From assembly GCF_007748175.1 (NCBI RefSeq), contig NZ_CP037422.1:6588334-6652333 (forward strand): a stretch of 64,000 bases of DNA. The letters run 5' to 3'. A program made the translations under genes and the position numbers. Origin of the DNA: Gimesia aquarii (GTDB taxonomy: Bacteria; Planctomycetota; Planctomycetia; Planctomycetales; Planctomycetaceae). Positions 1-64,000 of this stretch are shown in pieces. The notes under the pieces were generated by a model. That model saw only the letters and a program-made list of their open reading frames with translations. It was not told the origin of the DNA and did no database searches. Within the stretch, counting starts at the first letter, position 1. Each line of letters begins with the position of its first letter.

Positions 1-1349
1 GGTAATAAAAATAAATGGTGCTCAAGTAGAACTCCACTTCCATGAACTCCAATAAACTGTGTAAAGAACACAATAAATACATAGACTGCCAAAAGCGGTA
101 GTACGATGGTGCGACTCAACCAACGCCAGCCAAACCAGGCATTTTTTGTCCGGGAAGAAGCACGAAAATACACCCAGCCTAAGAGAAGTTTTGTGGGATA
201 AATGGTCGCCACAAAAATCAAAGTAATTCCCCAAACAGCATCACGGGGTAATGCAGCCACTTTAAACAGATACAACGGTAAAGACAATACAAAAACCACA
301 ATGATCGCCAACATCCATGCTATCGGCGTGCGTTTAAATTTGCTTCTGATCGCTCGCAATTCAAACATTGCAGAGAACCGATTCTCTGCTGCAAAATGAG
401 CCTGCAGCAAAGGCAACCAGCCAAGTACAATCACAAGACTCGCTCCTCCTAACAAGGTGATCAAGACGGAAATCCCTTTATTACTCTCAGGAGAACTGGT
501 AGCTGCTAACATCAACGAAGGAATGACCAACCATATGAACGCTCCCAGGAAACCTCGTAAGCCCAAAGAAAAATTCTCCCCCAGTTTGAGAGAGGCAACA
601 AATGAACTGACATTAAGCGCTGCCCTGTCGAAGTAACCACCAGCACGAATCTGTTTAATTAACCAAATCGCATTTTTGAGAGGACGAATAAAACAGGAAA
701 AAGTTCCTCCTCTTGCTAATGCAAGACAGAGATGAATCGAAATTAAAATGGATGCCAGTAATGTGAGAGCGTGTAATGTCTGGTCAGAAGGCCCACCCGG
801 TTCAATCAATCTGGCATCTGCAGCGGCTCCTGCAAGTAATAACAAAGGTATTAACCATAGTGTCACACCAATGACAATGGTTCCCATACGAGGGGCGATG
901 TCTAATAGAGGAAATGCCAGACGTATCTTGCCCGTGCGCGCGACGCGTCCTTCAACATCCAACAGATACCCTAAAGCGATAAAGTTGACTAAGGGAACAG
1001 CCGCAATCAGCGCTAGAAAAATAACCAGACAAAAAATTCCAAAAGTCATTCGCATCATCCAGAAGGCAGCTTTAATTGGATGACGAAATAGATGGGGAAA
1101 AGGGGGAATATTTCCTACAACTTCATCAGGATAAAACTGGTCAACCTCAATCGACTCAGCCTCAACTTCAACCTCTTCTGAAATAAAATCCTCTACTTCA
1201 AACGCAGTTACCAACTTGCCCGTTTGTGAATCCTCATAATCGTTATCTTGCGCGGAATTTTCGTTCACAAGATGCTCCGTCTGATTCTTAGAAATTCGGG
1301 ACGCTGATTTTAAATTTAAGGTTTTCCCAGAATCGGCATGGTTTTTCAA
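1..1349 (-). CDS. Multi-pass integral membrane protein of unknown family, C-terminus cut by window edge
   Basis: On the reverse strand one frame stays open from 1349 to the window edge (449 codons), although no suitable ATG exists. TTG at 1347-1349 is the best start because AGGTGA lies 4 bases upstream; GTG at 1266-1268 is an alternative. The first 90 residues or so are hydrophilic, with an acidic Glu/Val-rich stretch at about residues 51-70. After that come several hydrophobic membrane segments separated by short charged loops, one containing the phrase LLDVEGRVARTGKIRL. The rest of the protein is typical bilayer-spanning sequence (for example GWVYFRASSRTKNAWFGWRW between two hydrophobic stretches). 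I do not recognise the family and assign no function. It diverges from the DUF1549 gene across a 229-base gap. The coding frame is convincing; the start is less certain. Confidence 0.72.
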   Translation of the reverse strand, partial: MKNHADSGKTLNLKSASRISKNQTEHLVNENSAQDNDYEDSQTGKLVTAFEVEDFISEEVEVEAESIEVDQFYPDEVVGNIPPFPHLFRHPIKAAFWMMRMTFGIFCLVIFLALIAAVPLVNFIALGYLLDVEGRVARTGKIRLAFPLLDIAPRMGTIVIGVTLWLIPLLLLAGAAADARLIEPGGPSDQTLHALTLLASILISIHLCLALARGGTFSCFIRPLKNAIWLIKQIRAGGYFDRAALNVSSFVASLKLGENFSLGLRGFLGAFIWLVIPSLMLAATSSPESNKGISVLITLLGGASLVIVLGWLPLLQAHFAAENRFSAMFELRAIRSKFKRTPIAWMLAIIVVFVLSLPLYLFKVAALPRDAVWGITLIFVATIYPTKLLLGWVYFRASSRTKNAWFGWRWLSRTIVLPLLAVYVFIVFFTQFIGVHGSGVLLEHHLFLL

Positions 1350-1353
1350 AGTA

Positions 1354-1359
1354 TCACCT
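1354..1359 (-). promoter_or_regulatory. Shine-Dalgarno AGGTGA that decides a TTG start
   Basis: AGGTGA on the reverse strand sits 4 bases before the TTG at 1349. It is the main reason for choosing this start for the membrane protein, which has no usable ATG at its N-terminus. Confidence 0.5.
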
Positions 1360-1578
1360 GTGTATAGGTAAGTCCAACATATAACAGATATTTATCGCAG
1401 TATCGAGAATTAACACAGCAATATTCTCAGCAGCTCTCTTAATGGTACTCAGAAAAAAGTCCTAAGTTTCAATAATTGGCTGAAACTTTCGAATTACCGA
1501 TCTGGTATGATTACATGAAAGCGTGATTGAATCTCTCAACCGCTGCCTTGTCATTCACATTTATTCAGAGATCATTTC

Positions 1579-3219
1579 ATGAAGCAGAACATTCTCAAGT
1601 GGAAAGCTGTTTGCCTGCCGCTCTGTGTTGTAGCTCTGGTTATTACTCTGGTGACGTGGGCGTCAAGTAGCCCTATCAAGAACTCTCCCAAAGCTCCCGT
1701 GACCATAGAGGGAAACCCCTTCCAAAATACTGTGAAACAGGTTGATCAGTTTTTTGAAGATCAATGGTCAGAAAGCAACATCTCTGCATCAAAATCCACA
1801 GATGACCTTAACCAAATAAGAAGACTTTCCCTTGCCTTGCATGGAACTGTTCCCTCGTTGGAAGAAATCCGCGAGTTTGAACAAATGGAGGGAAACGATC
1901 GATTAGAACGCTGGACTCAAAAACTATTAGCAGACCGACGATTCGCCGATTACTTTTCTGAACGACTGGCCCGTGCTTTTGTAGGTGTAGACCAAGGTCA
2001 GTTTATCATATTCCGCCGTGATCGATTCAAAGCCTGGTTGAGCGAGCAGATTGAAGCGAATACACCGTATGATGAACTGGCAAAAACTCTGATTTCAGGA
2101 GAGGGTCTTTGGACCGGTGATCCCGAGACAAACTATATTACTGCCGCCTCTGCTGACGGAAATCTTGATCGTAATAAGTTAACCGGAAACACAGTACGCG
2201 CCTTTCTGGGACAGCGTATTGATTGTGCGCAATGCCATGACCATCCCTTTGACCACTGGAAACAATCCGACTTTGAAGGGCTCACCGCCTTTTATGGGCA
2301 AGTCGAAGTTCAACTATTTGGAGTCAGACAGAACGAAGATTTAAAATATGAAGTAGAAGATCGAGAAACATTGGAAAAACGTGTTGTTTCTCCTCAAGTT
2401 CCATTTCTTGATGAATGTCTGCCTCAAGAGGGAACGCTTCGCGAAAAACTGGCGGCCTGGGTAACACACCCTCAAAACCGAAGGTTTGAACGCGCTTCAG
2501 CGAATCGTATTTGGGGACTCTTATTTGGAGTCCCATATATTAACCCCGTTGATGACCTTCCAGCTCCGACAGACCTTTCGGAATTTCCTCCTGATGTACT
2601 CGATATTCTGGGGAAGGATTTTCGTGAAAACGGTTATGATATCAAACGGATGATTCAAATCATTGTTGCTTCAAAACCATTTCGGCTGTCTTCTCAATCA
2701 AAAAGTCCTGTATCTGAAGAAGAGGTAGAACGATTGAATGATTCCTGGGCTCTGTTTCCGCTAGTCCGATTACGTCCCGAACAAATTATCGGTTCGATGC
2801 TTCAGGCTTCGTCGTTAAAGACGATTGATCAGAACTCCAATTTATTTATGCGAGGTCGCCGGTTTTTCTCTGAAATCAACTTTATCAATGAATATGGTGA
2901 CTTGGGCAGTGATGAATTAAATGATTTCCCGGGAACGATTCCTCAGGCATTACTTAGAATGAATGGTGAATTTGCCCAGGATAACGGCACTGCTTCCCCA
3001 CTGAACTCCGTAGGACGCATAGCGGGATTAGATTTTTCAGACGAAAAACGAATTGAGACCTGTTTTTTAGTCTGTCTGACCCGTCCCCCCACCTCTTCTG
3101 AAAAAGACTACTTTTTAAAACAGTATCAGGCCACTCAGAATCAAAACGAACGTGTTAAAGTGACGGAAGACCTCTTTTGGTCTTTATATAATTCACCTGA
3201 ATTTTCCTGGAACCATTGA
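1579..3219 (+). CDS. DUF1549/DUF1553 domain protein (planctomycete cytochrome-like), membrane anchored
   Basis: 546 residues. Residues 8-31 form a hydrophobic N-terminal anchor or uncleaved signal. The DUF1549 region runs roughly from residue 52 to 245 and ends in the family signature CAQCHDHPFDHW (residues 216-227), which contains a CxxCH triad of the kind that binds c-type haem. DUF1553 follows at about 290-530, with the typical phrase ANRIWGLLFG. Most family members are 700-1000 residues and carry a PSCyt1 cytochrome domain or a concanavalin-like domain; this is a compact version with neither. The stop is 3 bases before the DUF1501 gene, a pairing found throughout Planctomycetes, so the two are surely co-transcribed. 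The biochemical role of the family is not established; an exported redox or polysaccharide-related function is often suggested. The family call is secure, the function is not. Confidence 0.9.
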   Translation: MKQNILKWKAVCLPLCVVALVITLVTWASSSPIKNSPKAPVTIEGNPFQNTVKQVDQFFEDQWSESNISASKSTDDLNQIRRLSLALHGTVPSLEEIREFEQMEGNDRLERWTQKLLADRRFADYFSERLARAFVGVDQGQFIIFRRDRFKAWLSEQIEANTPYDELAKTLISGEGLWTGDPETNYITAASADGNLDRNKLTGNTVRAFLGQRIDCAQCHDHPFDHWKQSDFEGLTAFYGQVEVQLFGVRQNEDLKYEVEDRETLEKRVVSPQVPFLDECLPQEGTLREKLAAWVTHPQNRRFERASANRIWGLLFGVPYINPVDDLPAPTDLSEFPPDVLDILGKDFRENGYDIKRMIQIIVASKPFRLSSQSKSPVSEEEVERLNDSWALFPLVRLRPEQIIGSMLQASSLKTIDQNSNLFMRGRRFFSEINFINEYGDLGSDELNDFPGTIPQALLRMNGEFAQDNGTASPLNSVGRIAGLDFSDEKRIETCFLVCLTRPPTSSEKDYFLKQYQATQNQNERVKVTEDLFWSLYNSPEFSWNH

Positions 3220-3222
3220 GCC

Positions 3223-4491
3223 ATGTTTGATCCCATCTCTCTATCAGGCAAAATGAATCGCCGCGACTTATGTAAAATTGCTGTTGGTAGCACGCTCTCA
3301 TTTGCACTACCCGGTTTCGATTTCAAAGCAGCTGAAAAACGCGGCCCAGAACGGCGGAAATCGGTCATCATCCTTTGGATGGGAGGCGGCCCTAGCCAGT
3401 TAGAGACCTGGGATCCTCATCCCGGCACAAAAATTGGCGGTCCAGGAAAAGCAATTAAAACGACAATGCCCGGACTACAAATTTCCGATATGTATCCGCT
3501 GCTCGCCGAACAGATCGAATCCATGTCAGTCATTCGCTCCATGGTCTCAAAAGAAGGCGATCACGAGCGCGGAACAAAATACTTCAAAACGGGTTACCGC
3601 CCTGAACCAACAACAGTCTACCCTGCACTCGGTGCGGTTATCACACATCAAGCCCCTAACCCAGATCTTGAAATACCTCAACATATTTCTTTAGGTAACA
3701 CTGAATTCCCAGCACGCGGCGGCTATCTCGGAGGACATCTGGATGCATTCCGTGTTCGTGATCCTGGAAAAAACATTGGTAACATGCGCGCCCGTGTTGA
3801 ACCGCCAAGACAAAATCGACGACTGGAAAATTTAAATATTGTCTCCCAGGCATTCCAAAAGGGGAGAACAATCCAAACGCAAAAAACATTGCACCAATCA
3901 ACGATCGATCGTGCTTTGACAATGATGAGTTCTGAACAACTCAACGCATTAGAAATTGACAAAGAGCCGGAGTCTGTTCGTAAAGCCTACGGAGATTCTC
4001 CCTTTGGACGAGGTTGTTTGGTGGCACGTAGGCTCGTTGAACAAGGAGTCCATTCTATTGAGGTCAACCTTCGTGGCTGGGACAGCCACGCGAATAATTA
4101 CACGGGACACCAAACTCAGGCCGCGATGCTTGACCCTGGATTTTCAAGTTTGTTAAAAGATCTCAAAGCCAGAGACCTTTTGGATTCTACTATTGTTTTG
4201 TGTATTGGCGAGTTCGGCAGAACTCCCAAAATCAATCCGTTGGACGGTCGAGACCATTGGCCTACCGGGTTTTCCTGTATCGTGGGAGGTGGAGGCATCA
4301 AAGGTAATGTGATCATTGGAGAAACGGACCCTACAGGCAAAGAAAAGAAACCAGCAGAACCAGTTCAAATTCAGGATTTGTACGCCACTATTCTCCAAAA
4401 ATTGAATATCGACTATACCAAAGAGTTAATCTCACCCATTGGTCGTCCACTGGCACTCAGCGATGGAAATCCTATCAAAAAACTGATTTAA
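3223..4491 (+). CDS. DUF1501 domain protein (sulfatase-like fold), Tat-type signal
   Basis: 422 residues. The N-terminus has a twin-arginine-like signal: MNRRDLCKIA (residues 11-20) followed by a hydrophobic stretch and LPGFDFKAA. Translation could therefore begin at 3223 or at the internal ATG at residue 11. The body shows the DUF1501 landmarks: SVIILWMGGGPSQLETWDPH near residue 47, the phrase GDHERGTKYFKTGYRP, VNLRGWDSHANN around residue 280, and FGRTPKINPLDGRDHWP near residue 325. DUF1501 proteins are distant relatives of the alkaline phosphatase/sulfatase superfamily and are almost always encoded beside DUF1549/DUF1553 genes, as here (3 bases apart). This one is probably folded in the cytoplasm and exported. 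Substrate unknown. Confidence 0.9.
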   Translation: MFDPISLSGKMNRRDLCKIAVGSTLSFALPGFDFKAAEKRGPERRKSVIILWMGGGPSQLETWDPHPGTKIGGPGKAIKTTMPGLQISDMYPLLAEQIESMSVIRSMVSKEGDHERGTKYFKTGYRPEPTTVYPALGAVITHQAPNPDLEIPQHISLGNTEFPARGGYLGGHLDAFRVRDPGKNIGNMRARVEPPRQNRRLENLNIVSQAFQKGRTIQTQKTLHQSTIDRALTMMSSEQLNALEIDKEPESVRKAYGDSPFGRGCLVARRLVEQGVHSIEVNLRGWDSHANNYTGHQTQAAMLDPGFSSLLKDLKARDLLDSTIVLCIGEFGRTPKINPLDGRDHWPTGFSCIVGGGGIKGNVIIGETDPTGKEKKPAEPVQIQDLYATILQKLNIDYTKELISPIGRPLALSDGNPIKKLI

Positions 4492-4587
4492 ATTTGTTAA
4501 ATTAATCTTCAAAAAACTCTGTTCACTAGATAGAAATTCCACCAAAACTCGAAAAAGACTTGCCTGAGAGAGTAATTCCCTCTAATT

Positions 4588-4630
4588 TGATGAAATAACG
4601 AAACCAGCCTGCGAGATCGTTGTTTCATTA
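4588..4630. promoter_or_regulatory. Inverted repeat, possible hairpin between DUF1501 and PQQ genes
   Basis: ATGAAATAACGA (4590-4601) pairs with TCGTTGTTTCAT (4617-4628) across a 15-base loop. There is one G-U wobble inside the 12-pair stem, and it can be extended outward by two further pairs. It lies about 100 bases after the DUF1501 stop and about 45 bases before the PQQ gene. No T-run follows on the plus strand, so a simple intrinsic terminator is unlikely. An operator, an RNA-stabilising hairpin or an attenuator-like element is possible. Confidence 0.4.
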
Positions 4631-4676
4631 CTTAGCATGAAATCTCCTTCCTTCGACTTTTCAATGGAATTTGAAC

Positions 4677-5951
4677 ATGAACCGCGTTTGCTCTTTAGTG
4701 ATTCTGTTATTCATCTCTTCAATCGGAAGTATTTCTGAGTCTCAAGCAGCAGACTGGTCACAGTTTCGTGGGCCATCCGGAAATGGCATTTCTACTTCAA
4801 CTGGTCTACCCACTGAGTGGAGTGCTGACAAAAATATCATTTGGAAAACAAAGCTTCCCGGCCATGGATCTTCCAGCCCCGTGTTATTCGGCAATCAAGT
4901 CTTCCTCACTGCTTACTCGGGGTATGGCTTGAAAGTTGACGATGAAAGTAACCCGAATGAATTGCGATTACACGTGATTGCTGTCAACCGTGAGAACGGC
5001 GAAATCATGTGGGATGAATCGGTTCCTCCCTTGAATCAGGTTCAGAAAATCACAAAACGAATCGTCGACCATGGCTATGCCAGTGGTACGCCTGCCTGCG
5101 ATGAAACCGGAGTCTATGCGTTTTTTGGAACATCGGGCGTTGTTGCTTACGACTTAAAAGGCAAACTCAAATGGAGAGCCGATGTCGGTGATGGGACAGC
5201 TGGCTTTGGCTCTGCCTCTTCACCGATTCTCTACAAAGACTTTGTCATTGTGAATGCCAGCATAGAAAGTGACACAGTTTATGCTTTACATAAAAAAACG
5301 GGTGATGTTGCCTGGAAAGCAGAAAATATTGTGAAGGCTTGGACCACTCCCACGATTGTGGATTTGCCAAATGGAAAACAGGAATTGGTTGTCAATCAGA
5401 AATATCAGATTCTAGGATTTGATCCTGATACCGGTGAAAAGCTGTGGACTTGTGAAGGAATCCAAGACTATGTCGTACCAGTTGTGATTCAAAACGAGGG
5501 AATTCTCTACTGTTTGGGAGGTCGTAGTAATCGCAGCATTGCCCTTCGTCCCGGCGGGCGTGGTGATGTCACAAAAACACACAAGCTCTGGGAAGTAAAT
5601 GTCGGTGCTAACGTAACTTCGCCCGTTTATTACAGTGGTCATCTCTACTGGGCCAGTGACCGTGGAATTGCCTTTTGTTTGAATGCCGAAAACGGAGAAG
5701 TTGTTTACAAAAATCGCCTTCCCACTAAAGGACGACTCTACGCGTCCATTGTCCTGGCCGATGAGAAACTTTATATCACTACCCGTGATAACGGAGTTGT
5801 TGTTTTGAAAGCAGTACCTGAATATCAAGAACTGGCTCGCAACGAAATCGAGACTGATGAAAACCTGTTCAACGCCTCACCTGCCATCAGTGATGGTAGT
5901 ATTTACCTGCGAACCAATGACTATCTCTATCGGATTGCAAATAGGAATTAA
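4677..5951 (+). CDS. Secreted PQQ-type beta-propeller protein (outer membrane protein assembly BamB-like fold)
   Basis: About 424 residues. I take ATG at 4677 rather than the upstream in-frame TTG at 4671, because a GGA lies about 9 bases before it. Residues 1-24 are a Sec signal peptide ending in SESQAA. The mature protein begins with ADWSQFRGPSGNG, the usual start of planctomycete PQQ-repeat proteins. Several beta-propeller blades follow, each with a Gly-rich turn and Trp, as in NRENGEIMWDESV, LKGKLKWRADVGDG, KKTGDVAWKAEN and PDTGEKLWTCEG. There is no sign of a quinoprotein dehydrogenase active site, so the fold may serve a structural or binding role in the periplasm. It stands alone between DUF1501 and tyrA on the same strand. 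Confidence 0.88.
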   Translation: MNRVCSLVILLFISSIGSISESQAADWSQFRGPSGNGISTSTGLPTEWSADKNIIWKTKLPGHGSSSPVLFGNQVFLTAYSGYGLKVDDESNPNELRLHVIAVNRENGEIMWDESVPPLNQVQKITKRIVDHGYASGTPACDETGVYAFFGTSGVVAYDLKGKLKWRADVGDGTAGFGSASSPILYKDFVIVNASIESDTVYALHKKTGDVAWKAENIVKAWTTPTIVDLPNGKQELVVNQKYQILGFDPDTGEKLWTCEGIQDYVVPVVIQNEGILYCLGGRSNRSIALRPGGRGDVTKTHKLWEVNVGANVTSPVYYSGHLYWASDRGIAFCLNAENGEVVYKNRLPTKGRLYASIVLADEKLYITTRDNGVVVLKAVPEYQELARNEIETDENLFNASPAISDGSIYLRTNDYLYRIANRN

Positions 5952-6070
5952 AAGCAACACAAGAGATTTCGATTAAACCACTTACAACATTGTAAGACTT
6001 TTCGATCAGGCCATCGATACTGATATCAAGCTGCTGGAAATCCCAATTCAGGGCTTCTACAATACGAGGC

Positions 6071-6946
6071 ATGACTGAACCAATCATAAGAAATTCATCT
6101 CTCTTTAAAACAATCGGCATCGTCGGAGTTGGTCTCCTTGGAGGCTCTATTGCCGCAGCCGCACGCAAGAGAAAATTAGCAGAGACCATCTTGGGAGCAG
6201 GGCGAAATCCCTCTCGGATGCGCGCTGCTCAACACTCTGGGCTCTTAGATCGTGGCACGACCAACATCGCCGAAACCTCAGCACAATCAGATTTAGTGAT
6301 TGTTTGTACGCCCGTAAACCATATTGCTCATTTTATTCGAACTGTCGCACGAAACAGCCGGCCCGGAACGATTATCACTGATGTCGGAAGCACGAAACAA
6401 CATATCTGTGAGGAACTCTACGGAACTCTTCCCGAAGGAGTGACGTTTGTTGCTTCCCACCCTTTAGCAGGTTCTGAAAAGACGGGTTTTGAATTCTCAG
6501 ATCCTGAACTGTTTCAGAACCGCTCTTGCGTCGTAACCCCCGTCGATTCACTACCCCAAGAGGCCGTTAACAAGGTTATACAATTCTGGGAAGCGCTTGG
6601 GATGAGTGTACTCAAGACTTCTCCACAAAAACATGACCAAATCCTGGCCGAAACCAGCCATTTACCTCACGTGGTTTCTTCTGCTTTGGCAAGTACACTT
6701 GCAGCTGAAAATCGGAAATTTACTTCGACCGGTTTTCGTGACACGACCAGAATCGCCGCCGGCGATCCTTCACTCTGGGTTGACATACTCTTAAACAATA
6801 GAGAGTCCATCGTGTCAAGCATCGATAAATACACTCAATCATTGCAATCATTAAGAAACGCCATCGATAACAATGATGAAAATGAACTTCGTTTACTTCT
6901 GCAAGATGGTAAAAGGAACCATGATGCATTAAATTCATCTCAGTAA
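6071..6946 (+). CDS. tyrA: Prephenate dehydrogenase (tyrosine biosynthesis)
   Basis: 291 residues. A cytoplasmic enzyme that converts prephenate to 4-hydroxyphenylpyruvate with NAD(P)+. The Rossmann nucleotide-binding motif is GIVGVGLLGGS, with the GxGxxG glycines at 19, 21 and 24. The segment TDVGSTKQHICEEL and the substrate-binding phrase ASHPLAGSEKTGFEFS follow in family order, then SHLPHVVSSALAS and GFRDTTRIAAGDPSLW in the C-terminal helical dimerisation domain. It is a monofunctional form of usual length, with neither a chorismate mutase nor an ACT domain visible. The start at 6071 has GAGG just upstream, with tight spacing. It is 108 bases before purL, so both are probably housekeeping genes; co-transcription is possible but not shown. 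Confidence 0.92.
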   Translation: MTEPIIRNSSLFKTIGIVGVGLLGGSIAAAARKRKLAETILGAGRNPSRMRAAQHSGLLDRGTTNIAETSAQSDLVIVCTPVNHIAHFIRTVARNSRPGTIITDVGSTKQHICEELYGTLPEGVTFVASHPLAGSEKTGFEFSDPELFQNRSCVVTPVDSLPQEAVNKVIQFWEALGMSVLKTSPQKHDQILAETSHLPHVVSSALASTLAAENRKFTSTGFRDTTRIAAGDPSLWVDILLNNRESIVSSIDKYTQSLQSLRNAIDNNDENELRLLLQDGKRNHDALNSSQ

Positions 6947-7054
6947 TGGAACTATCTACTCAATTCTCTCAAACACGATTCAATTCAACGGATCAGAAAA
7001 AACGGACCTAAAAAGAGTCGCCTGTTTTTCTGACTTGATCAAACCATAATTGGA

Positions 7055-9976
7055 ATGAACATGCTTTGCGAAGTCGAAATCAAACCTGCCAAAAACCAGA
7101 TAGACCGTGAGGGAGCTCGAATCCTTAAAGAGTGCCAGGTCCTTGGTACAAATTCTATTCGTTCGATTCAGACGGCACACTCTTATCTTCTGGAAGGTGA
7201 ATTAAACCAAAACGGGCTGGAAAAAATTGCCCAGTCTCTGCTGTCAGATCCAATTGTGGAAACATTTGAAATTCGAATTCTATCGAGCAATTCCACTGAC
7301 TTATCAGATCCCGATCAATTACTAAGTGTACTCTTCAAACCAGGAGTCACAGACAATGTCGCCAACAGTGCACGGCAAGCGATTCATGACCTGGGTCTCT
7401 CTGTTGAAAACGTGGCAACATGTCGTAAATACTGGATCAATTCGGATGCAGCATCTGAAGAAATTGATCGGATGGCTGCAAAGATACTTTCGAATGATGC
7501 CATCGAATATGTCGTTCGTGGCCCTCTGAAAATGGATAGTATCAAACTGGGTAGCGAATATACCTTCGAACTGGTCACGGTCCCGATACGTTCGATGAAT
7601 GACAACCAACTGGAAACACTCAGTCGTGAAGGACAGCTTTACTTAAATTTGACTGAGATGCAAACCATTAAAAACTACTATGTCGATCAGGTAAAAGATC
7701 CCACTGACATTGAGCTGGAAAGTCTCGCTCAAACTTGGAGTGAACACTGTTCGCATAAAACCTTGGCTGGCCGTATTCATTTTCGCGATGGTGAACGAGA
7801 CATTCATTTTGAAAATATGCTTAAAGAGACCATCTTTGACGCCACAACAAAAATCCGAAAAACTCTGGGGGATCAAGACTGGTGTGTGAGTGTCTTTGCC
7901 GACAATGCCGGTGTGATCACATTTGATGATAAACAAGATGTCTGTTTTAAAGTCGAAACTCACAATCACCCCTCAGCCCTGGAACCCTACGGTGGTGCCA
8001 ATACCGGGTTAGGTGGAGTAATTCGCGATCCACTGGGAACAGGATTGGGAGGAAAACCAGTTTGTAACACCGATGTTTTCTGTTTCGCTCCACCTGAGAT
8101 TTCTTATGAAGATCTTCCCGCTGGTGTTTTGCATCCCAAAGCCGTCGCTACAGGGGTGGTTTCAGGTGTACGTGATTATGGAAACCGGATGGGAATTCCC
8201 ACAGTCAACGGTGCTGTTTACTTTGATGAACGCTATCTCGGGAATCCGCTCGTTTACTGTGGTAACGTTGCAATGTTACCGGTGGGAAAATCAGCTAAGC
8301 AGAAAGTACAACCGGGGCATTATATCGTTGCTGTAGGAGGACGCACTGGCCGAGATGGCATTCACGGCGCCACCTTTTCCTCTGCCGAATTGACTTCAGA
8401 GAGTGAAACACTCTCCGGAGGCGCCGTACAAATTGGGAATGCGATCACGGAAAAAATGACCATGGATGTCATCCTGGAAGCACGAGATAAATCATTATTT
8501 TCAGCGATTACTGACTGCGGCGCAGGCGGTTTTAGTAGTGCTGTCGGCGAAATGGGGGAAGACACGGGAGCGGAAGTCTGGTTGGATCAGTGCCCGTTGA
8601 AGTATGCCGGACTTTCTTATACGGAAATTTGGATCTCTGAGGCACAAGAAAGAATGGTACTGGCTGTCCCTCCTGAAAACTGGGAAGAGTTTGAACAAGT
8701 CTGTTCGAGCGAAGGGGTTGAAGCATCAATCATCGGAAAATTCACAGATACACATCGACTTGTGCTGAAATACCAGGATCAAGTCGTTGGTGATCTGGAA
8801 ATGTCCTTTTTGCATGATGGACGTCCCCCTGTAATTCGTGATGCAGTCTATAAAACACCTGCGTTTGTTCCATTAACTCCTTCCGAAAAAGAGAACTACA
8901 GCAAAGATCTAAAATTGATTTTAGGCTCGCTGAATGTCTGCAGCAAAGAATGGATCATTCGCCAATACGATCAGGAAGTCCAAGCTGGTAGTGTGATTAA
9001 ACCATTGGTGGGGATCCAGAATGATGGCCCCTCAGATGCAGCTGTTGTCCGTCCCGATCTTTCCTCTGTGCGTGGTCTAGTAATTTCTTGTGGAATGAAT
9101 CCACGTTATGGAGATTTCAACACACACTGGATGGCGGCATCAGCAATTGATGAAGCGATAAGAAATTGTGTGGCTGTAGGAGCAGATCCAGAAAAGATCG
9201 CTATTCTCGATAATTTCTGCTGGGGAAATACGGACCGTCCAGAAACTCTGGGAAGCCTGGTAGCTGCTGCGCTTGCCTGTCAGGAATTCTCTATCGCATA
9301 TGGCTCCCCCTTTATCAGCGGAAAAGACAGCCTGTATAACGAGTTTTCATATGAAAACGAACAAGGTGAGAAAGAGACGGTTGCGATCCCACCTTCGCTC
9401 TTGATTAGTGCCATCGGACAAATTGACGATGTAAGCAAAGCAGTCACGATGGATCTCAAAGCCCCAGGCAATCGTATTTTCCTCGTTGGTTCAACTCAGG
9501 ACGAACTGGGAGGGAGTCACTTTGCTCTCGTGAATCATTTGGAAGGGGGTGAAGTTCCGCAGGTCGACAAAGAACAAGCCCCGGAAGTATTCAGGGCGCT
9601 ACATGCAGCGATGCAAAAGCAACTAATAAGAAGTTGCCATGATTTAAGTGAAGGAGGCCTGGCAGTCGCAGCGGCTGAAATGTCGTTTGCAGGTGGATAT
9701 GGAATGAAGCTGGATGTTGCTCGACTTCCTGAAGCACTGGAGCTTTCGACTGCCAGCTTACTTTTCTCAGAAAGTAATACGCGGTTTCTGATTGAAGTTG
9801 AGTCAGACAAAATTGAAGCACTACAACCTTGCTTTAATGATTTACCTCTGGTTGAAATTGGTGAAGTTGTCAGTAACAGTCAGTTCACTGTCAGAGGGAA
9901 ATCAGGAAAAACGGCCATTGATGTCGGCTTAGATGAGCTAAAAGCAGCTTGGAAAAACCCACTGGACTGGGACTGA
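7055..9976 (+). CDS. purL: Phosphoribosylformylglycinamidine synthase, PurL with fused tandem PurS-like domains
   Basis: 973 residues; catalyses ATP-dependent amination of FGAR to FGAM in purine synthesis. Signatures include [10 protein letters not shown] (about residue 227), [19 protein letters not shown] (about 300) for nucleotide/substrate binding, [16 protein letters not shown], and the second half-domain [10 protein letters not shown] and [17 protein letters not shown]. The first 180 residues are made of two PurS-like units, residues 1-75 and about 95-175 (the second contains [20 protein letters not shown]). Bacillus-type PurL is about 740 residues with separate PurS and PurQ. Enterobacterial PurL is about 1300, with a PurS-dimer-like head and a C-terminal glutaminase. 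This protein has the head but ends at NPLDWD with no glutaminase, so a separate PurQ must supply ammonia from outside the window. Two start ATGs (7055 and 7061) are equally acceptable. Confidence 0.95.
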
Positions 9977-10313
9977 TGAATTCAAAAAAACTTTGTGTAC
10001 AACCTGTATTTTCGATACAGATATGATTTGCTTTAAACGTTGAAAACACGATCTTCTCAATGATCTCTCCAAGATAGGCTAAAATAAGGCTTTCCCACCT
10101 GCCGTATGCGAGTAAAATGAGTGAAACACACTAAAATTTTAGCGCTGGTAACTTGCATCGTGTTTTGAAGTAATTCCTCCCATTTACAGCCCTTCTTCGA
10201 TTGGAAGGAAACCCCTGTAATTTATTGATTTATGGTCGCAAAGTCCTATCTCAGGCATTACGATAGAGTTAACGGAACTATCTGCGCCCTGCAGTGTTTA
10301 CCTTTGTAGAAAG
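9977..10313. other. Intergenic gap, no gene seen
   Basis: About 340 bases between purL and the MoxR operon. A small hairpin, CTGTAT-TTTCG-ATACAG (10004-10020), lies just after purL but lacks a T-run, so it is at best a weak terminator. The promoter of the MoxR operon should lie here; I cannot identify -35/-10 boxes with confidence. Confidence 0.5.
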
Positions 10314-10325
10314 GTGTTAAAACGG

Positions 10326-11402
10326 ATGTCGGAAACGAATCATCATACAAATGACTCTCATGAATTTGAGATTACTCAGGAATCGATCGATAAGCTTAGT
10401 TCTGCCTATCAACAGATTCATGGGCAGATGTCGAAAGTTATCGTTGGACAGGATCAGGTCGTAGAACAACTCCTGATTGCCCTTTTTAGTCGAGGTCATT
10501 GTTTGCTTGAAGGTGTCCCCGGCCTGGCTAAAACACTGATGGTCAGTACTTTGGCACAAAGTCTGTCGATGTCGTTTAGCCGCATCCAATTCACCCCGGA
10601 CTTGATGCCCGCAGATATCACAGGAACAGACGTCTTACAGGAAAATCGAGAAACAGGCGAACGGGAGTTTCGATTCATCCCAGGCCCCTTATTTCATAAT
10701 GTTATTCTGGCAGACGAAATTAACCGCACACCTCCGAAGACACAGGCTGCCTTACTGGAGGCCATGCAGGAGCACCAAGTCAGTGTCGGCCAGACGCGGC
10801 ACGTACTCAGTGATCCGTTTTTTGTATTAGCTACGCAAAATCCCATCGAACAGGAAGGTACCTATTCGTTGCCGGAAGCTCAACAAGACCGCTTTATGTT
10901 TAAAGTCTATGTACGATATCCCACATTTGAAGAAGAACGCCAAATAGCCAGACAAACAACTTCTGCGACAAATGAAAAAATTGAGCATGTATTAAATGCA
11001 GTAGATGTTCTGGAGATCCAAAAAATCGTCCGTCAAGTTCCTGTTTCAGACCACGTGATTGATTATGCTCTGGCGCTAGTCAGGCAAACCAGAGTGAATG
11101 AGCCAGGTACTCCCGATTTCATCAACGAATGGCTCAGCTGGGGTGCCGGGCCCCGCGCTGTACAAAATCTGTTATTAGGCGGAAAAACAAGAGCATTACT
11201 GAATGGTCATACGCACGTCTCTACTGAAGATATCAGCGCTTTAGCGGCACCTGTATTACGACATCGAATCGTAACGAACTTCTCAGCCGAGTCGGAAGGA
11301 ATTTCTTCAGATCGTGTAATTGAGAGACTGATTGACGAGACTCCGTCTAAGGAAGGCGAACTGACGAGTGACCCAAGATTACAGAAAATATTTGCTGCCT
11401 GA
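10326..11402 (+). CDS. MoxR family AAA+ ATPase
   Basis: About 358 residues from the ATG at 10326. An in-frame GTG at 10314 would add four residues, but AAAGG just upstream of that GTG is better spaced for the ATG. Counting from the GTG, Walker A is GVPGLAKT (residues 67-74) and Walker B is VILADE (130-135), followed by the MoxR-typical [20 protein letters not shown] and the sensor phrase [20 protein letters not shown]. MoxR ATPases act as chaperones that assemble or activate partner complexes, usually VWA-domain proteins. That fits the downstream order DUF58, BatA-like, VWA protein. The reading frame overlaps the next gene by 35 bases, which suggests translational coupling. Cytoplasmic. Very secure family assignment; client unknown. 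Confidence 0.95.
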
Positions 11403-12279
11403 AGCAATTTCCCGAATTTCTCGATTGGAAATTCGGGCGCGTTCAATTGTCGAGGGATTCCTGTCTGGATTGCACCGTAGTCCTTTTTTTGGTCAATCGG
11501 TGGAATTTGCTCAACACCGTGAGTACGCACCTGGAGATGATGCACGGAATATTGACTGGAAGGTCTGGTCAAAAACAGATAAATACTACATCAAACAGTA
11601 TGAAGAGGATACTAATTTAAGAACAACATTATTAGTTGATGTCAGTGAATCGATGCGGTTTGGTACAGGACCTCTCAACAAATATGAATATGGCTGTACG
11701 GCAGCCGCCGCTCTGGCATATCTCCTGTTGAAGCAACAGGATGCCGTTGGTTTGATTACATTTGATGATGCCATTCGTTCCAAAGTCCAGGCATTAAGTA
11801 AGCGAAACCACTTAAATTCCCTGCTCACTGCATTGGCTACAGAAAAACCTGCTCAAAAAACTGACATTTTCGACGTATTAAAAGAGGTCGCCGAAACTCG
11901 GTCGAAAAAAGGAACCATCGTTCTCATTTCTGACCTGTTTGTGAACCGGGAAAGCCTGTTTAAAGGCTTAAGACTATTACAATATCGGGGACACGATGTG
12001 ATGCTCTTGCATATTCTGGATGACGAGGAACTCGATTTCAGTTATGCAGGCACAACTCGCTTTGAAGGGATGGAAGAGACCGGCGAACTTGTATGTGATC
12101 CTCGTTCTTTAAGAGAAGGATACCTCGACGCAATGCATGATTTTTTAAATGAAATCAGAAGGCGTTGTGCCAAAAATAAATTTGACTATCAAACAATACG
12201 AACCAGTGAATATTTAGACGCAGCTTTAGCACATTATCTCAACCATCGAATTGGTATGCAACAATCCATTAGACAATAA
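11368..12279 (+). CDS. DUF58 domain protein (VWA-like, MoxR partner)
   Basis: 303 residues with a GTG start inside the end of the MoxR gene; GGAAGG lies 11 bases upstream. The family signature is present: [20 protein letters not shown] (residues 50-69), followed by a VWA-like domain whose MIDAS motif is DVSES (residues 91-95). DUF58 proteins are nearly always adjacent to MoxR and are thought to be its VWA-type partner in bacterial aerotolerance (Bat) and similar envelope loci. No membrane segment is obvious, so it is probably cytoplasmic. The 35-base out-of-frame overlap with the MoxR gene implies coordinated stoichiometry. The start could be slightly further in, but the region [18 protein letters not shown] is typical of the family N-terminus, so the chosen start is reasonable. 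Confidence 0.93.
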
Positions 12280-12338
12280 GCACTCCCTCAACTTCAGACC
12301 TTAACAAGCTTTAACTCAAGTAACTGATAACGCATCTT

Positions 12339-14606
12339 ATGGAAACATGGTTAACACAACATTTTGTGAATTCCACGCTGGTCTACGCCGGTGCGTTGAT
12401 GGTTGCTGCGCCTATTATCATTCATTTAATTAATCGCTTTCAATACAAACGTGTTCAATTTGCAGCAATGGAATTTCTGTTGCAAAGCCAGCAGACGAAT
12501 CAAAGGCGAGTATTGCTCGAACAATTACTGCTCTTGTTGCTACGAATTCTGCTGATTATCTGCCTGTTATTATTGATTGCGCGACTGATTCTCGATCCTA
12601 ATCAATTATCGATGTTTCGAGGTGCGAAATCACATCACGTGATCTTACTGGATGATAGTGGATCCATGCAAAATGTCTGGGGAGAGCAGACTGCCTTTAA
12701 CGAAGGCCTACAGGTGATCCGTAAAATAGTAGCAGAAGGAACAAATCGCCCAGATACAGAAAAATTGTCTCTGATCGTGCTCTCTCGTGCCAATGCACCG
12801 CTTTTTTTACAAAGAGACATTAATGAAGAACTCATCAATGAATTGGACGCAAAGCTGACTAATCTTAATTGTTCACACCAGAGCCTCGATCTGAATCAAG
12901 GTTTAGAGGCGGCTACGGAATTGCTCAATGAAGACCGTGCTGTGATCCAAACCCTCCATTTGATTTCTGACTTCAGAAAGTCAGACTGGCAGGATAAAAA
13001 GGGCATTGCCTCCACCATCGAAGATTTAAGTAATGATGATATCGCAATAAACTTGATTAAAACGGTTCCGGATTCTCAACCGAATCTGGCAATTACTGAG
13101 CTTTCTGGCGCAACCGAAATGGCTGCCGTTGATATTCCTCTGCGCTTAAAAGTCAGCATTAAAAATTTTGGCGATCAGGTCGTTGAGGATGTGCGTGTTG
13201 CCGCATTTGTTGATAATAATAAGCTACCGATGAGTATTGTCTTTGATAAAATAGAAGCGGGAAGTGAGATCTCCCAAGACTTTGACGTTGTTTTTAATAA
13301 GCCCCATTTACATCAAGTCAATGTCAGTCTGACAAATGATGTACTTGCCGGCGATAATGAACGATTTCTGGCCATTAATGTCAAACCTTCAAATCCCGTA
13401 TTAATCATCGATGGTAATCCCTCAGGTAACGAGTGGATGTATATTCAAACGGCGATTGCTCCCGATATGGCGACCACTGGTTTTGCGCCGTCTGTTGAAA
13501 GCGTAGACTACCTTCGCAGACATGCCTTAGATCAATTTAAAAACATTTATCTGCTGAATGTTGCCGAACTTCCACTCGATGCGATCACCCCTTTAGAAGA
13601 GTTTGTCTCAACGGGTGGAGGCTTAATCTGGTTCGTTGGCCCTTCAATCCAGCCAGCCTTTTATAACGATAAGCTATATAAAAATGGGAACGGACTCTTT
13701 CCTGCCCCGCTAGAACCATCGCCTCGAGAGTTACCGGCGCGAGAAACCAATTCCACTGTGGATATGCAAGTCAGTGATCACCCTCTCTTTTCCGTATTTG
13801 CAGGTCAGGACAATCCACTCATTGAAGCAGTCACAATTTCAAAATATTTCCCTCTTTCACAGAGATGGCTGCAAACAAAATCACAAAATGTATCAGGCGT
13901 TAATGTGATCGCCACGCTTAGAAATCAAGAACCATTTATCATTGAACATCGGTTTGGTAAAGGGCGAATTATCACTTGTCTAACATCAGCAGGTCCCTTA
14001 CTTTCGAATGAAGGCGAACCCTGGAACTCCTGGGCACTCAACCCGAGCTATATTGTGTTTCAATTGGAACTGCAAAAATACCTGGTCCAATCTCAATCCC
14101 ACGAACAAGCACAAATTGTTGGCGATCCGATTGCATTTTCTCTCGACGCCTCGTTGTACTCTGATGAGATTCAAATCCAAACACCCACTTCCGAGGGCGA
14201 AAGAACCATCAGGCTCATAGCATCTCCTAAACAAATCACAGATGCGGCACAGAATGGTTTGTTACAGTTAATAACCACTTACCGAGAAACAGATCAACCC
14301 GGCGTCTATTCCGTTCAATTGAAACGACAAGATCAAACAGTTGAACAAAAAATGTACGCGTATAACTTCCCAGTGACAGAAAGTAATCTGGAGTTGACAG
14401 CTTCGGATGACTTAATCAAGCAGCTTGGAAATAATCCACAAATCCAAATTCAGGAACCGGGAGAGTTCCAATGGATTCAAGGACAAGAAGCAGGCCGGGA
14501 AATTACGAATACTATTTTAATACTCCTGTTTCTTTTACTAATTTGTGAACAGCTATTGGCCTATAGGTTAAGCTATCACCCTAAAGTAGTGAGTGCTGTT
14601 GCATGA
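12339..14606 (+). CDS. BatA-like membrane protein with VWA and glutamine-amidotransferase-like domains (locus 1)
   Basis: 755 residues. Residues 1-85 are the BatA N-terminal domain: two membrane helices (about 13-31 and 62-84) around the conserved HLINRFQYKRVQFAAMEFLL. A VWA domain follows with an intact metal-ion-dependent adhesion motif, DDSGS (105-109). Next come a beta-sandwich segment and, near residue 353, a class I glutamine-amidotransferase-like fold starting with VLIIDGNPSGNEW; no catalytic Cys-His-Glu triad is evident. A final helix lies at about 724-744. The VWA domain is probably periplasmic. The stop overlaps the next start (ATGA), so the two proteins are translationally coupled. 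It is paralogous to the gene at 54624. The role is probably a membrane complex activated by the upstream MoxR ATPase; this is inferred from context. Confidence 0.9.
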   Translation: METWLTQHFVNSTLVYAGALMVAAPIIIHLINRFQYKRVQFAAMEFLLQSQQTNQRRVLLEQLLLLLLRILLIICLLLLIARLILDPNQLSMFRGAKSHHVILLDDSGSMQNVWGEQTAFNEGLQVIRKIVAEGTNRPDTEKLSLIVLSRANAPLFLQRDINEELINELDAKLTNLNCSHQSLDLNQGLEAATELLNEDRAVIQTLHLISDFRKSDWQDKKGIASTIEDLSNDDIAINLIKTVPDSQPNLAITELSGATEMAAVDIPLRLKVSIKNFGDQVVEDVRVAAFVDNNKLPMSIVFDKIEAGSEISQDFDVVFNKPHLHQVNVSLTNDVLAGDNERFLAINVKPSNPVLIIDGNPSGNEWMYIQTAIAPDMATTGFAPSVESVDYLRRHALDQFKNIYLLNVAELPLDAITPLEEFVSTGGGLIWFVGPSIQPAFYNDKLYKNGNGLFPAPLEPSPRELPARETNSTVDMQVSDHPLFSVFAGQDNPLIEAVTISKYFPLSQRWLQTKSQNVSGVNVIATLRNQEPFIIEHRFGKGRIITCLTSAGPLLSNEGEPWNSWALNPSYIVFQLELQKYLVQSQSHEQAQIVGDPIAFSLDASLYSDEIQIQTPTSEGERTIRLIASPKQITDAAQNGLLQLITTYRETDQPGVYSVQLKRQDQTVEQKMYAYNFPVTESNLELTASDDLIKQLGNNPQIQIQEPGEFQWIQGQEAGREITNTILILLFLLLICEQLLAYRLSYHPKVVSAVA

Positions 14607-17050
14607 GTTTTTTTTCTCTCATTTCTGATTCATTGATCTTGGCCGTAGACGAAACAACTGCGTTTCGTTCGATCGAGTATGATACGCCCGAATCAGGCTG
14701 GGGGTGGATGCTGCTACTTTCTGGCCTGATTTTTGTTTTGATTCTCTCTTTCCGGACTTCCTGGAAAGACTCCTTCCAGCTCTCTCTTCCATGGCGTTGC
14801 TGGTTAATTGGATTAAGACTCAGCGTATTACTTGCTTTGATGATCATCGTGTTCAATCCACATGAACGAACTCAGAAAATGTCATTTCGTCCATCTCGAG
14901 TAGCGGTATTGATTGATACTTCTCTCTCGATGCGGCATCCGAATCAAAATGTGCCCCTGAATTCAAGCTCTCCCGCGAATCGCATGGTTTCCAGTCGTAT
15001 GCAGGCTGTGGAAAAACTACTGGCTGAATCACCATTAATTACAGACCTGCAAAAGAAGCATCAAGTCAGCGTTTACACATTCGATCAAAAATTAACTGGG
15101 CCACATCATGTCTTTCAAAGAGAGCAAGCTACAAAAATAGCCAATAACGAAAATGCCGAAACTAAAACGATATCCCAAATCGATTGGAACAGCCTCTTAC
15201 AACCTCAAGGACTAGAGACAAGATTGGGAGAATTACTGGGACAGTTAATTCGAGAAATCAATGGGTCTACTCTTTCTGGGATCATTATTGCCACAGATGG
15301 TGCTTCGAACGCAGGTACTGATTTACTTAGTGCTAATGAAACAGCAAAGGAGTCAAAGGTTCGCCTGATCACATTCGGCGTCGGGAGTCCCACGAAACCA
15401 GCGAATGTACAAGTCTCAAAAATTATTGCTCCCACAGATGTGCAATTTGGTGACAGTTTCGAAATCACTGCGCTCCTGCAAGCAGTCGGAATGCCGGGCA
15501 AAAACATTACAATTGAATTATTGAAAAAACTAGAGGGAGAAGCACAGCCCACAGTCGTCGAGTCGCGCGATATTCTCCTGCCCACAGAAGAAGGGCTTCC
15601 TCTTGATGTGAAATTTGAACGCATCCCCAGTGAAGAAGGCGAAATCAGTTATGTGATTCGAGTGCGGGGAAATCAACTGGTACAAGATGCCAATACAATG
15701 GACAATGAGCTGGAACATACAGTCAATGTTTTCAGTCGTCCAACAAAAGTGCTGATCATAGCCGGCGGGCCAATGCGTGACTACCGTTTTGCACGCACGA
15801 TGCTCTTTCGACATCCTTCTATCAAGTCAGATGTCTGGTTACAAACAGCGTCTCCTGGTGTCTCTCAGGATGCGGACCAGATGTTATTTGAATTCCCAGA
15901 ACGAACTGCATTGTTTGAGTATGACGTGATACTTGCCTTCGATGTGAATTGGGAACTGCTTTCACAAGAACAGATGCAAACATTGAATGAATGGGTTGCA
16001 ACCGGAGGCGGGGGAATTGCTCTGGTTGCTGGCGATGTATACACACCTAAGCTTGCCCGGGATATCGAACGATTCGAACCAATTCTCGACCTATATCCCG
16101 TAGCAATCAATTCGTTTGTGCGTGATTACCTTGATGAAGAAGCGACTCAAATCCGCAGAATTGAGTGGACTCAAGCAGGCCTGGATATCGGTTTTCTCAT
16201 GTTGACCGATGATCCGGCGACGTCTAAACAGTTATGGGAAAATTTCCCTGGTATGTACCGGTGCTATCCTTCTAATGGTGCCAAAGCTGCCGCTACCGTC
16301 TATGCCTATTTCCCTGACCCCAAAACACAGACTGAATTCGGTTTCCCAATATTGATGGCATCCCAATATTACGGCGAAGGTCGTTGCTTTTATCTGGGTA
16401 GCCCGGAACTTTGGCGTCTACGATCGATTGAAGAAGATTACTATGATCGTTTCTGGACGAAGCTTATCCGAAATATCGGGCAAGGGCGTACCAAAAGAGG
16501 TACCAAACGAGGCACATTAGTTTTAGAACGAGACGAATACTTACTTGGTCAAACCGTTTCTGTGCGTGCGAGATTACTTAATCCTGAATTTAAACCTTTG
16601 ATTCAGGAGTCTGTACCGATGGAAGTTACAGATCCACGCGGAAGACTTTTAGTTCCTAACTTATTATTAATGCATGATCGAAACCGACCGGGAGAGTATT
16701 TTACCAGTTTCCGCGCGAGTCTTGCAGGGAAATATCGCTTCAAAATCATCGTTCCCAATTCGAAAGGACAAACTGTTGAAGGAAACCTCTCAGTTTTATT
16801 GCCCCGGCTGGAAGATGAATCTCTGAGCCAGAATATAAAAGGACTCAAAGAATTGTCCCTCGATACGGGCGGCACTTATCTTGCTATTGGCGAAGCAGCA
16901 CAGATTCCGGCACTCTTACCTGATCTAGGGGAAGAGTTTTTAGTAGACGAACGCCTGAAAACCCTCTGGGATCAACAATGGGTTTTCTTTCTGTTAACCG
17001 GACTTTTGGCAACAGAGTGGCTTACTAGAAAGCTATTTAAATTGTCATAA
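14603..17050 (+). CDS. VWA / glutamine-amidotransferase-like membrane protein (locus 1)
   Basis: 815 residues. There are two membrane helices near residues 32-50 and 64-86, then a VWA domain with MIDAS motif DTSLS (105-109) and a long extracytoplasmic region. A GATase1-like Rossmann fold begins near residue 382 with VLIIAGGPMRDYRFARTML and contains the phrase LNEWVATGGGGIALVAG. The C-terminus ends in a membrane helix with the pattern LWDQQWVFFLLTG followed by EWLTRKL. The protein at 56911 ends with the same pattern (LWDHWFILVLIMG, then EWAIRKL), so the two are paralogues. Start and stop overlaps (ATGA) couple it to the BatA-like gene. The function of this family is not established; it probably forms a complex with its neighbours in the cytoplasmic membrane. 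Confidence 0.85.
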   Translation: MSFFSLISDSLILAVDETTAFRSIEYDTPESGWGWMLLLSGLIFVLILSFRTSWKDSFQLSLPWRCWLIGLRLSVLLALMIIVFNPHERTQKMSFRPSRVAVLIDTSLSMRHPNQNVPLNSSSPANRMVSSRMQAVEKLLAESPLITDLQKKHQVSVYTFDQKLTGPHHVFQREQATKIANNENAETKTISQIDWNSLLQPQGLETRLGELLGQLIREINGSTLSGIIIATDGASNAGTDLLSANETAKESKVRLITFGVGSPTKPANVQVSKIIAPTDVQFGDSFEITALLQAVGMPGKNITIELLKKLEGEAQPTVVESRDILLPTEEGLPLDVKFERIPSEEGEISYVIRVRGNQLVQDANTMDNELEHTVNVFSRPTKVLIIAGGPMRDYRFARTMLFRHPSIKSDVWLQTASPGVSQDADQMLFEFPERTALFEYDVILAFDVNWELLSQEQMQTLNEWVATGGGGIALVAGDVYTPKLARDIERFEPILDLYPVAINSFVRDYLDEEATQIRRIEWTQAGLDIGFLMLTDDPATSKQLWENFPGMYRCYPSNGAKAAATVYAYFPDPKTQTEFGFPILMASQYYGEGRCFYLGSPELWRLRSIEEDYYDRFWTKLIRNIGQGRTKRGTKRGTLVLERDEYLLGQTVSVRARLLNPEFKPLIQESVPMEVTDPRGRLLVPNLLLMHDRNRPGEYFTSFRASLAGKYRFKIIVPNSKGQTVEGNLSVLLPRLEDESLSQNIKGLKELSLDTGGTYLAIGEAAQIPALLPDLGEEFLVDERLKTLWDQQWVFFLLTGLLATEWLTRKLFKLS

Positions 17051-17110
17051 ATAATACTCGTTATAAAAGAAATTTAGTTTAACTCAATCACGTCAGCGTT
17101 AAGTAAAAGA

Positions 17111-19594
17111 ATGAACGAACCGTCTAATTCATCAATACCCCATGAAATCACAAACCTGTTGAACAGGTTAAATAAGAAAATACGTAGATACATTCTGCTT
17201 GAAGGAACCGCCAGACTGCTGGCAGTCATTGGTCTCATCTTTTGGTTCAGCTTTATTGTCGATTGGGTTTACTTTCAACTCAGCCATCTTGAACTACCCA
17301 TCTGGTTTCGTGCTTCCTACATTCTCATTTCACTGACTGCGATCCTCGTTCTGTCTGGCAGCTTCATCTTCTTGCGGCTCATGAAAAGAATGAAACGAAA
17401 AGCATTGGCTCTGGTATTGGAAAAACGTTTTCCGGAACTAAATGATCGATTGGCTACAGCGATCGAATTGAATGAAGACAACAGACCACAAAACGCTTTA
17501 ACGCAAGCGATGTTGGCAAGAACAGTGAAAGAAGTTGCGCAAGGCAGCCAGCAACTTCCATTGGAAGATGTATTTGATAAACGCCCGTTAAGGCGCGCTG
17601 TTTTCGGGGCCTTTGCGTTATTTATTTCGATTCTTAGCCTGGCGGTCATTAACCAACCTGCCATGGCTCGTTGGGCTAAGGGGTATCTCGAACTGCAAAG
17701 CGATTACTGGAATCGTGAGACTGGTCTCATTGTGAAAGTGATTGCTCAACCCGGTGATCGAATCAAAGAGTTCCAGGATCTTTCGTATAAACATGGTCTT
17801 GGTAATGACCTGACACTGTTGGTAGAGACCGTTGACAGCACCAAAGCCCCCGAACGTGTGCAGTTGACGTACCGCATGCAGAACGGTCGTGGGGGTGGAC
17901 GAACCGTAATGTCGCGCATGGGTGAAGGTCGATTTAAACATACCATTACTGATTTATTGGATGGGATTCAGGTCTGGGTCTCCGGAAACGACTTTACAAA
18001 CCCTGAGCCCTACGTTGTTGAAGTTGTTGAAACTCCTGTTCTCGATCAGATTCAATTGGATTGTTATTACCCCAAATACACAGGATTAAACCAGGTTGAT
18101 TCTGATACTGGTAAGCCACTCGCAGACATGCAAAATGTTCAGGGAACACAAATCGCTCTGCCGATTAATACAAAATTTAATATGATTTCGACCGCCAATA
18201 AACCGATCACTCGGTACTCATTTGAAACTGACCAATTGAAGCTCCAGTTAGAACGAAAAACAAAAGATTCGACTACTGAACCCAGTAATTTTCTGGCATG
18301 GAAAAACTCAGACGGAACAGTGATAAATCAGATCGAACTCAATCGATCACACGTTGCTCAGATGATAGACACCAATGGACTCCATTTTCGAATTCCGTTT
18401 GCTTTAACTACTGAAGTGAAACACGAAACCCCTTCTTTGAAAACAAACTCGATTCCGAAAAATATTCCTCTGCTAGCAGATCAACCCATTCGTATCTATT
18501 TGGAAGACGAAGATGGTTTACTGGTAACAGAACCAATTCGACTAAGTATCAATGGCATCGTTGATCAGGCCCCCAAAGTAGACACACAACTAACAGGAAT
18601 CGGTAAGTCGGTTACCCGTAAAGCAATGATTCCGTTGGAGGGGGTCATTACTGATGATTATGGAATTCAGTCTGCTCATTTTGATTTTCTCGTCGATCAG
18701 GAAAAAGACTTCAGGCCGCGTCCTTTCCGTAAGAAGCCAACAGGAAGACCAAAAGAATTTACCCTGCAAAGAAGCGAAAAAAATCGCTGGGAGCGGTTTG
18801 AAGTATTACCACTTGACTTAAAAGTCGGACAAAAATTGAGTCTTACTGTTAAAGCCAAAGACGCCGATAACCTAAGTGGACCACATCAAACTCATGGAGA
18901 AATCTATCACTTTGAAATTGTTACTGATGAAGAGCTACTTTCCCTCCTTTACTCTAAAGAATTAAACCTACGAAAGCGATTTGAGCAAATCTATAAAGAA
19001 GTAAGGCAAACGCGCGATGATCTAAGTCAACGAATCGAACAACTACAACACTCTCAAACAATCAAAGAAAAACAAAAACAAGGACAATCAGACCCCGGAT
19101 GGCAAGCAACACTTGTAGAAATCAGTAATGCGGTTGCTACTTCTGCTGATCGCTCTCTGTATGGGACTCGAAAAAATGCGACTGAGACCGCTTCGGTTGT
19201 CGAGTCATTTCATGATATTCGAGCAGAGCTAGTTAACAATGGTGTTGCAACCACACAAATTCTGGGTCGCATAGATGATAAAATTCTTGAGCCTCTTACC
19301 ATCATCCACCTACAGGATTTCCCTGACGTTGATCAGCAATTAGGACTATTTCGCCTCGCAATCGAAAAAGAAGATAGTCCGTTGCAAGAAATTCAGACAA
19401 GTATTGAGCTTTTGGACGCCATGTTGGTCCGTATGCAGAACGTTCTGAATGAAATGCAGGACTTGTTGGAGTTCCATGAAGCCATTGAGATGCTGAAGAA
19501 TCTGATCGAAAAGGAGAAAGAACTGACAGAAGACACAAAAAAGTTTCGCAAAAACAAACTTTTAGATCGTCTCAAAGGGCTAGGATTGGACTAA
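17111..19594 (+). CDS. Large membrane-anchored coiled-coil protein, DUF4175-like (locus 1)
   Basis: 827 residues. The N-terminal 100 residues contain an amphipathic helix (NRLNKKIRR) and two membrane helices, followed by RFPELNDRLATAIEL. That phrase is matched by TLNERLTSVLEL in the protein at 59629, so the two are paralogues. The next 450 residues are predicted beta-rich and extracytoplasmic, including a third hydrophobic segment near 160-180 and the phrase VITDDYGIQSAHF. The C-terminal 180 residues are a long charged coiled coil. The protein ends without the WGxLP tail found in the other paralogue, and that tail occurs instead on the gene at 21537. The resemblance to DUF4175 is my inference. 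It sits 60 bases after the VWA gene and is presumably in the same operon. Confidence 0.75.
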   Translation: MNEPSNSSIPHEITNLLNRLNKKIRRYILLEGTARLLAVIGLIFWFSFIVDWVYFQLSHLELPIWFRASYILISLTAILVLSGSFIFLRLMKRMKRKALALVLEKRFPELNDRLATAIELNEDNRPQNALTQAMLARTVKEVAQGSQQLPLEDVFDKRPLRRAVFGAFALFISILSLAVINQPAMARWAKGYLELQSDYWNRETGLIVKVIAQPGDRIKEFQDLSYKHGLGNDLTLLVETVDSTKAPERVQLTYRMQNGRGGGRTVMSRMGEGRFKHTITDLLDGIQVWVSGNDFTNPEPYVVEVVETPVLDQIQLDCYYPKYTGLNQVDSDTGKPLADMQNVQGTQIALPINTKFNMISTANKPITRYSFETDQLKLQLERKTKDSTTEPSNFLAWKNSDGTVINQIELNRSHVAQMIDTNGLHFRIPFALTTEVKHETPSLKTNSIPKNIPLLADQPIRIYLEDEDGLLVTEPIRLSINGIVDQAPKVDTQLTGIGKSVTRKAMIPLEGVITDDYGIQSAHFDFLVDQEKDFRPRPFRKKPTGRPKEFTLQRSEKNRWERFEVLPLDLKVGQKLSLTVKAKDADNLSGPHQTHGEIYHFEIVTDEELLSLLYSKELNLRKRFEQIYKEVRQTRDDLSQRIEQLQHSQTIKEKQKQGQSDPGWQATLVEISNAVATSADRSLYGTRKNATETASVVESFHDIRAELVNNGVATTQILGRIDDKILEPLTIIHLQDFPDVDQQLGLFRLAIEKEDSPLQEIQTSIELLDAMLVRMQNVLNEMQDLLEFHEAIEMLKNLIEKEKELTEDTKKFRKNKLLDRLKGLGLD

Positions 19595-19696
19595 AACTCT
19601 AGAGATTAAGCTAAATAATAGATTGAAGGTCTGAGCGATTACCCAAGCCAGAAAAATGTACAAAAAAACACGCTTCGGCCAAAGACAATCACTTGA

Positions 19697-19702
19697 TATA
19701 AT
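19697..19702 (+). promoter_or_regulatory. Possible -10 box TATAAT
   Basis: A perfect TATAAT lies in the 215-base gap before the gene at 19810. The -35 position has only TTCGGC, so this is a weak promoter candidate. If real, it would give the Gln-rich protein gene its own transcript with a leader of about 100 bases. Confidence 0.25.
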
Positions 19703-19809
19703 AATAACAGGGAATTTACGTATGAGTTCTTTAAAGGATCAGCAATTTTACATTTATCCTCCCTTATCAGCTCTGAAATTATTATGAGAATTTTGACGGG
19801 AGAACCCGC

Positions 19810-21516
19810 ATGTTGAATCGTCCTCAGATCGCCGTTGTACTAATGGCTCTCGTTATGAGTATCGTCACTCCGAATTTGTGCATTGCTCAGGATAAGAATC
19901 CGCAAGCAAATGCCAGTAATTCAAGCGGCCAAGATCAGAAACTCTCGGATAAACAAGAGGCGATCTCTCAACAGTTTAAACGATTTGAAACAACCCTGCA
20001 CGATCTAGGCGAATATATGAAAAAGACAGACCCTGCCCGGGCTGATCTTCTTTTTCGTGCGTTTGGTCAAAGTAAACAAAAACAAATGACAGTGGAAATG
20101 CAACAAGTTCTACAGATGTTGCAAAATGGTCAATTAGGTGATGCTGTAGAACGGCAGGAAAATCTTGTCAAAAACATGCAAGCATTACTAGCGCTCCTTC
20201 AAAGTGAAGACAGAATGAGCGAAGTGGAAAAAGAGAAGAAGCGTATTCAGGACCTTTTAAAAGATGTCAATCGCCTGTTAGGACAGGAAAAAGATGTCAG
20301 AGCTGCAACGGAACGTGGTGGTAAACAAGCTGATTTAAAAAAGAAACAGAAAAAAACTGCAAACAACGCTCAGAAGTTGATTGAAAAAATCGATAAGCAA
20401 GACACAGAAAAAAACCGTTCACAAAAATCCGAAAATGATCAACGAAATAAGCAGTCACAAAAGAGTGAAGAACAGCAAAAATCCCAGAATGGTAAATCAA
20501 GCTCCGACTCTAAAAATTCTCAAAAGTCAAAATCGAAAGGGAATTCTTCTCAACAAGGAAAGTCAACACCTAAGAAGCAGAGTTCATCACAACAGCAACA
20601 ATCTCAACAAGGAAAGCAATCAAAGTCTCAACAACAGCAGGGACAAGAAAGCCAATCGCAGCAAGGAAAAAATCAGCAGTCTCAAAGTCAACAAGAGAAA
20701 CAGACTCCAGGCCGAGAGCAAATAGAACAAGCTCGACAAGAGATGGAAAAAGCGATTGAGGAACTGGAAAAAAAACAAAAAGAAGCAGCATCACAACATC
20801 AGGATGATGCGATTCGTAAATTAGCAGAAGCAAAAGAAAAACTGGAGGAAATGCTACGTCAGCTCCGTGAAGAGGAGCGAGAGCTTTTGTTGGCCGCAAT
20901 GGAAGCCAGACTGCAAAAGATTCTGGCACAACAGAAACGCATTTATTCTGGTACGCTCTCTATCGGGCAGGTCCCTGAAAATGAACGGAACAGTCGCCAT
21001 ACAGCTAGAGCCGTCCAACTGGCACGCGAAGAAAATGTAATCGGCTTAGAAGTGGAGAAGGCAATGTTGCTATTAAGAGATGAAGGATCATCCGTTGCAT
21101 TCAGTGAAGCCTTATCAGAAGTAAGGGAAGACGTTCAAACTGTTGCATACCGTTTAAATCGAACGCAGGTCGGAGAACTGACTCAGGAAATTGAAAAGGA
21201 TATTATCAGTTCGTTGGAAGAAATGATTGAAGCACTTCAGAAAGAAATGGAAAAGTCTGAAGAGCAAAAACAACAGCAGCAGCAACAACAGCAAGGCTCT
21301 CCCAAAGACAAATCTCTGGTGGAACTGTTGGCAGAAATTAAAATGCTGCGTTCTTTACAGCTTCGTGTCAACAAGCGTACTCGCAGGATTGAAAAAATGG
21401 CTTTGGAAAAAGACGCAAACCAGGCAGAAATTCTTGAGCAACTGCAGCAGTTATCCGATCGCCAAACCCGAATACAAAATGCTACTTATATTCTGGCAAC
21501 AGGCAAGAATAAATAA
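19810..21516 (+). CDS. Secreted Gln/Ser/Lys-rich coiled-coil protein
   Basis: 568 residues. The first 26 residues are a Sec signal peptide ([18 protein letters not shown], cleavage near CIAQDK). Residues about 55-195 are helical and charged. Residues about 195-300 are extremely rich in Gln, Ser and Lys with little hydrophobic content, probably disordered. Next comes a long helical segment with the phrase [20 protein letters not shown], and near residue 490 there is a run of eight glutamines. The composition suggests an extended periplasmic rod or linker. It lies between the DUF4175-like and 371-residue genes of the same operon and is 20 bases from the latter. The single large protein of locus 2 is also Gln/Ser-rich in its C-terminal third, so this gene may supply that part in locus 1. 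No enzymatic motif is visible; function unknown. Confidence 0.8.
20405..20715 (+). repeat. Low-complexity Gln/Ser/Lys-coding tract
   Basis: A region of A-rich codons (mainly CAA, CAG, TCA, AAA) encoding a largely Gln/Ser/Lys linker of about 100 residues inside the coiled-coil gene. A second shorter tract at about 21268-21295 encodes eight consecutive Gln using mixed CAA/CAG codons, which argues against recent replication-slippage expansion of one codon. Confidence 0.6.
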
Positions 21517-21536
21517 TTTGAAGGCCAAAGATTAAC

Positions 21537-22652
21537 ATGATCGATTCATATCAATTTCTCCAGAAACAACAAGCATCCAATCTTAATCTGCGGGTAGTAT
21601 CACTAGTCGCTTTGGTTTTTGTATTGATAACCTCTGTCTCTCTACCAGCGAAAGAAAAACCTAAGAAAACACCAGAAATCAATCCCGAATTACATGCAGC
21701 CCCCACTACCTCTGAAATCAAAATGCATTTACAGAATTGGGCTGCGGAGCAAAAAGTAAAAAAACCAGACCAGTTAAAGAATGTTGCAGGCTTATTAACA
21801 AAGCTGGAGTCTCCACTTTCGAGTGAAGAAAAGCTGGAGCTGGCAATACAGGTTTTTTCTGAAATGAATCTGGAATCGAAACAACTAATCCAGGCATACC
21901 AAATTTCAGACCGACTCCCTCAACTTTCCAGCCATCCATTATTGGTCGAAGGTCAGGCAGAATCGTTTTACCTGTCAAATATTCGTTATTACGTCGCAAG
22001 GAATCTAACACAATTTCGAATGATTGATCAAGCTCTGGACATGTTCAATTCCATCAATCCGAAGCTTGTAATAGATCCCGCGGGTTATTTGTTTTTCAAA
22101 GCTGTTTGTGAGCACCATTTGTTGCAGAAAGAAGAATGTGAGAAGTCTTTGAAATTACTTCTAAACCATACAGAAAACGTTCCTCAAAGATATACACAGG
22201 TTGCCACACTCATGCAGGCAGATCTGGCAGACCTTAAAGAAGAAAGTTTGGATGAAATCTCGCGAAAAATGAGTGATGTTGAACGCAGACTTGAATTAGG
22301 AAACTCAGGAGAAAAAGTTCAAAAAGTTGAAGACGATATTATTGCCTCTCTGGATAAACTCATAAAACAAATGGAAGATCAGGCAAAAAGTGCATCCTCT
22401 TCCTCATCAGGCGCAGGTCAGTCCAGATCACCCAGTTCAGGCTCAAATGAAAGCCGTGTGAAAGGGCAGACCGCCCCTGGAGAGATCGACAAAAAAAAGT
22501 TATCAAACAACGGTGGCTGGGGACAGCTTCCTCCTAAGAAACAAGCTTCCGCCAAGAACATTATTAACCGCAATTTCCCCTCACACTACCGCAAGGCAAT
22601 TGAAAAATATTTCAAGAAATTAGCAACTCGAAAAGCAAGTTCAAGCAATTAA
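21537..22652 (+). CDS. Membrane-anchored helical protein with WGxLP C-terminal motif
   Basis: 371 residues. One membrane helix near the N-terminus (about residues 20-38, LVALVFVLITSVSLPA) leaves the rest outside the cytoplasm. Residues 60-260 are helical and may form TPR-like repeats (for example KPDQLKNVAGLLTKLESPLS, MFNSINPKLVIDPAGYLFFK). A Ser-rich linker follows at about 285-305. The final 45 residues carry the motif WGQLP, then Y, I, YF and A at fixed spacing, ending in a Ser-rich tail. The same motif, in the same ungapped register, ends the 1336-residue protein at 59629. The gene is 20 bases downstream of the Gln-rich gene, so it is likely co-transcribed. The function is unknown; the shared tail suggests it partners the VWA complex. 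Confidence 0.78.
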   Translation: MIDSYQFLQKQQASNLNLRVVSLVALVFVLITSVSLPAKEKPKKTPEINPELHAAPTTSEIKMHLQNWAAEQKVKKPDQLKNVAGLLTKLESPLSSEEKLELAIQVFSEMNLESKQLIQAYQISDRLPQLSSHPLLVEGQAESFYLSNIRYYVARNLTQFRMIDQALDMFNSINPKLVIDPAGYLFFKAVCEHHLLQKEECEKSLKLLLNHTENVPQRYTQVATLMQADLADLKEESLDEISRKMSDVERRLELGNSGEKVQKVEDDIIASLDKLIKQMEDQAKSASSSSSGAGQSRSPSSGSNESRVKGQTAPGEIDKKKLSNNGGWGQLPPKKQASAKNIINRNFPSHYRKAIEKYFKKLATRKASSSN

Positions 22653-22657
22653 ACATT

Positions 22658-22687
22658 TTAACGCTAACAGATTTCAACTTGTATAAT
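22658..22687 (+). promoter_or_regulatory. Candidate sigma-70-type promoter before NPCBM gene
   Basis: TTAACG (22658-22663), an 18-base spacer and a perfect TATAAT (22682-22687) lie just ahead of the ATG at 22712. An AGAGG ribosome site lies between them at suitable spacing. This would give a very short leader. It is plausible but rests on consensus matching alone. Confidence 0.4.
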
Positions 22688-22711
22688 AGTGAGTTTTAAA
22701 AAGAGGTTTTC

Positions 22712-23878
22712 ATGCATTCTCTGCTTGTAGCTTCAATGTCAATACTGCTTGCCGTTTCACCTGAAGTCGAATTGACTTCTTTAAATGGAGATTCTGTATC
22801 AGGAAATCTACAGTCATTGAGCAAATCCACCATCAATCTGAAACAGGGAGAAACAGCAAAAGAGATTTCACTTTCAGGTGTACTCAACATTCGATTTCCC
22901 AAAAACCGTTTTCAACGCAGCCTGCAATCACCAATTATAGTCAGGTTAACTGATGGATCAAAATTTCCTGTCCAGTCTTTACAAAGCAATGAACGACAGA
23001 CCAAAGTAAGTGGAGAGCTAACTGGGACATTAATCTTACCAGCAAAGAATATCTCCTCAATTCGCTTTGAGCCACTGAATTCAAATATTCGAGAAGCCTG
23101 GGAAAAGCTAGCGAGAGGCAAAAATAGTAAAGATCTGCTCATCGTTCAGAAGGAAAACGTACTTGATTTTATTGATGGTGTGATCGGTTCTGTGACAGAT
23201 GAAAAAATTCAATTTTTTACAGGAGATGATGAAGTCGCCGTCAATCGCAAGCGAGTTTTTGGAATCATTTATGCGAGAGAACCACTTCCAGAAACGTCGT
23301 CATTTTGTACGATCCGATTAACGAATAATGGATTGATCCAGACGTCGTCAATTACATATGCCGATAACGAATTTAAAGCAACATTACTAAACGGCGTTCA
23401 AACTAAGTTTGTCACAGAATCGATTGCGAATCTGGATTTCAGCCAAGGAAAAGTATGTTACCTATCAGATCTGGAACCACGTAATATAGAATACACCCCC
23501 TTCTTCGACACTATCTGGAAATATCGCAAAGACAAACATCGTGATGGAGGCCCACTTCGTCTGGATGGTAAAGAGTATACCCGCGGACTTTACATCCATT
23601 CAAAGACACTCCTGCAATATCGCATTAGAAATCAATATCGGAATTTTCGGGCTGTCATGGGTATTGATGATTCTGTTCCCGGAATTGGATTTGTCTATGT
23701 CGAAATCAAAGGCGATGGCCGAATACTTTACTCCGGAAATGTGCGCAGTGCAGATCCCCCAGTAGAGTTGAATCTCGACATTCGCGGGGTGCGTGATTTT
23801 GATATTTTAGTTGATTTTGGTGATAACTTGGAAATTTGTGATCATCTCGATTTATGCGATGCGCGCTTCATTAAATGA
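22712..23878 (+). CDS. Secreted NPCBM-domain protein (putative carbohydrate-binding)
   Basis: 388 residues. A short N-terminal hydrophobic signal (residues 1-17) is followed by a beta-rich region (about 18-220) with the phrase LTSLNGDSVSGNLQSLS, typical of planctomycete secreted proteins with small SH3-like repeats. Residues about 240-388 form an NPCBM/NEW2 domain, recognisable from LRLDGKEYTRGLYIHSKTLL, FRAVMGIDDSVPGIGFVYVE and the ending HLDLCDARFI. NPCBM domains bind carbohydrate and are often attached to glycoside hydrolases or stand alone in planctomycetes. AGAGG lies 6 bases before the start. It precedes the protease array by 66 bases on the same strand, so it may belong to the same envelope-related regulon; this is inference from position. 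Confidence 0.85.
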   Translation: MHSLLVASMSILLAVSPEVELTSLNGDSVSGNLQSLSKSTINLKQGETAKEISLSGVLNIRFPKNRFQRSLQSPIIVRLTDGSKFPVQSLQSNERQTKVSGELTGTLILPAKNISSIRFEPLNSNIREAWEKLARGKNSKDLLIVQKENVLDFIDGVIGSVTDEKIQFFTGDDEVAVNRKRVFGIIYAREPLPETSSFCTIRLTNNGLIQTSSITYADNEFKATLLNGVQTKFVTESIANLDFSQGKVCYLSDLEPRNIEYTPFFDTIWKYRKDKHRDGGPLRLDGKEYTRGLYIHSKTLLQYRIRNQYRNFRAVMGIDDSVPGIGFVYVEIKGDGRILYSGNVRSADPPVELNLDIRGVRDFDILVDFGDNLEICDHLDLCDARFIK

Positions 23879-23944
23879 TCTGTACCAGGCAAGTTAGCGA
23901 TATAATGCTGCTTACCTTACTTTTTGAAGTATAAAGGAAATTAG

Positions 23945-25702
23945 ATGCAGAGAAAATTCGTCTGTACTCAGATAGTAACTAGCATTCTGTTGATTTTGTT
24001 GCTGCCTGCTTCTTCACAGTCAGCAGTTGTCGATCCAGCAGTCTTGGCAGCGCAAAAACAGCGTATTGATGTCATTAAAGCAGTCTCTCCTTCAGTCGTT
24101 GCCATCTTTGGTGGATCTGGACAAGGAGGAGGTTCGGGCGTGCTCGTTACTCCAGATGGATATGCTCTGACAAACTTTCACGTTGTTTCCGGAGCTGGTA
24201 ACTTCATGAAGTGTGGTCTCAACGATGGCAAACTCTATGATGCTGTTATTGTGAGTATTGATCCCACTGGTGATGTCGCAATGATCAGGTTACTCGGGCG
24301 TAATGACTTTCCCATAGCAAAATTGGGAAATAGTGATACGGTCAAAGTTGGGGACTGGGCTTATGCCATGGGAAACCCATTTTTATTGGCAACTGATTTT
24401 CAACCGACAATTACCTATGGAATTGTCAGTGGAGTACATCGATATCAATATCCCGCTGGCACATTTTTAGAATATACAGATTGTATTCAAGTTGATTCAT
24501 CAATCAATCCAGGAAACTCGGGAGGACCTCTGTTTAACGCGCGTGGTGAATTAATCGGAATTAATGGACGCGGCTCATTTGAAAAACGAGGACGAGTTAA
24601 TTCAGGTGCGGGATACGCCATTTCTATTAATCAGATCAAACATTTCTGGGATCATCTCAAGAGTGGTCGCATCGTAGACCATGCCGCTTTGGGAGCAACT
24701 GTTTCCACGGGTGCTGACTCTACGATTGATGTTTCTGAGATTCTGGAAGAATCAGACGTTTATCGAAAAGGTCTGCAGTTGGGTGATGAGATTGTATCTT
24801 TTGCAGGCCGCCCTATGCGTAGTGTCAACCAATTTAAAAATATCTTAGGAATCTATCCTGCAGGCTGGACTTTGCCGCTTGTCTATCGACGGGATGAGAA
24901 AAAGACGAAAATCTATGTGCGCCTTCAAAATTTGCATAGCGCTTCGGAACTACAGGAACAAGCAGGACAAAAAAAAGTGATTCCTGATAAGGCCCCCACA
25001 CCTGAAGACAAAAAAGCTCCTCGGATTCCTAATCCACATGCAAAACCAACTGTGACACCACCTCCAGAGAAATATAAACATCTCTACGTTCCTAAAACCG
25101 GGTTTGCAAATTATTACTTTAATCAACAACACCAAGACCGATTATTACAAACCTTAACGGATCGTAGTGATTTTTCTGACCGTAAAGGAACTTGGACTCT
25201 GACCGGCAAACAGATTGATGGCGATGAATTTACACTCACGTTAGCTGATAAAGGCGTGGGCTTTGAAATTGGCGATGAGGTGTTCCTGCAATCACTGGAG
25301 TCCGGAATCCTAGTGGATGAACCACCTGGAACTGGTGGCCTGTTGGCAGCTTTACATCACTTCCGGTTATTACTATCCGGTCAGACGAAGCGCTTCACCG
25401 ACTTTTATTACTTGGGTAGTGAACCCCTTGACGGAAAAAATGAAATGGTTGATGTGTTGGTCGGCACACTAACAGGTGCCATTTCCCGCTGGTACTTCAG
25501 TAAATCAGACCTTTCTCTGCGAGGCTTTGACTTTTATCTCACAGAAAATTCAGAAGTTTGTACAATTCGTTTTGAGCAATTTCAAACTCTCAATGGACAA
25601 GATTTCCCAAGCGAATTAGATGTCTTTATTGGAAATCGTCCCGTCATGAAATTAAAAATTGAACGGTTGAAACTAGAAACTTTAGAGGACATGAAAAAAT
25701 AG
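23945..25702 (+). CDS. Trypsin-like serine protease with PDZ domain (HtrA/DegP-like), catalytically complete
   Basis: 585 residues. A signal peptide spans about residues 1-27. The trypsin-like domain has an intact triad: His79 (in TNFHVV), Asp110 (in DPTGDVAMI) and Ser192 (in NPGNSGGPL). A PDZ domain follows at about 245-330 (YRKGLQLGDEIVSFAGRPM). A Pro-rich linker then leads to an additional C-terminal domain of about 190 residues that I do not recognise; it is beta-rich and contains PGTGGLLAALHHFRLLLS. Typical HtrA proteins are 400-500 residues with one or two PDZ domains, so the C-terminal domain is an addition. AAAGGA lies 6 bases before the start. It is the first gene of a tandem array of three relatives, of which only this one can be an active S1C peptidase. 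It probably acts in the periplasm on misfolded envelope proteins. Confidence 0.92.
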   Translation: MQRKFVCTQIVTSILLILLLPASSQSAVVDPAVLAAQKQRIDVIKAVSPSVVAIFGGSGQGGGSGVLVTPDGYALTNFHVVSGAGNFMKCGLNDGKLYDAVIVSIDPTGDVAMIRLLGRNDFPIAKLGNSDTVKVGDWAYAMGNPFLLATDFQPTITYGIVSGVHRYQYPAGTFLEYTDCIQVDSSINPGNSGGPLFNARGELIGINGRGSFEKRGRVNSGAGYAISINQIKHFWDHLKSGRIVDHAALGATVSTGADSTIDVSEILEESDVYRKGLQLGDEIVSFAGRPMRSVNQFKNILGIYPAGWTLPLVYRRDEKKTKIYVRLQNLHSASELQEQAGQKKVIPDKAPTPEDKKAPRIPNPHAKPTVTPPPEKYKHLYVPKTGFANYYFNQQHQDRLLQTLTDRSDFSDRKGTWTLTGKQIDGDEFTLTLADKGVGFEIGDEVFLQSLESGILVDEPPGTGGLLAALHHFRLLLSGQTKRFTDFYYLGSEPLDGKNEMVDVLVGTLTGAISRWYFSKSDLSLRGFDFYLTENSEVCTIRFEQFQTLNGQDFPSELDVFIGNRPVMKLKIERLKLETLEDMKK

Positions 25703-25731
25703 ATTTCGTTAGAGATGAAAGTTAATTTTCA

Positions 25732-26781
25732 GTGAAAAAAGAGAACATAGTAAAAGTCATTTTCGTTTGTTTATGTCTAATAGGTTCTTGCTTGATAGTC
25801 CCGCTTACAGCCAAGGCCTCCTCACAATCAACGATCAATCATGCTTTACCGCGATTGGTAAAAATATTTGGTGCCGGCGGTGTAAAGAATCTATATGCAT
25901 ATAGCACTGGTTTTCTGGTATCTCCTCAAGGACATATTGCTACTATTTGGAGTCCTGTTCTTGACACTGATCGTCTTTCAGTTGTCCTCAACGATGGACG
26001 AAGATTTGATGCAGAAGTGCTTGGAGCCGAACCATATCTTGATTTGGCAATAATCAAATTAAAAACAGAACGTGAACTGAATCTGCCCTATTTCGACTTT
26101 CGTGAAAAAGTAATCGCTGGTCCAGGTACACGAATACTGGGTTTTAGTAACATGTTTCGTGTTGCTACAGGGGATGAACCAGTATCTGTATTGCATGGAG
26201 TGATTGAAGCTCGAACGGAATTACCTCGAAGAAGAGGTGCTTTCGAACTCGCTTACTCAGGTGATGTCTATGTTGTCGATGCCATTACCAACAACCCGGG
26301 CGCTGCTGGAGGGGCCATTTTGACTTATGATGGCAAACTATTAGGAATGATCGGAAAACAGGTTCGAAATGCCAAAACCAACACTTGGGTCAATTACTCT
26401 CTCCCAATTGATGTATTAAGTAAAAGTATCGAGCAAATTATTACCGGCAAATTTGAATCTAGCGAAAATCAAAAAAAAACAGTAACACAAGCACCAGAAC
26501 GATATCGCCCTGTCGACTTCGGAATGGTAATGGTACCCGATGTCCTGTATCGCACTCCAGCTTATATTGATAGTGTCCTTCCTGGTTCGTTAGTCGCTAA
26601 AGCGGGTCTGAAACCTGATGACCTGGTTGTTTTTGTAAATGATGAACTCGTTAAATCGTGTAAGACACTTAATGCTGAACTAGGAAAGCTTGAAGCTGGC
26701 GATTTACTACGTCTGGTTGTTCGTCGTAAGAATCAATTGGTCTCTATTGAATTCCAAGTCCCACCTGAAAAAAATAACTAA
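25732..26781 (+). CDS. HtrA-like pseudoprotease with PDZ domain (His and Ser lost)
   Basis: 349 residues from a GTG start at 25732. An N-terminal signal is present; LIGSC around residue 20 resembles a lipobox, though an AKAS site at 27-30 would suit signal peptidase I equally well. The trypsin-like domain aligns directly with the upstream protease. The His79 position is Ser74 (GHIATIWSPV), Asp104 is retained (EPYLDLAIIKL), and the nucleophile motif NPGNSGGPL reads NPGAAGGAI, with Ala192 in place of Ser. A C-terminal PDZ domain (about 255-345) includes AKAGLKPDDLVVFVNDELVK. The fold is intact and there is no frameshift, so loss of catalysis seems selected rather than decay. It may act as a substrate-binding partner or regulator of the neighbouring protease. 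Confidence 0.88.
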   Translation: MKKENIVKVIFVCLCLIGSCLIVPLTAKASSQSTINHALPRLVKIFGAGGVKNLYAYSTGFLVSPQGHIATIWSPVLDTDRLSVVLNDGRRFDAEVLGAEPYLDLAIIKLKTERELNLPYFDFREKVIAGPGTRILGFSNMFRVATGDEPVSVLHGVIEARTELPRRRGAFELAYSGDVYVVDAITNNPGAAGGAILTYDGKLLGMIGKQVRNAKTNTWVNYSLPIDVLSKSIEQIITGKFESSENQKKTVTQAPERYRPVDFGMVMVPDVLYRTPAYIDSVLPGSLVAKAGLKPDDLVVFVNDELVKSCKTLNAELGKLEAGDLLRLVVRRKNQLVSIEFQVPPEKNN

Positions 26782-26798
26782 TATACAATCGATAAATT

Positions 26799-28793
26799 AT
26801 GACTCAGACAATCACAAAATTATTTCTCACTTTGACAACGATTATCAGCGTGCAGCTTCAAGCTGTTCATGGTCAGTCTTCTCAACCTGACCTGGAATTA
26901 CTGGAAGAACGAGCCTTCAAACAAGCTGCCGCGTTTATGAATCCCTCTATCGTCAGAATTGAAACTGTCGGTGGGCAAGAACGCGTAGGAAAAATTGTGA
27001 CCGGTACCGGCCCCACTTCCGGTGTCATTGTTAGCAAAGATGGTTTGATTATATCCAGTGCCTTCAATTTTATTGGAAAACCAACTTCAATATTAGTGAC
27101 TCTGCCAGATGAACGCCGCTTTCCAGCACAGATTGTCGCGAGTGACCATTTGAAGATGCTGACTTTATTGAAAATCGAAGCACAAAACCTTCCGGTCCCT
27201 TTGGCAGTCCCTGAAAATGAAATCCAAGTAGGTATGTGGTCGATTGCCCTAGGACGAACATTTAATTTGGAACAACCAAGTGTATCTGTCGGAATTGTGA
27301 GTGCCTTGGAGAGAATCTGGGGAAAAGCCATTCAGACCGATGCAAAAATTTCCCCGGTCAATTACGGAGGTCCACTGGTAGACATTAATGGTCGCCTGAT
27401 GGGCATTCTGGTCCCGCTCTCTCCTGGAGCAACCGGAGAAACAGCGGGCGTTGAATGGTACGACTCAGGAATCGGATTTGCGATTCCCATACAAGATGTA
27501 CTAAAAATTATTCCTCGACTGAATACCGGAAAAGATCTCTATCCTGGATTATTAGGCATCACATTGAGTGGAAAGGGAAATCTGTCTACTGATATGAAAC
27601 TGGATCGCGTTCGCTATGGAAGCCCTGCTCAAGAAGCTGGAATTAAATCTGGCGATGTTTTGACAAAGCTGGACGGCCACACCGTCAGTATGCATTCCCA
27701 AGTAAAACATGTCTTGATGAATAAGTATGCTGGCGAATCAGTTAGCCTCACAGTTACTCGAACCGGCTCAAAAGAACCTCTAACTCTTAAAGCAACCTTG
27801 GTAAAAAAACTAGTTCCATTTGAATCAGGATTTTTAGGAATACTCCCCCAACGAGAATTCAACGATCCATCAGAAAGAGGAGTACGTGTCCGGTATGTGT
27901 TTTCAAAATCTCCCGCTGAACTAGCAGGCTTGAAATTAAATGACCAGATTTTAGAATTTAATCGGCAGAAGGTTACCAATTCCAAATCACTGGCATCAAT
28001 GGTCAACCATTTACGTCCTGGTGATTCTGCAGAATTATTGCTGTTACGTGAAGAACAACCGTTAACAGTTAAAGTCACTTTACAATCGATTCCGCATACT
28101 GTCGAAAATACTTTGCCAAGCCAGATCGTTTCATCTAAAACTGCCCTCAAAAACAAACCAGCTTTCAAAAAAGGGCACTTTAAAGATACGCTCCCCGGCG
28201 ATGAACAAAAATTTTGGGCTTATGTCCCTGAGGACTATAATCCCGATAACCAATATGGTCTGATGGTATGGATTCACCCTCACGGAAATACGATGGAATC
28301 CAATATTTTAAAGAGTTGGAAGAGTATTTGTGAGCAACGTGGAATCATCATTGTTGGTCCGACAGCACAAGATGTGATTCGTTGGAATCGAGGTGAATCC
28401 GAGTTTGTCAAAGAAGTCGTTGAATCAATGCTGGCTCAATATTCTATTGATCCAAAACGCATTTTTCTGCTTAGCCACACTGACGGGAGTGATTTCGCCT
28501 TCCATCTAGTATTTAAGTATCGAGAATTCTTTCGAGGAATTGCCGTTTCAGAATCATCCATAAAAAGTAAGCCTCCTGAAACCGACCCTGATTTCCCACT
28601 CAGCATCTACTTTGTCTTAAATGCCCAAAACCCCTTTAATCAGTTCCTAAAACCGCAAATAGAAATCTTACGCAAAATGAACTATCCAACGGTATTCCAA
28701 ATGATTAAGAGTAAGAATCAAGCTGGGGAATATCTTGACAAACCATTTTTAGAAGAAATTGGTCGCTGGGCAGACAGCCTGGACCGAATTTAA
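26799..28793 (+). CDS. HtrA-like pseudoprotease with two PDZ domains and C-terminal alpha/beta-hydrolase-like domain
   Basis: 664 residues. A Sec signal ends near VHGQ (residue 26). The trypsin-like domain (about 40-235) has lost all three catalytic residues: the His position is Phe89 (GLIISSAFNF), the Asp position is Met120 (DHLKMLTLL) and the Ser position is Tyr189 (SPVNYGGPL). Two PDZ domains follow: the first at about 245-335 (YGSPAQEAGIKSGDVLTKLD), the second at about 345-430 (SPAELAGLKLNDQILEFNRQ). Residues 455-664 resemble the poly-hydroxybutyrate-depolymerase or feruloyl-esterase type alpha/beta hydrolase fold (VPEDYNPDNQYGLMVWIHPH, IDPKRIFLLSHTDGSDFAFH). The expected nucleophile motif GxSxG reads SHTDG, with Thr at the Ser position, so this domain may be inactive as well. 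It lies 17 bases after the previous gene and is surely in the same operon. Confidence 0.87.
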   Translation: MTQTITKLFLTLTTIISVQLQAVHGQSSQPDLELLEERAFKQAAAFMNPSIVRIETVGGQERVGKIVTGTGPTSGVIVSKDGLIISSAFNFIGKPTSILVTLPDERRFPAQIVASDHLKMLTLLKIEAQNLPVPLAVPENEIQVGMWSIALGRTFNLEQPSVSVGIVSALERIWGKAIQTDAKISPVNYGGPLVDINGRLMGILVPLSPGATGETAGVEWYDSGIGFAIPIQDVLKIIPRLNTGKDLYPGLLGITLSGKGNLSTDMKLDRVRYGSPAQEAGIKSGDVLTKLDGHTVSMHSQVKHVLMNKYAGESVSLTVTRTGSKEPLTLKATLVKKLVPFESGFLGILPQREFNDPSERGVRVRYVFSKSPAELAGLKLNDQILEFNRQKVTNSKSLASMVNHLRPGDSAELLLLREEQPLTVKVTLQSIPHTVENTLPSQIVSSKTALKNKPAFKKGHFKDTLPGDEQKFWAYVPEDYNPDNQYGLMVWIHPHGNTMESNILKSWKSICEQRGIIIVGPTAQDVIRWNRGESEFVKEVVESMLAQYSIDPKRIFLLSHTDGSDFAFHLVFKYREFFRGIAVSESSIKSKPPETDPDFPLSIYFVLNAQNPFNQFLKPQIEILRKMNYPTVFQMIKSKNQAGEYLDKPFLEEIGRWADSLDRI

Positions 28794-28799
28794 TGTCTG

Positions 28800-28840
28800 T
28801 TGTTATCAAGTACAATAAAATCAGGTTTTACTTGACACAA
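28800..28840. terminator. Possible bidirectional terminator between convergent genes
   Basis: TTGTTATCAAGTA (28800-28812) and TACTTGACACAA (28829-28840) form an imperfect inverted repeat with a small bulge around a 16-base loop. It lies exactly between the convergent stops at 28793 and 28860, which supports a terminator role. The stem is weak and not GC-rich. Confidence 0.35.
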
Positions 28841-28859
28841 CGATCTCAAGCATTGGCTT

Positions 28860-31800
28860 TTATTCTTTTAAGCTTTGCGTTCCAGAGAAGTTTGTAATCG
28901 GCTGGTTTGACCTGGGCGGAGCTGTTCGATTTGTATTAAGTGCCATGAAGACAGAAATAGAGACAATCACTATCCCAATGACTTGTGGAGATAAAAAGAG
29001 AATCCAGAGCAAACCAAGCACCAGTAATCCAACTGTGGGATGAGCATTTAACCATGCAGCAGACCGTGGCTGAATGCATTTACTGGTAATGGGAAGCAAA
29101 ATTAGTAGACTCAGACACGCGATAGTAATATCCAGAAAATGATTGGGGATATTCCATGCAACTAAAGCTTCCTGGTTTGTGACTGAGTCCCCAGAACTGG
29201 CATAATATCGTACCCTGTCTATGGGAACGGTTGCTAAGTTACGCTGAAACTGCTTCATAAATGAGTGTTCTTGGGGAGGCGTTTGTTTTGCTGGTTCTAC
29301 ATATTGTTTTATTACGAAAACTCGATCCTTCAAAATATCAAAACGATTCAGTTTTTCACGAATCCTTTGAAACTTGTTAGAAGAGCTAGACAGAATTGAT
29401 TCCAGCTGATTGAACTCCGTCTGAATAGCGTCCCAAGTAGATTGCGATACGTTTGCCTTTTCCCCTAGTTCCAACTCAATTTCAGCAATTTTGAGATGTG
29501 CTTCTAATTTGTCTGCTATGTATATAAAGGGAATGACATAGTTTGATAAAAATGTTCTATTCTTTTCTGATGTTACAACTTTGATGAGGTTCTTATCAAA
29601 TTGAATATTCGATGGTCGCGGAATTTCTAAATCGATCTTTTCCCCAAAAAATTGACGATCGATATGTTGAGACTTCCAGAACAAGGTAATCTCATAAAAA
29701 AGTGGCCCACCATTTAATGGAACTGTCAGCATTCCATTTTGTTGTTCGATCGTTGTATCAACTTCATCATTCATCAGAACTGCCATCAACTTAGTGTTTT
29801 CAGGCCACTCTAACATCAGCTCTCGGTTCGTATGATTAAATAACTTAATGTAAGTAGAACCAATAGCCGTGCCGTCATTCCCTAAAAGAATTTCTGACTC
29901 CATAAATGGAATAAATTCTTGATTAGATTCACCTGTATTAGACAATGTAACATTCAGTTTCCATGGCATCTGTGAAGAAATAAATAATCGCTCACAATCT
30001 AAATCAGGAGATGCATTACACCTGGCTTGGATCCAATCCGGAATATTTTCTGGTGCAACGATATTCCTCTTTTCTTGATTCGTTAATTCATACTTAAGGG
30101 AAGAAGATAACAAAAGAAAGTGATTTTCTGTTTCAGAGTTCTCCATAATGATGGGATTCACATCGAATTCGTTGACAGGTTTCAAGATCGTAGACCTGAC
30201 CGTTACTGTCTTGTCACTCGTTTCAGAGTTACCGGGTTGTAACTCAACTCTTTGTCTACCATCGGACATTTTATCCAGAATTTCGTATGGCATTCCATCT
30301 ATCGTGAATGCACTACTATAATCTGCAGGGACTATCAGAGATAGTTTTTTGTTCTCACCAGGAGGTATTGAAAAATGCAAAGATTGAGACACTTCAATTT
30401 TTGAATCTTCTAATAATTGTACAATGGTCAGAGAATCAGCAGATACCATGAAATTCCGCGGTTTGATGAGAAGTGATAGCGGCTGATGATGAGACTCAAT
30501 GGCCTGAAAGCGTCCGACAAATGAATCGAGATCTGTACTTGAAACAGCTTTAGCTGAATCATCTTCAATTCGTTGATAATGCGAAGAGATGAACTTGACG
30601 TCAACTTGATTTTTTTTAAATAGTGTCAATTGTGAGTCTTCAATTTCAGCTCCTTCAATTTGAATATTTGGAACATTTAGTTTTCCAAATTTTCGGACTG
30701 GTAGCCATCCATTTAGTGTGAGATCCTGTAACCCAGAGGTTTTATTTTTCAAAAACAATATAATTTTGTTTCCAATTCGATGCCAATGAGCCAACCGTTC
30801 TACGTCTTCTTCTTTTATAGAAAGTGATTCAATTCTGAGGCCTTCTGGAACGATGATGGAATGCCGAAAGGCAGGTGCCTGACTGACCCGTAGTTCTGCG
30901 GAAAAATTCCAATCGATATTTTTCCTATTCACTACAACAGACTGATTGATACGTGCTTTTCGTTCTGGTTGTTTGGATTTGAGAATCAACGAAATAGGCG
31001 CAGGTTGATTAACCTGAAATAACAAAGCAGAAGATTTTAAGATACTATTTTCGATTTGCTTTCCAAGAGGGTTAAACGAAATAGTGACGACTCCATCTGG
31101 CAGCGTTCCTACCTGCTGTATCTCAAATTCAGGTCCAGCTCGTACACCTATTTGGTGTGACACCACCTTAGTCTTTGAGGTTTTAGGTTTGTCCTTTTCA
31201 GAACTAAAATCAAAGACTGGAATACTGACTTTCTGCCCTTGAGAATTATTGACAGCAAAATCGAATACGGCGTCAACTACAAATTCACCTGTTTTGGATT
31301 CAGAAAATTCTAAGAGTAACTCTTGGGTCTTACTATCTTGTACTATGTTCAATGATGACTTGATACTAATTTCAGGAGACTTCACACTACGTAATATCAT
31401 TCCAGATGGAAGTTTCCACGTTAGAAAATCCACTTTTCCATTAATTACATTGTATTTAGCTTTTACTTCCAGATGAATTAAAGAAGGGGAAACTTCAGTA
31501 TTTACGAAAACGACCGCTTCCAGTTGTAATGGATTATCATCAAAATCTCGATCTGTCATCCATTTTATATTGAGTCGTGAACTCTCTTTAAGAAAAGTAG
31601 AAAATTGCTTTTTGCCTGCTAACTCATAAATAGAAATCCTACTATCTTCAGTGATTTCGATAAGATTGATAGAATCTTCGAACTGAAAAGCGAGCTGATT
31701 TTTAGAGATACGAGGAATTCCTATTTCAAACTGCCCACTAGTTGGACTTAATTTCACAGCCGGATGTAACACTAACTGGATCTGGTGATCCTGATATGTA

Positions 31801-34800
31801 AAAGGAAGTACTGGTTTTTGAGCTTCAACGGGTTCTCCCCCTTTTTGTAGTATTTTTGGTAACTGAGTTTTTTTATTTTCTACTTTGATTAATATGCTTC
31901 GCCCATCTGCGCTTAATAAAACAGGGCTCACTTTACCATCAACCATACATGAGTCAGGGCCTCCCAAATTACCCCCACTCATGGGTAATTGGATCAATGC
32001 GAATGATCTCTCTGCTGGGATTTGAACCTGAAACATTGCCTTAACGGTCAGAAGTTGATTGTCACGCATCGAACCTTCATAAAGCGCAGAGTTCAGCAGG
32101 TATTCTGGTTGAGCAGACTCCGTTACAAAGTTTTCTAATTCTTGAATTAATTCAGAGGTAAGATAAACAATTGATTCTGAACTGGAGTCTGACTTATTCG
32201 GCAAGAGAACTAATTCTGTTCGTCGTTCCGTAGAATGACCTTTGACTGGTGAATTAGGTACCACGGGTAAACTTTGTGCATATCCAGTTGCCGTGACACT
32301 CAGGATAATAAATATTAATAATCGGGCTGTACTATAAATTGACGAAACTGGTTGCTGATATGCTTTCGTACTTTGATCTTCTACCTGGGTTTTATTTTCC
32401 TGCCAGAGAAATCGTCGTGGAATCAGCATTACAATTAAGATACCAGTAAAACAACTTCCAGCAATCTGCGCTAACGTAAAAGGTAATATCCAGGAAAATA
32501 TCAAAGAGAGTAGTGCTAAAATCACACAAAGCTTATTACGAATGCCTATACGATAAATTCGTAAAAAAAGCCCAGTCAAAATTGTTGCTAATAAAACAAT
32601 CCAAGAGAAAATCTTTCCTTGATTTGTGTTTGACGTTTCAAGAGTTGCATACTTCACTGGAAAGAAGACAATAGCATGCCATTTTGTCTCAGAGTTATCA
32701 GTTTCCGCTTGTTTTTGCCCCAGCACTCCAAAGAATCGACGGAATAATGATTCTTCAGGTAAAGCCTCCTGCAAGGCCATATTTTCAGGTCCACTGACGA
32801 GTCTGATCCCAGATGGCAATATAAAGTTCCAGTCTGTTGCCAATACAAGTTGGTTGACTTGAGGAAAAGGGATCTGACGGGTTACAGTCAATTGGTTTGG
32901 TGATGACAAAGTTTGATACTGAATAGTGATCTTGTAAGAATTTAACTGATCAAATAACGGAACCAAATATTGATCCTCTAACTCAATCGGCGTGATTCTT
33001 CTGTCTCCAACTGAAGTTGAAATCAGTTTCACGTTTGCTGGAAAACGGAACATGAATTTATCATCAAATGATTTTGATAAGTCAAGCATTACTGTCGCTT
33101 GATGCACATCAGGCTCTCCATCACCGTGCCCAAATTGTGTGTCAACGCTAATTGTTGCAGTGCCTTGCTCAGAACTATTATCTGACATTTCTGAAAATCG
33201 CCCAATAGTCAATGCACCGAATGGTTGCTCGTATTCCCATTCATAATTTCTCTGTTTTCTCTGAAAAGTCTTCTTTGTCATTGGTTCGGAATTTATGACA
33301 AGACCTTCCGCTTTGATGCGTAAATTTAATTCGTTTGAATTCAAAACACGAATCATGCCACGAAATGGTTTAGCTTGAGGAGCGTAAACCAAAGATGTCC
33401 GTACATTATTCAAAAACGGGCGACTGCGTTCCCCCCGAATCTCAACTTCTTTAAAAATCGGAGTTGAAAATGTCAGTTCCCACAGTTCACCTAAATTGGG
33501 GACATTCCACTTTTGATGATTGGAAATAGCTAGCTTTTGACTACTGAATTTTGACTGTAAACTACTTTCCGAAGAGAGTGACCATGTTACGGGATCACCC
33601 TCTTTGCTTTCTGATAAATAAACCAACACGCGCTTCATACCACGAATAGAAGGAGTACAATTGAGAATAAAATTTTCCTGAACCATATCGTTATTAAGTG
33701 TAATATATGTATTAGCAACAACTTGTAATGATTGGTCCAACTCAGAACGATTTACTTGTCCCCATCTCGAACCGGAATAAGGAGAGAGATGAAAAAACTG
33801 AGATTTACCTAAGTTCGAGACTGGATATTTCCAGCTTTGGGGAAGCGCGCTGGACTCGATCTCTTCAACCTCTTTAACAGATTCAAATACTAATTGATTT
33901 TCTGAAGTTGTAGTGAGTTCCAAAAACCGATCAATATTATTACATCCCAATGGCTTAACGCAGGAAAGGGCAATGGTTCGATTCGATCCAAGAATGATTT
34001 GCTTCGCCTGGATCTCTATCGAATAAGGAGAATCAGGTGATACGGAAATGGGAAGCCGAATTCCCAAGTTTTGCTGCTTCCCTCTTTTTTCGACATCCCA
34101 AACTAGATCCCCGGAAGTATTCTTGGCCAGACTTTTCACTTGAGTTATTTCCCATCCAGCGGGGATAATGGATTCAAGACGATATGTAGAACCAGCGGCA
34201 GAAGACCAATGTATACGCGATTTCAATTTCCATTCTTTATCTTCTACTTGAATCAGACTGTGAACTTTTGCAGAAAGATTGAGATCAGGTAAGGCTAATC
34301 GATATGACAATTTCGCGTCAGAAGAGTACTGCTTGAAGTCATAGGCCTCTCCCTGTTCTTCTTGAATCAGTACCCCTGTTTGGCGTAAATCAGCTAATTT
34401 AATCTCATGGGTTTCTAATGGAGCAGAGATATCAACATGAACTGTTCCCCCCAAAAAATGGGCCTGGGTTAAATTTAATCGAGGAATTATTACTTCTTCC
34501 TCTAAAGAAGGGGATGCCAGTGCGCGAACCGATAAGGGACGGCTGATACCCATAAGTGGGTCGATCAAATCAACAATGATCAGACTCTTGTCTTTCTGTT
34601 TTTTAATATCAAATGGTAATGATAAATCATTTCCCAAAGTTACCGAATAAACTTCAAATTCTGGCGCAGCTTCAAATTCCAATTTCCTGATGGGTTTATT
34701 CAAAACTTCAATTTGAAAATCTTCTCGCAATCGTAACCCATCTTCTCTAATACCTACTTGAGCAAATTGATGATAAAGAATCTGTGCAGGAGAATTTTGT

Positions 34801-35543
34801 AGTTTCTCTTTTTGATGAATCACTGCATGAAACTGAGACTGGCCACCTAACTCGATCTTCCATAAATCATACTTGGGGATATCTGATTTTATTGGTTCAG
34901 AGACATAACCTACAGAAGTTGTGAGAATCATTCCTTGTGGTATCTTGAGATGAATCCGAGACACAACTGTTTCTGGTAATTGGAAAAAAAATTCTGTTCG
35001 GCGAGGAAGTTGTCGACCTTTCAGGCTCCATTGACCAGCTAAGGATTCATTAAAATGATCGACGAGTAGCAATTTTTTTTGATCAGGTGCCAACCCCCAA
35101 ACCGCATCTTGATTGCCCCATTTGAATTCATGAATCGCAAGATTTAAACTTGAGAGTTCAACAAATCGCGGTTCACGTTTGGAACTATGTAGAACGTAGG
35201 TTAAACGGCCATTAACTAGGTGATCATCATTTAGTGTCGCCTCATAAGTCGCTTCTTGAATCCAGGAGCTTTTGGGAGTATTTTTTTTTAGTAACGCTTT
35301 ACTTTTAAGCAAGTGGTATTTTTTTGCAGAAAAAGGGTACCAGTTTCCCTCAGGCCATTGAGAAGGATCTTTGCCGGATACCTTAACTTCTTTTATTTGT
35401 AATGAAGGCGAGATATTGAATATCTGATTCTCAGCAGCCCTTATCAATGCCGGTTGGGACAGAAATATCATTCCGAGAAAAAAGAGGCAGGCCATTTTAA
35501 GAGTAAAGCTCTGATTCATCTGTATTCTTGACTTCGCTGTCAT
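28860..35543 (-). CDS. Giant exported membrane protein (2227 aa) with internal signal-like segment, probable fusion of two units
   Basis: 2227 residues. An N-terminal signal (residues about 15-37, LTLKM... to IRAAE) is followed by about 930 residues of predicted beta-sandwich-rich exported sequence. A cluster of three or so membrane helices occupies about 978-1048. A second hydrophobic stretch at about 1069-1090 (ARLLIFIILSVTATGYAQ) looks just like a signal peptide with an AxA-type site. It is followed by another 1040 residues of beta-rich sequence and two C-terminal membrane helices (about 2134-2190). The start overlaps the stop of the upstream gene by 4 bases (ATGA). I recognise no enzymatic motif. 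The architecture is that of two related secreted proteins joined end to end. It could be a structural or adhesive envelope protein; this is not established. Confidence 0.85.
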   Translation of the reverse strand: MTAKSRIQMNQSFTLKMACLFFLGMIFLSQPALIRAAENQIFNISPSLQIKEVKVSGKDPSQWPEGNWYPFSAKKYHLLKSKALLKKNTPKSSWIQEATYEATLNDDHLVNGRLTYVLHSSKREPRFVELSSLNLAIHEFKWGNQDAVWGLAPDQKKLLLVDHFNESLAGQWSLKGRQLPRRTEFFFQLPETVVSRIHLKIPQGMILTTSVGYVSEPIKSDIPKYDLWKIELGGQSQFHAVIHQKEKLQNSPAQILYHQFAQVGIREDGLRLREDFQIEVLNKPIRKLEFEAAPEFEVYSVTLGNDLSLPFDIKKQKDKSLIIVDLIDPLMGISRPLSVRALASPSLEEEVIIPRLNLTQAHFLGGTVHVDISAPLETHEIKLADLRQTGVLIQEEQGEAYDFKQYSSDAKLSYRLALPDLNLSAKVHSLIQVEDKEWKLKSRIHWSSAAGSTYRLESIIPAGWEITQVKSLAKNTSGDLVWDVEKRGKQQNLGIRLPISVSPDSPYSIEIQAKQIILGSNRTIALSCVKPLGCNNIDRFLELTTTSENQLVFESVKEVEEIESSALPQSWKYPVSNLGKSQFFHLSPYSGSRWGQVNRSELDQSLQVVANTYITLNNDMVQENFILNCTPSIRGMKRVLVYLSESKEGDPVTWSLSSESSLQSKFSSQKLAISNHQKWNVPNLGELWELTFSTPIFKEVEIRGERSRPFLNNVRTSLVYAPQAKPFRGMIRVLNSNELNLRIKAEGLVINSEPMTKKTFQRKQRNYEWEYEQPFGALTIGRFSEMSDNSSEQGTATISVDTQFGHGDGEPDVHQATVMLDLSKSFDDKFMFRFPANVKLISTSVGDRRITPIELEDQYLVPLFDQLNSYKITIQYQTLSSPNQLTVTRQIPFPQVNQLVLATDWNFILPSGIRLVSGPENMALQEALPEESLFRRFFGVLGQKQAETDNSETKWHAIVFFPVKYATLETSNTNQGKIFSWIVLLATILTGLFLRIYRIGIRNKLCVILALLSLIFSWILPFTLAQIAGSCFTGILIVMLIPRRFLWQENKTQVEDQSTKAYQQPVSSIYSTARLLIFIILSVTATGYAQSLPVVPNSPVKGHSTERRTELVLLPNKSDSSSESIVYLTSELIQELENFVTESAQPEYLLNSALYEGSMRDNQLLTVKAMFQVQIPAERSFALIQLPMSGGNLGGPDSCMVDGKVSPVLLSADGRSILIKVENKKTQLPKILQKGGEPVEAQKPVLPFTYQDHQIQLVLHPAVKLSPTSGQFEIGIPRISKNQLAFQFEDSINLIEITEDSRISIYELAGKKQFSTFLKESSRLNIKWMTDRDFDDNPLQLEAVVFVNTEVSPSLIHLEVKAKYNVINGKVDFLTWKLPSGMILRSVKSPEISIKSSLNIVQDSKTQELLLEFSESKTGEFVVDAVFDFAVNNSQGQKVSIPVFDFSSEKDKPKTSKTKVVSHQIGVRAGPEFEIQQVGTLPDGVVTISFNPLGKQIENSILKSSALLFQVNQPAPISLILKSKQPERKARINQSVVVNRKNIDWNFSAELRVSQAPAFRHSIIVPEGLRIESLSIKEEDVERLAHWHRIGNKIILFLKNKTSGLQDLTLNGWLPVRKFGKLNVPNIQIEGAEIEDSQLTLFKKNQVDVKFISSHYQRIEDDSAKAVSSTDLDSFVGRFQAIESHHQPLSLLIKPRNFMVSADSLTIVQLLEDSKIEVSQSLHFSIPPGENKKLSLIVPADYSSAFTIDGMPYEILDKMSDGRQRVELQPGNSETSDKTVTVRSTILKPVNEFDVNPIIMENSETENHFLLLSSSLKYELTNQEKRNIVAPENIPDWIQARCNASPDLDCERLFISSQMPWKLNVTLSNTGESNQEFIPFMESEILLGNDGTAIGSTYIKLFNHTNRELMLEWPENTKLMAVLMNDEVDTTIEQQNGMLTVPLNGGPLFYEITLFWKSQHIDRQFFGEKIDLEIPRPSNIQFDKNLIKVVTSEKNRTFLSNYVIPFIYIADKLEAHLKIAEIELELGEKANVSQSTWDAIQTEFNQLESILSSSSNKFQRIREKLNRFDILKDRVFVIKQYVEPAKQTPPQEHSFMKQFQRNLATVPIDRVRYYASSGDSVTNQEALVAWNIPNHFLDITIACLSLLILLPITSKCIQPRSAAWLNAHPTVGLLVLGLLWILFLSPQVIGIVIVSISVFMALNTNRTAPPRSNQPITNFSGTQSLKE

Positions 35544-38500
35544 CGATTCGCCCCAGCTTCTGATGAAGATACGGGTTTGTCAATAAGTTCAGAGCCAGGT
35601 CTGACAGCTGTGATGTCTTCAGGATCAACTTCCGAAGGTTGAATGCGTTCAGAATACGAAGGCGGTGGTATAAAATCGCTGTGTGCTGACATTGCTAAAA
35701 GCTTGGATTCTCTTCGTTTTCTTGAAGTACCATTTATCAAAGCTGCAACAACGGCTAATAATAATCCAAAAATAGCAGGCTGCAGAAGTACTTCCACAGG
35801 AGCGGTATACCACAACGCAACAGCAGAAACAGCAGTCATCATAATCAGTAACACTAAAACACTTCTGAGGGGAGAGATACTCATTAAAATGAACCCCAGT
35901 AAGAGCGAAGTTCCGGCACCAATGAATACAATCATCGAACGAGATAAGGCATGAAATTCCAGAGAAGTCGCTGGACCGAGCCGGTAAAACTGATAGCTAT
36001 TCATTCCAATTGAATCATTTGATTCCAGAGGTACATTCTTCAAAGCGACAGGAATCTCATCCTGTCCTGTAAACTCACGTGACCAGAAAACTCCTTGATT
36101 CTTCCAACGAAACTGGGGGGTATATCCACGTGGAATTGTGAATAGATGTTGGCTGTTGGGCAGACTTACTTTCCACATTGTCTTTTCCACCCACAAATTA
36201 TTAGAAAATTCAGCGGCACTAACCGAGAGGAGACTAAATTGTGATTCTCGCATGCGTTTTGTGGAATGGTATTTGATAGTAAGAACGTTTAAAGAATTTT
36301 CGTTTCTTTGAATCTGCGGCAAATTGAGTTGGTATTCAGTGGAATTTCCAGGGACTTGATTGAATGTGACTGGCTCCTCGTTCCACCAAACCTCATCTAT
36401 TTTAACGTTCGCATTTTCAGGCATTCTGAATGAAAGCGTTTGTGGGTTAGCGGGAAACTCATATTGAGCATGAGCTTTATAAAGACCTGCTAAATCGAAA
36501 CTACAATGAATCCAAGCCTGACGGATCGCGTATGAAAATAAAGATCGTGAATCACTTTTTTTCAGTTTCAGGTTGATGTCTTCCTCAGGATCAACGGCTC
36601 TCCAAAACGCATCTTTATTCATGGCTAACTGTTGTTGCCAGGCAGTATCTGTACTTTCGACTTCGATGAACTGTGCCCCCTCTTGATTCTGTATTGAAAG
36701 TTCAAATCGACTTTCTGAATAAGGAACATCATCAGAGCGAATGAGTGGCACAGAGACTTCTGTTTCAGATTTCTGAGGTAATAAGTAAATGGCAGTGATT
36801 TTCACAGGCCCCAATTTTTTGCTTCGTAATGAAAGTCGTGCTTTTTGAATGGGATCTGTTTCATCCGAGATCCAAGTCGGCACAAGAGGGTTTTGCTCAT
36901 CATCCAAATAAAAATCAACATGATTTTTCAACGACAGAGGTACAAGCAATCGGATTTCCGAAAGTGGTTCATACTCTACCAAATATTTAATTTCCTGCTC
37001 GACACGCACCTTGGAATCATCCATTTCCAGTTGTGCTGCACTTGTCGCAATAATTTCTTGACTATGAATTGAAACAACAGCAGAAAATTCGTTCACACCA
37101 GGTTGAATTTGGAATTCATCCTTCCTCAATGCTTGAACTTTAGCAGGCAAAGAAAATTTTTCGATTTGGACTAACGGTGAGGAAAGGACTTGTGTTTTAG
37201 GAGATGGGGTTAGATCAGTTACGACGTTGAAATCATTGGCTATCACCAGGGAAGTCGCAGAAAGACTGGGCGCCGTGATTTCAGGAAGAGTAAAACTAAA
37301 TGGTTCCTCATCTGCAATCACAGGACGTCGGGCGCGGAAGGTAACTTCGAACTCCCCCTTAGATCGTTTTAATAAATTGATGTTAATCTTTTCTGCCTGG
37401 CCCTGATCAATCTCGATCGCTTCAGTCAATGAAGGTTCCTGCATCAATTCCAATTCCCAGCCTTCTTCAATGCGATGAGGCCAGTTAATTGAGACTTTAT
37501 CCAATGCACCTTGAAAGACATTAATTTGTACTCGTGCTTCGAGTTCAGCCCGGTTACCAAACATCTGTACTAGATAAAAGGGCTTGGCAGAAAAGTATGG
37601 TTTGACTCGCTCTATTTTCAGAGGCAGTCGAAATGGCTGTTTCAAAAAGCGATACGAACTATCCAAATCTTTCTGATTTGATTTGATTTGGTAGACAAAT
37701 CGATTTTGCCCCTCTTCCCGAAAAATGCGATATCCATCAAGTGTCTGAATATCAATAATACCAGTTTGTCTCTTCGCGCGGTCTATCTCGAAACCATCAA
37801 TTAAAAAATGACCTTCCACTTCGGGAAAATCTGTTTCCAGTGTCCACTGCAATTCAATCGGGCCAACAGTAGGCTCAGTCAGAGACACCTCTACTAGATT
37901 CCCTTTTGTAACTTTATGGCTTTTATAACTCTCACATTTCACGTCCAGTAATCGAAATGCCTCAGGTAATTTGACTTTGACTGATTGGAAGCTCCCCGTT
38001 AAGGCTTTGATTGATTGTGATGCATTCAGTAAAACAGAATCTGAAGTGAAATCAGTTGTAAGCAATGTTTCAGCTTGTAAAACAGTTTCAACTTTCTTCT
38101 CATCAGGAATTGGCTGCCAGGAAAGATCCAGTTGATCACCTAACCCGAACATTTCGATCAAGCTCTGGTTAGCTGAAATTGCCTTCTTTGATACAGCAAC
38201 TCCTGTCGGAACCTCCAGACTGATTTGTGGTAATGGGATTGTTAGCTGTAAATTACTCACGGCAGTCTGAGGTAATAATAACTGAAGACGTCTTGAAGGT
38301 AATTGCTGTTTAAGTGAGATGCTCAACGTGAGATTGATTTTATGGGTGCCTTTACCTCGAAACCACCAGAGATATCCATCGTTACGATTAAATCCACCAG
38401 GGCTCGACTCTCCATCACCGGAATAACTTGTTTTCAGGAAGATTGATTCATTGAGCTTCAAAGGAATGCGGACCCATGAATTTGCTTCATTGATCAACAC

Positions 38501-38950
38501 AACAATTTGCACGTCAAGAATCGCACGATCGTCTTCAACCTTGCCAGAAAGAGACACAGAGGAAACCGCATACTTCGGTGAGTGTTCTGGCTGCACCGCC
38601 TGCTTCTGTTTCAGATAATCAAGTACTTGATCTAAGCTCAAGTTAGGTACTGGAAAATACTGATCGTCGTCTCCTTTGAAAAACACTTCTTGTTTGGGGT
38701 TTGTCTTTTCCTGCGGCTTCTCAATATTTGTTTCTTTGGAACTAGAAACTGATTTTGAACTATTTTTTCCTAAGTTCGCAGATTTTTTAAGATCTGTTTC
38801 TCTGTCGAATTTACTCTCACTTTTCTGAGCACTATCTGTGGGAGTAGACTTTTTTTGCGCATAAAGATTGTGAGACGCACGTTCCGCGCCGAATGACAAC
38901 AGCACAGTCAGCCCCAAAGAGGTTATAAGTAAACGAGCAAAAAATGACAT
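35540..38950 (-). CDS. Large exported protein (about 1136 aa), C-terminal membrane helices, related to halves of the 2227-aa protein
   Basis: I choose ATG at 38950, which gives the signal peptide MSFFARLLITSLGLTVLLSF. An upstream in-frame GTG at 39046 would add 32 residues with an odd hydrophilic N-terminus, although an AGAGGA lies before it. Residues about 30-90 are Lys/Ser/Glu-rich and probably disordered. The rest is predicted beta-sandwich-rich, with phrases such as LPQTAVSNLQLTIPLP. The C-terminal 190 residues contain three or four membrane helices (MIVFIGAGTSLLLGFILMSI, then VLVLLIMMTAVSAVALWY). The overall layout of signal, long exported region and C-terminal helices is the same as in each half of the giant protein downstream, which overlaps it by 4 bases. 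Function unknown. Confidence 0.85.
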   Translation of the reverse strand: MSFFARLLITSLGLTVLLSFGAERASHNLYAQKKSTPTDSAQKSESKFDRETDLKKSANLGKNSSKSVSSSKETNIEKPQEKTNPKQEVFFKGDDDQYFPVPNLSLDQVLDYLKQKQAVQPEHSPKYAVSSVSLSGKVEDDRAILDVQIVVLINEANSWVRIPLKLNESIFLKTSYSGDGESSPGGFNRNDGYLWWFRGKGTHKINLTLSISLKQQLPSRRLQLLLPQTAVSNLQLTIPLPQISLEVPTGVAVSKKAISANQSLIEMFGLGDQLDLSWQPIPDEKKVETVLQAETLLTTDFTSDSVLLNASQSIKALTGSFQSVKVKLPEAFRLLDVKCESYKSHKVTKGNLVEVSLTEPTVGPIELQWTLETDFPEVEGHFLIDGFEIDRAKRQTGIIDIQTLDGYRIFREEGQNRFVYQIKSNQKDLDSSYRFLKQPFRLPLKIERVKPYFSAKPFYLVQMFGNRAELEARVQINVFQGALDKVSINWPHRIEEGWELELMQEPSLTEAIEIDQGQAEKININLLKRSKGEFEVTFRARRPVIADEEPFSFTLPEITAPSLSATSLVIANDFNVVTDLTPSPKTQVLSSPLVQIEKFSLPAKVQALRKDEFQIQPGVNEFSAVVSIHSQEIIATSAAQLEMDDSKVRVEQEIKYLVEYEPLSEIRLLVPLSLKNHVDFYLDDEQNPLVPTWISDETDPIQKARLSLRSKKLGPVKITAIYLLPQKSETEVSVPLIRSDDVPYSESRFELSIQNQEGAQFIEVESTDTAWQQQLAMNKDAFWRAVDPEEDINLKLKKSDSRSLFSYAIRQAWIHCSFDLAGLYKAHAQYEFPANPQTLSFRMPENANVKIDEVWWNEEPVTFNQVPGNSTEYQLNLPQIQRNENSLNVLTIKYHSTKRMRESQFSLLSVSAAEFSNNLWVEKTMWKVSLPNSQHLFTIPRGYTPQFRWKNQGVFWSREFTGQDEIPVALKNVPLESNDSIGMNSYQFYRLGPATSLEFHALSRSMIVFIGAGTSLLLGFILMSISPLRSVLVLLIMMTAVSAVALWYTAPVEVLLQPAIFGLLLAVVAALINGTSRKRRESKLLAMSAHSDFIPPPSYSERIQPSEVDPEDITAVRPGSELIDKPVSSSEAGANR

Positions 38951-39207
38951 AATCGAAGGTCGATTCCATATTGCGGGAGCAAGAAAAGTTTGACTGAAAA
39001 TGATACCTTTTCTTGAGGGAACGAATACACAACGAATCCCCCACACCCGTCCTCTAAAAGCTGAAAGAATGAGAGTCTTCCGGCCTTAAAAGCAGACAGT
39101 CACATATGTTCACATTTCATCAAAATCAAGTTCTCATTACGTCCCCTTTGACACTGTATATCATACGTCGTATTTTGGGCACATTAAAGAACGAATCTCA
39201 AAGCTGA

Positions 39208-39993
39208 CTAAAAAAGAGGCTCAGCTAACAATGTTTGTAACTCGTTATGAATATTTGTTCCATTTGTTGCTAAAATACTAGGAATTTCAATGGAATAGGA
39301 ACCGTCTTCGATGGATGTCACCGTACCTCCAGATTCACGGCAGATGAGTACACCGGCTGCCATATCCCACGGTTTCAGATTGCTGGACCAGTATCCATCG
39401 ATTCGACCGGCCGAAACATAGCATAAATTCAAAGCAGCGGAACCCGTACGTTGGACTGTCTGTGCTTCAGGTAGCACTCTTAAAAATCGTTTAACGGCAA
39501 TGTCTTGTGCTGAAGTCCCAACTGGTAAGCTGGCCACTACCATCGCTTGATCAAGAGACGGAATCTGAGAAGGGGTGATAGGCTTCCCGTTTAACTTTGC
39601 TCCCTGTTCACGAAAGGCAGAAAACATCTCATCAGCATTAGGATCGTAGACAACTCCCAAGATCAGTTCACCCTTAAATTCGAGGCCGATAGACACGCAA
39701 TAGTAGGGGAAGCCGTGGACGTAATTTGATGTACCATCAAGCGGATCAATCACCCAACGATAGTCAGATTCTCCCTCCTGGTGTGCCAGTCCCTCTTCGC
39801 CTAACATATGATGAGACGGAAACTGCTGGCTGATATGTTCTACAATTGCCGTTTGTGATGCAAAATCAGCATCCGTTACCAGATCGGCTCTTCCTTTTTC
39901 AGAGACTTGGAACTTGTCAACCCAATCCAGCAGGCATTTTGCTCCCAGTCGAGCAGCAGTCTCAGCAGTTTTTATCAATTCAGTGGAATTCAA
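39208..39993 (-). CDS. suhB: Inositol-1-monophosphatase family protein
   Basis: 261 residues; a Mg-dependent, Li-sensitive phosphatase family acting on inositol monophosphate or related sugar phosphates in the cytoplasm. Motifs: GEEG (residues 65-68), the metal-binding signature WVIDPLDGTSNYVHGFP (80-96, with Asp83 and Asp86) and the late metal ligand in WSSNLKPWDMAAGVLICRES. The length is typical and the start ATG fits the family. It lies on the same strand upstream of the two giant proteins but is separated from them by more than 200 bases, so co-transcription is uncertain. In planctomycetes this family could also act on histidinol phosphate or 3'-phosphoadenosine phosphate; sequence alone does not decide between these. 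The symbol reflects family, not proven substrate. Confidence 0.9.
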   Translation of the reverse strand: MNSTELIKTAETAARLGAKCLLDWVDKFQVSEKGRADLVTDADFASQTAIVEHISQQFPSHHMLGEEGLAHQEGESDYRWVIDPLDGTSNYVHGFPYYCVSIGLEFKGELILGVVYDPNADEMFSAFREQGAKLNGKPITPSQIPSLDQAMVVASLPVGTSAQDIAVKRFLRVLPEAQTVQRTGSAALNLCYVSAGRIDGYWSSNLKPWDMAAGVLICRESGGTVTSIEDGSYSIEIPSILATNGTNIHNELQTLLAEPLF

Positions 39994-40621
39994 TGTGATA
40001 CCTTCCTTGAAACGTGTTTTGAGCCGTTGTCTACATCGATCTCAAATCAGATTCCAAATGCCAATTCATGATGTCGCATTAGAATCAGATAAAATCCTCA
40101 GAAAAACGTACCATTTTTCGGGTTATTACAATTATTCAATCTAATGCTATTCTAAGAATCTCATGACTAATCGTGAACCATCAGCATTTTGAATTCGTAA
40201 TTCTTTTCCACCTTCATCGAATACTCAAAACTCCCTGCCTATCGAAAACACACATTCTCTGACTTCAATGATGGCAACCGCTTACGTTATTTTGCCGGGT
40301 CTATTTCACTGGTCCTAAGATTTATCTGCTGATTGACTTGTCACCACGCATACTATGACAGACAGATTGTAACGATTTTCACGATTGAACTAAGTAATAC
40401 GATTGTAACTGATCTATCAATTCCATTAATCGGTGTTGCGTATTGCAAACAGTAAAGCAAGTCAACATGCGGAAATTTTTCAGATAAAATGCATCGGGTA
40501 GGAAACATGATGTATATTTTCAACACCTAGTAATAGGTACCAAATTGATGCACTCATAATGCTACCCATCAGTCATGGTAGATATTTCATAACAAAACAA
40601 ATCTGATTGAAAAGACAACAA
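39994..40621. other. Long intergenic region before the pilus cluster, no gene seen
   Basis: Over 600 bases between divergent suhB and the prepilin peptidase gene. It is AT-rich with short inverted repeats, CCTAGTAATAGG at about 40526-40537 and CTACC/GGTAG at 40562-40581. No open frame looks coding; in particular there is no small Flp-type pilin, which would be expected here. It should contain the promoters of both flanking genes. Confidence 0.5.
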
Positions 40622-41191
40622 ATGGATTTTCCGTTAACACAGCTCTCACTATATGTCATGGCAATAAGTGTGGGGATTTTCACAGTCATTGCAGCCATCA
40701 CGGACCTCAAAGCGAGAAAAATCTATAACGTATTAACCGTCCCTTTCTTTGTTCTTGGTATTGTTTATCAAGCGGTTTTCAATGGCTGGGAAGGTTTGAT
40801 GTATGGTGGATTAGGTTTTCTGGCAGGGTTTGGATCATTTTTCCTGATCTGGATCGTGGGTAGTGGTGCTGCCGGAGACGTGAAAATGATGGGCGCCTTA
40901 TCTGTTTGGTTAGGTTTTAAAGCGACACTTGCTGTCATGATTGTTGGTACGGTCTTTGTGCTGTTTGGCTCATTTGCAATATTGTTCTGGAGTGTGATTA
41001 CAAAGGGAACACGTAAAACGAAAGAAACCTATCTGGCAACTGGTAAGACCTTAAAGAGTAAAAAGAAACAGAAACCTGAAACAATGGAACAAAAGCAAAA
41101 GAGAGGCCTGATGCCTTTTGCACTTCCTGTTGTATTGGCAACCTGGAGTGTGACGACCTGGATGGTGGTTAAATCTGTAGTACTCCAGTAG
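40622..41191 (+). CDS. tadV: A24 prepilin peptidase (TadV/CpaA type)
   Basis: About 189 residues from ATG 40622; an upstream in-frame TTG at 40607 would add five. This integral membrane aspartic peptidase removes the leader from prepilins and TadE/TadF-like pseudopilins. The two catalytic aspartates are recognisable: the first in AAITDLKARKIYN (Asp33 counted from the TTG), the second in GAAGDVKMMGAL (Asp91). There are about five to six membrane helices. A hydrophilic Lys-rich stretch near residues 140-165 precedes the last helix. The length and the absence of the N-terminal methylase domain fit the TadV/CpaA class rather than PilD. First gene of the Tad-like cluster; it is 50 bases ahead of tadE. 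Confidence 0.9.
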   Translation: MDFPLTQLSLYVMAISVGIFTVIAAITDLKARKIYNVLTVPFFVLGIVYQAVFNGWEGLMYGGLGFLAGFGSFFLIWIVGSGAAGDVKMMGALSVWLGFKATLAVMIVGTVFVLFGSFAILFWSVITKGTRKTKETYLATGKTLKSKKKQKPETMEQKQKRGLMPFALPVVLATWSVTTWMVVKSVVLQ

Positions 41192-41243
41192 AGATCGTCT
41201 GCAGAAAAAAAGAGATAAGAAAAACCGATGAAAGAATTCGACT

Positions 41244-41663
41244 ATGAAATTCAAACGAATTCATAAAAGAACTAAGAAGCAAACAAAGCGAAGCGGGTTT
41301 CTGAGTATGGAACTCGTGTTGGTACTACCAATCTTCGGAATTGTTTTGTTTGCACTTTTGGAGTTTACACTCCTTTTTTACGCTCGTGCGGATGTAGTTG
41401 AAGCCAGCCGCATTGGTGCTCGTCTGGCAACATTACCAGGTGTAACACAGGAAAATGTAGAACAAGAAGTACTCAAAATACTTCCACCACAATTAGGCCA
41501 AGGGGCTGTAATCCAAACGGAGCTGGGAGAACATGCAGGAGATGTCGTTACAGTTGCTGTTAGCATACCCATGTCACTGGCATCTCCTAATTTACTTTGG
41601 CCCATTGGTTACGACTTAACAGAACAAAATTTGTATTCAGAAACCAGAATGATTAAAGAGTAA
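41244..41663 (+). CDS. tadE: TadE-family pseudopilin-like protein
   Basis: 139 residues. A short basic N-terminus (HKRTKKQTKRS) precedes the TadE-like signature SMELVLVLPIFGIVLFALLE (residues 21-40), a hydrophobic helix with a conserved Glu at the position typical of prepilin-like processing. The rest is a small exported domain (ADVVEASRIGARLATLPG is characteristic). It is probably processed by the TadV-type peptidase encoded just upstream and acts in Tad pilus assembly or secretion. The length is normal for the family. No second TadE/TadF copy is directly adjacent, but the TadG-like gene two positions downstream may play a related role. Confidence 0.87.
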   Translation: MKFKRIHKRTKKQTKRSGFLSMELVLVLPIFGIVLFALLEFTLLFYARADVVEASRIGARLATLPGVTQENVEQEVLKILPPQLGQGAVIQTELGEHAGDVVTVAVSIPMSLASPNLLWPIGYDLTEQNLYSETRMIKE

Positions 41664-41716
41664 GCCAAGAACAAATTTACTCAACATCATTTTTAAATAT
41701 TGAAATAACCGTGTAG

Positions 41717-41740
41717 CCCTCCGACGAATTAACGGGAGGG
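41717..41740 (+). promoter_or_regulatory. GC-rich hairpin between tadE and cpaB
   Basis: CCCTCC (41717-41722) pairs with GGAGGG (41735-41740) across a 12-base loop. It lies in the 131-base gap between tadE and cpaB, with no T-run after it. It may act as a mRNA-stability or partial-termination element that sets different expression levels within the pilus cluster. Confidence 0.35.
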
Positions 41741-41794
41741 AATGTTGGAAGCATTTGAATATACTGCTTCATTCAGTAATGGGAGATTGATCCG

Positions 41795-42886
41795 GTGAAA
41801 AGCCTGACCCCTGCAAAAGTGACTCTGTTGATGTTTGGCATCTTTGGTATCCTGATTGCAGCTTATATCGGAAAGAGACTACTGGCGGGAAAAGAAGAAG
41901 CACCGCCTGTGGCAACACGAAACATTCCTATGGCAATCAGTGAATTAGAGCCAGGTACGTTGGTTACTGAAGAGCACTTGGGATTGGGTCCGATCGCTAT
42001 CAAAGATTTGAAGCCGGAAATGATGACTTCAAATCGTGTCATTGTCGGACGAATTGTGAAAGAGCCAATTCCAGCTGCTACTCCAATCTCAACCAGCCAG
42101 CTCTACCCTGCCGGAGAAACTCCACCTCTTAAAATCGATCCAGGAATGCGTGCCATCTCTGTGCCTCTTGAATCATCGGTTGATCTTGTAGATGGATTGA
42201 TAAAACCAGGAGAATACGTTGACGTCCACATGACTCCCACTGGTATGACTGATGACAGACGCTTGAATGGCGGACTGACTCTCACCTTATTTAAAGGCGT
42301 GCGTGTCATTGCCATCAATCGAAGCTATACACAAAGTGCTAATTCAAGACGAGGCACAAATGTGACACTTGAGTTAACTCCAGAACAGGCCAATATCATG
42401 ATTCTCGCTCGTGACAAGGGTGATATCACGATGAGCTATAACCCAGAAGGTAAGGGAGATGGAGGCGTGGCTGTCAGTAGTGCAGATCGAGCCACTCTGT
42501 ATGAAATTTTAGGATTAAAAGCCCCCGAAAAAATAGCGGAGCCTCCCAAACCATTTGTAATCGAAGGCTATTATGGTTCCAGTCGCAGCGTAAATCAATT
42601 CGATCGTAACGGTTTGCGTATTGGTGATTATAACAATTTCAATCGTGGTAGAGGCCGTGCATTCAACTCCGGAGGATATCTCAACCCGGACTGGGGACGC
42701 GGTCAAGGATACGACTCCTATAACAGAGATTCCATCAGTGCTCCCGCAAACCGAGCATCAGGTCCCCAAGGTAATGGTCAAAGAGAAGTAGGACCATCCG
42801 CGCAAAGAGGCCCTCAAGGTGCTACCAGTGGTAGACAGGGTACGAACGCTCGTTCTTTTGCACTAAACCGAAGAGTGGGACGTTAA
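41795..42886 (+). CDS. cpaB: Flp pilus assembly protein CpaB with Gly/Arg/Asn-rich tail
   Basis: 363 residues; GTG start with GGGAG at good spacing. A membrane helix spans about residues 9-26 (VTLLMFGIFGILIAAYIG). The SAF domain region follows (about 45-115, with SELEPGTLVTEEHLGLGPI), then the RcpC/CpaB domain with GMRAISVPLESSVDLVDGLI and ANIMILARDKGDI. CpaB is a periplasmic component that joins the secretin to the inner-membrane platform of Tad pili. Residues about 270-363 are not part of the usual family fold: they are rich in Gly, Arg, Asn and Ser (NFNRGRGRAFNSGGY, RGPQGATSGRQGTN) and are likely disordered. Most CpaB proteins end at about 250-300 residues, so this tail is an extension. 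No secretin gene is found in the cluster. Confidence 0.88.
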   Translation: MKSLTPAKVTLLMFGIFGILIAAYIGKRLLAGKEEAPPVATRNIPMAISELEPGTLVTEEHLGLGPIAIKDLKPEMMTSNRVIVGRIVKEPIPAATPISTSQLYPAGETPPLKIDPGMRAISVPLESSVDLVDGLIKPGEYVDVHMTPTGMTDDRRLNGGLTLTLFKGVRVIAINRSYTQSANSRRGTNVTLELTPEQANIMILARDKGDITMSYNPEGKGDGGVAVSSADRATLYEILGLKAPEKIAEPPKPFVIEGYYGSSRSVNQFDRNGLRIGDYNNFNRGRGRAFNSGGYLNPDWGRGQGYDSYNRDSISAPANRASGPQGNGQREVGPSAQRGPQGATSGRQGTNARSFALNRRVGR

Positions 42887-42948
42887 AGAACCACAGAATT
42901 TCTCGTTATTTTTATTCCAGTTGTCGTTGATTACTGAATTTGACACTC

Positions 42949-44211
42949 ATGAAACGTTATCCGAAAACTACCACCAGAGTATCACAGACCATCGCTGGTC
43001 GACGAGGGATCATAACCCCTCTGGCTGCGATGGTGATGCTAATTGTAATGGCAGGGATCGCACTGATTGTGAATCGCCTCTGGTTAGATGCGGCTTCTTT
43101 GGAAGTGACGACTTGTGTCGAAACAGCAGTGTTAGCGGCTGGCCATGAATTGGCATCTGATGAGTTGTTGAAGGAAAAACCTGATTTTCAGACTCTGATG
43201 AATCGAGCCGAAAAGACTGCCAACAAAGCAATTATTCTGAATACTGTCGCAGGGCAAAGAATTGGAATTCAACTGACCAAAGGTGACAATTTACTCTTTG
43301 GGAAATCGATTCCCGTGGCTGGCACCGGAGTGAGACAATTTGTCCAAACCGATAATCGACCAACGAGCGTTCAAATTAAAACGTATCATGCAAATCGACT
43401 TAATAACCCTGTGGCAGAATTCATGTCTGATTTAATGCAGACAAATCTGGGAACAGCCGGGGCACAGATTGAAGCTTCCGTTGACAACAATATTATTGGG
43501 GTCCGTCCTTTTGAAAATGTTTCTATTCCTGCATTTCCGCTGGCAATTCTGAAGAATGATCCTTCTGGAAAACACATGGAGACCTGGGAGCTTCAGATTG
43601 ATCAAAAACAAGGAAAAGACGAATATCAATTCGACCCTGAAACTCAAACTGTCAAAAAAGGTTCTGACGGAATCCCGGAAATTCGACTGACAAGTAAACC
43701 ACGTCGAGGAAATATTTCAGACGCGAATATGCAAATTCTGGACTTCGGCTCAAAGTTTAATTCTGAAATTGTTGATCAACAAATTTTATCAGGGTTGTCC
43801 GAACAGAATTTAAAAGACTTTCATGGTCAATTACTGTTTGATTCAGGATCAATCCAAATTACCTGTAGCCCCAATATTGAAGATAGTGAGCAGGATGCGT
43901 TTCAGCGAATGATTGGTCAGTGCCGTATTTGTTTCTTGTATGACAAAGTCGATGCGACATCTCGATCTTTTAATGGGACTGCCGATTGTACAAATATGGT
44001 TGCCGGAAGAATTATGGCGATTAAGAGACTTGATAATCAGTCGTGCGAAATCATTCTTCAACCCGGAGTGATCACATCGCGTGCTGTGATTCTAGCAGAA
44101 ATAATTCCATCTGAAACAGACTCAAATTCTGCTCAGAAAGCATCAAAAGAAAAAGACAACAAAGAAGAACGTCAAAATAAATACATTTACAAGCTTTATC
44201 TGACCCAGTAA
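42949..44211 (+). CDS. TadG-like pilus assembly protein (Flp pilus-assembly TadE/G-like)
   Basis: About 420 residues from ATG 42949; an upstream in-frame TTG at 42940 is also possible. The N-terminal basic segment and the helix GIITPLAAMVMLIVMAGIAL (about residues 25-45) are typical of TadE/TadG-like proteins, where the helix follows a GxxxPL-type phrase. The exported remainder shows no VWA domain, unlike classical TadG, and is predicted mixed alpha/beta with a C-terminal Lys/Glu-rich stretch. Its position between cpaB and cpaF supports a Tad role. It is 15 bases ahead of cpaF. The family call is fairly secure from the N-terminus and context; the exact subfamily is less sure. Confidence 0.75.
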   Translation: MKRYPKTTTRVSQTIAGRRGIITPLAAMVMLIVMAGIALIVNRLWLDAASLEVTTCVETAVLAAGHELASDELLKEKPDFQTLMNRAEKTANKAIILNTVAGQRIGIQLTKGDNLLFGKSIPVAGTGVRQFVQTDNRPTSVQIKTYHANRLNNPVAEFMSDLMQTNLGTAGAQIEASVDNNIIGVRPFENVSIPAFPLAILKNDPSGKHMETWELQIDQKQGKDEYQFDPETQTVKKGSDGIPEIRLTSKPRRGNISDANMQILDFGSKFNSEIVDQQILSGLSEQNLKDFHGQLLFDSGSIQITCSPNIEDSEQDAFQRMIGQCRICFLYDKVDATSRSFNGTADCTNMVAGRIMAIKRLDNQSCEIILQPGVITSRAVILAEIIPSETDSNSAQKASKEKDNKEERQNKYIYKLYLTQ

Positions 44212-44225
44212 GGGCGGAGATTAAA

Positions 44226-45578
<1,353 letters not shown>

Positions 45579-45589
45579 GAGATTTACCG

Positions 45590-46450
45590 ATGGCAACCGA
45601 TGCCGCAATTAATACCCGAAATTCTGCAGATGATTTTTCCGAAATTCTCCGCGATCGAAATAAATATGCCACCACCGATTCTAAAGAAATTGGGAATCGC
45701 GTAAATGGTGGTTTTGATGAGTTGATTGTCCAATCTGGAATCGACGCCCATCCAAGTGTTGTCTTGTTTTTCTGCTTGATGATGTCGATCCTGCTAGGCG
45801 GACTGGTCTTTATTTTACAGGAAAATTTCCTTTCCACATCGATGGCTGTAATGTTCGGGGCCATGCTACCTATCGGCTATTTAATTTTTCGACGCAGTCG
45901 ACGCCAGAAACAAATCAATGAACAACTTTCGGATATGATTGACGAACTGGCTCGTTCTGCAAAAACGGGACGTAGCTTAACCCACTGTTTTATCGATGTC
46001 GCAGAAAAAACCGCAGCACCTTTAGGTGATGAACTCAAAAAGTCAGCTCGAAGGTTACAAATGGGCGTTTCGATGAAGGCGGCTTTGGATGGACTTTACG
46101 AACAAACCGGTGTAGCGAGTTTGAACATTCTTTCGATGGCATTAATTGTTCACCAGGAAACCGGGGGCGACCTGGTCAAAGTTCTTGAACGACTGGCAAG
46201 AACCATTCGTGACCGTATGTTATTTTTGGGTCGATTGCGTACAGCCACTGCTGGTAGCCGTGCGACGGCAGTTTTGATGATTGCCCTGCCCCCTTTGATT
46301 TTAGGGTTCTTCATCTTACGTGATTCAACTTATTTGACCACGTTGATGGCGTCTTCCTGGGGTCGTGGAGCGACATTTACTGCTATCGCATTACAAATAA
46401 TTGGATCCATCTGGGTTCTAAGAGTCCTTAAAACAAGTCAACGTACCTGA
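45590..46450 (+). CDS. tadB: Type II secretion F-family protein, TadB-like
   Basis: 286 residues. Two N-terminal membrane helices (about 55-100, VVLFFCLMMSILLGGLVFIL and MAVMFGAMLPIGYLIF) lead into the cytoplasmic T2SSF helical domain. Landmarks are RQKQINEQLSDMIDELARSA, the phrase GDELKKSARRLQMGVSMKAA and ALIVHQETGGDLVKVLERLA. Two further C-terminal helices follow. TadB and TadC together form the inner-membrane platform on which CpaF acts. The order (cpaF, tadB, tadC) is canonical. An ATTTACCGATGG context and GGAG before the ATG support the start. Confidence 0.92.
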   Translation: MATDAAINTRNSADDFSEILRDRNKYATTDSKEIGNRVNGGFDELIVQSGIDAHPSVVLFFCLMMSILLGGLVFILQENFLSTSMAVMFGAMLPIGYLIFRRSRRQKQINEQLSDMIDELARSAKTGRSLTHCFIDVAEKTAAPLGDELKKSARRLQMGVSMKAALDGLYEQTGVASLNILSMALIVHQETGGDLVKVLERLARTIRDRMLFLGRLRTATAGSRATAVLMIALPPLILGFFILRDSTYLTTLMASSWGRGATFTAIALQIIGSIWVLRVLKTSQRT

Positions 46451-46497
46451 TCAAACTATATTAATGAGACCTGCCACAAGATGGCGAGGGCAATCCT

Positions 46498-47604
46498 ATG
46501 TTTACACCAACAACAATTACAGTCTTTTATGCAGTTTGTGGTCTTATCATTCTGTGGATGTTGTATCGCATTATCCGAAAAAAGACTCCTCAGCCAATAG
46601 AGCAGGAAACTCATGAAGCAGCGATTGAAACTGAAGAAACGTCATTAACACCTTCAACGACTTCATCAGCATCTGCCCCTGTAACGTGGAAAAACCGTCA
46701 GTTGTTTTCCTCTAATACTACAAGCGGACAAGATTCTGTGACCGCTCTACCACAAGTCGAAGCAGCCGATGTCCCCGTGATGGGTACTGATGACTATGTA
46801 TTTGGCTCAGCGACCCCTGCCCTGGCTGAAATGATGCCGGAATCTGAAGGCAGACAAGTTCAAACGAAAAAAGAGTTACAGGCAGCGGGCTACTATCAAC
46901 CACACGCTCTACAAAACTTTTCTGCGATTCGTTATCTTTCGATTCTCGGCACACTCATGCTTTTTGGTATCGCATTGATCCTGGCACCAGAACGATTTGA
47001 AATCCCGATCCTGATTGGCATGATTCTGGTGCCCATCCTTGTTTGGGCGACTCCATTCCTCTACATCACCAGCAAGGCTTCCGACCGAAGAAGTGAAATT
47101 GAACAGGGAATTCCCGATATGCTAGACATGCTCAATATGTGTGTGTCGCAAGGGATGATGGTTCCTCGTGCCTTGCAAAGAGTGAGTGGTGAATTAGGTA
47201 AAGTCTATCCAGCTTTAGCACAGGAGCTAAGAATTGTGATTGAACAGACAAATATTGGGACCTTTTCGCAAGCACTTTCGAATTTCAGTAAGCGAATTGA
47301 CGTTCCCGAAGTTCATTCGTTCGCCTCTTTGTTGATTCAAACGGACCAAATGGGAACTGATGTAACATCTGCGCTTCAAGAATACAGTGATAATATGCGA
47401 GAAAGTCTGCAGCAACGTGCAGATGAAAAAGCCAACAAAGCAACGTTCAAACTACTATTTCCCACTGTTCTTTGTCTGATGCCTGCGATTTATATCTTCC
47501 TGTTGGGACCGGCGATTGTAGAACTTTCTAACTTCTTCAATTCTGGTGGAAGCGATAGTCTGAATAGTACGACTGATTTGTTCCGTGATCTTGGAAACCG
47601 TTAA
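46498..47604 (+). CDS. tadC: Type II secretion F-family protein, TadC-like
   Basis: 368 residues. The N-terminal helix (about 5-24) is followed by an unusually long hydrophilic linker (about 30-140) rich in Glu, Thr and Ser, then two membrane helices (about 147-190) and the T2SSF domain with the signature GIPDMLDMLNMCVSQGMMVP and LRIVIEQTNIGTFSQALSNF. The last helix lies at about 320-345. Typical TadC proteins are about 300 residues, and the extra linker accounts for the difference here. It ends the pilus cluster and is followed by a strong terminator. Confidence 0.92.
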   Translation: MFTPTTITVFYAVCGLIILWMLYRIIRKKTPQPIEQETHEAAIETEETSLTPSTTSSASAPVTWKNRQLFSSNTTSGQDSVTALPQVEAADVPVMGTDDYVFGSATPALAEMMPESEGRQVQTKKELQAAGYYQPHALQNFSAIRYLSILGTLMLFGIALILAPERFEIPILIGMILVPILVWATPFLYITSKASDRRSEIEQGIPDMLDMLNMCVSQGMMVPRALQRVSGELGKVYPALAQELRIVIEQTNIGTFSQALSNFSKRIDVPEVHSFASLLIQTDQMGTDVTSALQEYSDNMRESLQQRADEKANKATFKLLFPTVLCLMPAIYIFLLGPAIVELSNFFNSGGSDSLNSTTDLFRDLGNR

Positions 47605-47624
47605 CCAGATCTTTGAATTCAATA

Positions 47625-47660
47625 AAAACTTCCTGGCGAGGTACCTCACCAGGAAGTTTT
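47625..47660. terminator. Strong bidirectional intrinsic terminator
   Basis: A 16-base inverted repeat (47625-47640 with 47645-47660, single mismatch) closes on a GTAC tetraloop. The stem core is ACTTCCTGG and it is flanked by an A-run on one side and a T-run on the other, so it can stop transcription in both directions. It lies between the convergent tadC (stop 47604) and the oxidoreductase (stop 47686). On the reverse strand the mismatch becomes a G-U pair. Confidence 0.9.
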
Positions 47661-47685
47661 ATATTTTGGTATGAATCAGTTGAGA

Positions 47686-48999
47686 TTAGATCTGTGGCAA
47701 TTCCCAATTTTGTCGGTATTCTCGTCCCAGGAATCCATTTGCTTGTTCGTCATTGACAAAACAAGCTTGTTTTTTGTCAAAGTGAATTTCTCTACCGACT
47801 CGATAAGCAATGTTACCCAGGTGACATAAAGCACTTGAAGTATGGCCAATCTCAATATCAGAAGTTGGTCTGTTTCTTGTCTTGATGCAATCCACAAAAT
47901 TGCGATGATGTGTTACAGCCTGATCACTGGTTCCGGAAGTAGCAGCCTCTTTCTGATCGTAAACTTTCCACCCCCCTCGATCGACCACAAGTGTTCCTCG
48001 ATCCCCATAAAAAGCAGCGGCAGCATTTCGACCTTCCATGCCATGCACGCTCCAAAGTCGATGCTCCCATAGAAGTGTTTTATCTGCATAACTAAACTGT
48101 ACAGTTTGGGTATCTGGTGTTTCCTGATCGTCGTCAAAGAAATATTTTCCTCCTGAAGCGGATATTTTCTCTGGTAGTTCTACACCAAGGCCCCAGCGTG
48201 CAATATCCAGCATATGCACTCCCCAGTTGCCCATCTCACCAGTTCCATAATCCCAGAACCAGTGCCAGTTATAATGAAATCGATTTGGATTAAAAGGACG
48301 TTTCGCAGCCGGTCCCAACCAGAGGTCATAATTCACTCCGGTCGGAATTGATGCATTTTTCTTTTTACCGATTGGTTTCCGACGATGAATCATCCAGGCT
48401 TTAGCCAATTTAACGTTGCCTAATTTTCCACTACGTACAAAATCAACTGCAGATTGAAAATGCGCACCACTACGTTGATGAATTCCGGATTGAATCACAC
48501 GCTGGTGCTTTCTCCCTGCCTCGATAATCTTCATTCCTTCATTGAAGTTATGTGAAACAGGCTTTTCTACATAGACGTCTTTTCCCGCCTGACAAGCCAT
48601 GATTGCCATCAATGCATGCCAATGGTCAGGCGTCGCGATGACAACTCCATCAATTTCCGGGTCATCCAGTACATGTCGAAAATCGGTTACGAAGTTTGGT
48701 CCTACTCCCTGTGCCTTTTCAATCGACTTCATAGCTGCAGGTATTACTGATTCATCTACATCACAGATGGTCTTGAATCGGACATCGGAAAAACCGGCCA
48801 TACTGGAAGTTAAAAATTTCCCCTGCCCACGAACGCCAATCCCGGCCAAGACGACTCGTTCATTTGGCGAAGATTCTGCCAGTGATACATTACTGGCCAA
48901 GCCAACAACGCCCGCAGCCATTCCGGCAGCATTTCGCGCACTTCGATCTAGAAATTGACGACGATTCACGTCTCTTTTCAGAAATTCTTCTACGTCCAC
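47686..48999 (-). CDS. Gfo/Idh/MocA family oxidoreductase with Tat signal
   Basis: 437 residues. The N-terminus has a twin-arginine signal VNRRQFLDRSA followed by a hydrophobic stretch (AAGMAAGVVGLASNVSLA), common in planctomycete members. The Rossmann fold starts at VVLAGIGVRGQGKF (residues 49-62). The family motif EKPVSHN follows the helix phrase CQAGKDVYV, and the C-terminal alpha/beta domain contains YNWHWFWDYGTGEMGNWGVH. Members oxidise or rearrange sugars and related polyols with NAD(P); the substrate cannot be told from the sequence. It is a single gene, convergent with the pilus cluster. Confidence 0.93.
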   Translation of the reverse strand: MDVEEFLKRDVNRRQFLDRSARNAAGMAAGVVGLASNVSLAESSPNERVVLAGIGVRGQGKFLTSSMAGFSDVRFKTICDVDESVIPAAMKSIEKAQGVGPNFVTDFRHVLDDPEIDGVVIATPDHWHALMAIMACQAGKDVYVEKPVSHNFNEGMKIIEAGRKHQRVIQSGIHQRSGAHFQSAVDFVRSGKLGNVKLAKAWMIHRRKPIGKKKNASIPTGVNYDLWLGPAAKRPFNPNRFHYNWHWFWDYGTGEMGNWGVHMLDIARWGLGVELPEKISASGGKYFFDDDQETPDTQTVQFSYADKTLLWEHRLWSVHGMEGRNAAAAFYGDRGTLVVDRGGWKVYDQKEAATSGTSDQAVTHHRNFVDCIKTRNRPTSDIEIGHTSSALCHLGNIAYRVGREIHFDKKQACFVNDEQANGFLGREYRQNWELPQI

Positions 49000-49318
49000 A
49001 AAAAACCTCTCGCTTAACTTACGGACTCATAAGAACTTTTGTATTTCATTCAGTTCATGGATTTATTATGCACAATTGAATGTCTATTATTATATCAGGT
49101 ATAAGTACGTTTGTCAGACCTTCATTCTATGAAGGAGCCCCATTTCTGTTACATTAAAACACGTGTTATCCCTAAGAACTGAACAAAAAATTCTCCGATT
49201 CTTTTTACTTACTTTTCAACATGAATTCATTGTAGTAAAAATAGTTCTACAGACGTTATCAGTATGATGCACTAAACCAATCCTCCAATCTTGAAAGCGA
49301 TCAAAAAGAAACTTTCGA
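49000..49318. other. Divergent intergenic region, no gene seen
   Basis: About 320 bases between the divergent oxidoreductase and zinc-ribbon genes. It contains a small perfect hairpin CCTTCAT-TCT-ATGAAGG (49119-49135). It should carry both promoters. I see no convincing coding frame. Confidence 0.45.
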
Positions 49319-50014
49319 ATGCCTATCAAATTTCGGTGTCAACATTGTGATCAGCTCATGGGAATTTCACGCTCCAAAGCAGGCGAAATTGTAGACTGCC
49401 CGACCTGCGGTTTATCGGTGCGAGTCCCTGGTCTGGATGGTCAAATTGCCCCCATCCCTCAGCCTAAGCTGAATCTAAAAGATTCAGAGTTGTCTAATGC
49501 GCTGGATGAATTAGCGTCAATCGGCACTAACGTTACGCTTGACAAGCAAGTAAATTCCGATCACGACCCCGATCTTCAGATTCCTAATTCAACAGCCCCT
49601 GAACCTCAAGTCAAAGAGCCAAGTTCAGCAGAGGCATTCAAAGCCATCCCAGTCAGGGAAATTAATCATAGTGCCCTGGTTCAACAAGTTGAAGAAATCA
49701 ACCCGACTCCGATGCCGGCAACACCAGTAGCTCCCGTCAACCAGTCAGCAGCAACAGATCAAGTCAACCCAACCGATTTAGACCATGAACACGAATTGAC
49801 CAACCTAGCCAGCCTCGCACAAAAACGTGCCGCCGATATGCTGGTAGAAAAAAAGAAAGCGCGGTTGAAACGTTCTGCAAAGTATGAACTACCCACGGGA
49901 ACCTGGGTGATTATTCTAATTACATTTGCTGCATTGACTTTTTCAATCGGTTTGCTTGTAGGCAGAAATATGTCCAATGTGCTACCTGCCGCTCCAAACG
50001 CAACTCAGAATTAA
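49319..50014 (+). CDS. Zinc-ribbon protein with single C-terminal membrane anchor
   Basis: 231 residues. The N-terminal 35 residues form a zinc-ribbon-like finger: Cys7 and Cys10 (CQHC) with Cys27 and Cys30 (CPTC) in the phrase FRCQHCDQLMGISRSKAGEI. The middle (about 60-165) is acidic and Pro/Gln/Asn-rich and likely disordered. A basic stretch (KKKARLKRSAKYE) precedes a membrane helix at about 196-218. Such N-terminal fingers on otherwise poorly conserved proteins are common in planctomycetes. The likely orientation is finger in the cytoplasm. The function is unknown; a role as an adaptor or sensor is only a guess. Confidence 0.82.
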   Translation: MPIKFRCQHCDQLMGISRSKAGEIVDCPTCGLSVRVPGLDGQIAPIPQPKLNLKDSELSNALDELASIGTNVTLDKQVNSDHDPDLQIPNSTAPEPQVKEPSSAEAFKAIPVREINHSALVQQVEEINPTPMPATPVAPVNQSAATDQVNPTDLDHEHELTNLASLAQKRAADMLVEKKKARLKRSAKYELPTGTWVIILITFAALTFSIGLLVGRNMSNVLPAAPNATQN

Positions 50015-50018
50015 TATT

Positions 50019-50363
50019 TTATAAGAGTTCGTTGACATTCTCTGGAGGCCGTCCCAGTACAGCTTTTCGTCCCTTGACCACGATGGGTCGTTCAATCAAT
50101 TTGGGATGCTCTACCATAACAGCAATCGCTTCTTCGCGAGACATCTCCTGTTCAGCAAGATTCAGTTCGCGATAAATTTTTTCTCCTTTACGCATTAATT
50201 CTTGCGGCTCTCGATTTAACTTTTTCAATATGGAATCTAACTCTTCAGCAGTCGGAGGTGATTTTAAATATTCGACGATTTGTAGTTGATTACCTGATTC
50301 TTCAATCAGAGCCAGTGCTTGACGACTCTTACTACAACGTGGATTATGATAAATTTTGATCAT
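50019..50363 (-). CDS. arsC: ArsC/Spx-family arsenate reductase-like protein
   Basis: 114 residues, the usual size. The thioredoxin-like fold has the family signature IYHNPRCSKSRQAL with the catalytic Cys10, the phrase VEYLKSPPTAEEL, and the C-terminal IERPIVVKGRKAVLGRPPE carrying the conserved Arg and Pro residues. Members use glutathione/glutaredoxin to reduce arsenate to arsenite, but many are of unknown substrate (YfgD type). There is no arsB, arsR or ACR3 nearby, so an arsenic role is uncertain. The start overlaps the upstream sulfatase-fold gene by 4 bases (ATGA), so translation is coupled. Confidence 0.9.
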   Translation of the reverse strand: MIKIYHNPRCSKSRQALALIEESGNQLQIVEYLKSPPTAEELDSILKKLNREPQELMRKGEKIYRELNLAEQEMSREEAIAVMVEHPKLIERPIVVKGRKAVLGRPPENVNELL

Positions 50364-51754
50364 CTTTTTTTGCTCTGTTCAAGTCGAGAGGAAAACTGTG
50401 CTACGACTTCAGGTAGTTGTGCATGCAACTCGTAGACATCCCATCGGTCCATCGGCTTTTGATAAAGTTGCGTTGTCAGGTTATCACTCAACATTTCAGT
50501 CTCTTCAGAATCGAAAGACTCCCGATTAATTGCTAGTCGCAGATAATAAAAATCTGTCGAACGTAATGCAATAGCCTGATCACTGGCGGCATAAATTATG
50601 GGCTCTGGAAAAGCCATTCGATCTAGAATCACATCGAGTAAATTATTTCCAAGGCTGGGATCTTTCTCGAGTGGTTTTCCGAACCAGGATGATACTGAAA
50701 CGGGAAGATCTGCTGGCTGCGAGAGAAATTGCCGTCTGTTTCCTTGCTGTTCGTTCCTGGAATCGTAAATAAACAAAGGTACGTGGCTCATTTCTTCAAA
50801 CAGCCCCCAGTTCTCTGCTTGCCGAACTGGTCCTAGAAGCGCATTCCCCCCCTTCGCTGCCGTCACTATCAATAGAAATGAATGTGTTTCTGCATAATCT
50901 AACATTCGATCGAGGAAACGTCCAAACCATTGATCGAGCAATGTTACATAACCTGCATAGATGGCCCGTGCCATCTGTCGTTCATGGCCATCGAGTTCAG
51001 ACAACTCTTCAGGATTGGTAAATAACTCAGCGACAACCGTGATCAATTCCTGCCAGTCCTCTGCATCAAGATCTGGTTCTGAATAATCCGACGGTTCATC
51101 TTCCTCTGATAAGCTATGCTCAGCATGATCTCCTACAAGATTAACTTCATCAAAATTCTCTTCTTCCGTATCTCCCTGATCGAGTACTTCATCAAGATAC
51201 AACGTAGAGAAAAACTCTGGAGCTAACGGCGAGAAAGGGACCCCTGCGGACCGAATCCAGATTAATTGCTCATGAGAATCTTCCATCCACTCTGGCAGTC
51301 GTTCGATTGCAGCTTGCATCAACTGCGCTACGGGAGTTTTTTCTTCGCTGACTTTGAATCCGTTTTTTCCAACGATCGTCTCGACCTGATCGAATTCTTC
51401 AAAAAAGTCCGCTTGAGATCGATCAACTGCATTGCGCCCCGTTTGACTATCTGATTCCACTAGCAAGCTTGACTTCACACCTTTTGTTTTAAGATGTGAA
51501 ATGAAAGAAGCACTGTTTTGTTCGCCTGCTTCAAATACATCTGGAATGGTTTTCCCAGTCCACCAGGGAAACGAGTTTTGGGTGGTGCGCAAATCATTGG
51601 CAAAATGTTGATCAAAAAGAATGGAAAGTGAAGCCAACCGGTCAAAGTTTGGTGTTTCGATCCACTGATGACCGTAACAGCCCAGCATACAAGCTGGCAA
51701 TTGTTCAAAGCTGACGATAAACGCTTTTTTCATATCACTATATGTACCTGTCAT
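50360..51754 (-). CDS. Sulfatase-fold protein lacking catalytic residues
   Basis: About 464 residues. ATG at 51754 shares one base with the upstream stop (TGATG); an internal ATG at 51733 begins MKKAFIVSF and would suit equally well. The overall pattern of the alkaline phosphatase/sulfatase superfamily is evident: LGCYGHQWIETPNFDRLASL near the N-terminus, and LLDQWFGRFLDRMLDYAET followed by SFLLIVTAA later. However, the N-terminal metal-binding Asp pair is replaced (SFEQL), the formylglycine motif CxPSR is absent where expected (TTQNSFPWWTG) and the late DHG metal motif reads AAKGG. It is therefore probably inactive as a hydrolase and may bind a ligand or partner. It has a Glu/Asp-rich insertion at about 190-235. 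It lies in a tightly overlapping trio. Confidence 0.8.
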   Translation of the reverse strand: MTGTYSDMKKAFIVSFEQLPACMLGCYGHQWIETPNFDRLASLSILFDQHFANDLRTTQNSFPWWTGKTIPDVFEAGEQNSASFISHLKTKGVKSSLLVESDSQTGRNAVDRSQADFFEEFDQVETIVGKNGFKVSEEKTPVAQLMQAAIERLPEWMEDSHEQLIWIRSAGVPFSPLAPEFFSTLYLDEVLDQGDTEEENFDEVNLVGDHAEHSLSEEDEPSDYSEPDLDAEDWQELITVVAELFTNPEELSELDGHERQMARAIYAGYVTLLDQWFGRFLDRMLDYAETHSFLLIVTAAKGGNALLGPVRQAENWGLFEEMSHVPLFIYDSRNEQQGNRRQFLSQPADLPVSVSSWFGKPLEKDPSLGNNLLDVILDRMAFPEPIIYAASDQAIALRSTDFYYLRLAINRESFDSEETEMLSDNLTTQLYQKPMDRWDVYELHAQLPEVVAQFSSRLEQSKKR

Positions 51755-52584
51755 CAACTCAGGGAGTCAAACCAAGCCTTACACCGCACAGCATATGCAC
51801 GTGCGTCGGCGGCGGTCACAATGCCCTCTGCCTGATGAACTGTAAAAAAGCGATTAAAGTCGACTGCTTTTAATCCGGACATCATGTGCTTAAAGTCAAT
51901 TCCTCGCCCGCTTTCATCCCAATAAGGTAATAATTGAAAAGGGCGATCCCCCAGACACCAGGTTTCAAGATGATCGGGACCATCCGTTGTGATCACTAAG
52001 TTCTGAACATAAACATTCATGAGCCAGGGCAGAATTTTTTTGAGTGTTCTCTCCCCGTACTCCTGACCACACATCAGTAAACTTGCCGGTTCATAAATCA
52101 GACCGAAATTGGGACGATCAATTTGATTCAGAATGGCAACAGACTTTTCTACTTCCTCAAAGAGACAAGCTGGGTGGAACTGATGTACCAGTTGCATACC
52201 TCGTTCCGCAGCAAGATCGGCAGCTCGTTGTGCATGGAAAATGTCTGCTTCAGATTTCAAGCAGACTCGAATCATTTTACATCCCAGCGTCTCGGCCACA
52301 TTCAAACTGGGTTCGATATCTTTTAGTGCTTCAGGTGCGTGATCGTTATTTTGTGGAATATTAAAGTCGGCTGTGACCATCGAAACGACCAGCCCTGCCC
52401 GATCCACTATGGACCGAATCTGATCCAGCTCTGACTGCGAACTCTGAATGCCTACCACACTGGCTCGCATACAGAGTGCTGAATAACCAGACTCAACGGC
52501 GATATCCGCTAATTCTGTAAATGAAATATTTAACTTTGTCTTGCAAGCAGCTTCAGCAATCCTCACTGAAAGTGAAAGCTTCAT
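51754..52584 (-). CDS. Sugar phosphate isomerase/epimerase-like TIM barrel protein
   Basis: 276 residues. Features of the xylose-isomerase-like AP-endonuclease-2 family are visible: the N-terminal LSVRIAEAACKTKLNISFTE, the Ser/Cys-rich strand GYSALCMRASVVG, VSMVTADFNIPQNNDHAPEA, the phrase LGCKMIRVCLKSEAD, GMQLVHQFHPACLFEEVEKS, and NFGLIYEPASLLMCGQEYGE. These place metal-ligand-type residues on successive barrel strands, but I cannot confirm a full set. The family includes sugar epimerases and isomerases, inosose dehydratases and others; the substrate is unknown. No signal peptide. It is the first gene of the minus-strand trio and its stop overlaps the next start by one base. Confidence 0.85.
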   Translation of the reverse strand: MKLSLSVRIAEAACKTKLNISFTELADIAVESGYSALCMRASVVGIQSSQSELDQIRSIVDRAGLVVSMVTADFNIPQNNDHAPEALKDIEPSLNVAETLGCKMIRVCLKSEADIFHAQRAADLAAERGMQLVHQFHPACLFEEVEKSVAILNQIDRPNFGLIYEPASLLMCGQEYGERTLKKILPWLMNVYVQNLVITTDGPDHLETWCLGDRPFQLLPYWDESGRGIDFKHMMSGLKAVDFNRFFTVHQAEGIVTAADARAYAVRCKAWFDSLS

Positions 52585-52624
52585 CTGTTACCTTTCAATC
52601 AATCTAAGAGTGCAATCTCAAACA

Positions 52625-54160
52625 TTAATTTGAGGGAGTTGTCGTTCTGCGATAAAAAACAGGAACCGGTAAGTTCCCCTCGGCCCATTCCTTTGCAGTT
52701 TTACTGTTTGGATAAGCCGATTCCACCTCAACATGGTATGTTTTCCAATTGCCTCCTAACCCCCCCTGCATCAATTGCTTAGCATTCTGTGGCTTCAGCT
52801 TAATTTTCTTACGAATCCCGACGTTAGGCAAGTACCACTCTGCATAAGTACCAGCATTTGTCTGTACTGTGACATGAAACGTCATAGGACGAAAGGGAGA
52901 AATATTCTGCAGCCAACCTTCTATTCGCGGAGGAGCAAGCCGAGAGTATGATGTCGCCGTCATTTTCACAATGGCCATCTCCTGCTTATGTTTTTCCAGA
53001 TGAACAGTTTTGTCATCTAAGGGAGGAAGTTTCAGCTTCTGCTTTAGAATCGATTGCACTAATTCGACTTTAAATTTAAGCTGCAAAGACTCCGGGCGGA
53101 CTTTCATAATTTCAACAAACTCTTCGTACTGCTGCTTCGGCGATGACTCTTCGAACGGTTCTTTAGCCGAAAGACTCTGCACGTAAGTGAGATACTCCTT
53201 CGGATACTGGTTGACCAGCATCCAATGCAGACCCCAGGCATGCACATAAGCATCTCCTGATAAAATACTCCCACGAAATACTCCATTGAGTGCAACCACT
53301 TCTCCCCAATTCAGCAATTCTGCGACGCCTGACATCAGAGCATAATGTGAATTAATTCGCTCGGGACTTACATTGATTCGATCCCCTTTACCTTCAAATC
53401 CGGTTGCAATCCCTTCCATAAACCACGTCGGAATCGGCGCAAATCGCTTCACAACACCTCGGTTGGATGTCTGTAAATGAATGGCTTCATGTAAAGGCGT
53501 TTCAAAAGAACTACATTCACTCATTCGAAGGATCAAGTTATTAGAAACGCTGGAATAATAGGCTAATACATTCTTGACACCAGCCCCCAGTGAAGTTGTT
53601 TCTTTAGCATACGCTTCAAAATCATCATCTGATTCGAAGATGAGCATTGCCATTGGAAATTCATAATCAGTCAATTCAATACCCATTTTTTTACTATAAG
53701 TTTCGAAGATGACTTCCACATTTTTTAAGAATCGTCCTGCTTTCTCCAGAAACGTTTTGACACGAAGTTCTGTTCTGTCAGTCCCATCCAATGGTGCAGC
53801 CAGTACAACACCCACAAGGAATGGGCTCTGCAAATGAAATCGAAATTTTTCAGTACCAAATTTCGTTGCTAGTCCTTCAGACATCTCTTGTACTGTCAGA
53901 GGCCTGGGGGCTTCTTTCAGCATGCGTTTTTTGATTTTTCCCTGTGGAACAAGACGGATAGACCCATCAGGTAGTATTAAAGCATGCAGCATCTCTCCCC
54001 GTCTCTTTCCAGATCCATAGAGCATTGCCTCAACGGTGACTGACTGGCCAGATTCATCTACATAGGTAAAAAGATCTGCCTGAAGATTCTGACTAAAGAG
54101 ATTGTACGAAGACACAAAAATGAAGAGGCTCAGGATATATCTGAAAACACGATTCAACAT
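52625..54160 (-). CDS. DUF1570 protein, putative secreted zinc metallopeptidase
   Basis: 511 residues with an N-terminal signal (about residues 1-28, YILSLFIFVSSYNLFSQN). The DUF1570 region (about 165-330) contains HEAIH (224-228) followed 20 residues later by WFMEGIATGFEG, with Glu249 in the usual third-ligand position of gluzincin-type peptidases. The family is common in planctomycetes and is related to peptidase MA; proteolytic activity has not been generally demonstrated. The C-terminal 150 residues look like a beta-rich domain. The stop is 40 bases after the TIM-barrel gene start, on the same strand, so it may lead the downstream trio. It diverges from the BatA-like gene of locus 2. Confidence 0.88.
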   Translation of the reverse strand: MLNRVFRYILSLFIFVSSYNLFSQNLQADLFTYVDESGQSVTVEAMLYGSGKRRGEMLHALILPDGSIRLVPQGKIKKRMLKEAPRPLTVQEMSEGLATKFGTEKFRFHLQSPFLVGVVLAAPLDGTDRTELRVKTFLEKAGRFLKNVEVIFETYSKKMGIELTDYEFPMAMLIFESDDDFEAYAKETTSLGAGVKNVLAYYSSVSNNLILRMSECSSFETPLHEAIHLQTSNRGVVKRFAPIPTWFMEGIATGFEGKGDRINVSPERINSHYALMSGVAELLNWGEVVALNGVFRGSILSGDAYVHAWGLHWMLVNQYPKEYLTYVQSLSAKEPFEESSPKQQYEEFVEIMKVRPESLQLKFKVELVQSILKQKLKLPPLDDKTVHLEKHKQEMAIVKMTATSYSRLAPPRIEGWLQNISPFRPMTFHVTVQTNAGTYAEWYLPNVGIRKKIKLKPQNAKQLMQGGLGGNWKTYHVEVESAYPNSKTAKEWAEGNLPVPVFYRRTTTPSN

Positions 54161-54623
54161 GTATTTACCTTATCGCGTCAGGAACGCTTTGATCGTTTTA
54201 TATGATTGAATATTTAAGCTGGGGATTTAGATCGAAGATTTTACGTTCAATCTGAGCTGCTCAGCACTTACACATTTCCTACTTACTATCTTGAAAAAGA
54301 CGATAAACAGAATCATTACTAACAAAGACCGGCTCAATTTCGTATTAGCTGTGACTATGGATTTAAGTTCATCAAATCATTTCGTGTTTTTTAGTGAAAA
54401 ATAAAAAAACACCTCACATGCTTACATGAACTCGATCAGTCCATCATAATCAATCATTCGTCAATTCCAAACCTTCCGCCGCAAATCCGTTTTTATCTCC
54501 GACTTAGAGTGTTAATTATGTAAGCAATACCATTTACGACGATTTCAACATATAATTATATATGAACCAGATTTTAAACGATTCCCATGCAAATTCTTCA
54601 TCTCGCACATAGTTTCAGCGATA
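54161..54623. other. Divergent intergenic region before locus 2, no gene seen
   Basis: About 460 bases, AT-rich, between the divergent DUF1570 and BatA-like genes. It includes an AT-rich inverted repeat GTGTTTTTT / AAAAAACAC (54384-54392 and 54404-54412) and a TATAAT at 54551-54556, but no good -35 partner. Both promoters should lie here. Confidence 0.45.
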
Positions 54624-56894
54624 ATGACATTTGATTTCCTCAATCCGATGATGCTGCTAGGCCTGTTGGGCATTGCGTTACCCATCTTAGTACATTTACT
54701 AAGCCGTAAACGCTATGACGTTGTTCAGTGGGGCGCTATGCAATTTCTGCAATTGGGACGGCGCACCAGACGTAAAATCCGGCTCGAAGGTTGGCTGCTA
54801 CTGGCAATTCGCATGCTGCTCATTGCACTCATCGCATTGGCATTGGCTCGTCCCTGGGTTTCTGGCGGCTTTTTATCAAAATATATTTCGACACAATCTC
54901 GCGATGTCGTCTTCATCATTGACGGCTCTTACAGCATGGGATGGGAGGGTGAGGCCACAACCCCTCATTCTGCTGCAATACAGTGGGTTCACCGCTTTAT
55001 GGAAGAATTGAATCCTGGCGATACGGTTTCCATTATCGATGCTCGCAATCAACCACGGCTGGTAACGGAGTCACCTACACATCAGTTTGCAGCAGTACGA
55101 GAAAAATTAAATCATCTACCCCCGCCTTCCGGCACATCGAATCTGGCAAATTCGATTTCCAAAGCCATTCAAACTCTCAGTACAACAACCAACCTGGAAC
55201 GGGAAATCATTATTCTGACAGATGATCAAGCACTATGCTGGACTCCAGAAGACCCGATCCTCTGGGAACAAGTGCAAGATCTACTGCAGCAATCTGCAGT
55301 TCCCATTGACCTGTGGGCCACAAATGTTTCCGGGGAAAGAAACCAGGGTTTACAATCAAATTTACGAGTAGGACAACTGGATGTCTCACGCGAAGTCTGT
55401 GTCAAAAACCTCCCTGTAAAAATTTCGACAACCATTCGTTATGATGGGCCAGAGCCGACTCTGATCTGTCCGGTGTATTTCGAGGTAGATGGGCAGCGTA
55501 TCAAAGAAAAAACCCAATCTGTGAAAATCGAAAATCACGGAGAAGCAGCTATTGAATTCCAACATCGATTCGAGAATGAAGGTACTCATGTGGTAAGCGT
55601 CGTACTCGATTCCGATCAGCTACCGGGCGATGATCGATCTGATGCCGCATTACACGTCACTAGCGCGCTACCTGTTCTACTGGTTGATGGGACCCCCAAC
55701 TTTGATGCAACAAGAAGCGAAGTTTTTTTCGCCAATTTAGCATTAATGGCTCCCACTAATCGTACTCCCTGGATCCAGACAACCATTATCGAAAAAGAAC
55801 AGCTAACAAGCGAGATCCTAAAAAACCAGGCTGTTGTCATTCTGGCAAATGTTGATGCACTCACGGAAGTCCAAGCAGGAGCGTTGATTGATTTTGTCAA
55901 TCACCAAGGTGGGGGAGTGATGATCACGTTGGGCGATCAAATTGATGTTGAACAATATCAGAAGTTATTGTTCCATCCTGAGGGCTTAATCCCTCTCAAC
56001 TTAAAGACCCGTGAAACGAATAGCGGTGTCGAATTCGGAAACCTGACCCAAATTAAGTCAAATAGTTTACAGACCCCCTGGTTGACACGATTTCGTGGAG
56101 AATATGCAAACGGACTCACCTCAGCCCGCTATAATCAGTGGTGGGATGTTTCGATTGCAAATAAAAAACCTCTGCCAGATGATAAGACAGAATCAGAGAC
56201 GAAACTTCAAACGGCTCCTATTGAAATTGCCCAACTTTCTAATGACAAACCACTGATGCTCTTGATGAATCATCAACGAGGCCGCGTGCTCTTAATGACA
56301 TCATCGCTCGATGCAGATTGGAATAATTTACCTGCCAAACCTGATTACGTCCCCTTCTTACATGAAGCAGTTTTTGAACTTTCATCCGGCCGTGTGTTTC
56401 GTAATATCAATACTGATGAACCGATTGTCGTTGGAGTGCCGGCCAAAACAACCATTAATCAATTAGAATTCCTGGATCCCAATGGTGAACCTGTGACAGG
56501 AACAATCGATGAATCTACCAATGGCGGCACCTTTCATTGTTCACAAACATCGTTGCCCGGCATTTATGCTTTGAATCCGAAACCTGGTATTAAGACAGAA
56601 CTCAAGCCAGACCGCTTTGTTGTCAATTTTGATCGCAGTGAATCAGATTTGACTCCGCTCTCTGAAGAACAACAGAAAACTCTGACTGATGAATACAAAC
56701 TAACATTTTTTAAGACACTGGATGAACTGAAACAGGCTATGTTTTCCGACGTCTCGGAAACGGAGTTCTGGAGAGTTCTCTTATTGTTCTTTCTGCTTTT
56801 AATGATCGGAGAGTTATTTCTCACCCGACGACTTGTACAAGGTGGCCATAGTGCGCTCCCCGATGGTTTAGAACAATCAAACAATACACTGTAG
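54624..56894 (+). CDS. BatA-like membrane protein with VWA and glutamine-amidotransferase-like domains (locus 2)
   Basis: 756 residues, paralogous to the protein at 12339. Residues 1-80 are the BatA N-terminal domain: helix about 8-26, the phrase HLLSRKRYDVVQWGAMQFLQ, helix about 56-78. The VWA domain follows, with MIDAS motif DGSYS (100-104). A beta-sandwich region and a GATase1-like fold begin near residue 350 with VLLVDGTPNFDATRS. A single C-terminal helix lies at about 714-735 (LLLFFLLLMIGELFLTRR). The organisation is the same as in locus 1, and the C-terminal helix is similarly placed. No MoxR or DUF58 gene precedes it; the nearest upstream gene is divergent. It is 16 bases ahead of the VWA/GATase gene. 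Confidence 0.9.
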   Translation: MTFDFLNPMMLLGLLGIALPILVHLLSRKRYDVVQWGAMQFLQLGRRTRRKIRLEGWLLLAIRMLLIALIALALARPWVSGGFLSKYISTQSRDVVFIIDGSYSMGWEGEATTPHSAAIQWVHRFMEELNPGDTVSIIDARNQPRLVTESPTHQFAAVREKLNHLPPPSGTSNLANSISKAIQTLSTTTNLEREIIILTDDQALCWTPEDPILWEQVQDLLQQSAVPIDLWATNVSGERNQGLQSNLRVGQLDVSREVCVKNLPVKISTTIRYDGPEPTLICPVYFEVDGQRIKEKTQSVKIENHGEAAIEFQHRFENEGTHVVSVVLDSDQLPGDDRSDAALHVTSALPVLLVDGTPNFDATRSEVFFANLALMAPTNRTPWIQTTIIEKEQLTSEILKNQAVVILANVDALTEVQAGALIDFVNHQGGGVMITLGDQIDVEQYQKLLFHPEGLIPLNLKTRETNSGVEFGNLTQIKSNSLQTPWLTRFRGEYANGLTSARYNQWWDVSIANKKPLPDDKTESETKLQTAPIEIAQLSNDKPLMLLMNHQRGRVLLMTSSLDADWNNLPAKPDYVPFLHEAVFELSSGRVFRNINTDEPIVVGVPAKTTINQLEFLDPNGEPVTGTIDESTNGGTFHCSQTSLPGIYALNPKPGIKTELKPDRFVVNFDRSESDLTPLSEEQQKTLTDEYKLTFFKTLDELKQAMFSDVSETEFWRVLLLFFLLLMIGELFLTRRLVQGGHSALPDGLEQSNNTL

Positions 56895-56910
56895 TAAGAT
56901 CTCTACTAAA

Positions 56911-59460
56911 ATGAGTGAACGGCACTTTCAGTTTAATGGATTTGAATTAAGCGGGTGGACTATCGTCGGAGTCTGCGCTGTAATTCTGGCGATCGTCACC
57001 ATCGTTCTGCTGTTTCGCTATGAGCGTCGTTTAGTCACCCACTCAGTTGGAAATACACTTATCGCTCTCAGAATAATCGCACTTGTATTAATCTTGTTCA
57101 CATTTCTGGAGCCCGTTCTCACCTGGTCTTTTAATACCGAAAAGACCGGACGACTCGTCGTAGCCCTTGATGTTTCTGACAGTATGAATACCCAGGACCG
57201 ACACGCTACTGATTTGGAAAAACTGCGATTGGCGCGTGCTCTGAAAATGATCGGCAACAAAAATGTCGATAGTCGGCTTGATCGCTGGGAAGCCGCTTAC
57301 GCTGCGAATAAGGAACCAGAATGGGTGGACGAAAATGAAACCGCCAATCCCGAAAAGAAGGCGCAATTAGCCAGCAGTCGCAAAAGCAACCTTCAATCCA
57401 TTTTTGAAGAACTTGATCAACTCTCCCGTAAGGAAATTGCGCAAAAATTGCTCTTGAATCCCGCGAATCCCATTCTGGAGAAATTGCAAGAGCGAGGACA
57501 AGTCGATCTGGTCCTCTTTGCAGGTGATGCCATTTCTACAGAGAGGGAAGTCTTGAATAAAACACTGACTGATGTGCCCGATCAAGTCCATATGGAACTA
57601 TCAAATCTCTCCCAAGCGCTCAAATCTGCCCCGAGTAATTCTGATACGAGTGCCGCCCCCATCTCCAGTTATATTCTGCTGACCGATGGACGAGATAACA
57701 GCCAGCTTGATCCTGTTTCTACGGCAGAACAACTGGGGCAGATCCAGATTCCCGTTTATCCGGTTGTGCTCGGATCAGCATATCAACCAAAAGATATTTC
57801 TGTTTCCGCACTCGATTTTCCACAGACTGCGTTTAAAGATGATCGACCATTATTAAAAGCTCGGATTGGTACAAATGGGTACGAAGGCAAAGACGTCCGC
57901 GTCATCTTGAAACAAAATGATCGTGAGCTTGACGTAAGAAATTTCACCGCTCGGGGCAAGAGCAAAATTCTTGAATTTGAATTGAAGGCAGACAAACTGG
58001 GAAGACAGGAATTTACGCTGCAAACAGATATCTTGCCAGGAGAAACTCGTGATGATAATAACGAAAAAAACTTTGCCATTAATATCGTTGATGATAAGTC
58101 CCATGTCTTGCTGGTTGATGAGACGGCTCGCTGGGAATTTCGTTTCTTGCATAATGCTTTGCAGCGTGATAAGCGAATCGATCTGGAACAGGTTCTGTTC
58201 GAGCAACCTTATCTGGGACTTTTACCAAAACCGTTCTTTCCAAATCAATTATCAACAAAATTCCCTCCTGAAAACGAACCACCAAACCAGGATAAAAGTT
58301 CAAATCCGTTTGGTGAAAAGGATTTGATTATTATTGGAGATGTTTCACCCAATCATCTCAAAGAAGAGAATTGGGATCATATTAAAAAATTTGTCGCAGA
58401 ACAGGGAGGCACTCTAGTGCTGCTGGCAGGGAAAAAATATCTTCCCTTAGCACATCGCTCTGAAATTCTAGAAGAATTACTACCAATCGATAAAATGAAA
58501 ATCGTGAACTGGAATCAGGCGAATTTCAAAGTACCTCCTGCAGAACGAGGTATGCGTCTCAGACTCACGCCAGAAGGAGAAAAAGAGTCACTGTTCCAGT
58601 TTGATGTGACACCGGAATTCAACCGTGAGATCTGGGATCAACTTCCAGGGCACCTCTGGTTCATCCAGGGAGATCAAAAACCAGGAACAACAGTCTTAGC
58701 CTATGGCGTCTCTCCATTCAATGCTCCCCTGGACGAAAGTAAAGATGGCGTCATCATTCATCGTCACTATGGAGCCGGTCAAGTGATTTGGATTGGCATC
58801 GATAGTACTTGGCGCTGGCGATTTCGTGTAGGCGACCGCTATCACCATCGCTTCTGGGGACAATTAGCACGCTGGGCTGCGCGAAACAAAGCAGCCGCAG
58901 GTAATGAATTTGTCAAATTCAGTTTGAGTAAAACAGATATCTATGCCGGCGAAATTTCGACCGCCACCGCGCGTTGGACACAGGCGTATCTTGATCAATT
59001 CCCGGATGTGAAATCCACCGTTGCGATTTACAAAACCACAGACCCGGAAAAAGTCATTAATTCATTCGAATTAATCAGACAAAAGAACCAGCCACTCATT
59101 CATGAAGCCAACATTCCATCGCTTCCGGCGGGTGAATATGAACTCAAACTAATCACCTCTACGGAAGTAGCCCAGGGAAAGGAAATCACAACTCCTTTGT
59201 TTGTTCATGAAATTAAAACGATTGAGCTGGGAAATTTGACTTCGAACCCGCAATTACTTACAGAAATCGCTGAGTCCAGTGGAGGGCAATTACTGACTCC
59301 CCAGACCATGGACCAACTCTTGGAATTATTGCCTTCATTAAGCCAGGAAACGACGAATCAGGACGAAATATCGCTTTGGGATCACTGGTTTATTCTCGTT
59401 TTGATCATGGGTATTCTCACCGTGGAATGGGCCATTCGCAAATTGAATGGTTTGCCTTGA
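56911..59460 (+). CDS. VWA / glutamine-amidotransferase-like membrane protein (locus 2)
   Basis: 849 residues, paralogous to the protein at 14603. N-terminal helices lie at about 16-36 and 52-72; the VWA domain has MIDAS motif DVSDS (87-91), interrupted by a charged insertion of about 60 residues (about 105-165, with DENETANPEKKAQLASSRKS). A GATase-like segment begins near residue 390 with VLLVDETARWEFRFLHNAL, including the phrase EEQ-like acidic loop and LVLLAGKKYLPLAHRS. The C-terminal helix carries LWDHWFILVLIMG and EWAIRKL, matching the locus 1 protein. It presumably acts in the cytoplasmic membrane with its large neighbour. The insertion within the VWA domain is a difference from locus 1. 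Confidence 0.86.
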   Translation: MSERHFQFNGFELSGWTIVGVCAVILAIVTIVLLFRYERRLVTHSVGNTLIALRIIALVLILFTFLEPVLTWSFNTEKTGRLVVALDVSDSMNTQDRHATDLEKLRLARALKMIGNKNVDSRLDRWEAAYAANKEPEWVDENETANPEKKAQLASSRKSNLQSIFEELDQLSRKEIAQKLLLNPANPILEKLQERGQVDLVLFAGDAISTEREVLNKTLTDVPDQVHMELSNLSQALKSAPSNSDTSAAPISSYILLTDGRDNSQLDPVSTAEQLGQIQIPVYPVVLGSAYQPKDISVSALDFPQTAFKDDRPLLKARIGTNGYEGKDVRVILKQNDRELDVRNFTARGKSKILEFELKADKLGRQEFTLQTDILPGETRDDNNEKNFAINIVDDKSHVLLVDETARWEFRFLHNALQRDKRIDLEQVLFEQPYLGLLPKPFFPNQLSTKFPPENEPPNQDKSSNPFGEKDLIIIGDVSPNHLKEENWDHIKKFVAEQGGTLVLLAGKKYLPLAHRSEILEELLPIDKMKIVNWNQANFKVPPAERGMRLRLTPEGEKESLFQFDVTPEFNREIWDQLPGHLWFIQGDQKPGTTVLAYGVSPFNAPLDESKDGVIIHRHYGAGQVIWIGIDSTWRWRFRVGDRYHHRFWGQLARWAARNKAAAGNEFVKFSLSKTDIYAGEISTATARWTQAYLDQFPDVKSTVAIYKTTDPEKVINSFELIRQKNQPLIHEANIPSLPAGEYELKLITSTEVAQGKEITTPLFVHEIKTIELGNLTSNPQLLTEIAESSGGQLLTPQTMDQLLELLPSLSQETTNQDEISLWDHWFILVLIMGILTVEWAIRKLNGLP

Positions 59461-59628
59461 AAAGATTTTGGGCTGTAAACCATTTTTTCATCACTATTTA
59501 CCACCAAATATTGTTACAATATCAGGGTAACTGGTCTGCGAAGTCATTCTGATGATACAATAGCTAGAGGTACAGGCTCAATAATTCGCAGCTTTCAATT
59601 TAAAAACCACTTCCCGCAGAGATCAACT

Positions 59629-62600
59629 ATGGATGGGCAGTTAACTCTTTTTGTGAACGAACTGAAACGACAGTTAAACCAGCTTGACCGCAGAATCCGT
59701 TCGTTGGCTCTGTTACGCGGACTCGGTTTGGTAATTCTCGTTCTGATTTGTTTGATCACGTTACAAATCAGTCTGGATTTTCTGTTCTCATTAGGCACAA
59801 CCGCACGCGTTGTCTTGAGTTCTCTCTCTCTGACGGTTTTGGTCGGCTGTATTTGGTTTGCGATGCTACGCAGGGTATTTCATAAAAGGACGCCTGTCGA
59901 ATTGGCTGCGATTGTGGAAGAATCGCAATCGACGCTCAACGAGCGACTGACATCTGTGCTGGAATTGTCATCGGTTCAAAATGAATCCAGCTCGATTTTA
60001 ATGCGGGAGCATTTAGCAAAAGAAACGATTGCTTCGCTTACAACATTCAATATCACAGATTCCGTCCCCTCTGATCGTGCCATGCGGTTTATCATGAGTG
60101 CGGGAATCGCCATTCTCCTGTTTTTAACTCCCTTACTCGTCTGGCCTGATGCGTACAAACTGTTACTTTCGCGAAGTGTGATTCCCTGGGGTAATTTTGC
60201 AACCGTTAGTTCACTTTATTTTGAAGTTCAACCGGGAGACGAAACAGTTGCGCGTGGTAAAGATCTGCAAATATTAGCGACTCCTCACTGGCACACAAAG
60301 CAGCCTGAAACAATCAAAGAAGTGTGGATTGAATGGGAAGACTCACAAGGCGAACCCTTTTCCAGACGTATGGATCTAAACGAGACAACAGGGCAATACA
60401 CTACTCAGTTTCCGCGTCTGCTGAGTGGATTCCAATATATTATCACAACTGAACGCAGCCGGAGTAAGCGATATACAATTCAGATTTCTGAGCCTCCTTC
60501 GATCACTGATACCCTTTTGACGATCATGCCACCAGGATACACACACAAAAAACCACAAGAATTCACAGTGCTCCCCAGCGAAATCAGTGTTCCAGAACAA
60601 AGCCAATTTAAAATCAATCTCACCTTTGACCGCGCTGTTAAAGATGCGAAGCTTCAATACCAGTATTATTTGGCAGGTTCCGATAACCAACAGCGCCCCC
60701 CAGTTGAACATCAAAAATTTGTATTGAGTGAAGACCGGCTATCAGCACAACTCGAACTTCCTGTCCATAAAAAAAGTTTTGTGTTCCATATTGAATTCAA
60801 AAGTGAAAAGGGAAATTTGACGACGAAAACATCAGAACATCTTGTAAAAGTGATTCCAGACCATGCCCCTGAAATTGAAATTTCTCTTTATAACCAGTCA
60901 GAATTCTTTAAGCCTGATGAAATACTATCAGTCCCCGTCAAAGTCATCGATGATTATTCTGTCAAAGAGCTGGAAGTCCATGTTCAAAAGCTGGATGAAA
61001 AACCGATCTTGATCAAAGTTCCTGCGGAACAGTTGGGAACAAAATCGGTCAGTCATGAGTTTAAAATTGACCTCAAGGAAATCAAAGCGAAACAAGCTGA
61101 TATCTTTACTTATCGAGTCCGTGCTGCTGATAATCGAGAAGTCCCCTCACCAAATGTCGTCTGGTCAACACCACGTGTTTTCGGGATTGATAAAAATGCC
61201 GAAGAGCAACTTTCAGCAGGAGTGATCGCTCGCCAACAGAAACTGCGAGATGAGCTTAGAAAAATTCAAGAGGATTTTAAAAAACATCAGAAGGCCGTTG
61301 ATCAAAAGATTGCAAATTTAAAACAGCCAAAGGAAAAAGGAAAACTAAAAGGAGAGGATCAACAAGAATTACAAGAGTTGAGCAAAGAAGAACGCAAAAT
61401 CGCGCAACGCCTAGAAGCCTTAGCCAATGATTTTCTACAGCTGCCCCTCTATCAGAAACTAGCAGAACAAACGCAAGAAGTTGCACGTCATGATTTCGTC
61501 AAACATCATGACACACTGAAATCAGCGGCTGATAAAGAAACTATTGAACAGGCGCGAAAAGAATTGAGTTCAACTCCTAAGGCGATGTCTGCAACAGACA
61601 AGAAACTCGACGAGCTTGCTCAGCAGTACGAGAAACTGGTTGAGTTAGAGAATGATCTACTCAATCTGAATCGGCTAGCCGAAGAGACAGACCATCTCGC
61701 GAATGATTTACTTGCCTTTAACGACAAAGTAGAGTCTGCGACACAACAGCCAGATACAAAAGCAAATGAAAATCAAAAAACTCCGAATTCACAAGAAAAA
61801 CAGCATGCGGAAAAGCAAAAGTTGTCACCCGAAATCGAACAGGATCTGGCTAACTTTCAAAACGAACTGAAGCACCGCCAGTCGCGACTTTCCGAGGAGT
61901 TAAACAACTTACTGAAACGCAGGCCGGAGTTGGTAGATGCGGCTCGTAATTTCCAATTAAAGCAGCTAGATTCGCTGGTAAATCAAACTTCTCAGCTTGT
62001 CGAACCACAAAGACAGCTTGCCCAGGCTATAGAGCAGCAGGCACCTTTAGCGGCCAGTAAACCTGATACGAATGAACCACAAAATCAATCAGCTGCCCAG
62101 GATGTAAAAAACAAAGATTCTGAAAATCAACCTCAAACGGCTTCTACCCCTGGAAATGAAACCGCTAAAGGGCCTGAGATCCAAACGGCAGCAGCTGGCC
62201 CTGGAGATTCTGAACCGGTGAAAACAGCCCAAGCAACCGAACCCCAAATGAGTCCCACGAATACTCCTGCGGCTCAGAATCTGTCAGAATCTGTTCTGGA
62301 TTTACAAAAACAACAACAAGATTTAGCCGCAGCAGCAACAAATTTTGTGTTGGAAGCAGCACAAGAATTTGGTCCCCAATCGGAACCGACTCGCAAAGCG
62401 ACTCAATTAGCCGAAGAGTCAATCAAGGCACAAAAAGAGGCAAACGCCGGTCGCTTACATGAAGCCAGCCAGGCTGCCAATCGTGCCGCCAAAATCGCCG
62501 AAGAAATCATGAGTGCACACGAGGCGCAAAATAAAGACCAGACAGAACGAGACGCTTTTAAAGAGCAAACTGAGAAACTTGTGAATATGCAGCAAGAGCT

Positions 62601-63639
62601 CGCAGGAAAACTGGAAGAAGCTTCCACATCAGAAGCTTTGCGTCAGGAGGCACTTAAAAATTCACAGCAAGCCTTGGCACAACAAACAAAAGCATTGTCG
62701 CAACAACTGGCAGAAACTTCACAAAAGCTAAACACGAATCCGATTGGATTGAAAAAAGAGGGAAAACAAGCGGAACGCACCCAAGAGAAAACTGCAAAAG
62801 CCGAACAGCAAATGCAGAAAGCAGTGGAAGACCTTTCGAAAGAAGACCTCAAACGCGCGTCTCAACAAGCACAACAAGCAGCCAGAACACTGCAAGAAGC
62901 GGCACAACAGGCTCAAAAATCAAGACCACAGCGTCAGGCAGAGACTCCCGTTCCTGAAAAAGTCGGTAATCAGGTTACTGATGCCGCGATGCAACTACGT
63001 AACGCACAAAAACAACTTGAACAAACCCCTGAGTTTAAAGCTGGTGACCAAACTCTGGCTCAAAAGAGCCAGGCGAAATCCGGAGAATCGAACTCAAAAT
63101 CAAATCAAACTCAGTCATCACAACAAGAAGACTCTCAAGCCAGAGAGCAAAACAAATTAGAGGATACAAAGCGCGGGAAAGACGCACAATCCTCGAAAGA
63201 ACAGGTCGCCCAGAATTCAAAAAGTCAGAGTCAACAATCGAAATCCGGAAAACCTTCTCAATCCTCTTCATCTAAAAAAGCAGCAGAAGCGCTGAAACGT
63301 GCAGCAGAGTCGCTTTCACAGGCAGCGACAGAACTGAAATCAAAAGCTCAACAAGGCTCGAATCCCGGAAAAGGACAGGAATCACAGACCGCATCCAAAA
63401 ATATGGCTTCTGGAAAGGGGCAAGGCCAAAGTGAAGGCGGGGGTGCCATAAACAGTGTCGACTTTTCACAACTCAAAACAAAGTTAAAAGCGATGTCCAG
63501 TCGGAACTGGGGAGAACTACCGGGTAATCTGGATACGGAAATTTTGCAAGGCTCGCGAAGCAAAACAGATCCGGAGTACGCGCGTTTGATCAAACACTAT
63601 TTTGAAGCAATTGCCAAATCGAAATCTGATAACAACTAA
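59629..63639 (+). CDS. Large membrane-anchored coiled-coil protein, DUF4175-like, with WGxLP tail (locus 2)
   Basis: 1336 residues. The N-terminal 80 residues contain the helix KRQLNQLDRRIRSLALLRGL and two membrane helices, then TLNERLTSVLEL, matching the paralogue at 17111. A third hydrophobic stretch lies near 145-170. The next 350 residues are beta-rich and exported (phrase KVIDDYSVKELEVHV, matching VITDDYGIQSAHF in the paralogue). From about residue 530 to 1240 it is an almost continuous Gln/Lys/Glu/Ala-rich coiled coil interspersed with disordered Gln/Ser/Pro stretches. The last 45 residues carry WGELP followed at fixed spacing by Y, I, YF and A, matching the end of the 371-residue protein of locus 1. 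It therefore seems to combine parts that are separate genes in locus 1. Function unknown. Confidence 0.8.
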   Translation: MDGQLTLFVNELKRQLNQLDRRIRSLALLRGLGLVILVLICLITLQISLDFLFSLGTTARVVLSSLSLTVLVGCIWFAMLRRVFHKRTPVELAAIVEESQSTLNERLTSVLELSSVQNESSSILMREHLAKETIASLTTFNITDSVPSDRAMRFIMSAGIAILLFLTPLLVWPDAYKLLLSRSVIPWGNFATVSSLYFEVQPGDETVARGKDLQILATPHWHTKQPETIKEVWIEWEDSQGEPFSRRMDLNETTGQYTTQFPRLLSGFQYIITTERSRSKRYTIQISEPPSITDTLLTIMPPGYTHKKPQEFTVLPSEISVPEQSQFKINLTFDRAVKDAKLQYQYYLAGSDNQQRPPVEHQKFVLSEDRLSAQLELPVHKKSFVFHIEFKSEKGNLTTKTSEHLVKVIPDHAPEIEISLYNQSEFFKPDEILSVPVKVIDDYSVKELEVHVQKLDEKPILIKVPAEQLGTKSVSHEFKIDLKEIKAKQADIFTYRVRAADNREVPSPNVVWSTPRVFGIDKNAEEQLSAGVIARQQKLRDELRKIQEDFKKHQKAVDQKIANLKQPKEKGKLKGEDQQELQELSKEERKIAQRLEALANDFLQLPLYQKLAEQTQEVARHDFVKHHDTLKSAADKETIEQARKELSSTPKAMSATDKKLDELAQQYEKLVELENDLLNLNRLAEETDHLANDLLAFNDKVESATQQPDTKANENQKTPNSQEKQHAEKQKLSPEIEQDLANFQNELKHRQSRLSEELNNLLKRRPELVDAARNFQLKQLDSLVNQTSQLVEPQRQLAQAIEQQAPLAASKPDTNEPQNQSAAQDVKNKDSENQPQTASTPGNETAKGPEIQTAAAGPGDSEPVKTAQATEPQMSPTNTPAAQNLSESVLDLQKQQQDLAAAATNFVLEAAQEFGPQSEPTRKATQLAEESIKAQKEANAGRLHEASQAANRAAKIAEEIMSAHEAQNKDQTERDAFKEQTEKLVNMQQELAGKLEEASTSEALRQEALKNSQQALAQQTKALSQQLAETSQKLNTNPIGLKKEGKQAERTQEKTAKAEQQMQKAVEDLSKEDLKRASQQAQQAARTLQEAAQQAQKSRPQRQAETPVPEKVGNQVTDAAMQLRNAQKQLEQTPEFKAGDQTLAQKSQAKSGESNSKSNQTQSSQQEDSQAREQNKLEDTKRGKDAQSSKEQVAQNSKSQSQQSKSGKPSQSSSSKKAAEALKRAAESLSQAATELKSKAQQGSNPGKGQESQTASKNMASGKGQGQSEGGGAINSVDFSQLKTKLKAMSSRNWGELPGNLDTEILQGSRSKTDPEYARLIKHYFEAIAKSKSDNN
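63060..63280 (+). repeat. Low-complexity Ser/Gln/Lys-coding tract
   Basis: Within the locus 2 coiled-coil gene, a stretch of about 70 codons almost devoid of hydrophobic residues (Ser, Gln, Lys, Asn). It probably encodes a disordered linker before the C-terminal motif. It resembles in composition the tract at 20405-20715 of locus 1. Confidence 0.55.
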
Positions 63640-63675
63640 GCCTTAGATTCAAAGCTCTATAACAGGAAATTTCCT

Positions 63676-64000
63676 ATGATGCGCTGGTTAGTAGTATGCA
63701 TTGTTCTTGTTTTTTCTGTATCTAAGCAAACACATTGCTGGGCCCAAGAACTCGATCAACAAAAAAAACAACTTGATGAAGGTATTCAACGGGCAATTCA
63801 GTTTTTGTCAATCTCACAACAGCCTTCAGGAGCCTGGTCCTTCAATTCCTACGGTGAATCAACGGCTGCGACTTCATTGGCAATCATGGCGTTTATGGCC
63901 GCAGGCTATGTTCCAGAAGAAGGCCCCTACGGCGAGCAGATGAATAAAGGCATCGACTGGGTCCTGTCTCATCAGGCAGCGAACGGCCTGGTCGTACATC
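63676..64000 (+). CDS. Secreted prenyltransferase/squalene-cyclase-repeat protein, 3' end cut by window edge
   Basis: 108 residues visible. A signal peptide (residues 1-24, RWLVVCIVLVFSVSKQTHC with a possible cleavage after CWAQ) is followed by QKKQLDEGIQRAIQFLSISQ and then QPSGAWSFNSYGESTAATSL, the alpha/alpha-barrel repeat typical of terpene cyclase/prenyltransferase-like domains. A second repeat begins with MNKGIDWVLSHQAANGLVVH. In planctomycetes such exported repeat proteins often accompany BatA/VWA loci; it lies 36 bases after the large coiled-coil gene on the same strand. An enzymatic role cannot be judged from the fragment. Confidence 0.82.
   Translation, partial: MMRWLVVCIVLVFSVSKQTHCWAQELDQQKKQLDEGIQRAIQFLSISQQPSGAWSFNSYGESTAATSLAIMAFMAAGYVPEEGPYGEQMNKGIDWVLSHQAANGLVVH

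Follow-up and report, generated by a model that had tools for sequence, protein, structure and literature searches.

HtrA proteases are known chiefly as assemblies of identical subunits, and HtrA trimers relay activation from one subunit to the neighbouring subunit. ClpP/ClpR and other pairs bring active and inactive protease paralogues together within one assembly. Among proteins with the HtrA fold, MamO is reported to be required for MamE-dependent proteolysis, though the triad of MamO is not (PMC4794232), and a survey of microbial PDZ domains describes planctomycetes as rich in PDZ proteins (PMC6411480). In a 2024 HtrA review a text search gave no mention of pseudoproteases or planctomycetes (PMC11642142), and one in a paper on Deg5/Deg8 gave no occurrence of 'hetero' (PMC3640471). 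We met no prior report of the gene trio described below in searches of an open-access library, from which its absence from print does not follow.

The trio lies in a stretch of 64,000 nucleotides from Gimesia aquarii, the whole of which is referred to here as the window. The initial annotation of this DNA had placed three trypsin-like/PDZ genes head to tail, separated by 29 and 17 bases, and open reading frames with exactly this spacing were confirmed. We call them P1, P2 and P3; all are part of a larger conserved cluster, whose features are given below by position in the window.

10314..17050, + strand: MoxR-type AAA+ ATPase, DUF58, BatA/VWA and VWA genes, head of the same-strand cluster
17111..19594, + strand: conserved gene of the cluster without a Pfam family, preceding P1 in 40 of 47 loci
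19810..21516, + strand: conserved gene of the cluster for a Gln-rich protein without a Pfam family, preceding P1 in 59 of 68 loci
21537..22652, + strand: conserved gene of the cluster without a Pfam family above the cut-off, preceding P1 in 68 of 79 loci
22712..23878, + strand: NPCBM-domain protein, immediately upstream of P1 here and preceding it in 75 of 87 loci
23945..25702, + strand: P1, HtrA/Do-type serine protease with triad His79/Asp110/Ser192, a weak PDZ and a C-terminal domain at about residues 375-585
25732..26781, + strand: P2, trypsin fold and one PDZ, with Ala as nucleophile, probably Pro75 (or else Ser74) at the His position, and Asp kept
26799..28793, + strand: P3, trypsin fold and two PDZ, with Phe89, Met and Tyr189 for His, Asp and Ser, and a C-terminal alpha/beta-hydrolase-like domain at about residues 458-664
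28170..28790, + strand: hydrolase-like domain of P3, probably a pseudo-hydrolase, with Thr561 in the place of the elbow nucleophile

Against a Pfam cut-off of 27.6 bits, Trypsin_2 matched P1 at 111.3, P2 at 58.9 and P3 at 67.2 bits. PDZ domains had been said to be kept in all three proteins, and a PDZ-type match is indeed present in each (two stretches in P3), but that of P1 reaches 20.9 bits and falls under the Pfam cut-off of 23.2. The HtrA/Do (S1C) order of a trypsin-like domain followed by PDZ is therefore found in P2 and P3, and in P1 with a sub-cut-off PDZ. By its His-Asp-Ser triad P1 classes as an active HtrA/Do protease, while P2 and P3 do not. The three residues of P1 are exactly those named at the outset, as judged by sequence alignment, and the triad is complete in all 96 readable orthologues, or 96 of 98 alignment rows, the other two (L095 and L097) being partial rows from which the triad region is absent. 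The N-terminus resembles a signal peptide by eye, and P1 is probably exported. Its C-terminal domain of about 210 residues gave no credible match to solved structures (best E 0.08) and, in the Gimesia aquarii copy, no match in Pfam; DUF4292 was matched weakly in 2 of 23 members, and a LolA/RseB-like fold would be a guess. Neither this domain nor the hydrolase-like domain of P3 had appeared in the initial annotation. In the phylum survey described below the P1 domain was found in 36 genomes, all of which carry P2 and P3, and in one genome only outside the class of the window, so that it is either younger than the trio there or too diverged to be recognized.

In P2 the nucleophile motif reads NNPGAAGG, with Ala at the Ser position, and Asp is retained. 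These parts of the first description of the P2 site stood, as did the loss of His, but the assignment of Ser74 to the His position did not. The P2 family reads T-V-W-S-H-V-L-D where DegP reads T-N-N-H-V-V-D, a residue having been added between the conserved Thr and the helix that bears His; many fused P2s lack this addition and read T-W-x-H. Because of the added residue, the conserved WSHVLD motif and the reading of the fused P2s, the His equivalent of the Gimesia P2 is probably Pro75, Ser74 lying one position early. Structure models of P2 and P3 yielded no superposition at the level of single residues, so that this assignment is based on sequence. An ungapped MAFFT alignment puts Ser at this position, and the aligners disagree, though His is found under neither alignment. 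Across 113 P2s the Pro75 column holds His in 79, Pro in 8 and other residues in 26; Asp is kept in 69 of the 113 and the nucleophile is Ser in none, its column being variable (Ala, Gly, Gln, Tyr, Pro and others). The typical P2 has thus lost Ser for certain while likely His and Asp are often kept, and in the Gimesia P2s the loss is more advanced.

The loss of all three triad residues in P3 was confirmed, with Phe89 for His in the ungapped alignment, Met for Asp and Tyr189 for Ser within SPVNYGG. A gapped HMMER alignment would put Asn90 rather than Phe89 at the His position; we prefer Phe89, and Phe stands there in 73 of 83 rows. At the nucleophile position the 83 rows, which leave out an unrelated hydrolase (L051), hold Tyr in 79, Trp in one (L073), a gap in one (L065) and Ser in two (L177 and L178), the last being ordinary HtrAs outside the trio. 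The end of P3 resembles PHB-depolymerase-like and other alpha/beta hydrolases, at 41.7 bits against a cut-off of 150 for NCBIfam NF050058, and Pfam hydrolase families were found there in a minority of 21 members. Structure searches with P3 did not return the hydrolase domain among the matches listed, which the protease domain fills. Of the 58 trio P3s that extend far enough, 8 have Ser in the hydrolase nucleophile column, and the domain probably adds another dead enzyme to P3.

The gene order, whose conservation in planctomycetes the initial annotation had proposed as a check, is widely conserved. We examined 116 loci, of which 113 have P2; the three without it (L165, L177 and L178) are outside the counts that follow, which start from P2 since the profiles of P1, P2 and P3 were built from loci found with P2. 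Within 1500 bases, and taking as denominators the loci with enough flanking sequence, 91 of 103 loci have P1 upstream of P2, 71 of 93 have P3 downstream of it, and 66 of 86 have both. Co-transcription alone may be the cause of this order. Related VWA, MoxR or DUF58 genes lie near the trio in several relatives. Promoter-like sites (13 versus 17.0 in shuffles) and terminator-like sites (10 versus 8.3) were about as numerous as expected from shuffled sequence.

Because the trio recurs widely, because P1 and P2 are sometimes fused and because the dead copies are under selection, P2 and P3 are probably dedicated partners of P1, and we consider it fairly probable that P1 is an HtrA protease which, with these inactive partners, forms a mixed envelope assembly serving the MoxR/DUF58/BatA-VWA machinery. 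In such an arrangement an old duplication would have been followed by loss of catalysis in the P2/P3 line before the carrier planctomycete families separated, the HtrA core and the PDZ domains of P2 and P3 being kept for binding, and the three proteins would most likely come together as a mixed HtrA complex of the cell envelope. In it P2 would touch P1 directly and gate or support it, perhaps by way of the activation loops through which neighbouring subunits of HtrA trimers communicate; since such trimers relay activation between subunits, a dead neighbour could gate P1. P3, with its two PDZ domains and dead hydrolase-like domain, would provide substrate binding or recruitment, and the unit as a whole would serve the MoxR/DUF58/BatA-VWA machinery of its own gene cluster. 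Contact between the proteins, their stoichiometry, allosteric control, export and the tie to MoxR function are inferences, while the part of P3 in the partnership is based on gene order, co-retention and selection.

An alternative that we hold to be unlikely, yet the most serious of those considered, is that P2 and P3 act in the pathway of P1 without contact, as unattached binding proteins of the envelope, as chaperones or as PDZ scaffolds of the MoxR/VWA machinery, with only an operon and an ancestor in common. The membership of all three genes in a larger conserved cluster would fit this, as would the 12 of 103 loci where P2 has no P1 within 1500 bases and the 22 of 93 where P3 is missing near P2. 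Several loci labelled Schlesneria lack P3. In five loci (L053, L054, L056, L057 and L068) P2 lies behind another long trypsin instead of P1, which in the two that were scanned (L053 and L057) has an intact triad and HEAT repeats; P2 is therefore not bound to P1 alone. Against this alternative stand the natural fusions, from which it is likely that P1 and P2 act together directly, an argument that covers P2 and not P3. At five loci (L169, L170, L172, L173 and L176) a single open frame runs through P1 and P2 without an intervening stop, and no second signal peptide was seen by eye before P2. The P2 part of the L170 protein was also used to search a database for proteins of 0.55-1.75 times the whole-protein length. 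Out of the 8000 best candidates this gave 35 proteins, and 23 of these (P0121-P0143, 770-1057 residues), which overlap in part with the five loci through shared genomes (the contigs of P0142 and L173 are equal in length), are P1 followed by P2; 22 of the 23 satisfy the strict rule, and P0140 has its P1 match in two pieces. The live half always comes first and the dead half second: the P1 half reads NPGNSGG in all 23, whereas the residue at the P2 nucleophile is Gln in 11 proteins, His in 7, Pro and Tyr in 2 each and Phe in 1, and never Ser. Fusions involving P3 were not met in this search, which was keyed to the P2 part.

Taken with co-retention, the fusions indicate that P1 and P2 probably work as partners. 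Among 292 genomes sampled from the phylum P2 was found in 57, P3 in 58 and both in 57, so that P3 occurs alone in one genome and P2 alone in none, although these counts are not independent of phylogeny. The P2 figure is 59 matches less two (G173 and G241) that are ordinary HtrA proteins with Ser, and the P3 line was set after seeing a gap between E values of 7e-71 and 9e-59. The P2 carriers of the survey belong to 16 families, to which the families f3 and f4 add two, and the trio is an old planctomycete feature. In a set of 40 relatives a P2-grade match was absent from f2 (4 genomes), f6 (1 genome), G033 of f7, and G015, a genome of the same genus that is 74% complete. All three genes lie apart in G114 and G099, and P3 lies apart from P1-P2 in G299, G259 and G283, with all genes still present. 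Contig ends do not explain the separation, as the contigs continue for kilobases past the expected neighbour site in G299, G283 and G099; G114 and G259 are single contigs. This co-retention after unlinking argues against the improbable view that the neighbourhood of P1 is a mere relic of duplication and that P2 and P3 have turned into binders of small ligands or metals, a view for which MamO, as reported (PMC4794232), provides a precedent and with which the near-fixed SPxNYGG of the dead P3 site would agree as a new binding role for the pocket. Conserved order, P1-P2 fusion and co-retention even when unlinked all favour the proposal, made at first sight of the locus, that the inactive copies are partners of the active protease.

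It is very improbable that P2 and P3 remain catalytic through other residues, such as Tyr189 or the hydrolase domain of P3. Ser is absent from all 80 readable trio P3s, and the near-fixation of Tyr in its place (79 Tyr, 1 Trp) would favour such a role, but His and Asp of P3 are replaced too, the P2 site accepts many different residues, and the hydrolase nucleophile column has Ser in just the few members counted above. The dead copies had also been judged unlikely to be decaying genes, and despite their lost active-site residues we rejected decay as having a negligible chance on the strength of low dN/dS and the keeping of dead sites across distant lineages and the families listed above, their frames being open as first described save for one internal TGA in the P2 of the fragmentary genome G021. 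To the nearest genome, whose proteins are 96-98.5% identical and on which the estimate rests because for most pairs dS was saturated or not computable, dN/dS was 0.07-0.12 for P1 (over part of the gene), 0.085-0.095 for P2 and 0.13-0.20 for P3; the inactive copies, for which this check had been proposed, thus fall at about 0.09-0.20.

Each of P1, P2 and P3 formed one clade in a tree built from 70 trypsin domains (support 100/99, 100/98 and 100/99), and 11 other HtrA domains of the genome, which were included, fell outside all three. P2 and P3 were sisters (97/94), where long branches may be pulling the two together, and P1 and P2 as sisters were not rejected (p-AU 0.397), so that catalysis may have been lost once or more often. 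A single clade of all three, as a single tandem duplication would give, had support of 31/0 and was neither shown nor rejected.

The same genome has a second adjacent pair of this kind, at positions 5021-6100 and 6134-7282 of the region L149. Its first gene encodes a trypsin with GGDSGG, and its second a protein with trypsin halves split by a PDZ-like stretch and, by eye, Cys at the Ser position and no His. A relative of the second gene is present in 27 of 40 genomes; the 14 regions fetched comprise 8 tandem pairs, 2 clear fusions (L190 and L197), 3 diverged fused relatives and 1 second gene alone, and P0144 and P0145 are further fusions. A bolder version of the partnership is possible but doubtful: an obligately mixed HtrA machine across the phylum, coupled to MoxR/VWA, with a fixed ratio of one catalytic to two non-catalytic subunits (such as a P1/P2/P3 trimer), in which the dead subunits would replace two of three active sites and carry control and recruitment, the principle having arisen at least twice in planctomycetes. 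If P2 and P3 are partners of P1, this conserved protease and its two inactive paralogues would represent a natural mixed HtrA, the P1-P2 fusions would offer a ready-made 1:1 construct for the control of an active protease by a pseudoprotease, and the MoxR/VWA cluster would gain a possible envelope protease output.

The trio can be compared with three known systems. DegP, DegQ and DegS of the HtrA/Do group differ in that P2 and P3 lack the triad, and the whole proteins miss the cut-off of 416.2 for NCBIfam TIGR02037 (Do family serine endopeptidase), with 218.9 bits for P1, 85.8 for P2 and 216.5 for P3. The Bacteroides aerotolerance (Bat) cluster, whose protein role is itself described as unsettled (PMC3557215), is alike in that MoxR ATPase, DUF58, BatA and VWA genes occur together on the same strand, here upstream of the trio, the last VWA gene scoring 23.0 bits, just under the Pfam cut-off of 23.8; it differs in that the present cluster adds the NPCBM gene and the protease trio. 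MamE and MamO offer by analogy the closest known logic and a tested precedent for it, as both systems appear to combine an active HtrA protease and an HtrA-fold pseudoprotease from one gene region (reported for MamE/MamO, PMC4794232). P1, P2 and P3 nevertheless stand outside those families: the NCBIfam equivalog cut-offs for MamE and MamO exceed 800 bits, where P1 reached 114 against MamE, P2 40.2 against MamO and P3 120.2 against MamE, and P2 and P3 have in Pfam trypsin and PDZ domains, with hydrolase families in some P3 members, and nothing like the C-terminal transporter domain of MamO. The planctomycete trio differs further in having three genes, in its P1-P2 fusions and in the lineages that carry it.

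The hydrolase-like C-terminal part of P3, the second pseudoprotease of the trio (window 28170-28790), has mostly lost its nucleophile, a Ser being present in 8 of the 58 trio P3s long enough to show this column. P3 is therefore probably a single protein that combines two dead enzyme domains. Relatives of two very long proteins encoded beside the trio adjoin it in several loci, and a Pfam scan of both proteins matched nothing. These two genes, together with a strongly diverged second gene set whose members share 22-25% identity with the genes at 12339-19594, and a second protease pair elsewhere in the same genome, are as follows:

28860-35543, minus strand, protein of 2227 residues
35540-39046, minus strand, protein of 1168 residues
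54516-63639, second set of BatA-, VWA- and 17111-like genes
G000:C1:4873020-4875282 (L149 5021-6100 and 6134-7282), second HtrA protease/pseudoprotease pair

In the dead partner of the L149 pair, two trypsin halves are separated by a PDZ-like stretch, and the Ser site, as read by eye, is Cys. The tandem arrangement was seen in 8 of 14 regions fetched, while L190, L197, P0144 and P0145 carry this type of pair as a single fused protein.

At five loci (L053, L054, L056, L057 and L068) a long trypsin other than P1 lies directly upstream of P2, with HEAT repeats in both of the two such trypsins scanned; it is possible that P2 has switched partner there. The HtrAs of L177 and L178 are ordinary, with Ser present; the profiles of both P2 and P3 match them with good scores, and they may be active relatives of the P2/P3 line.
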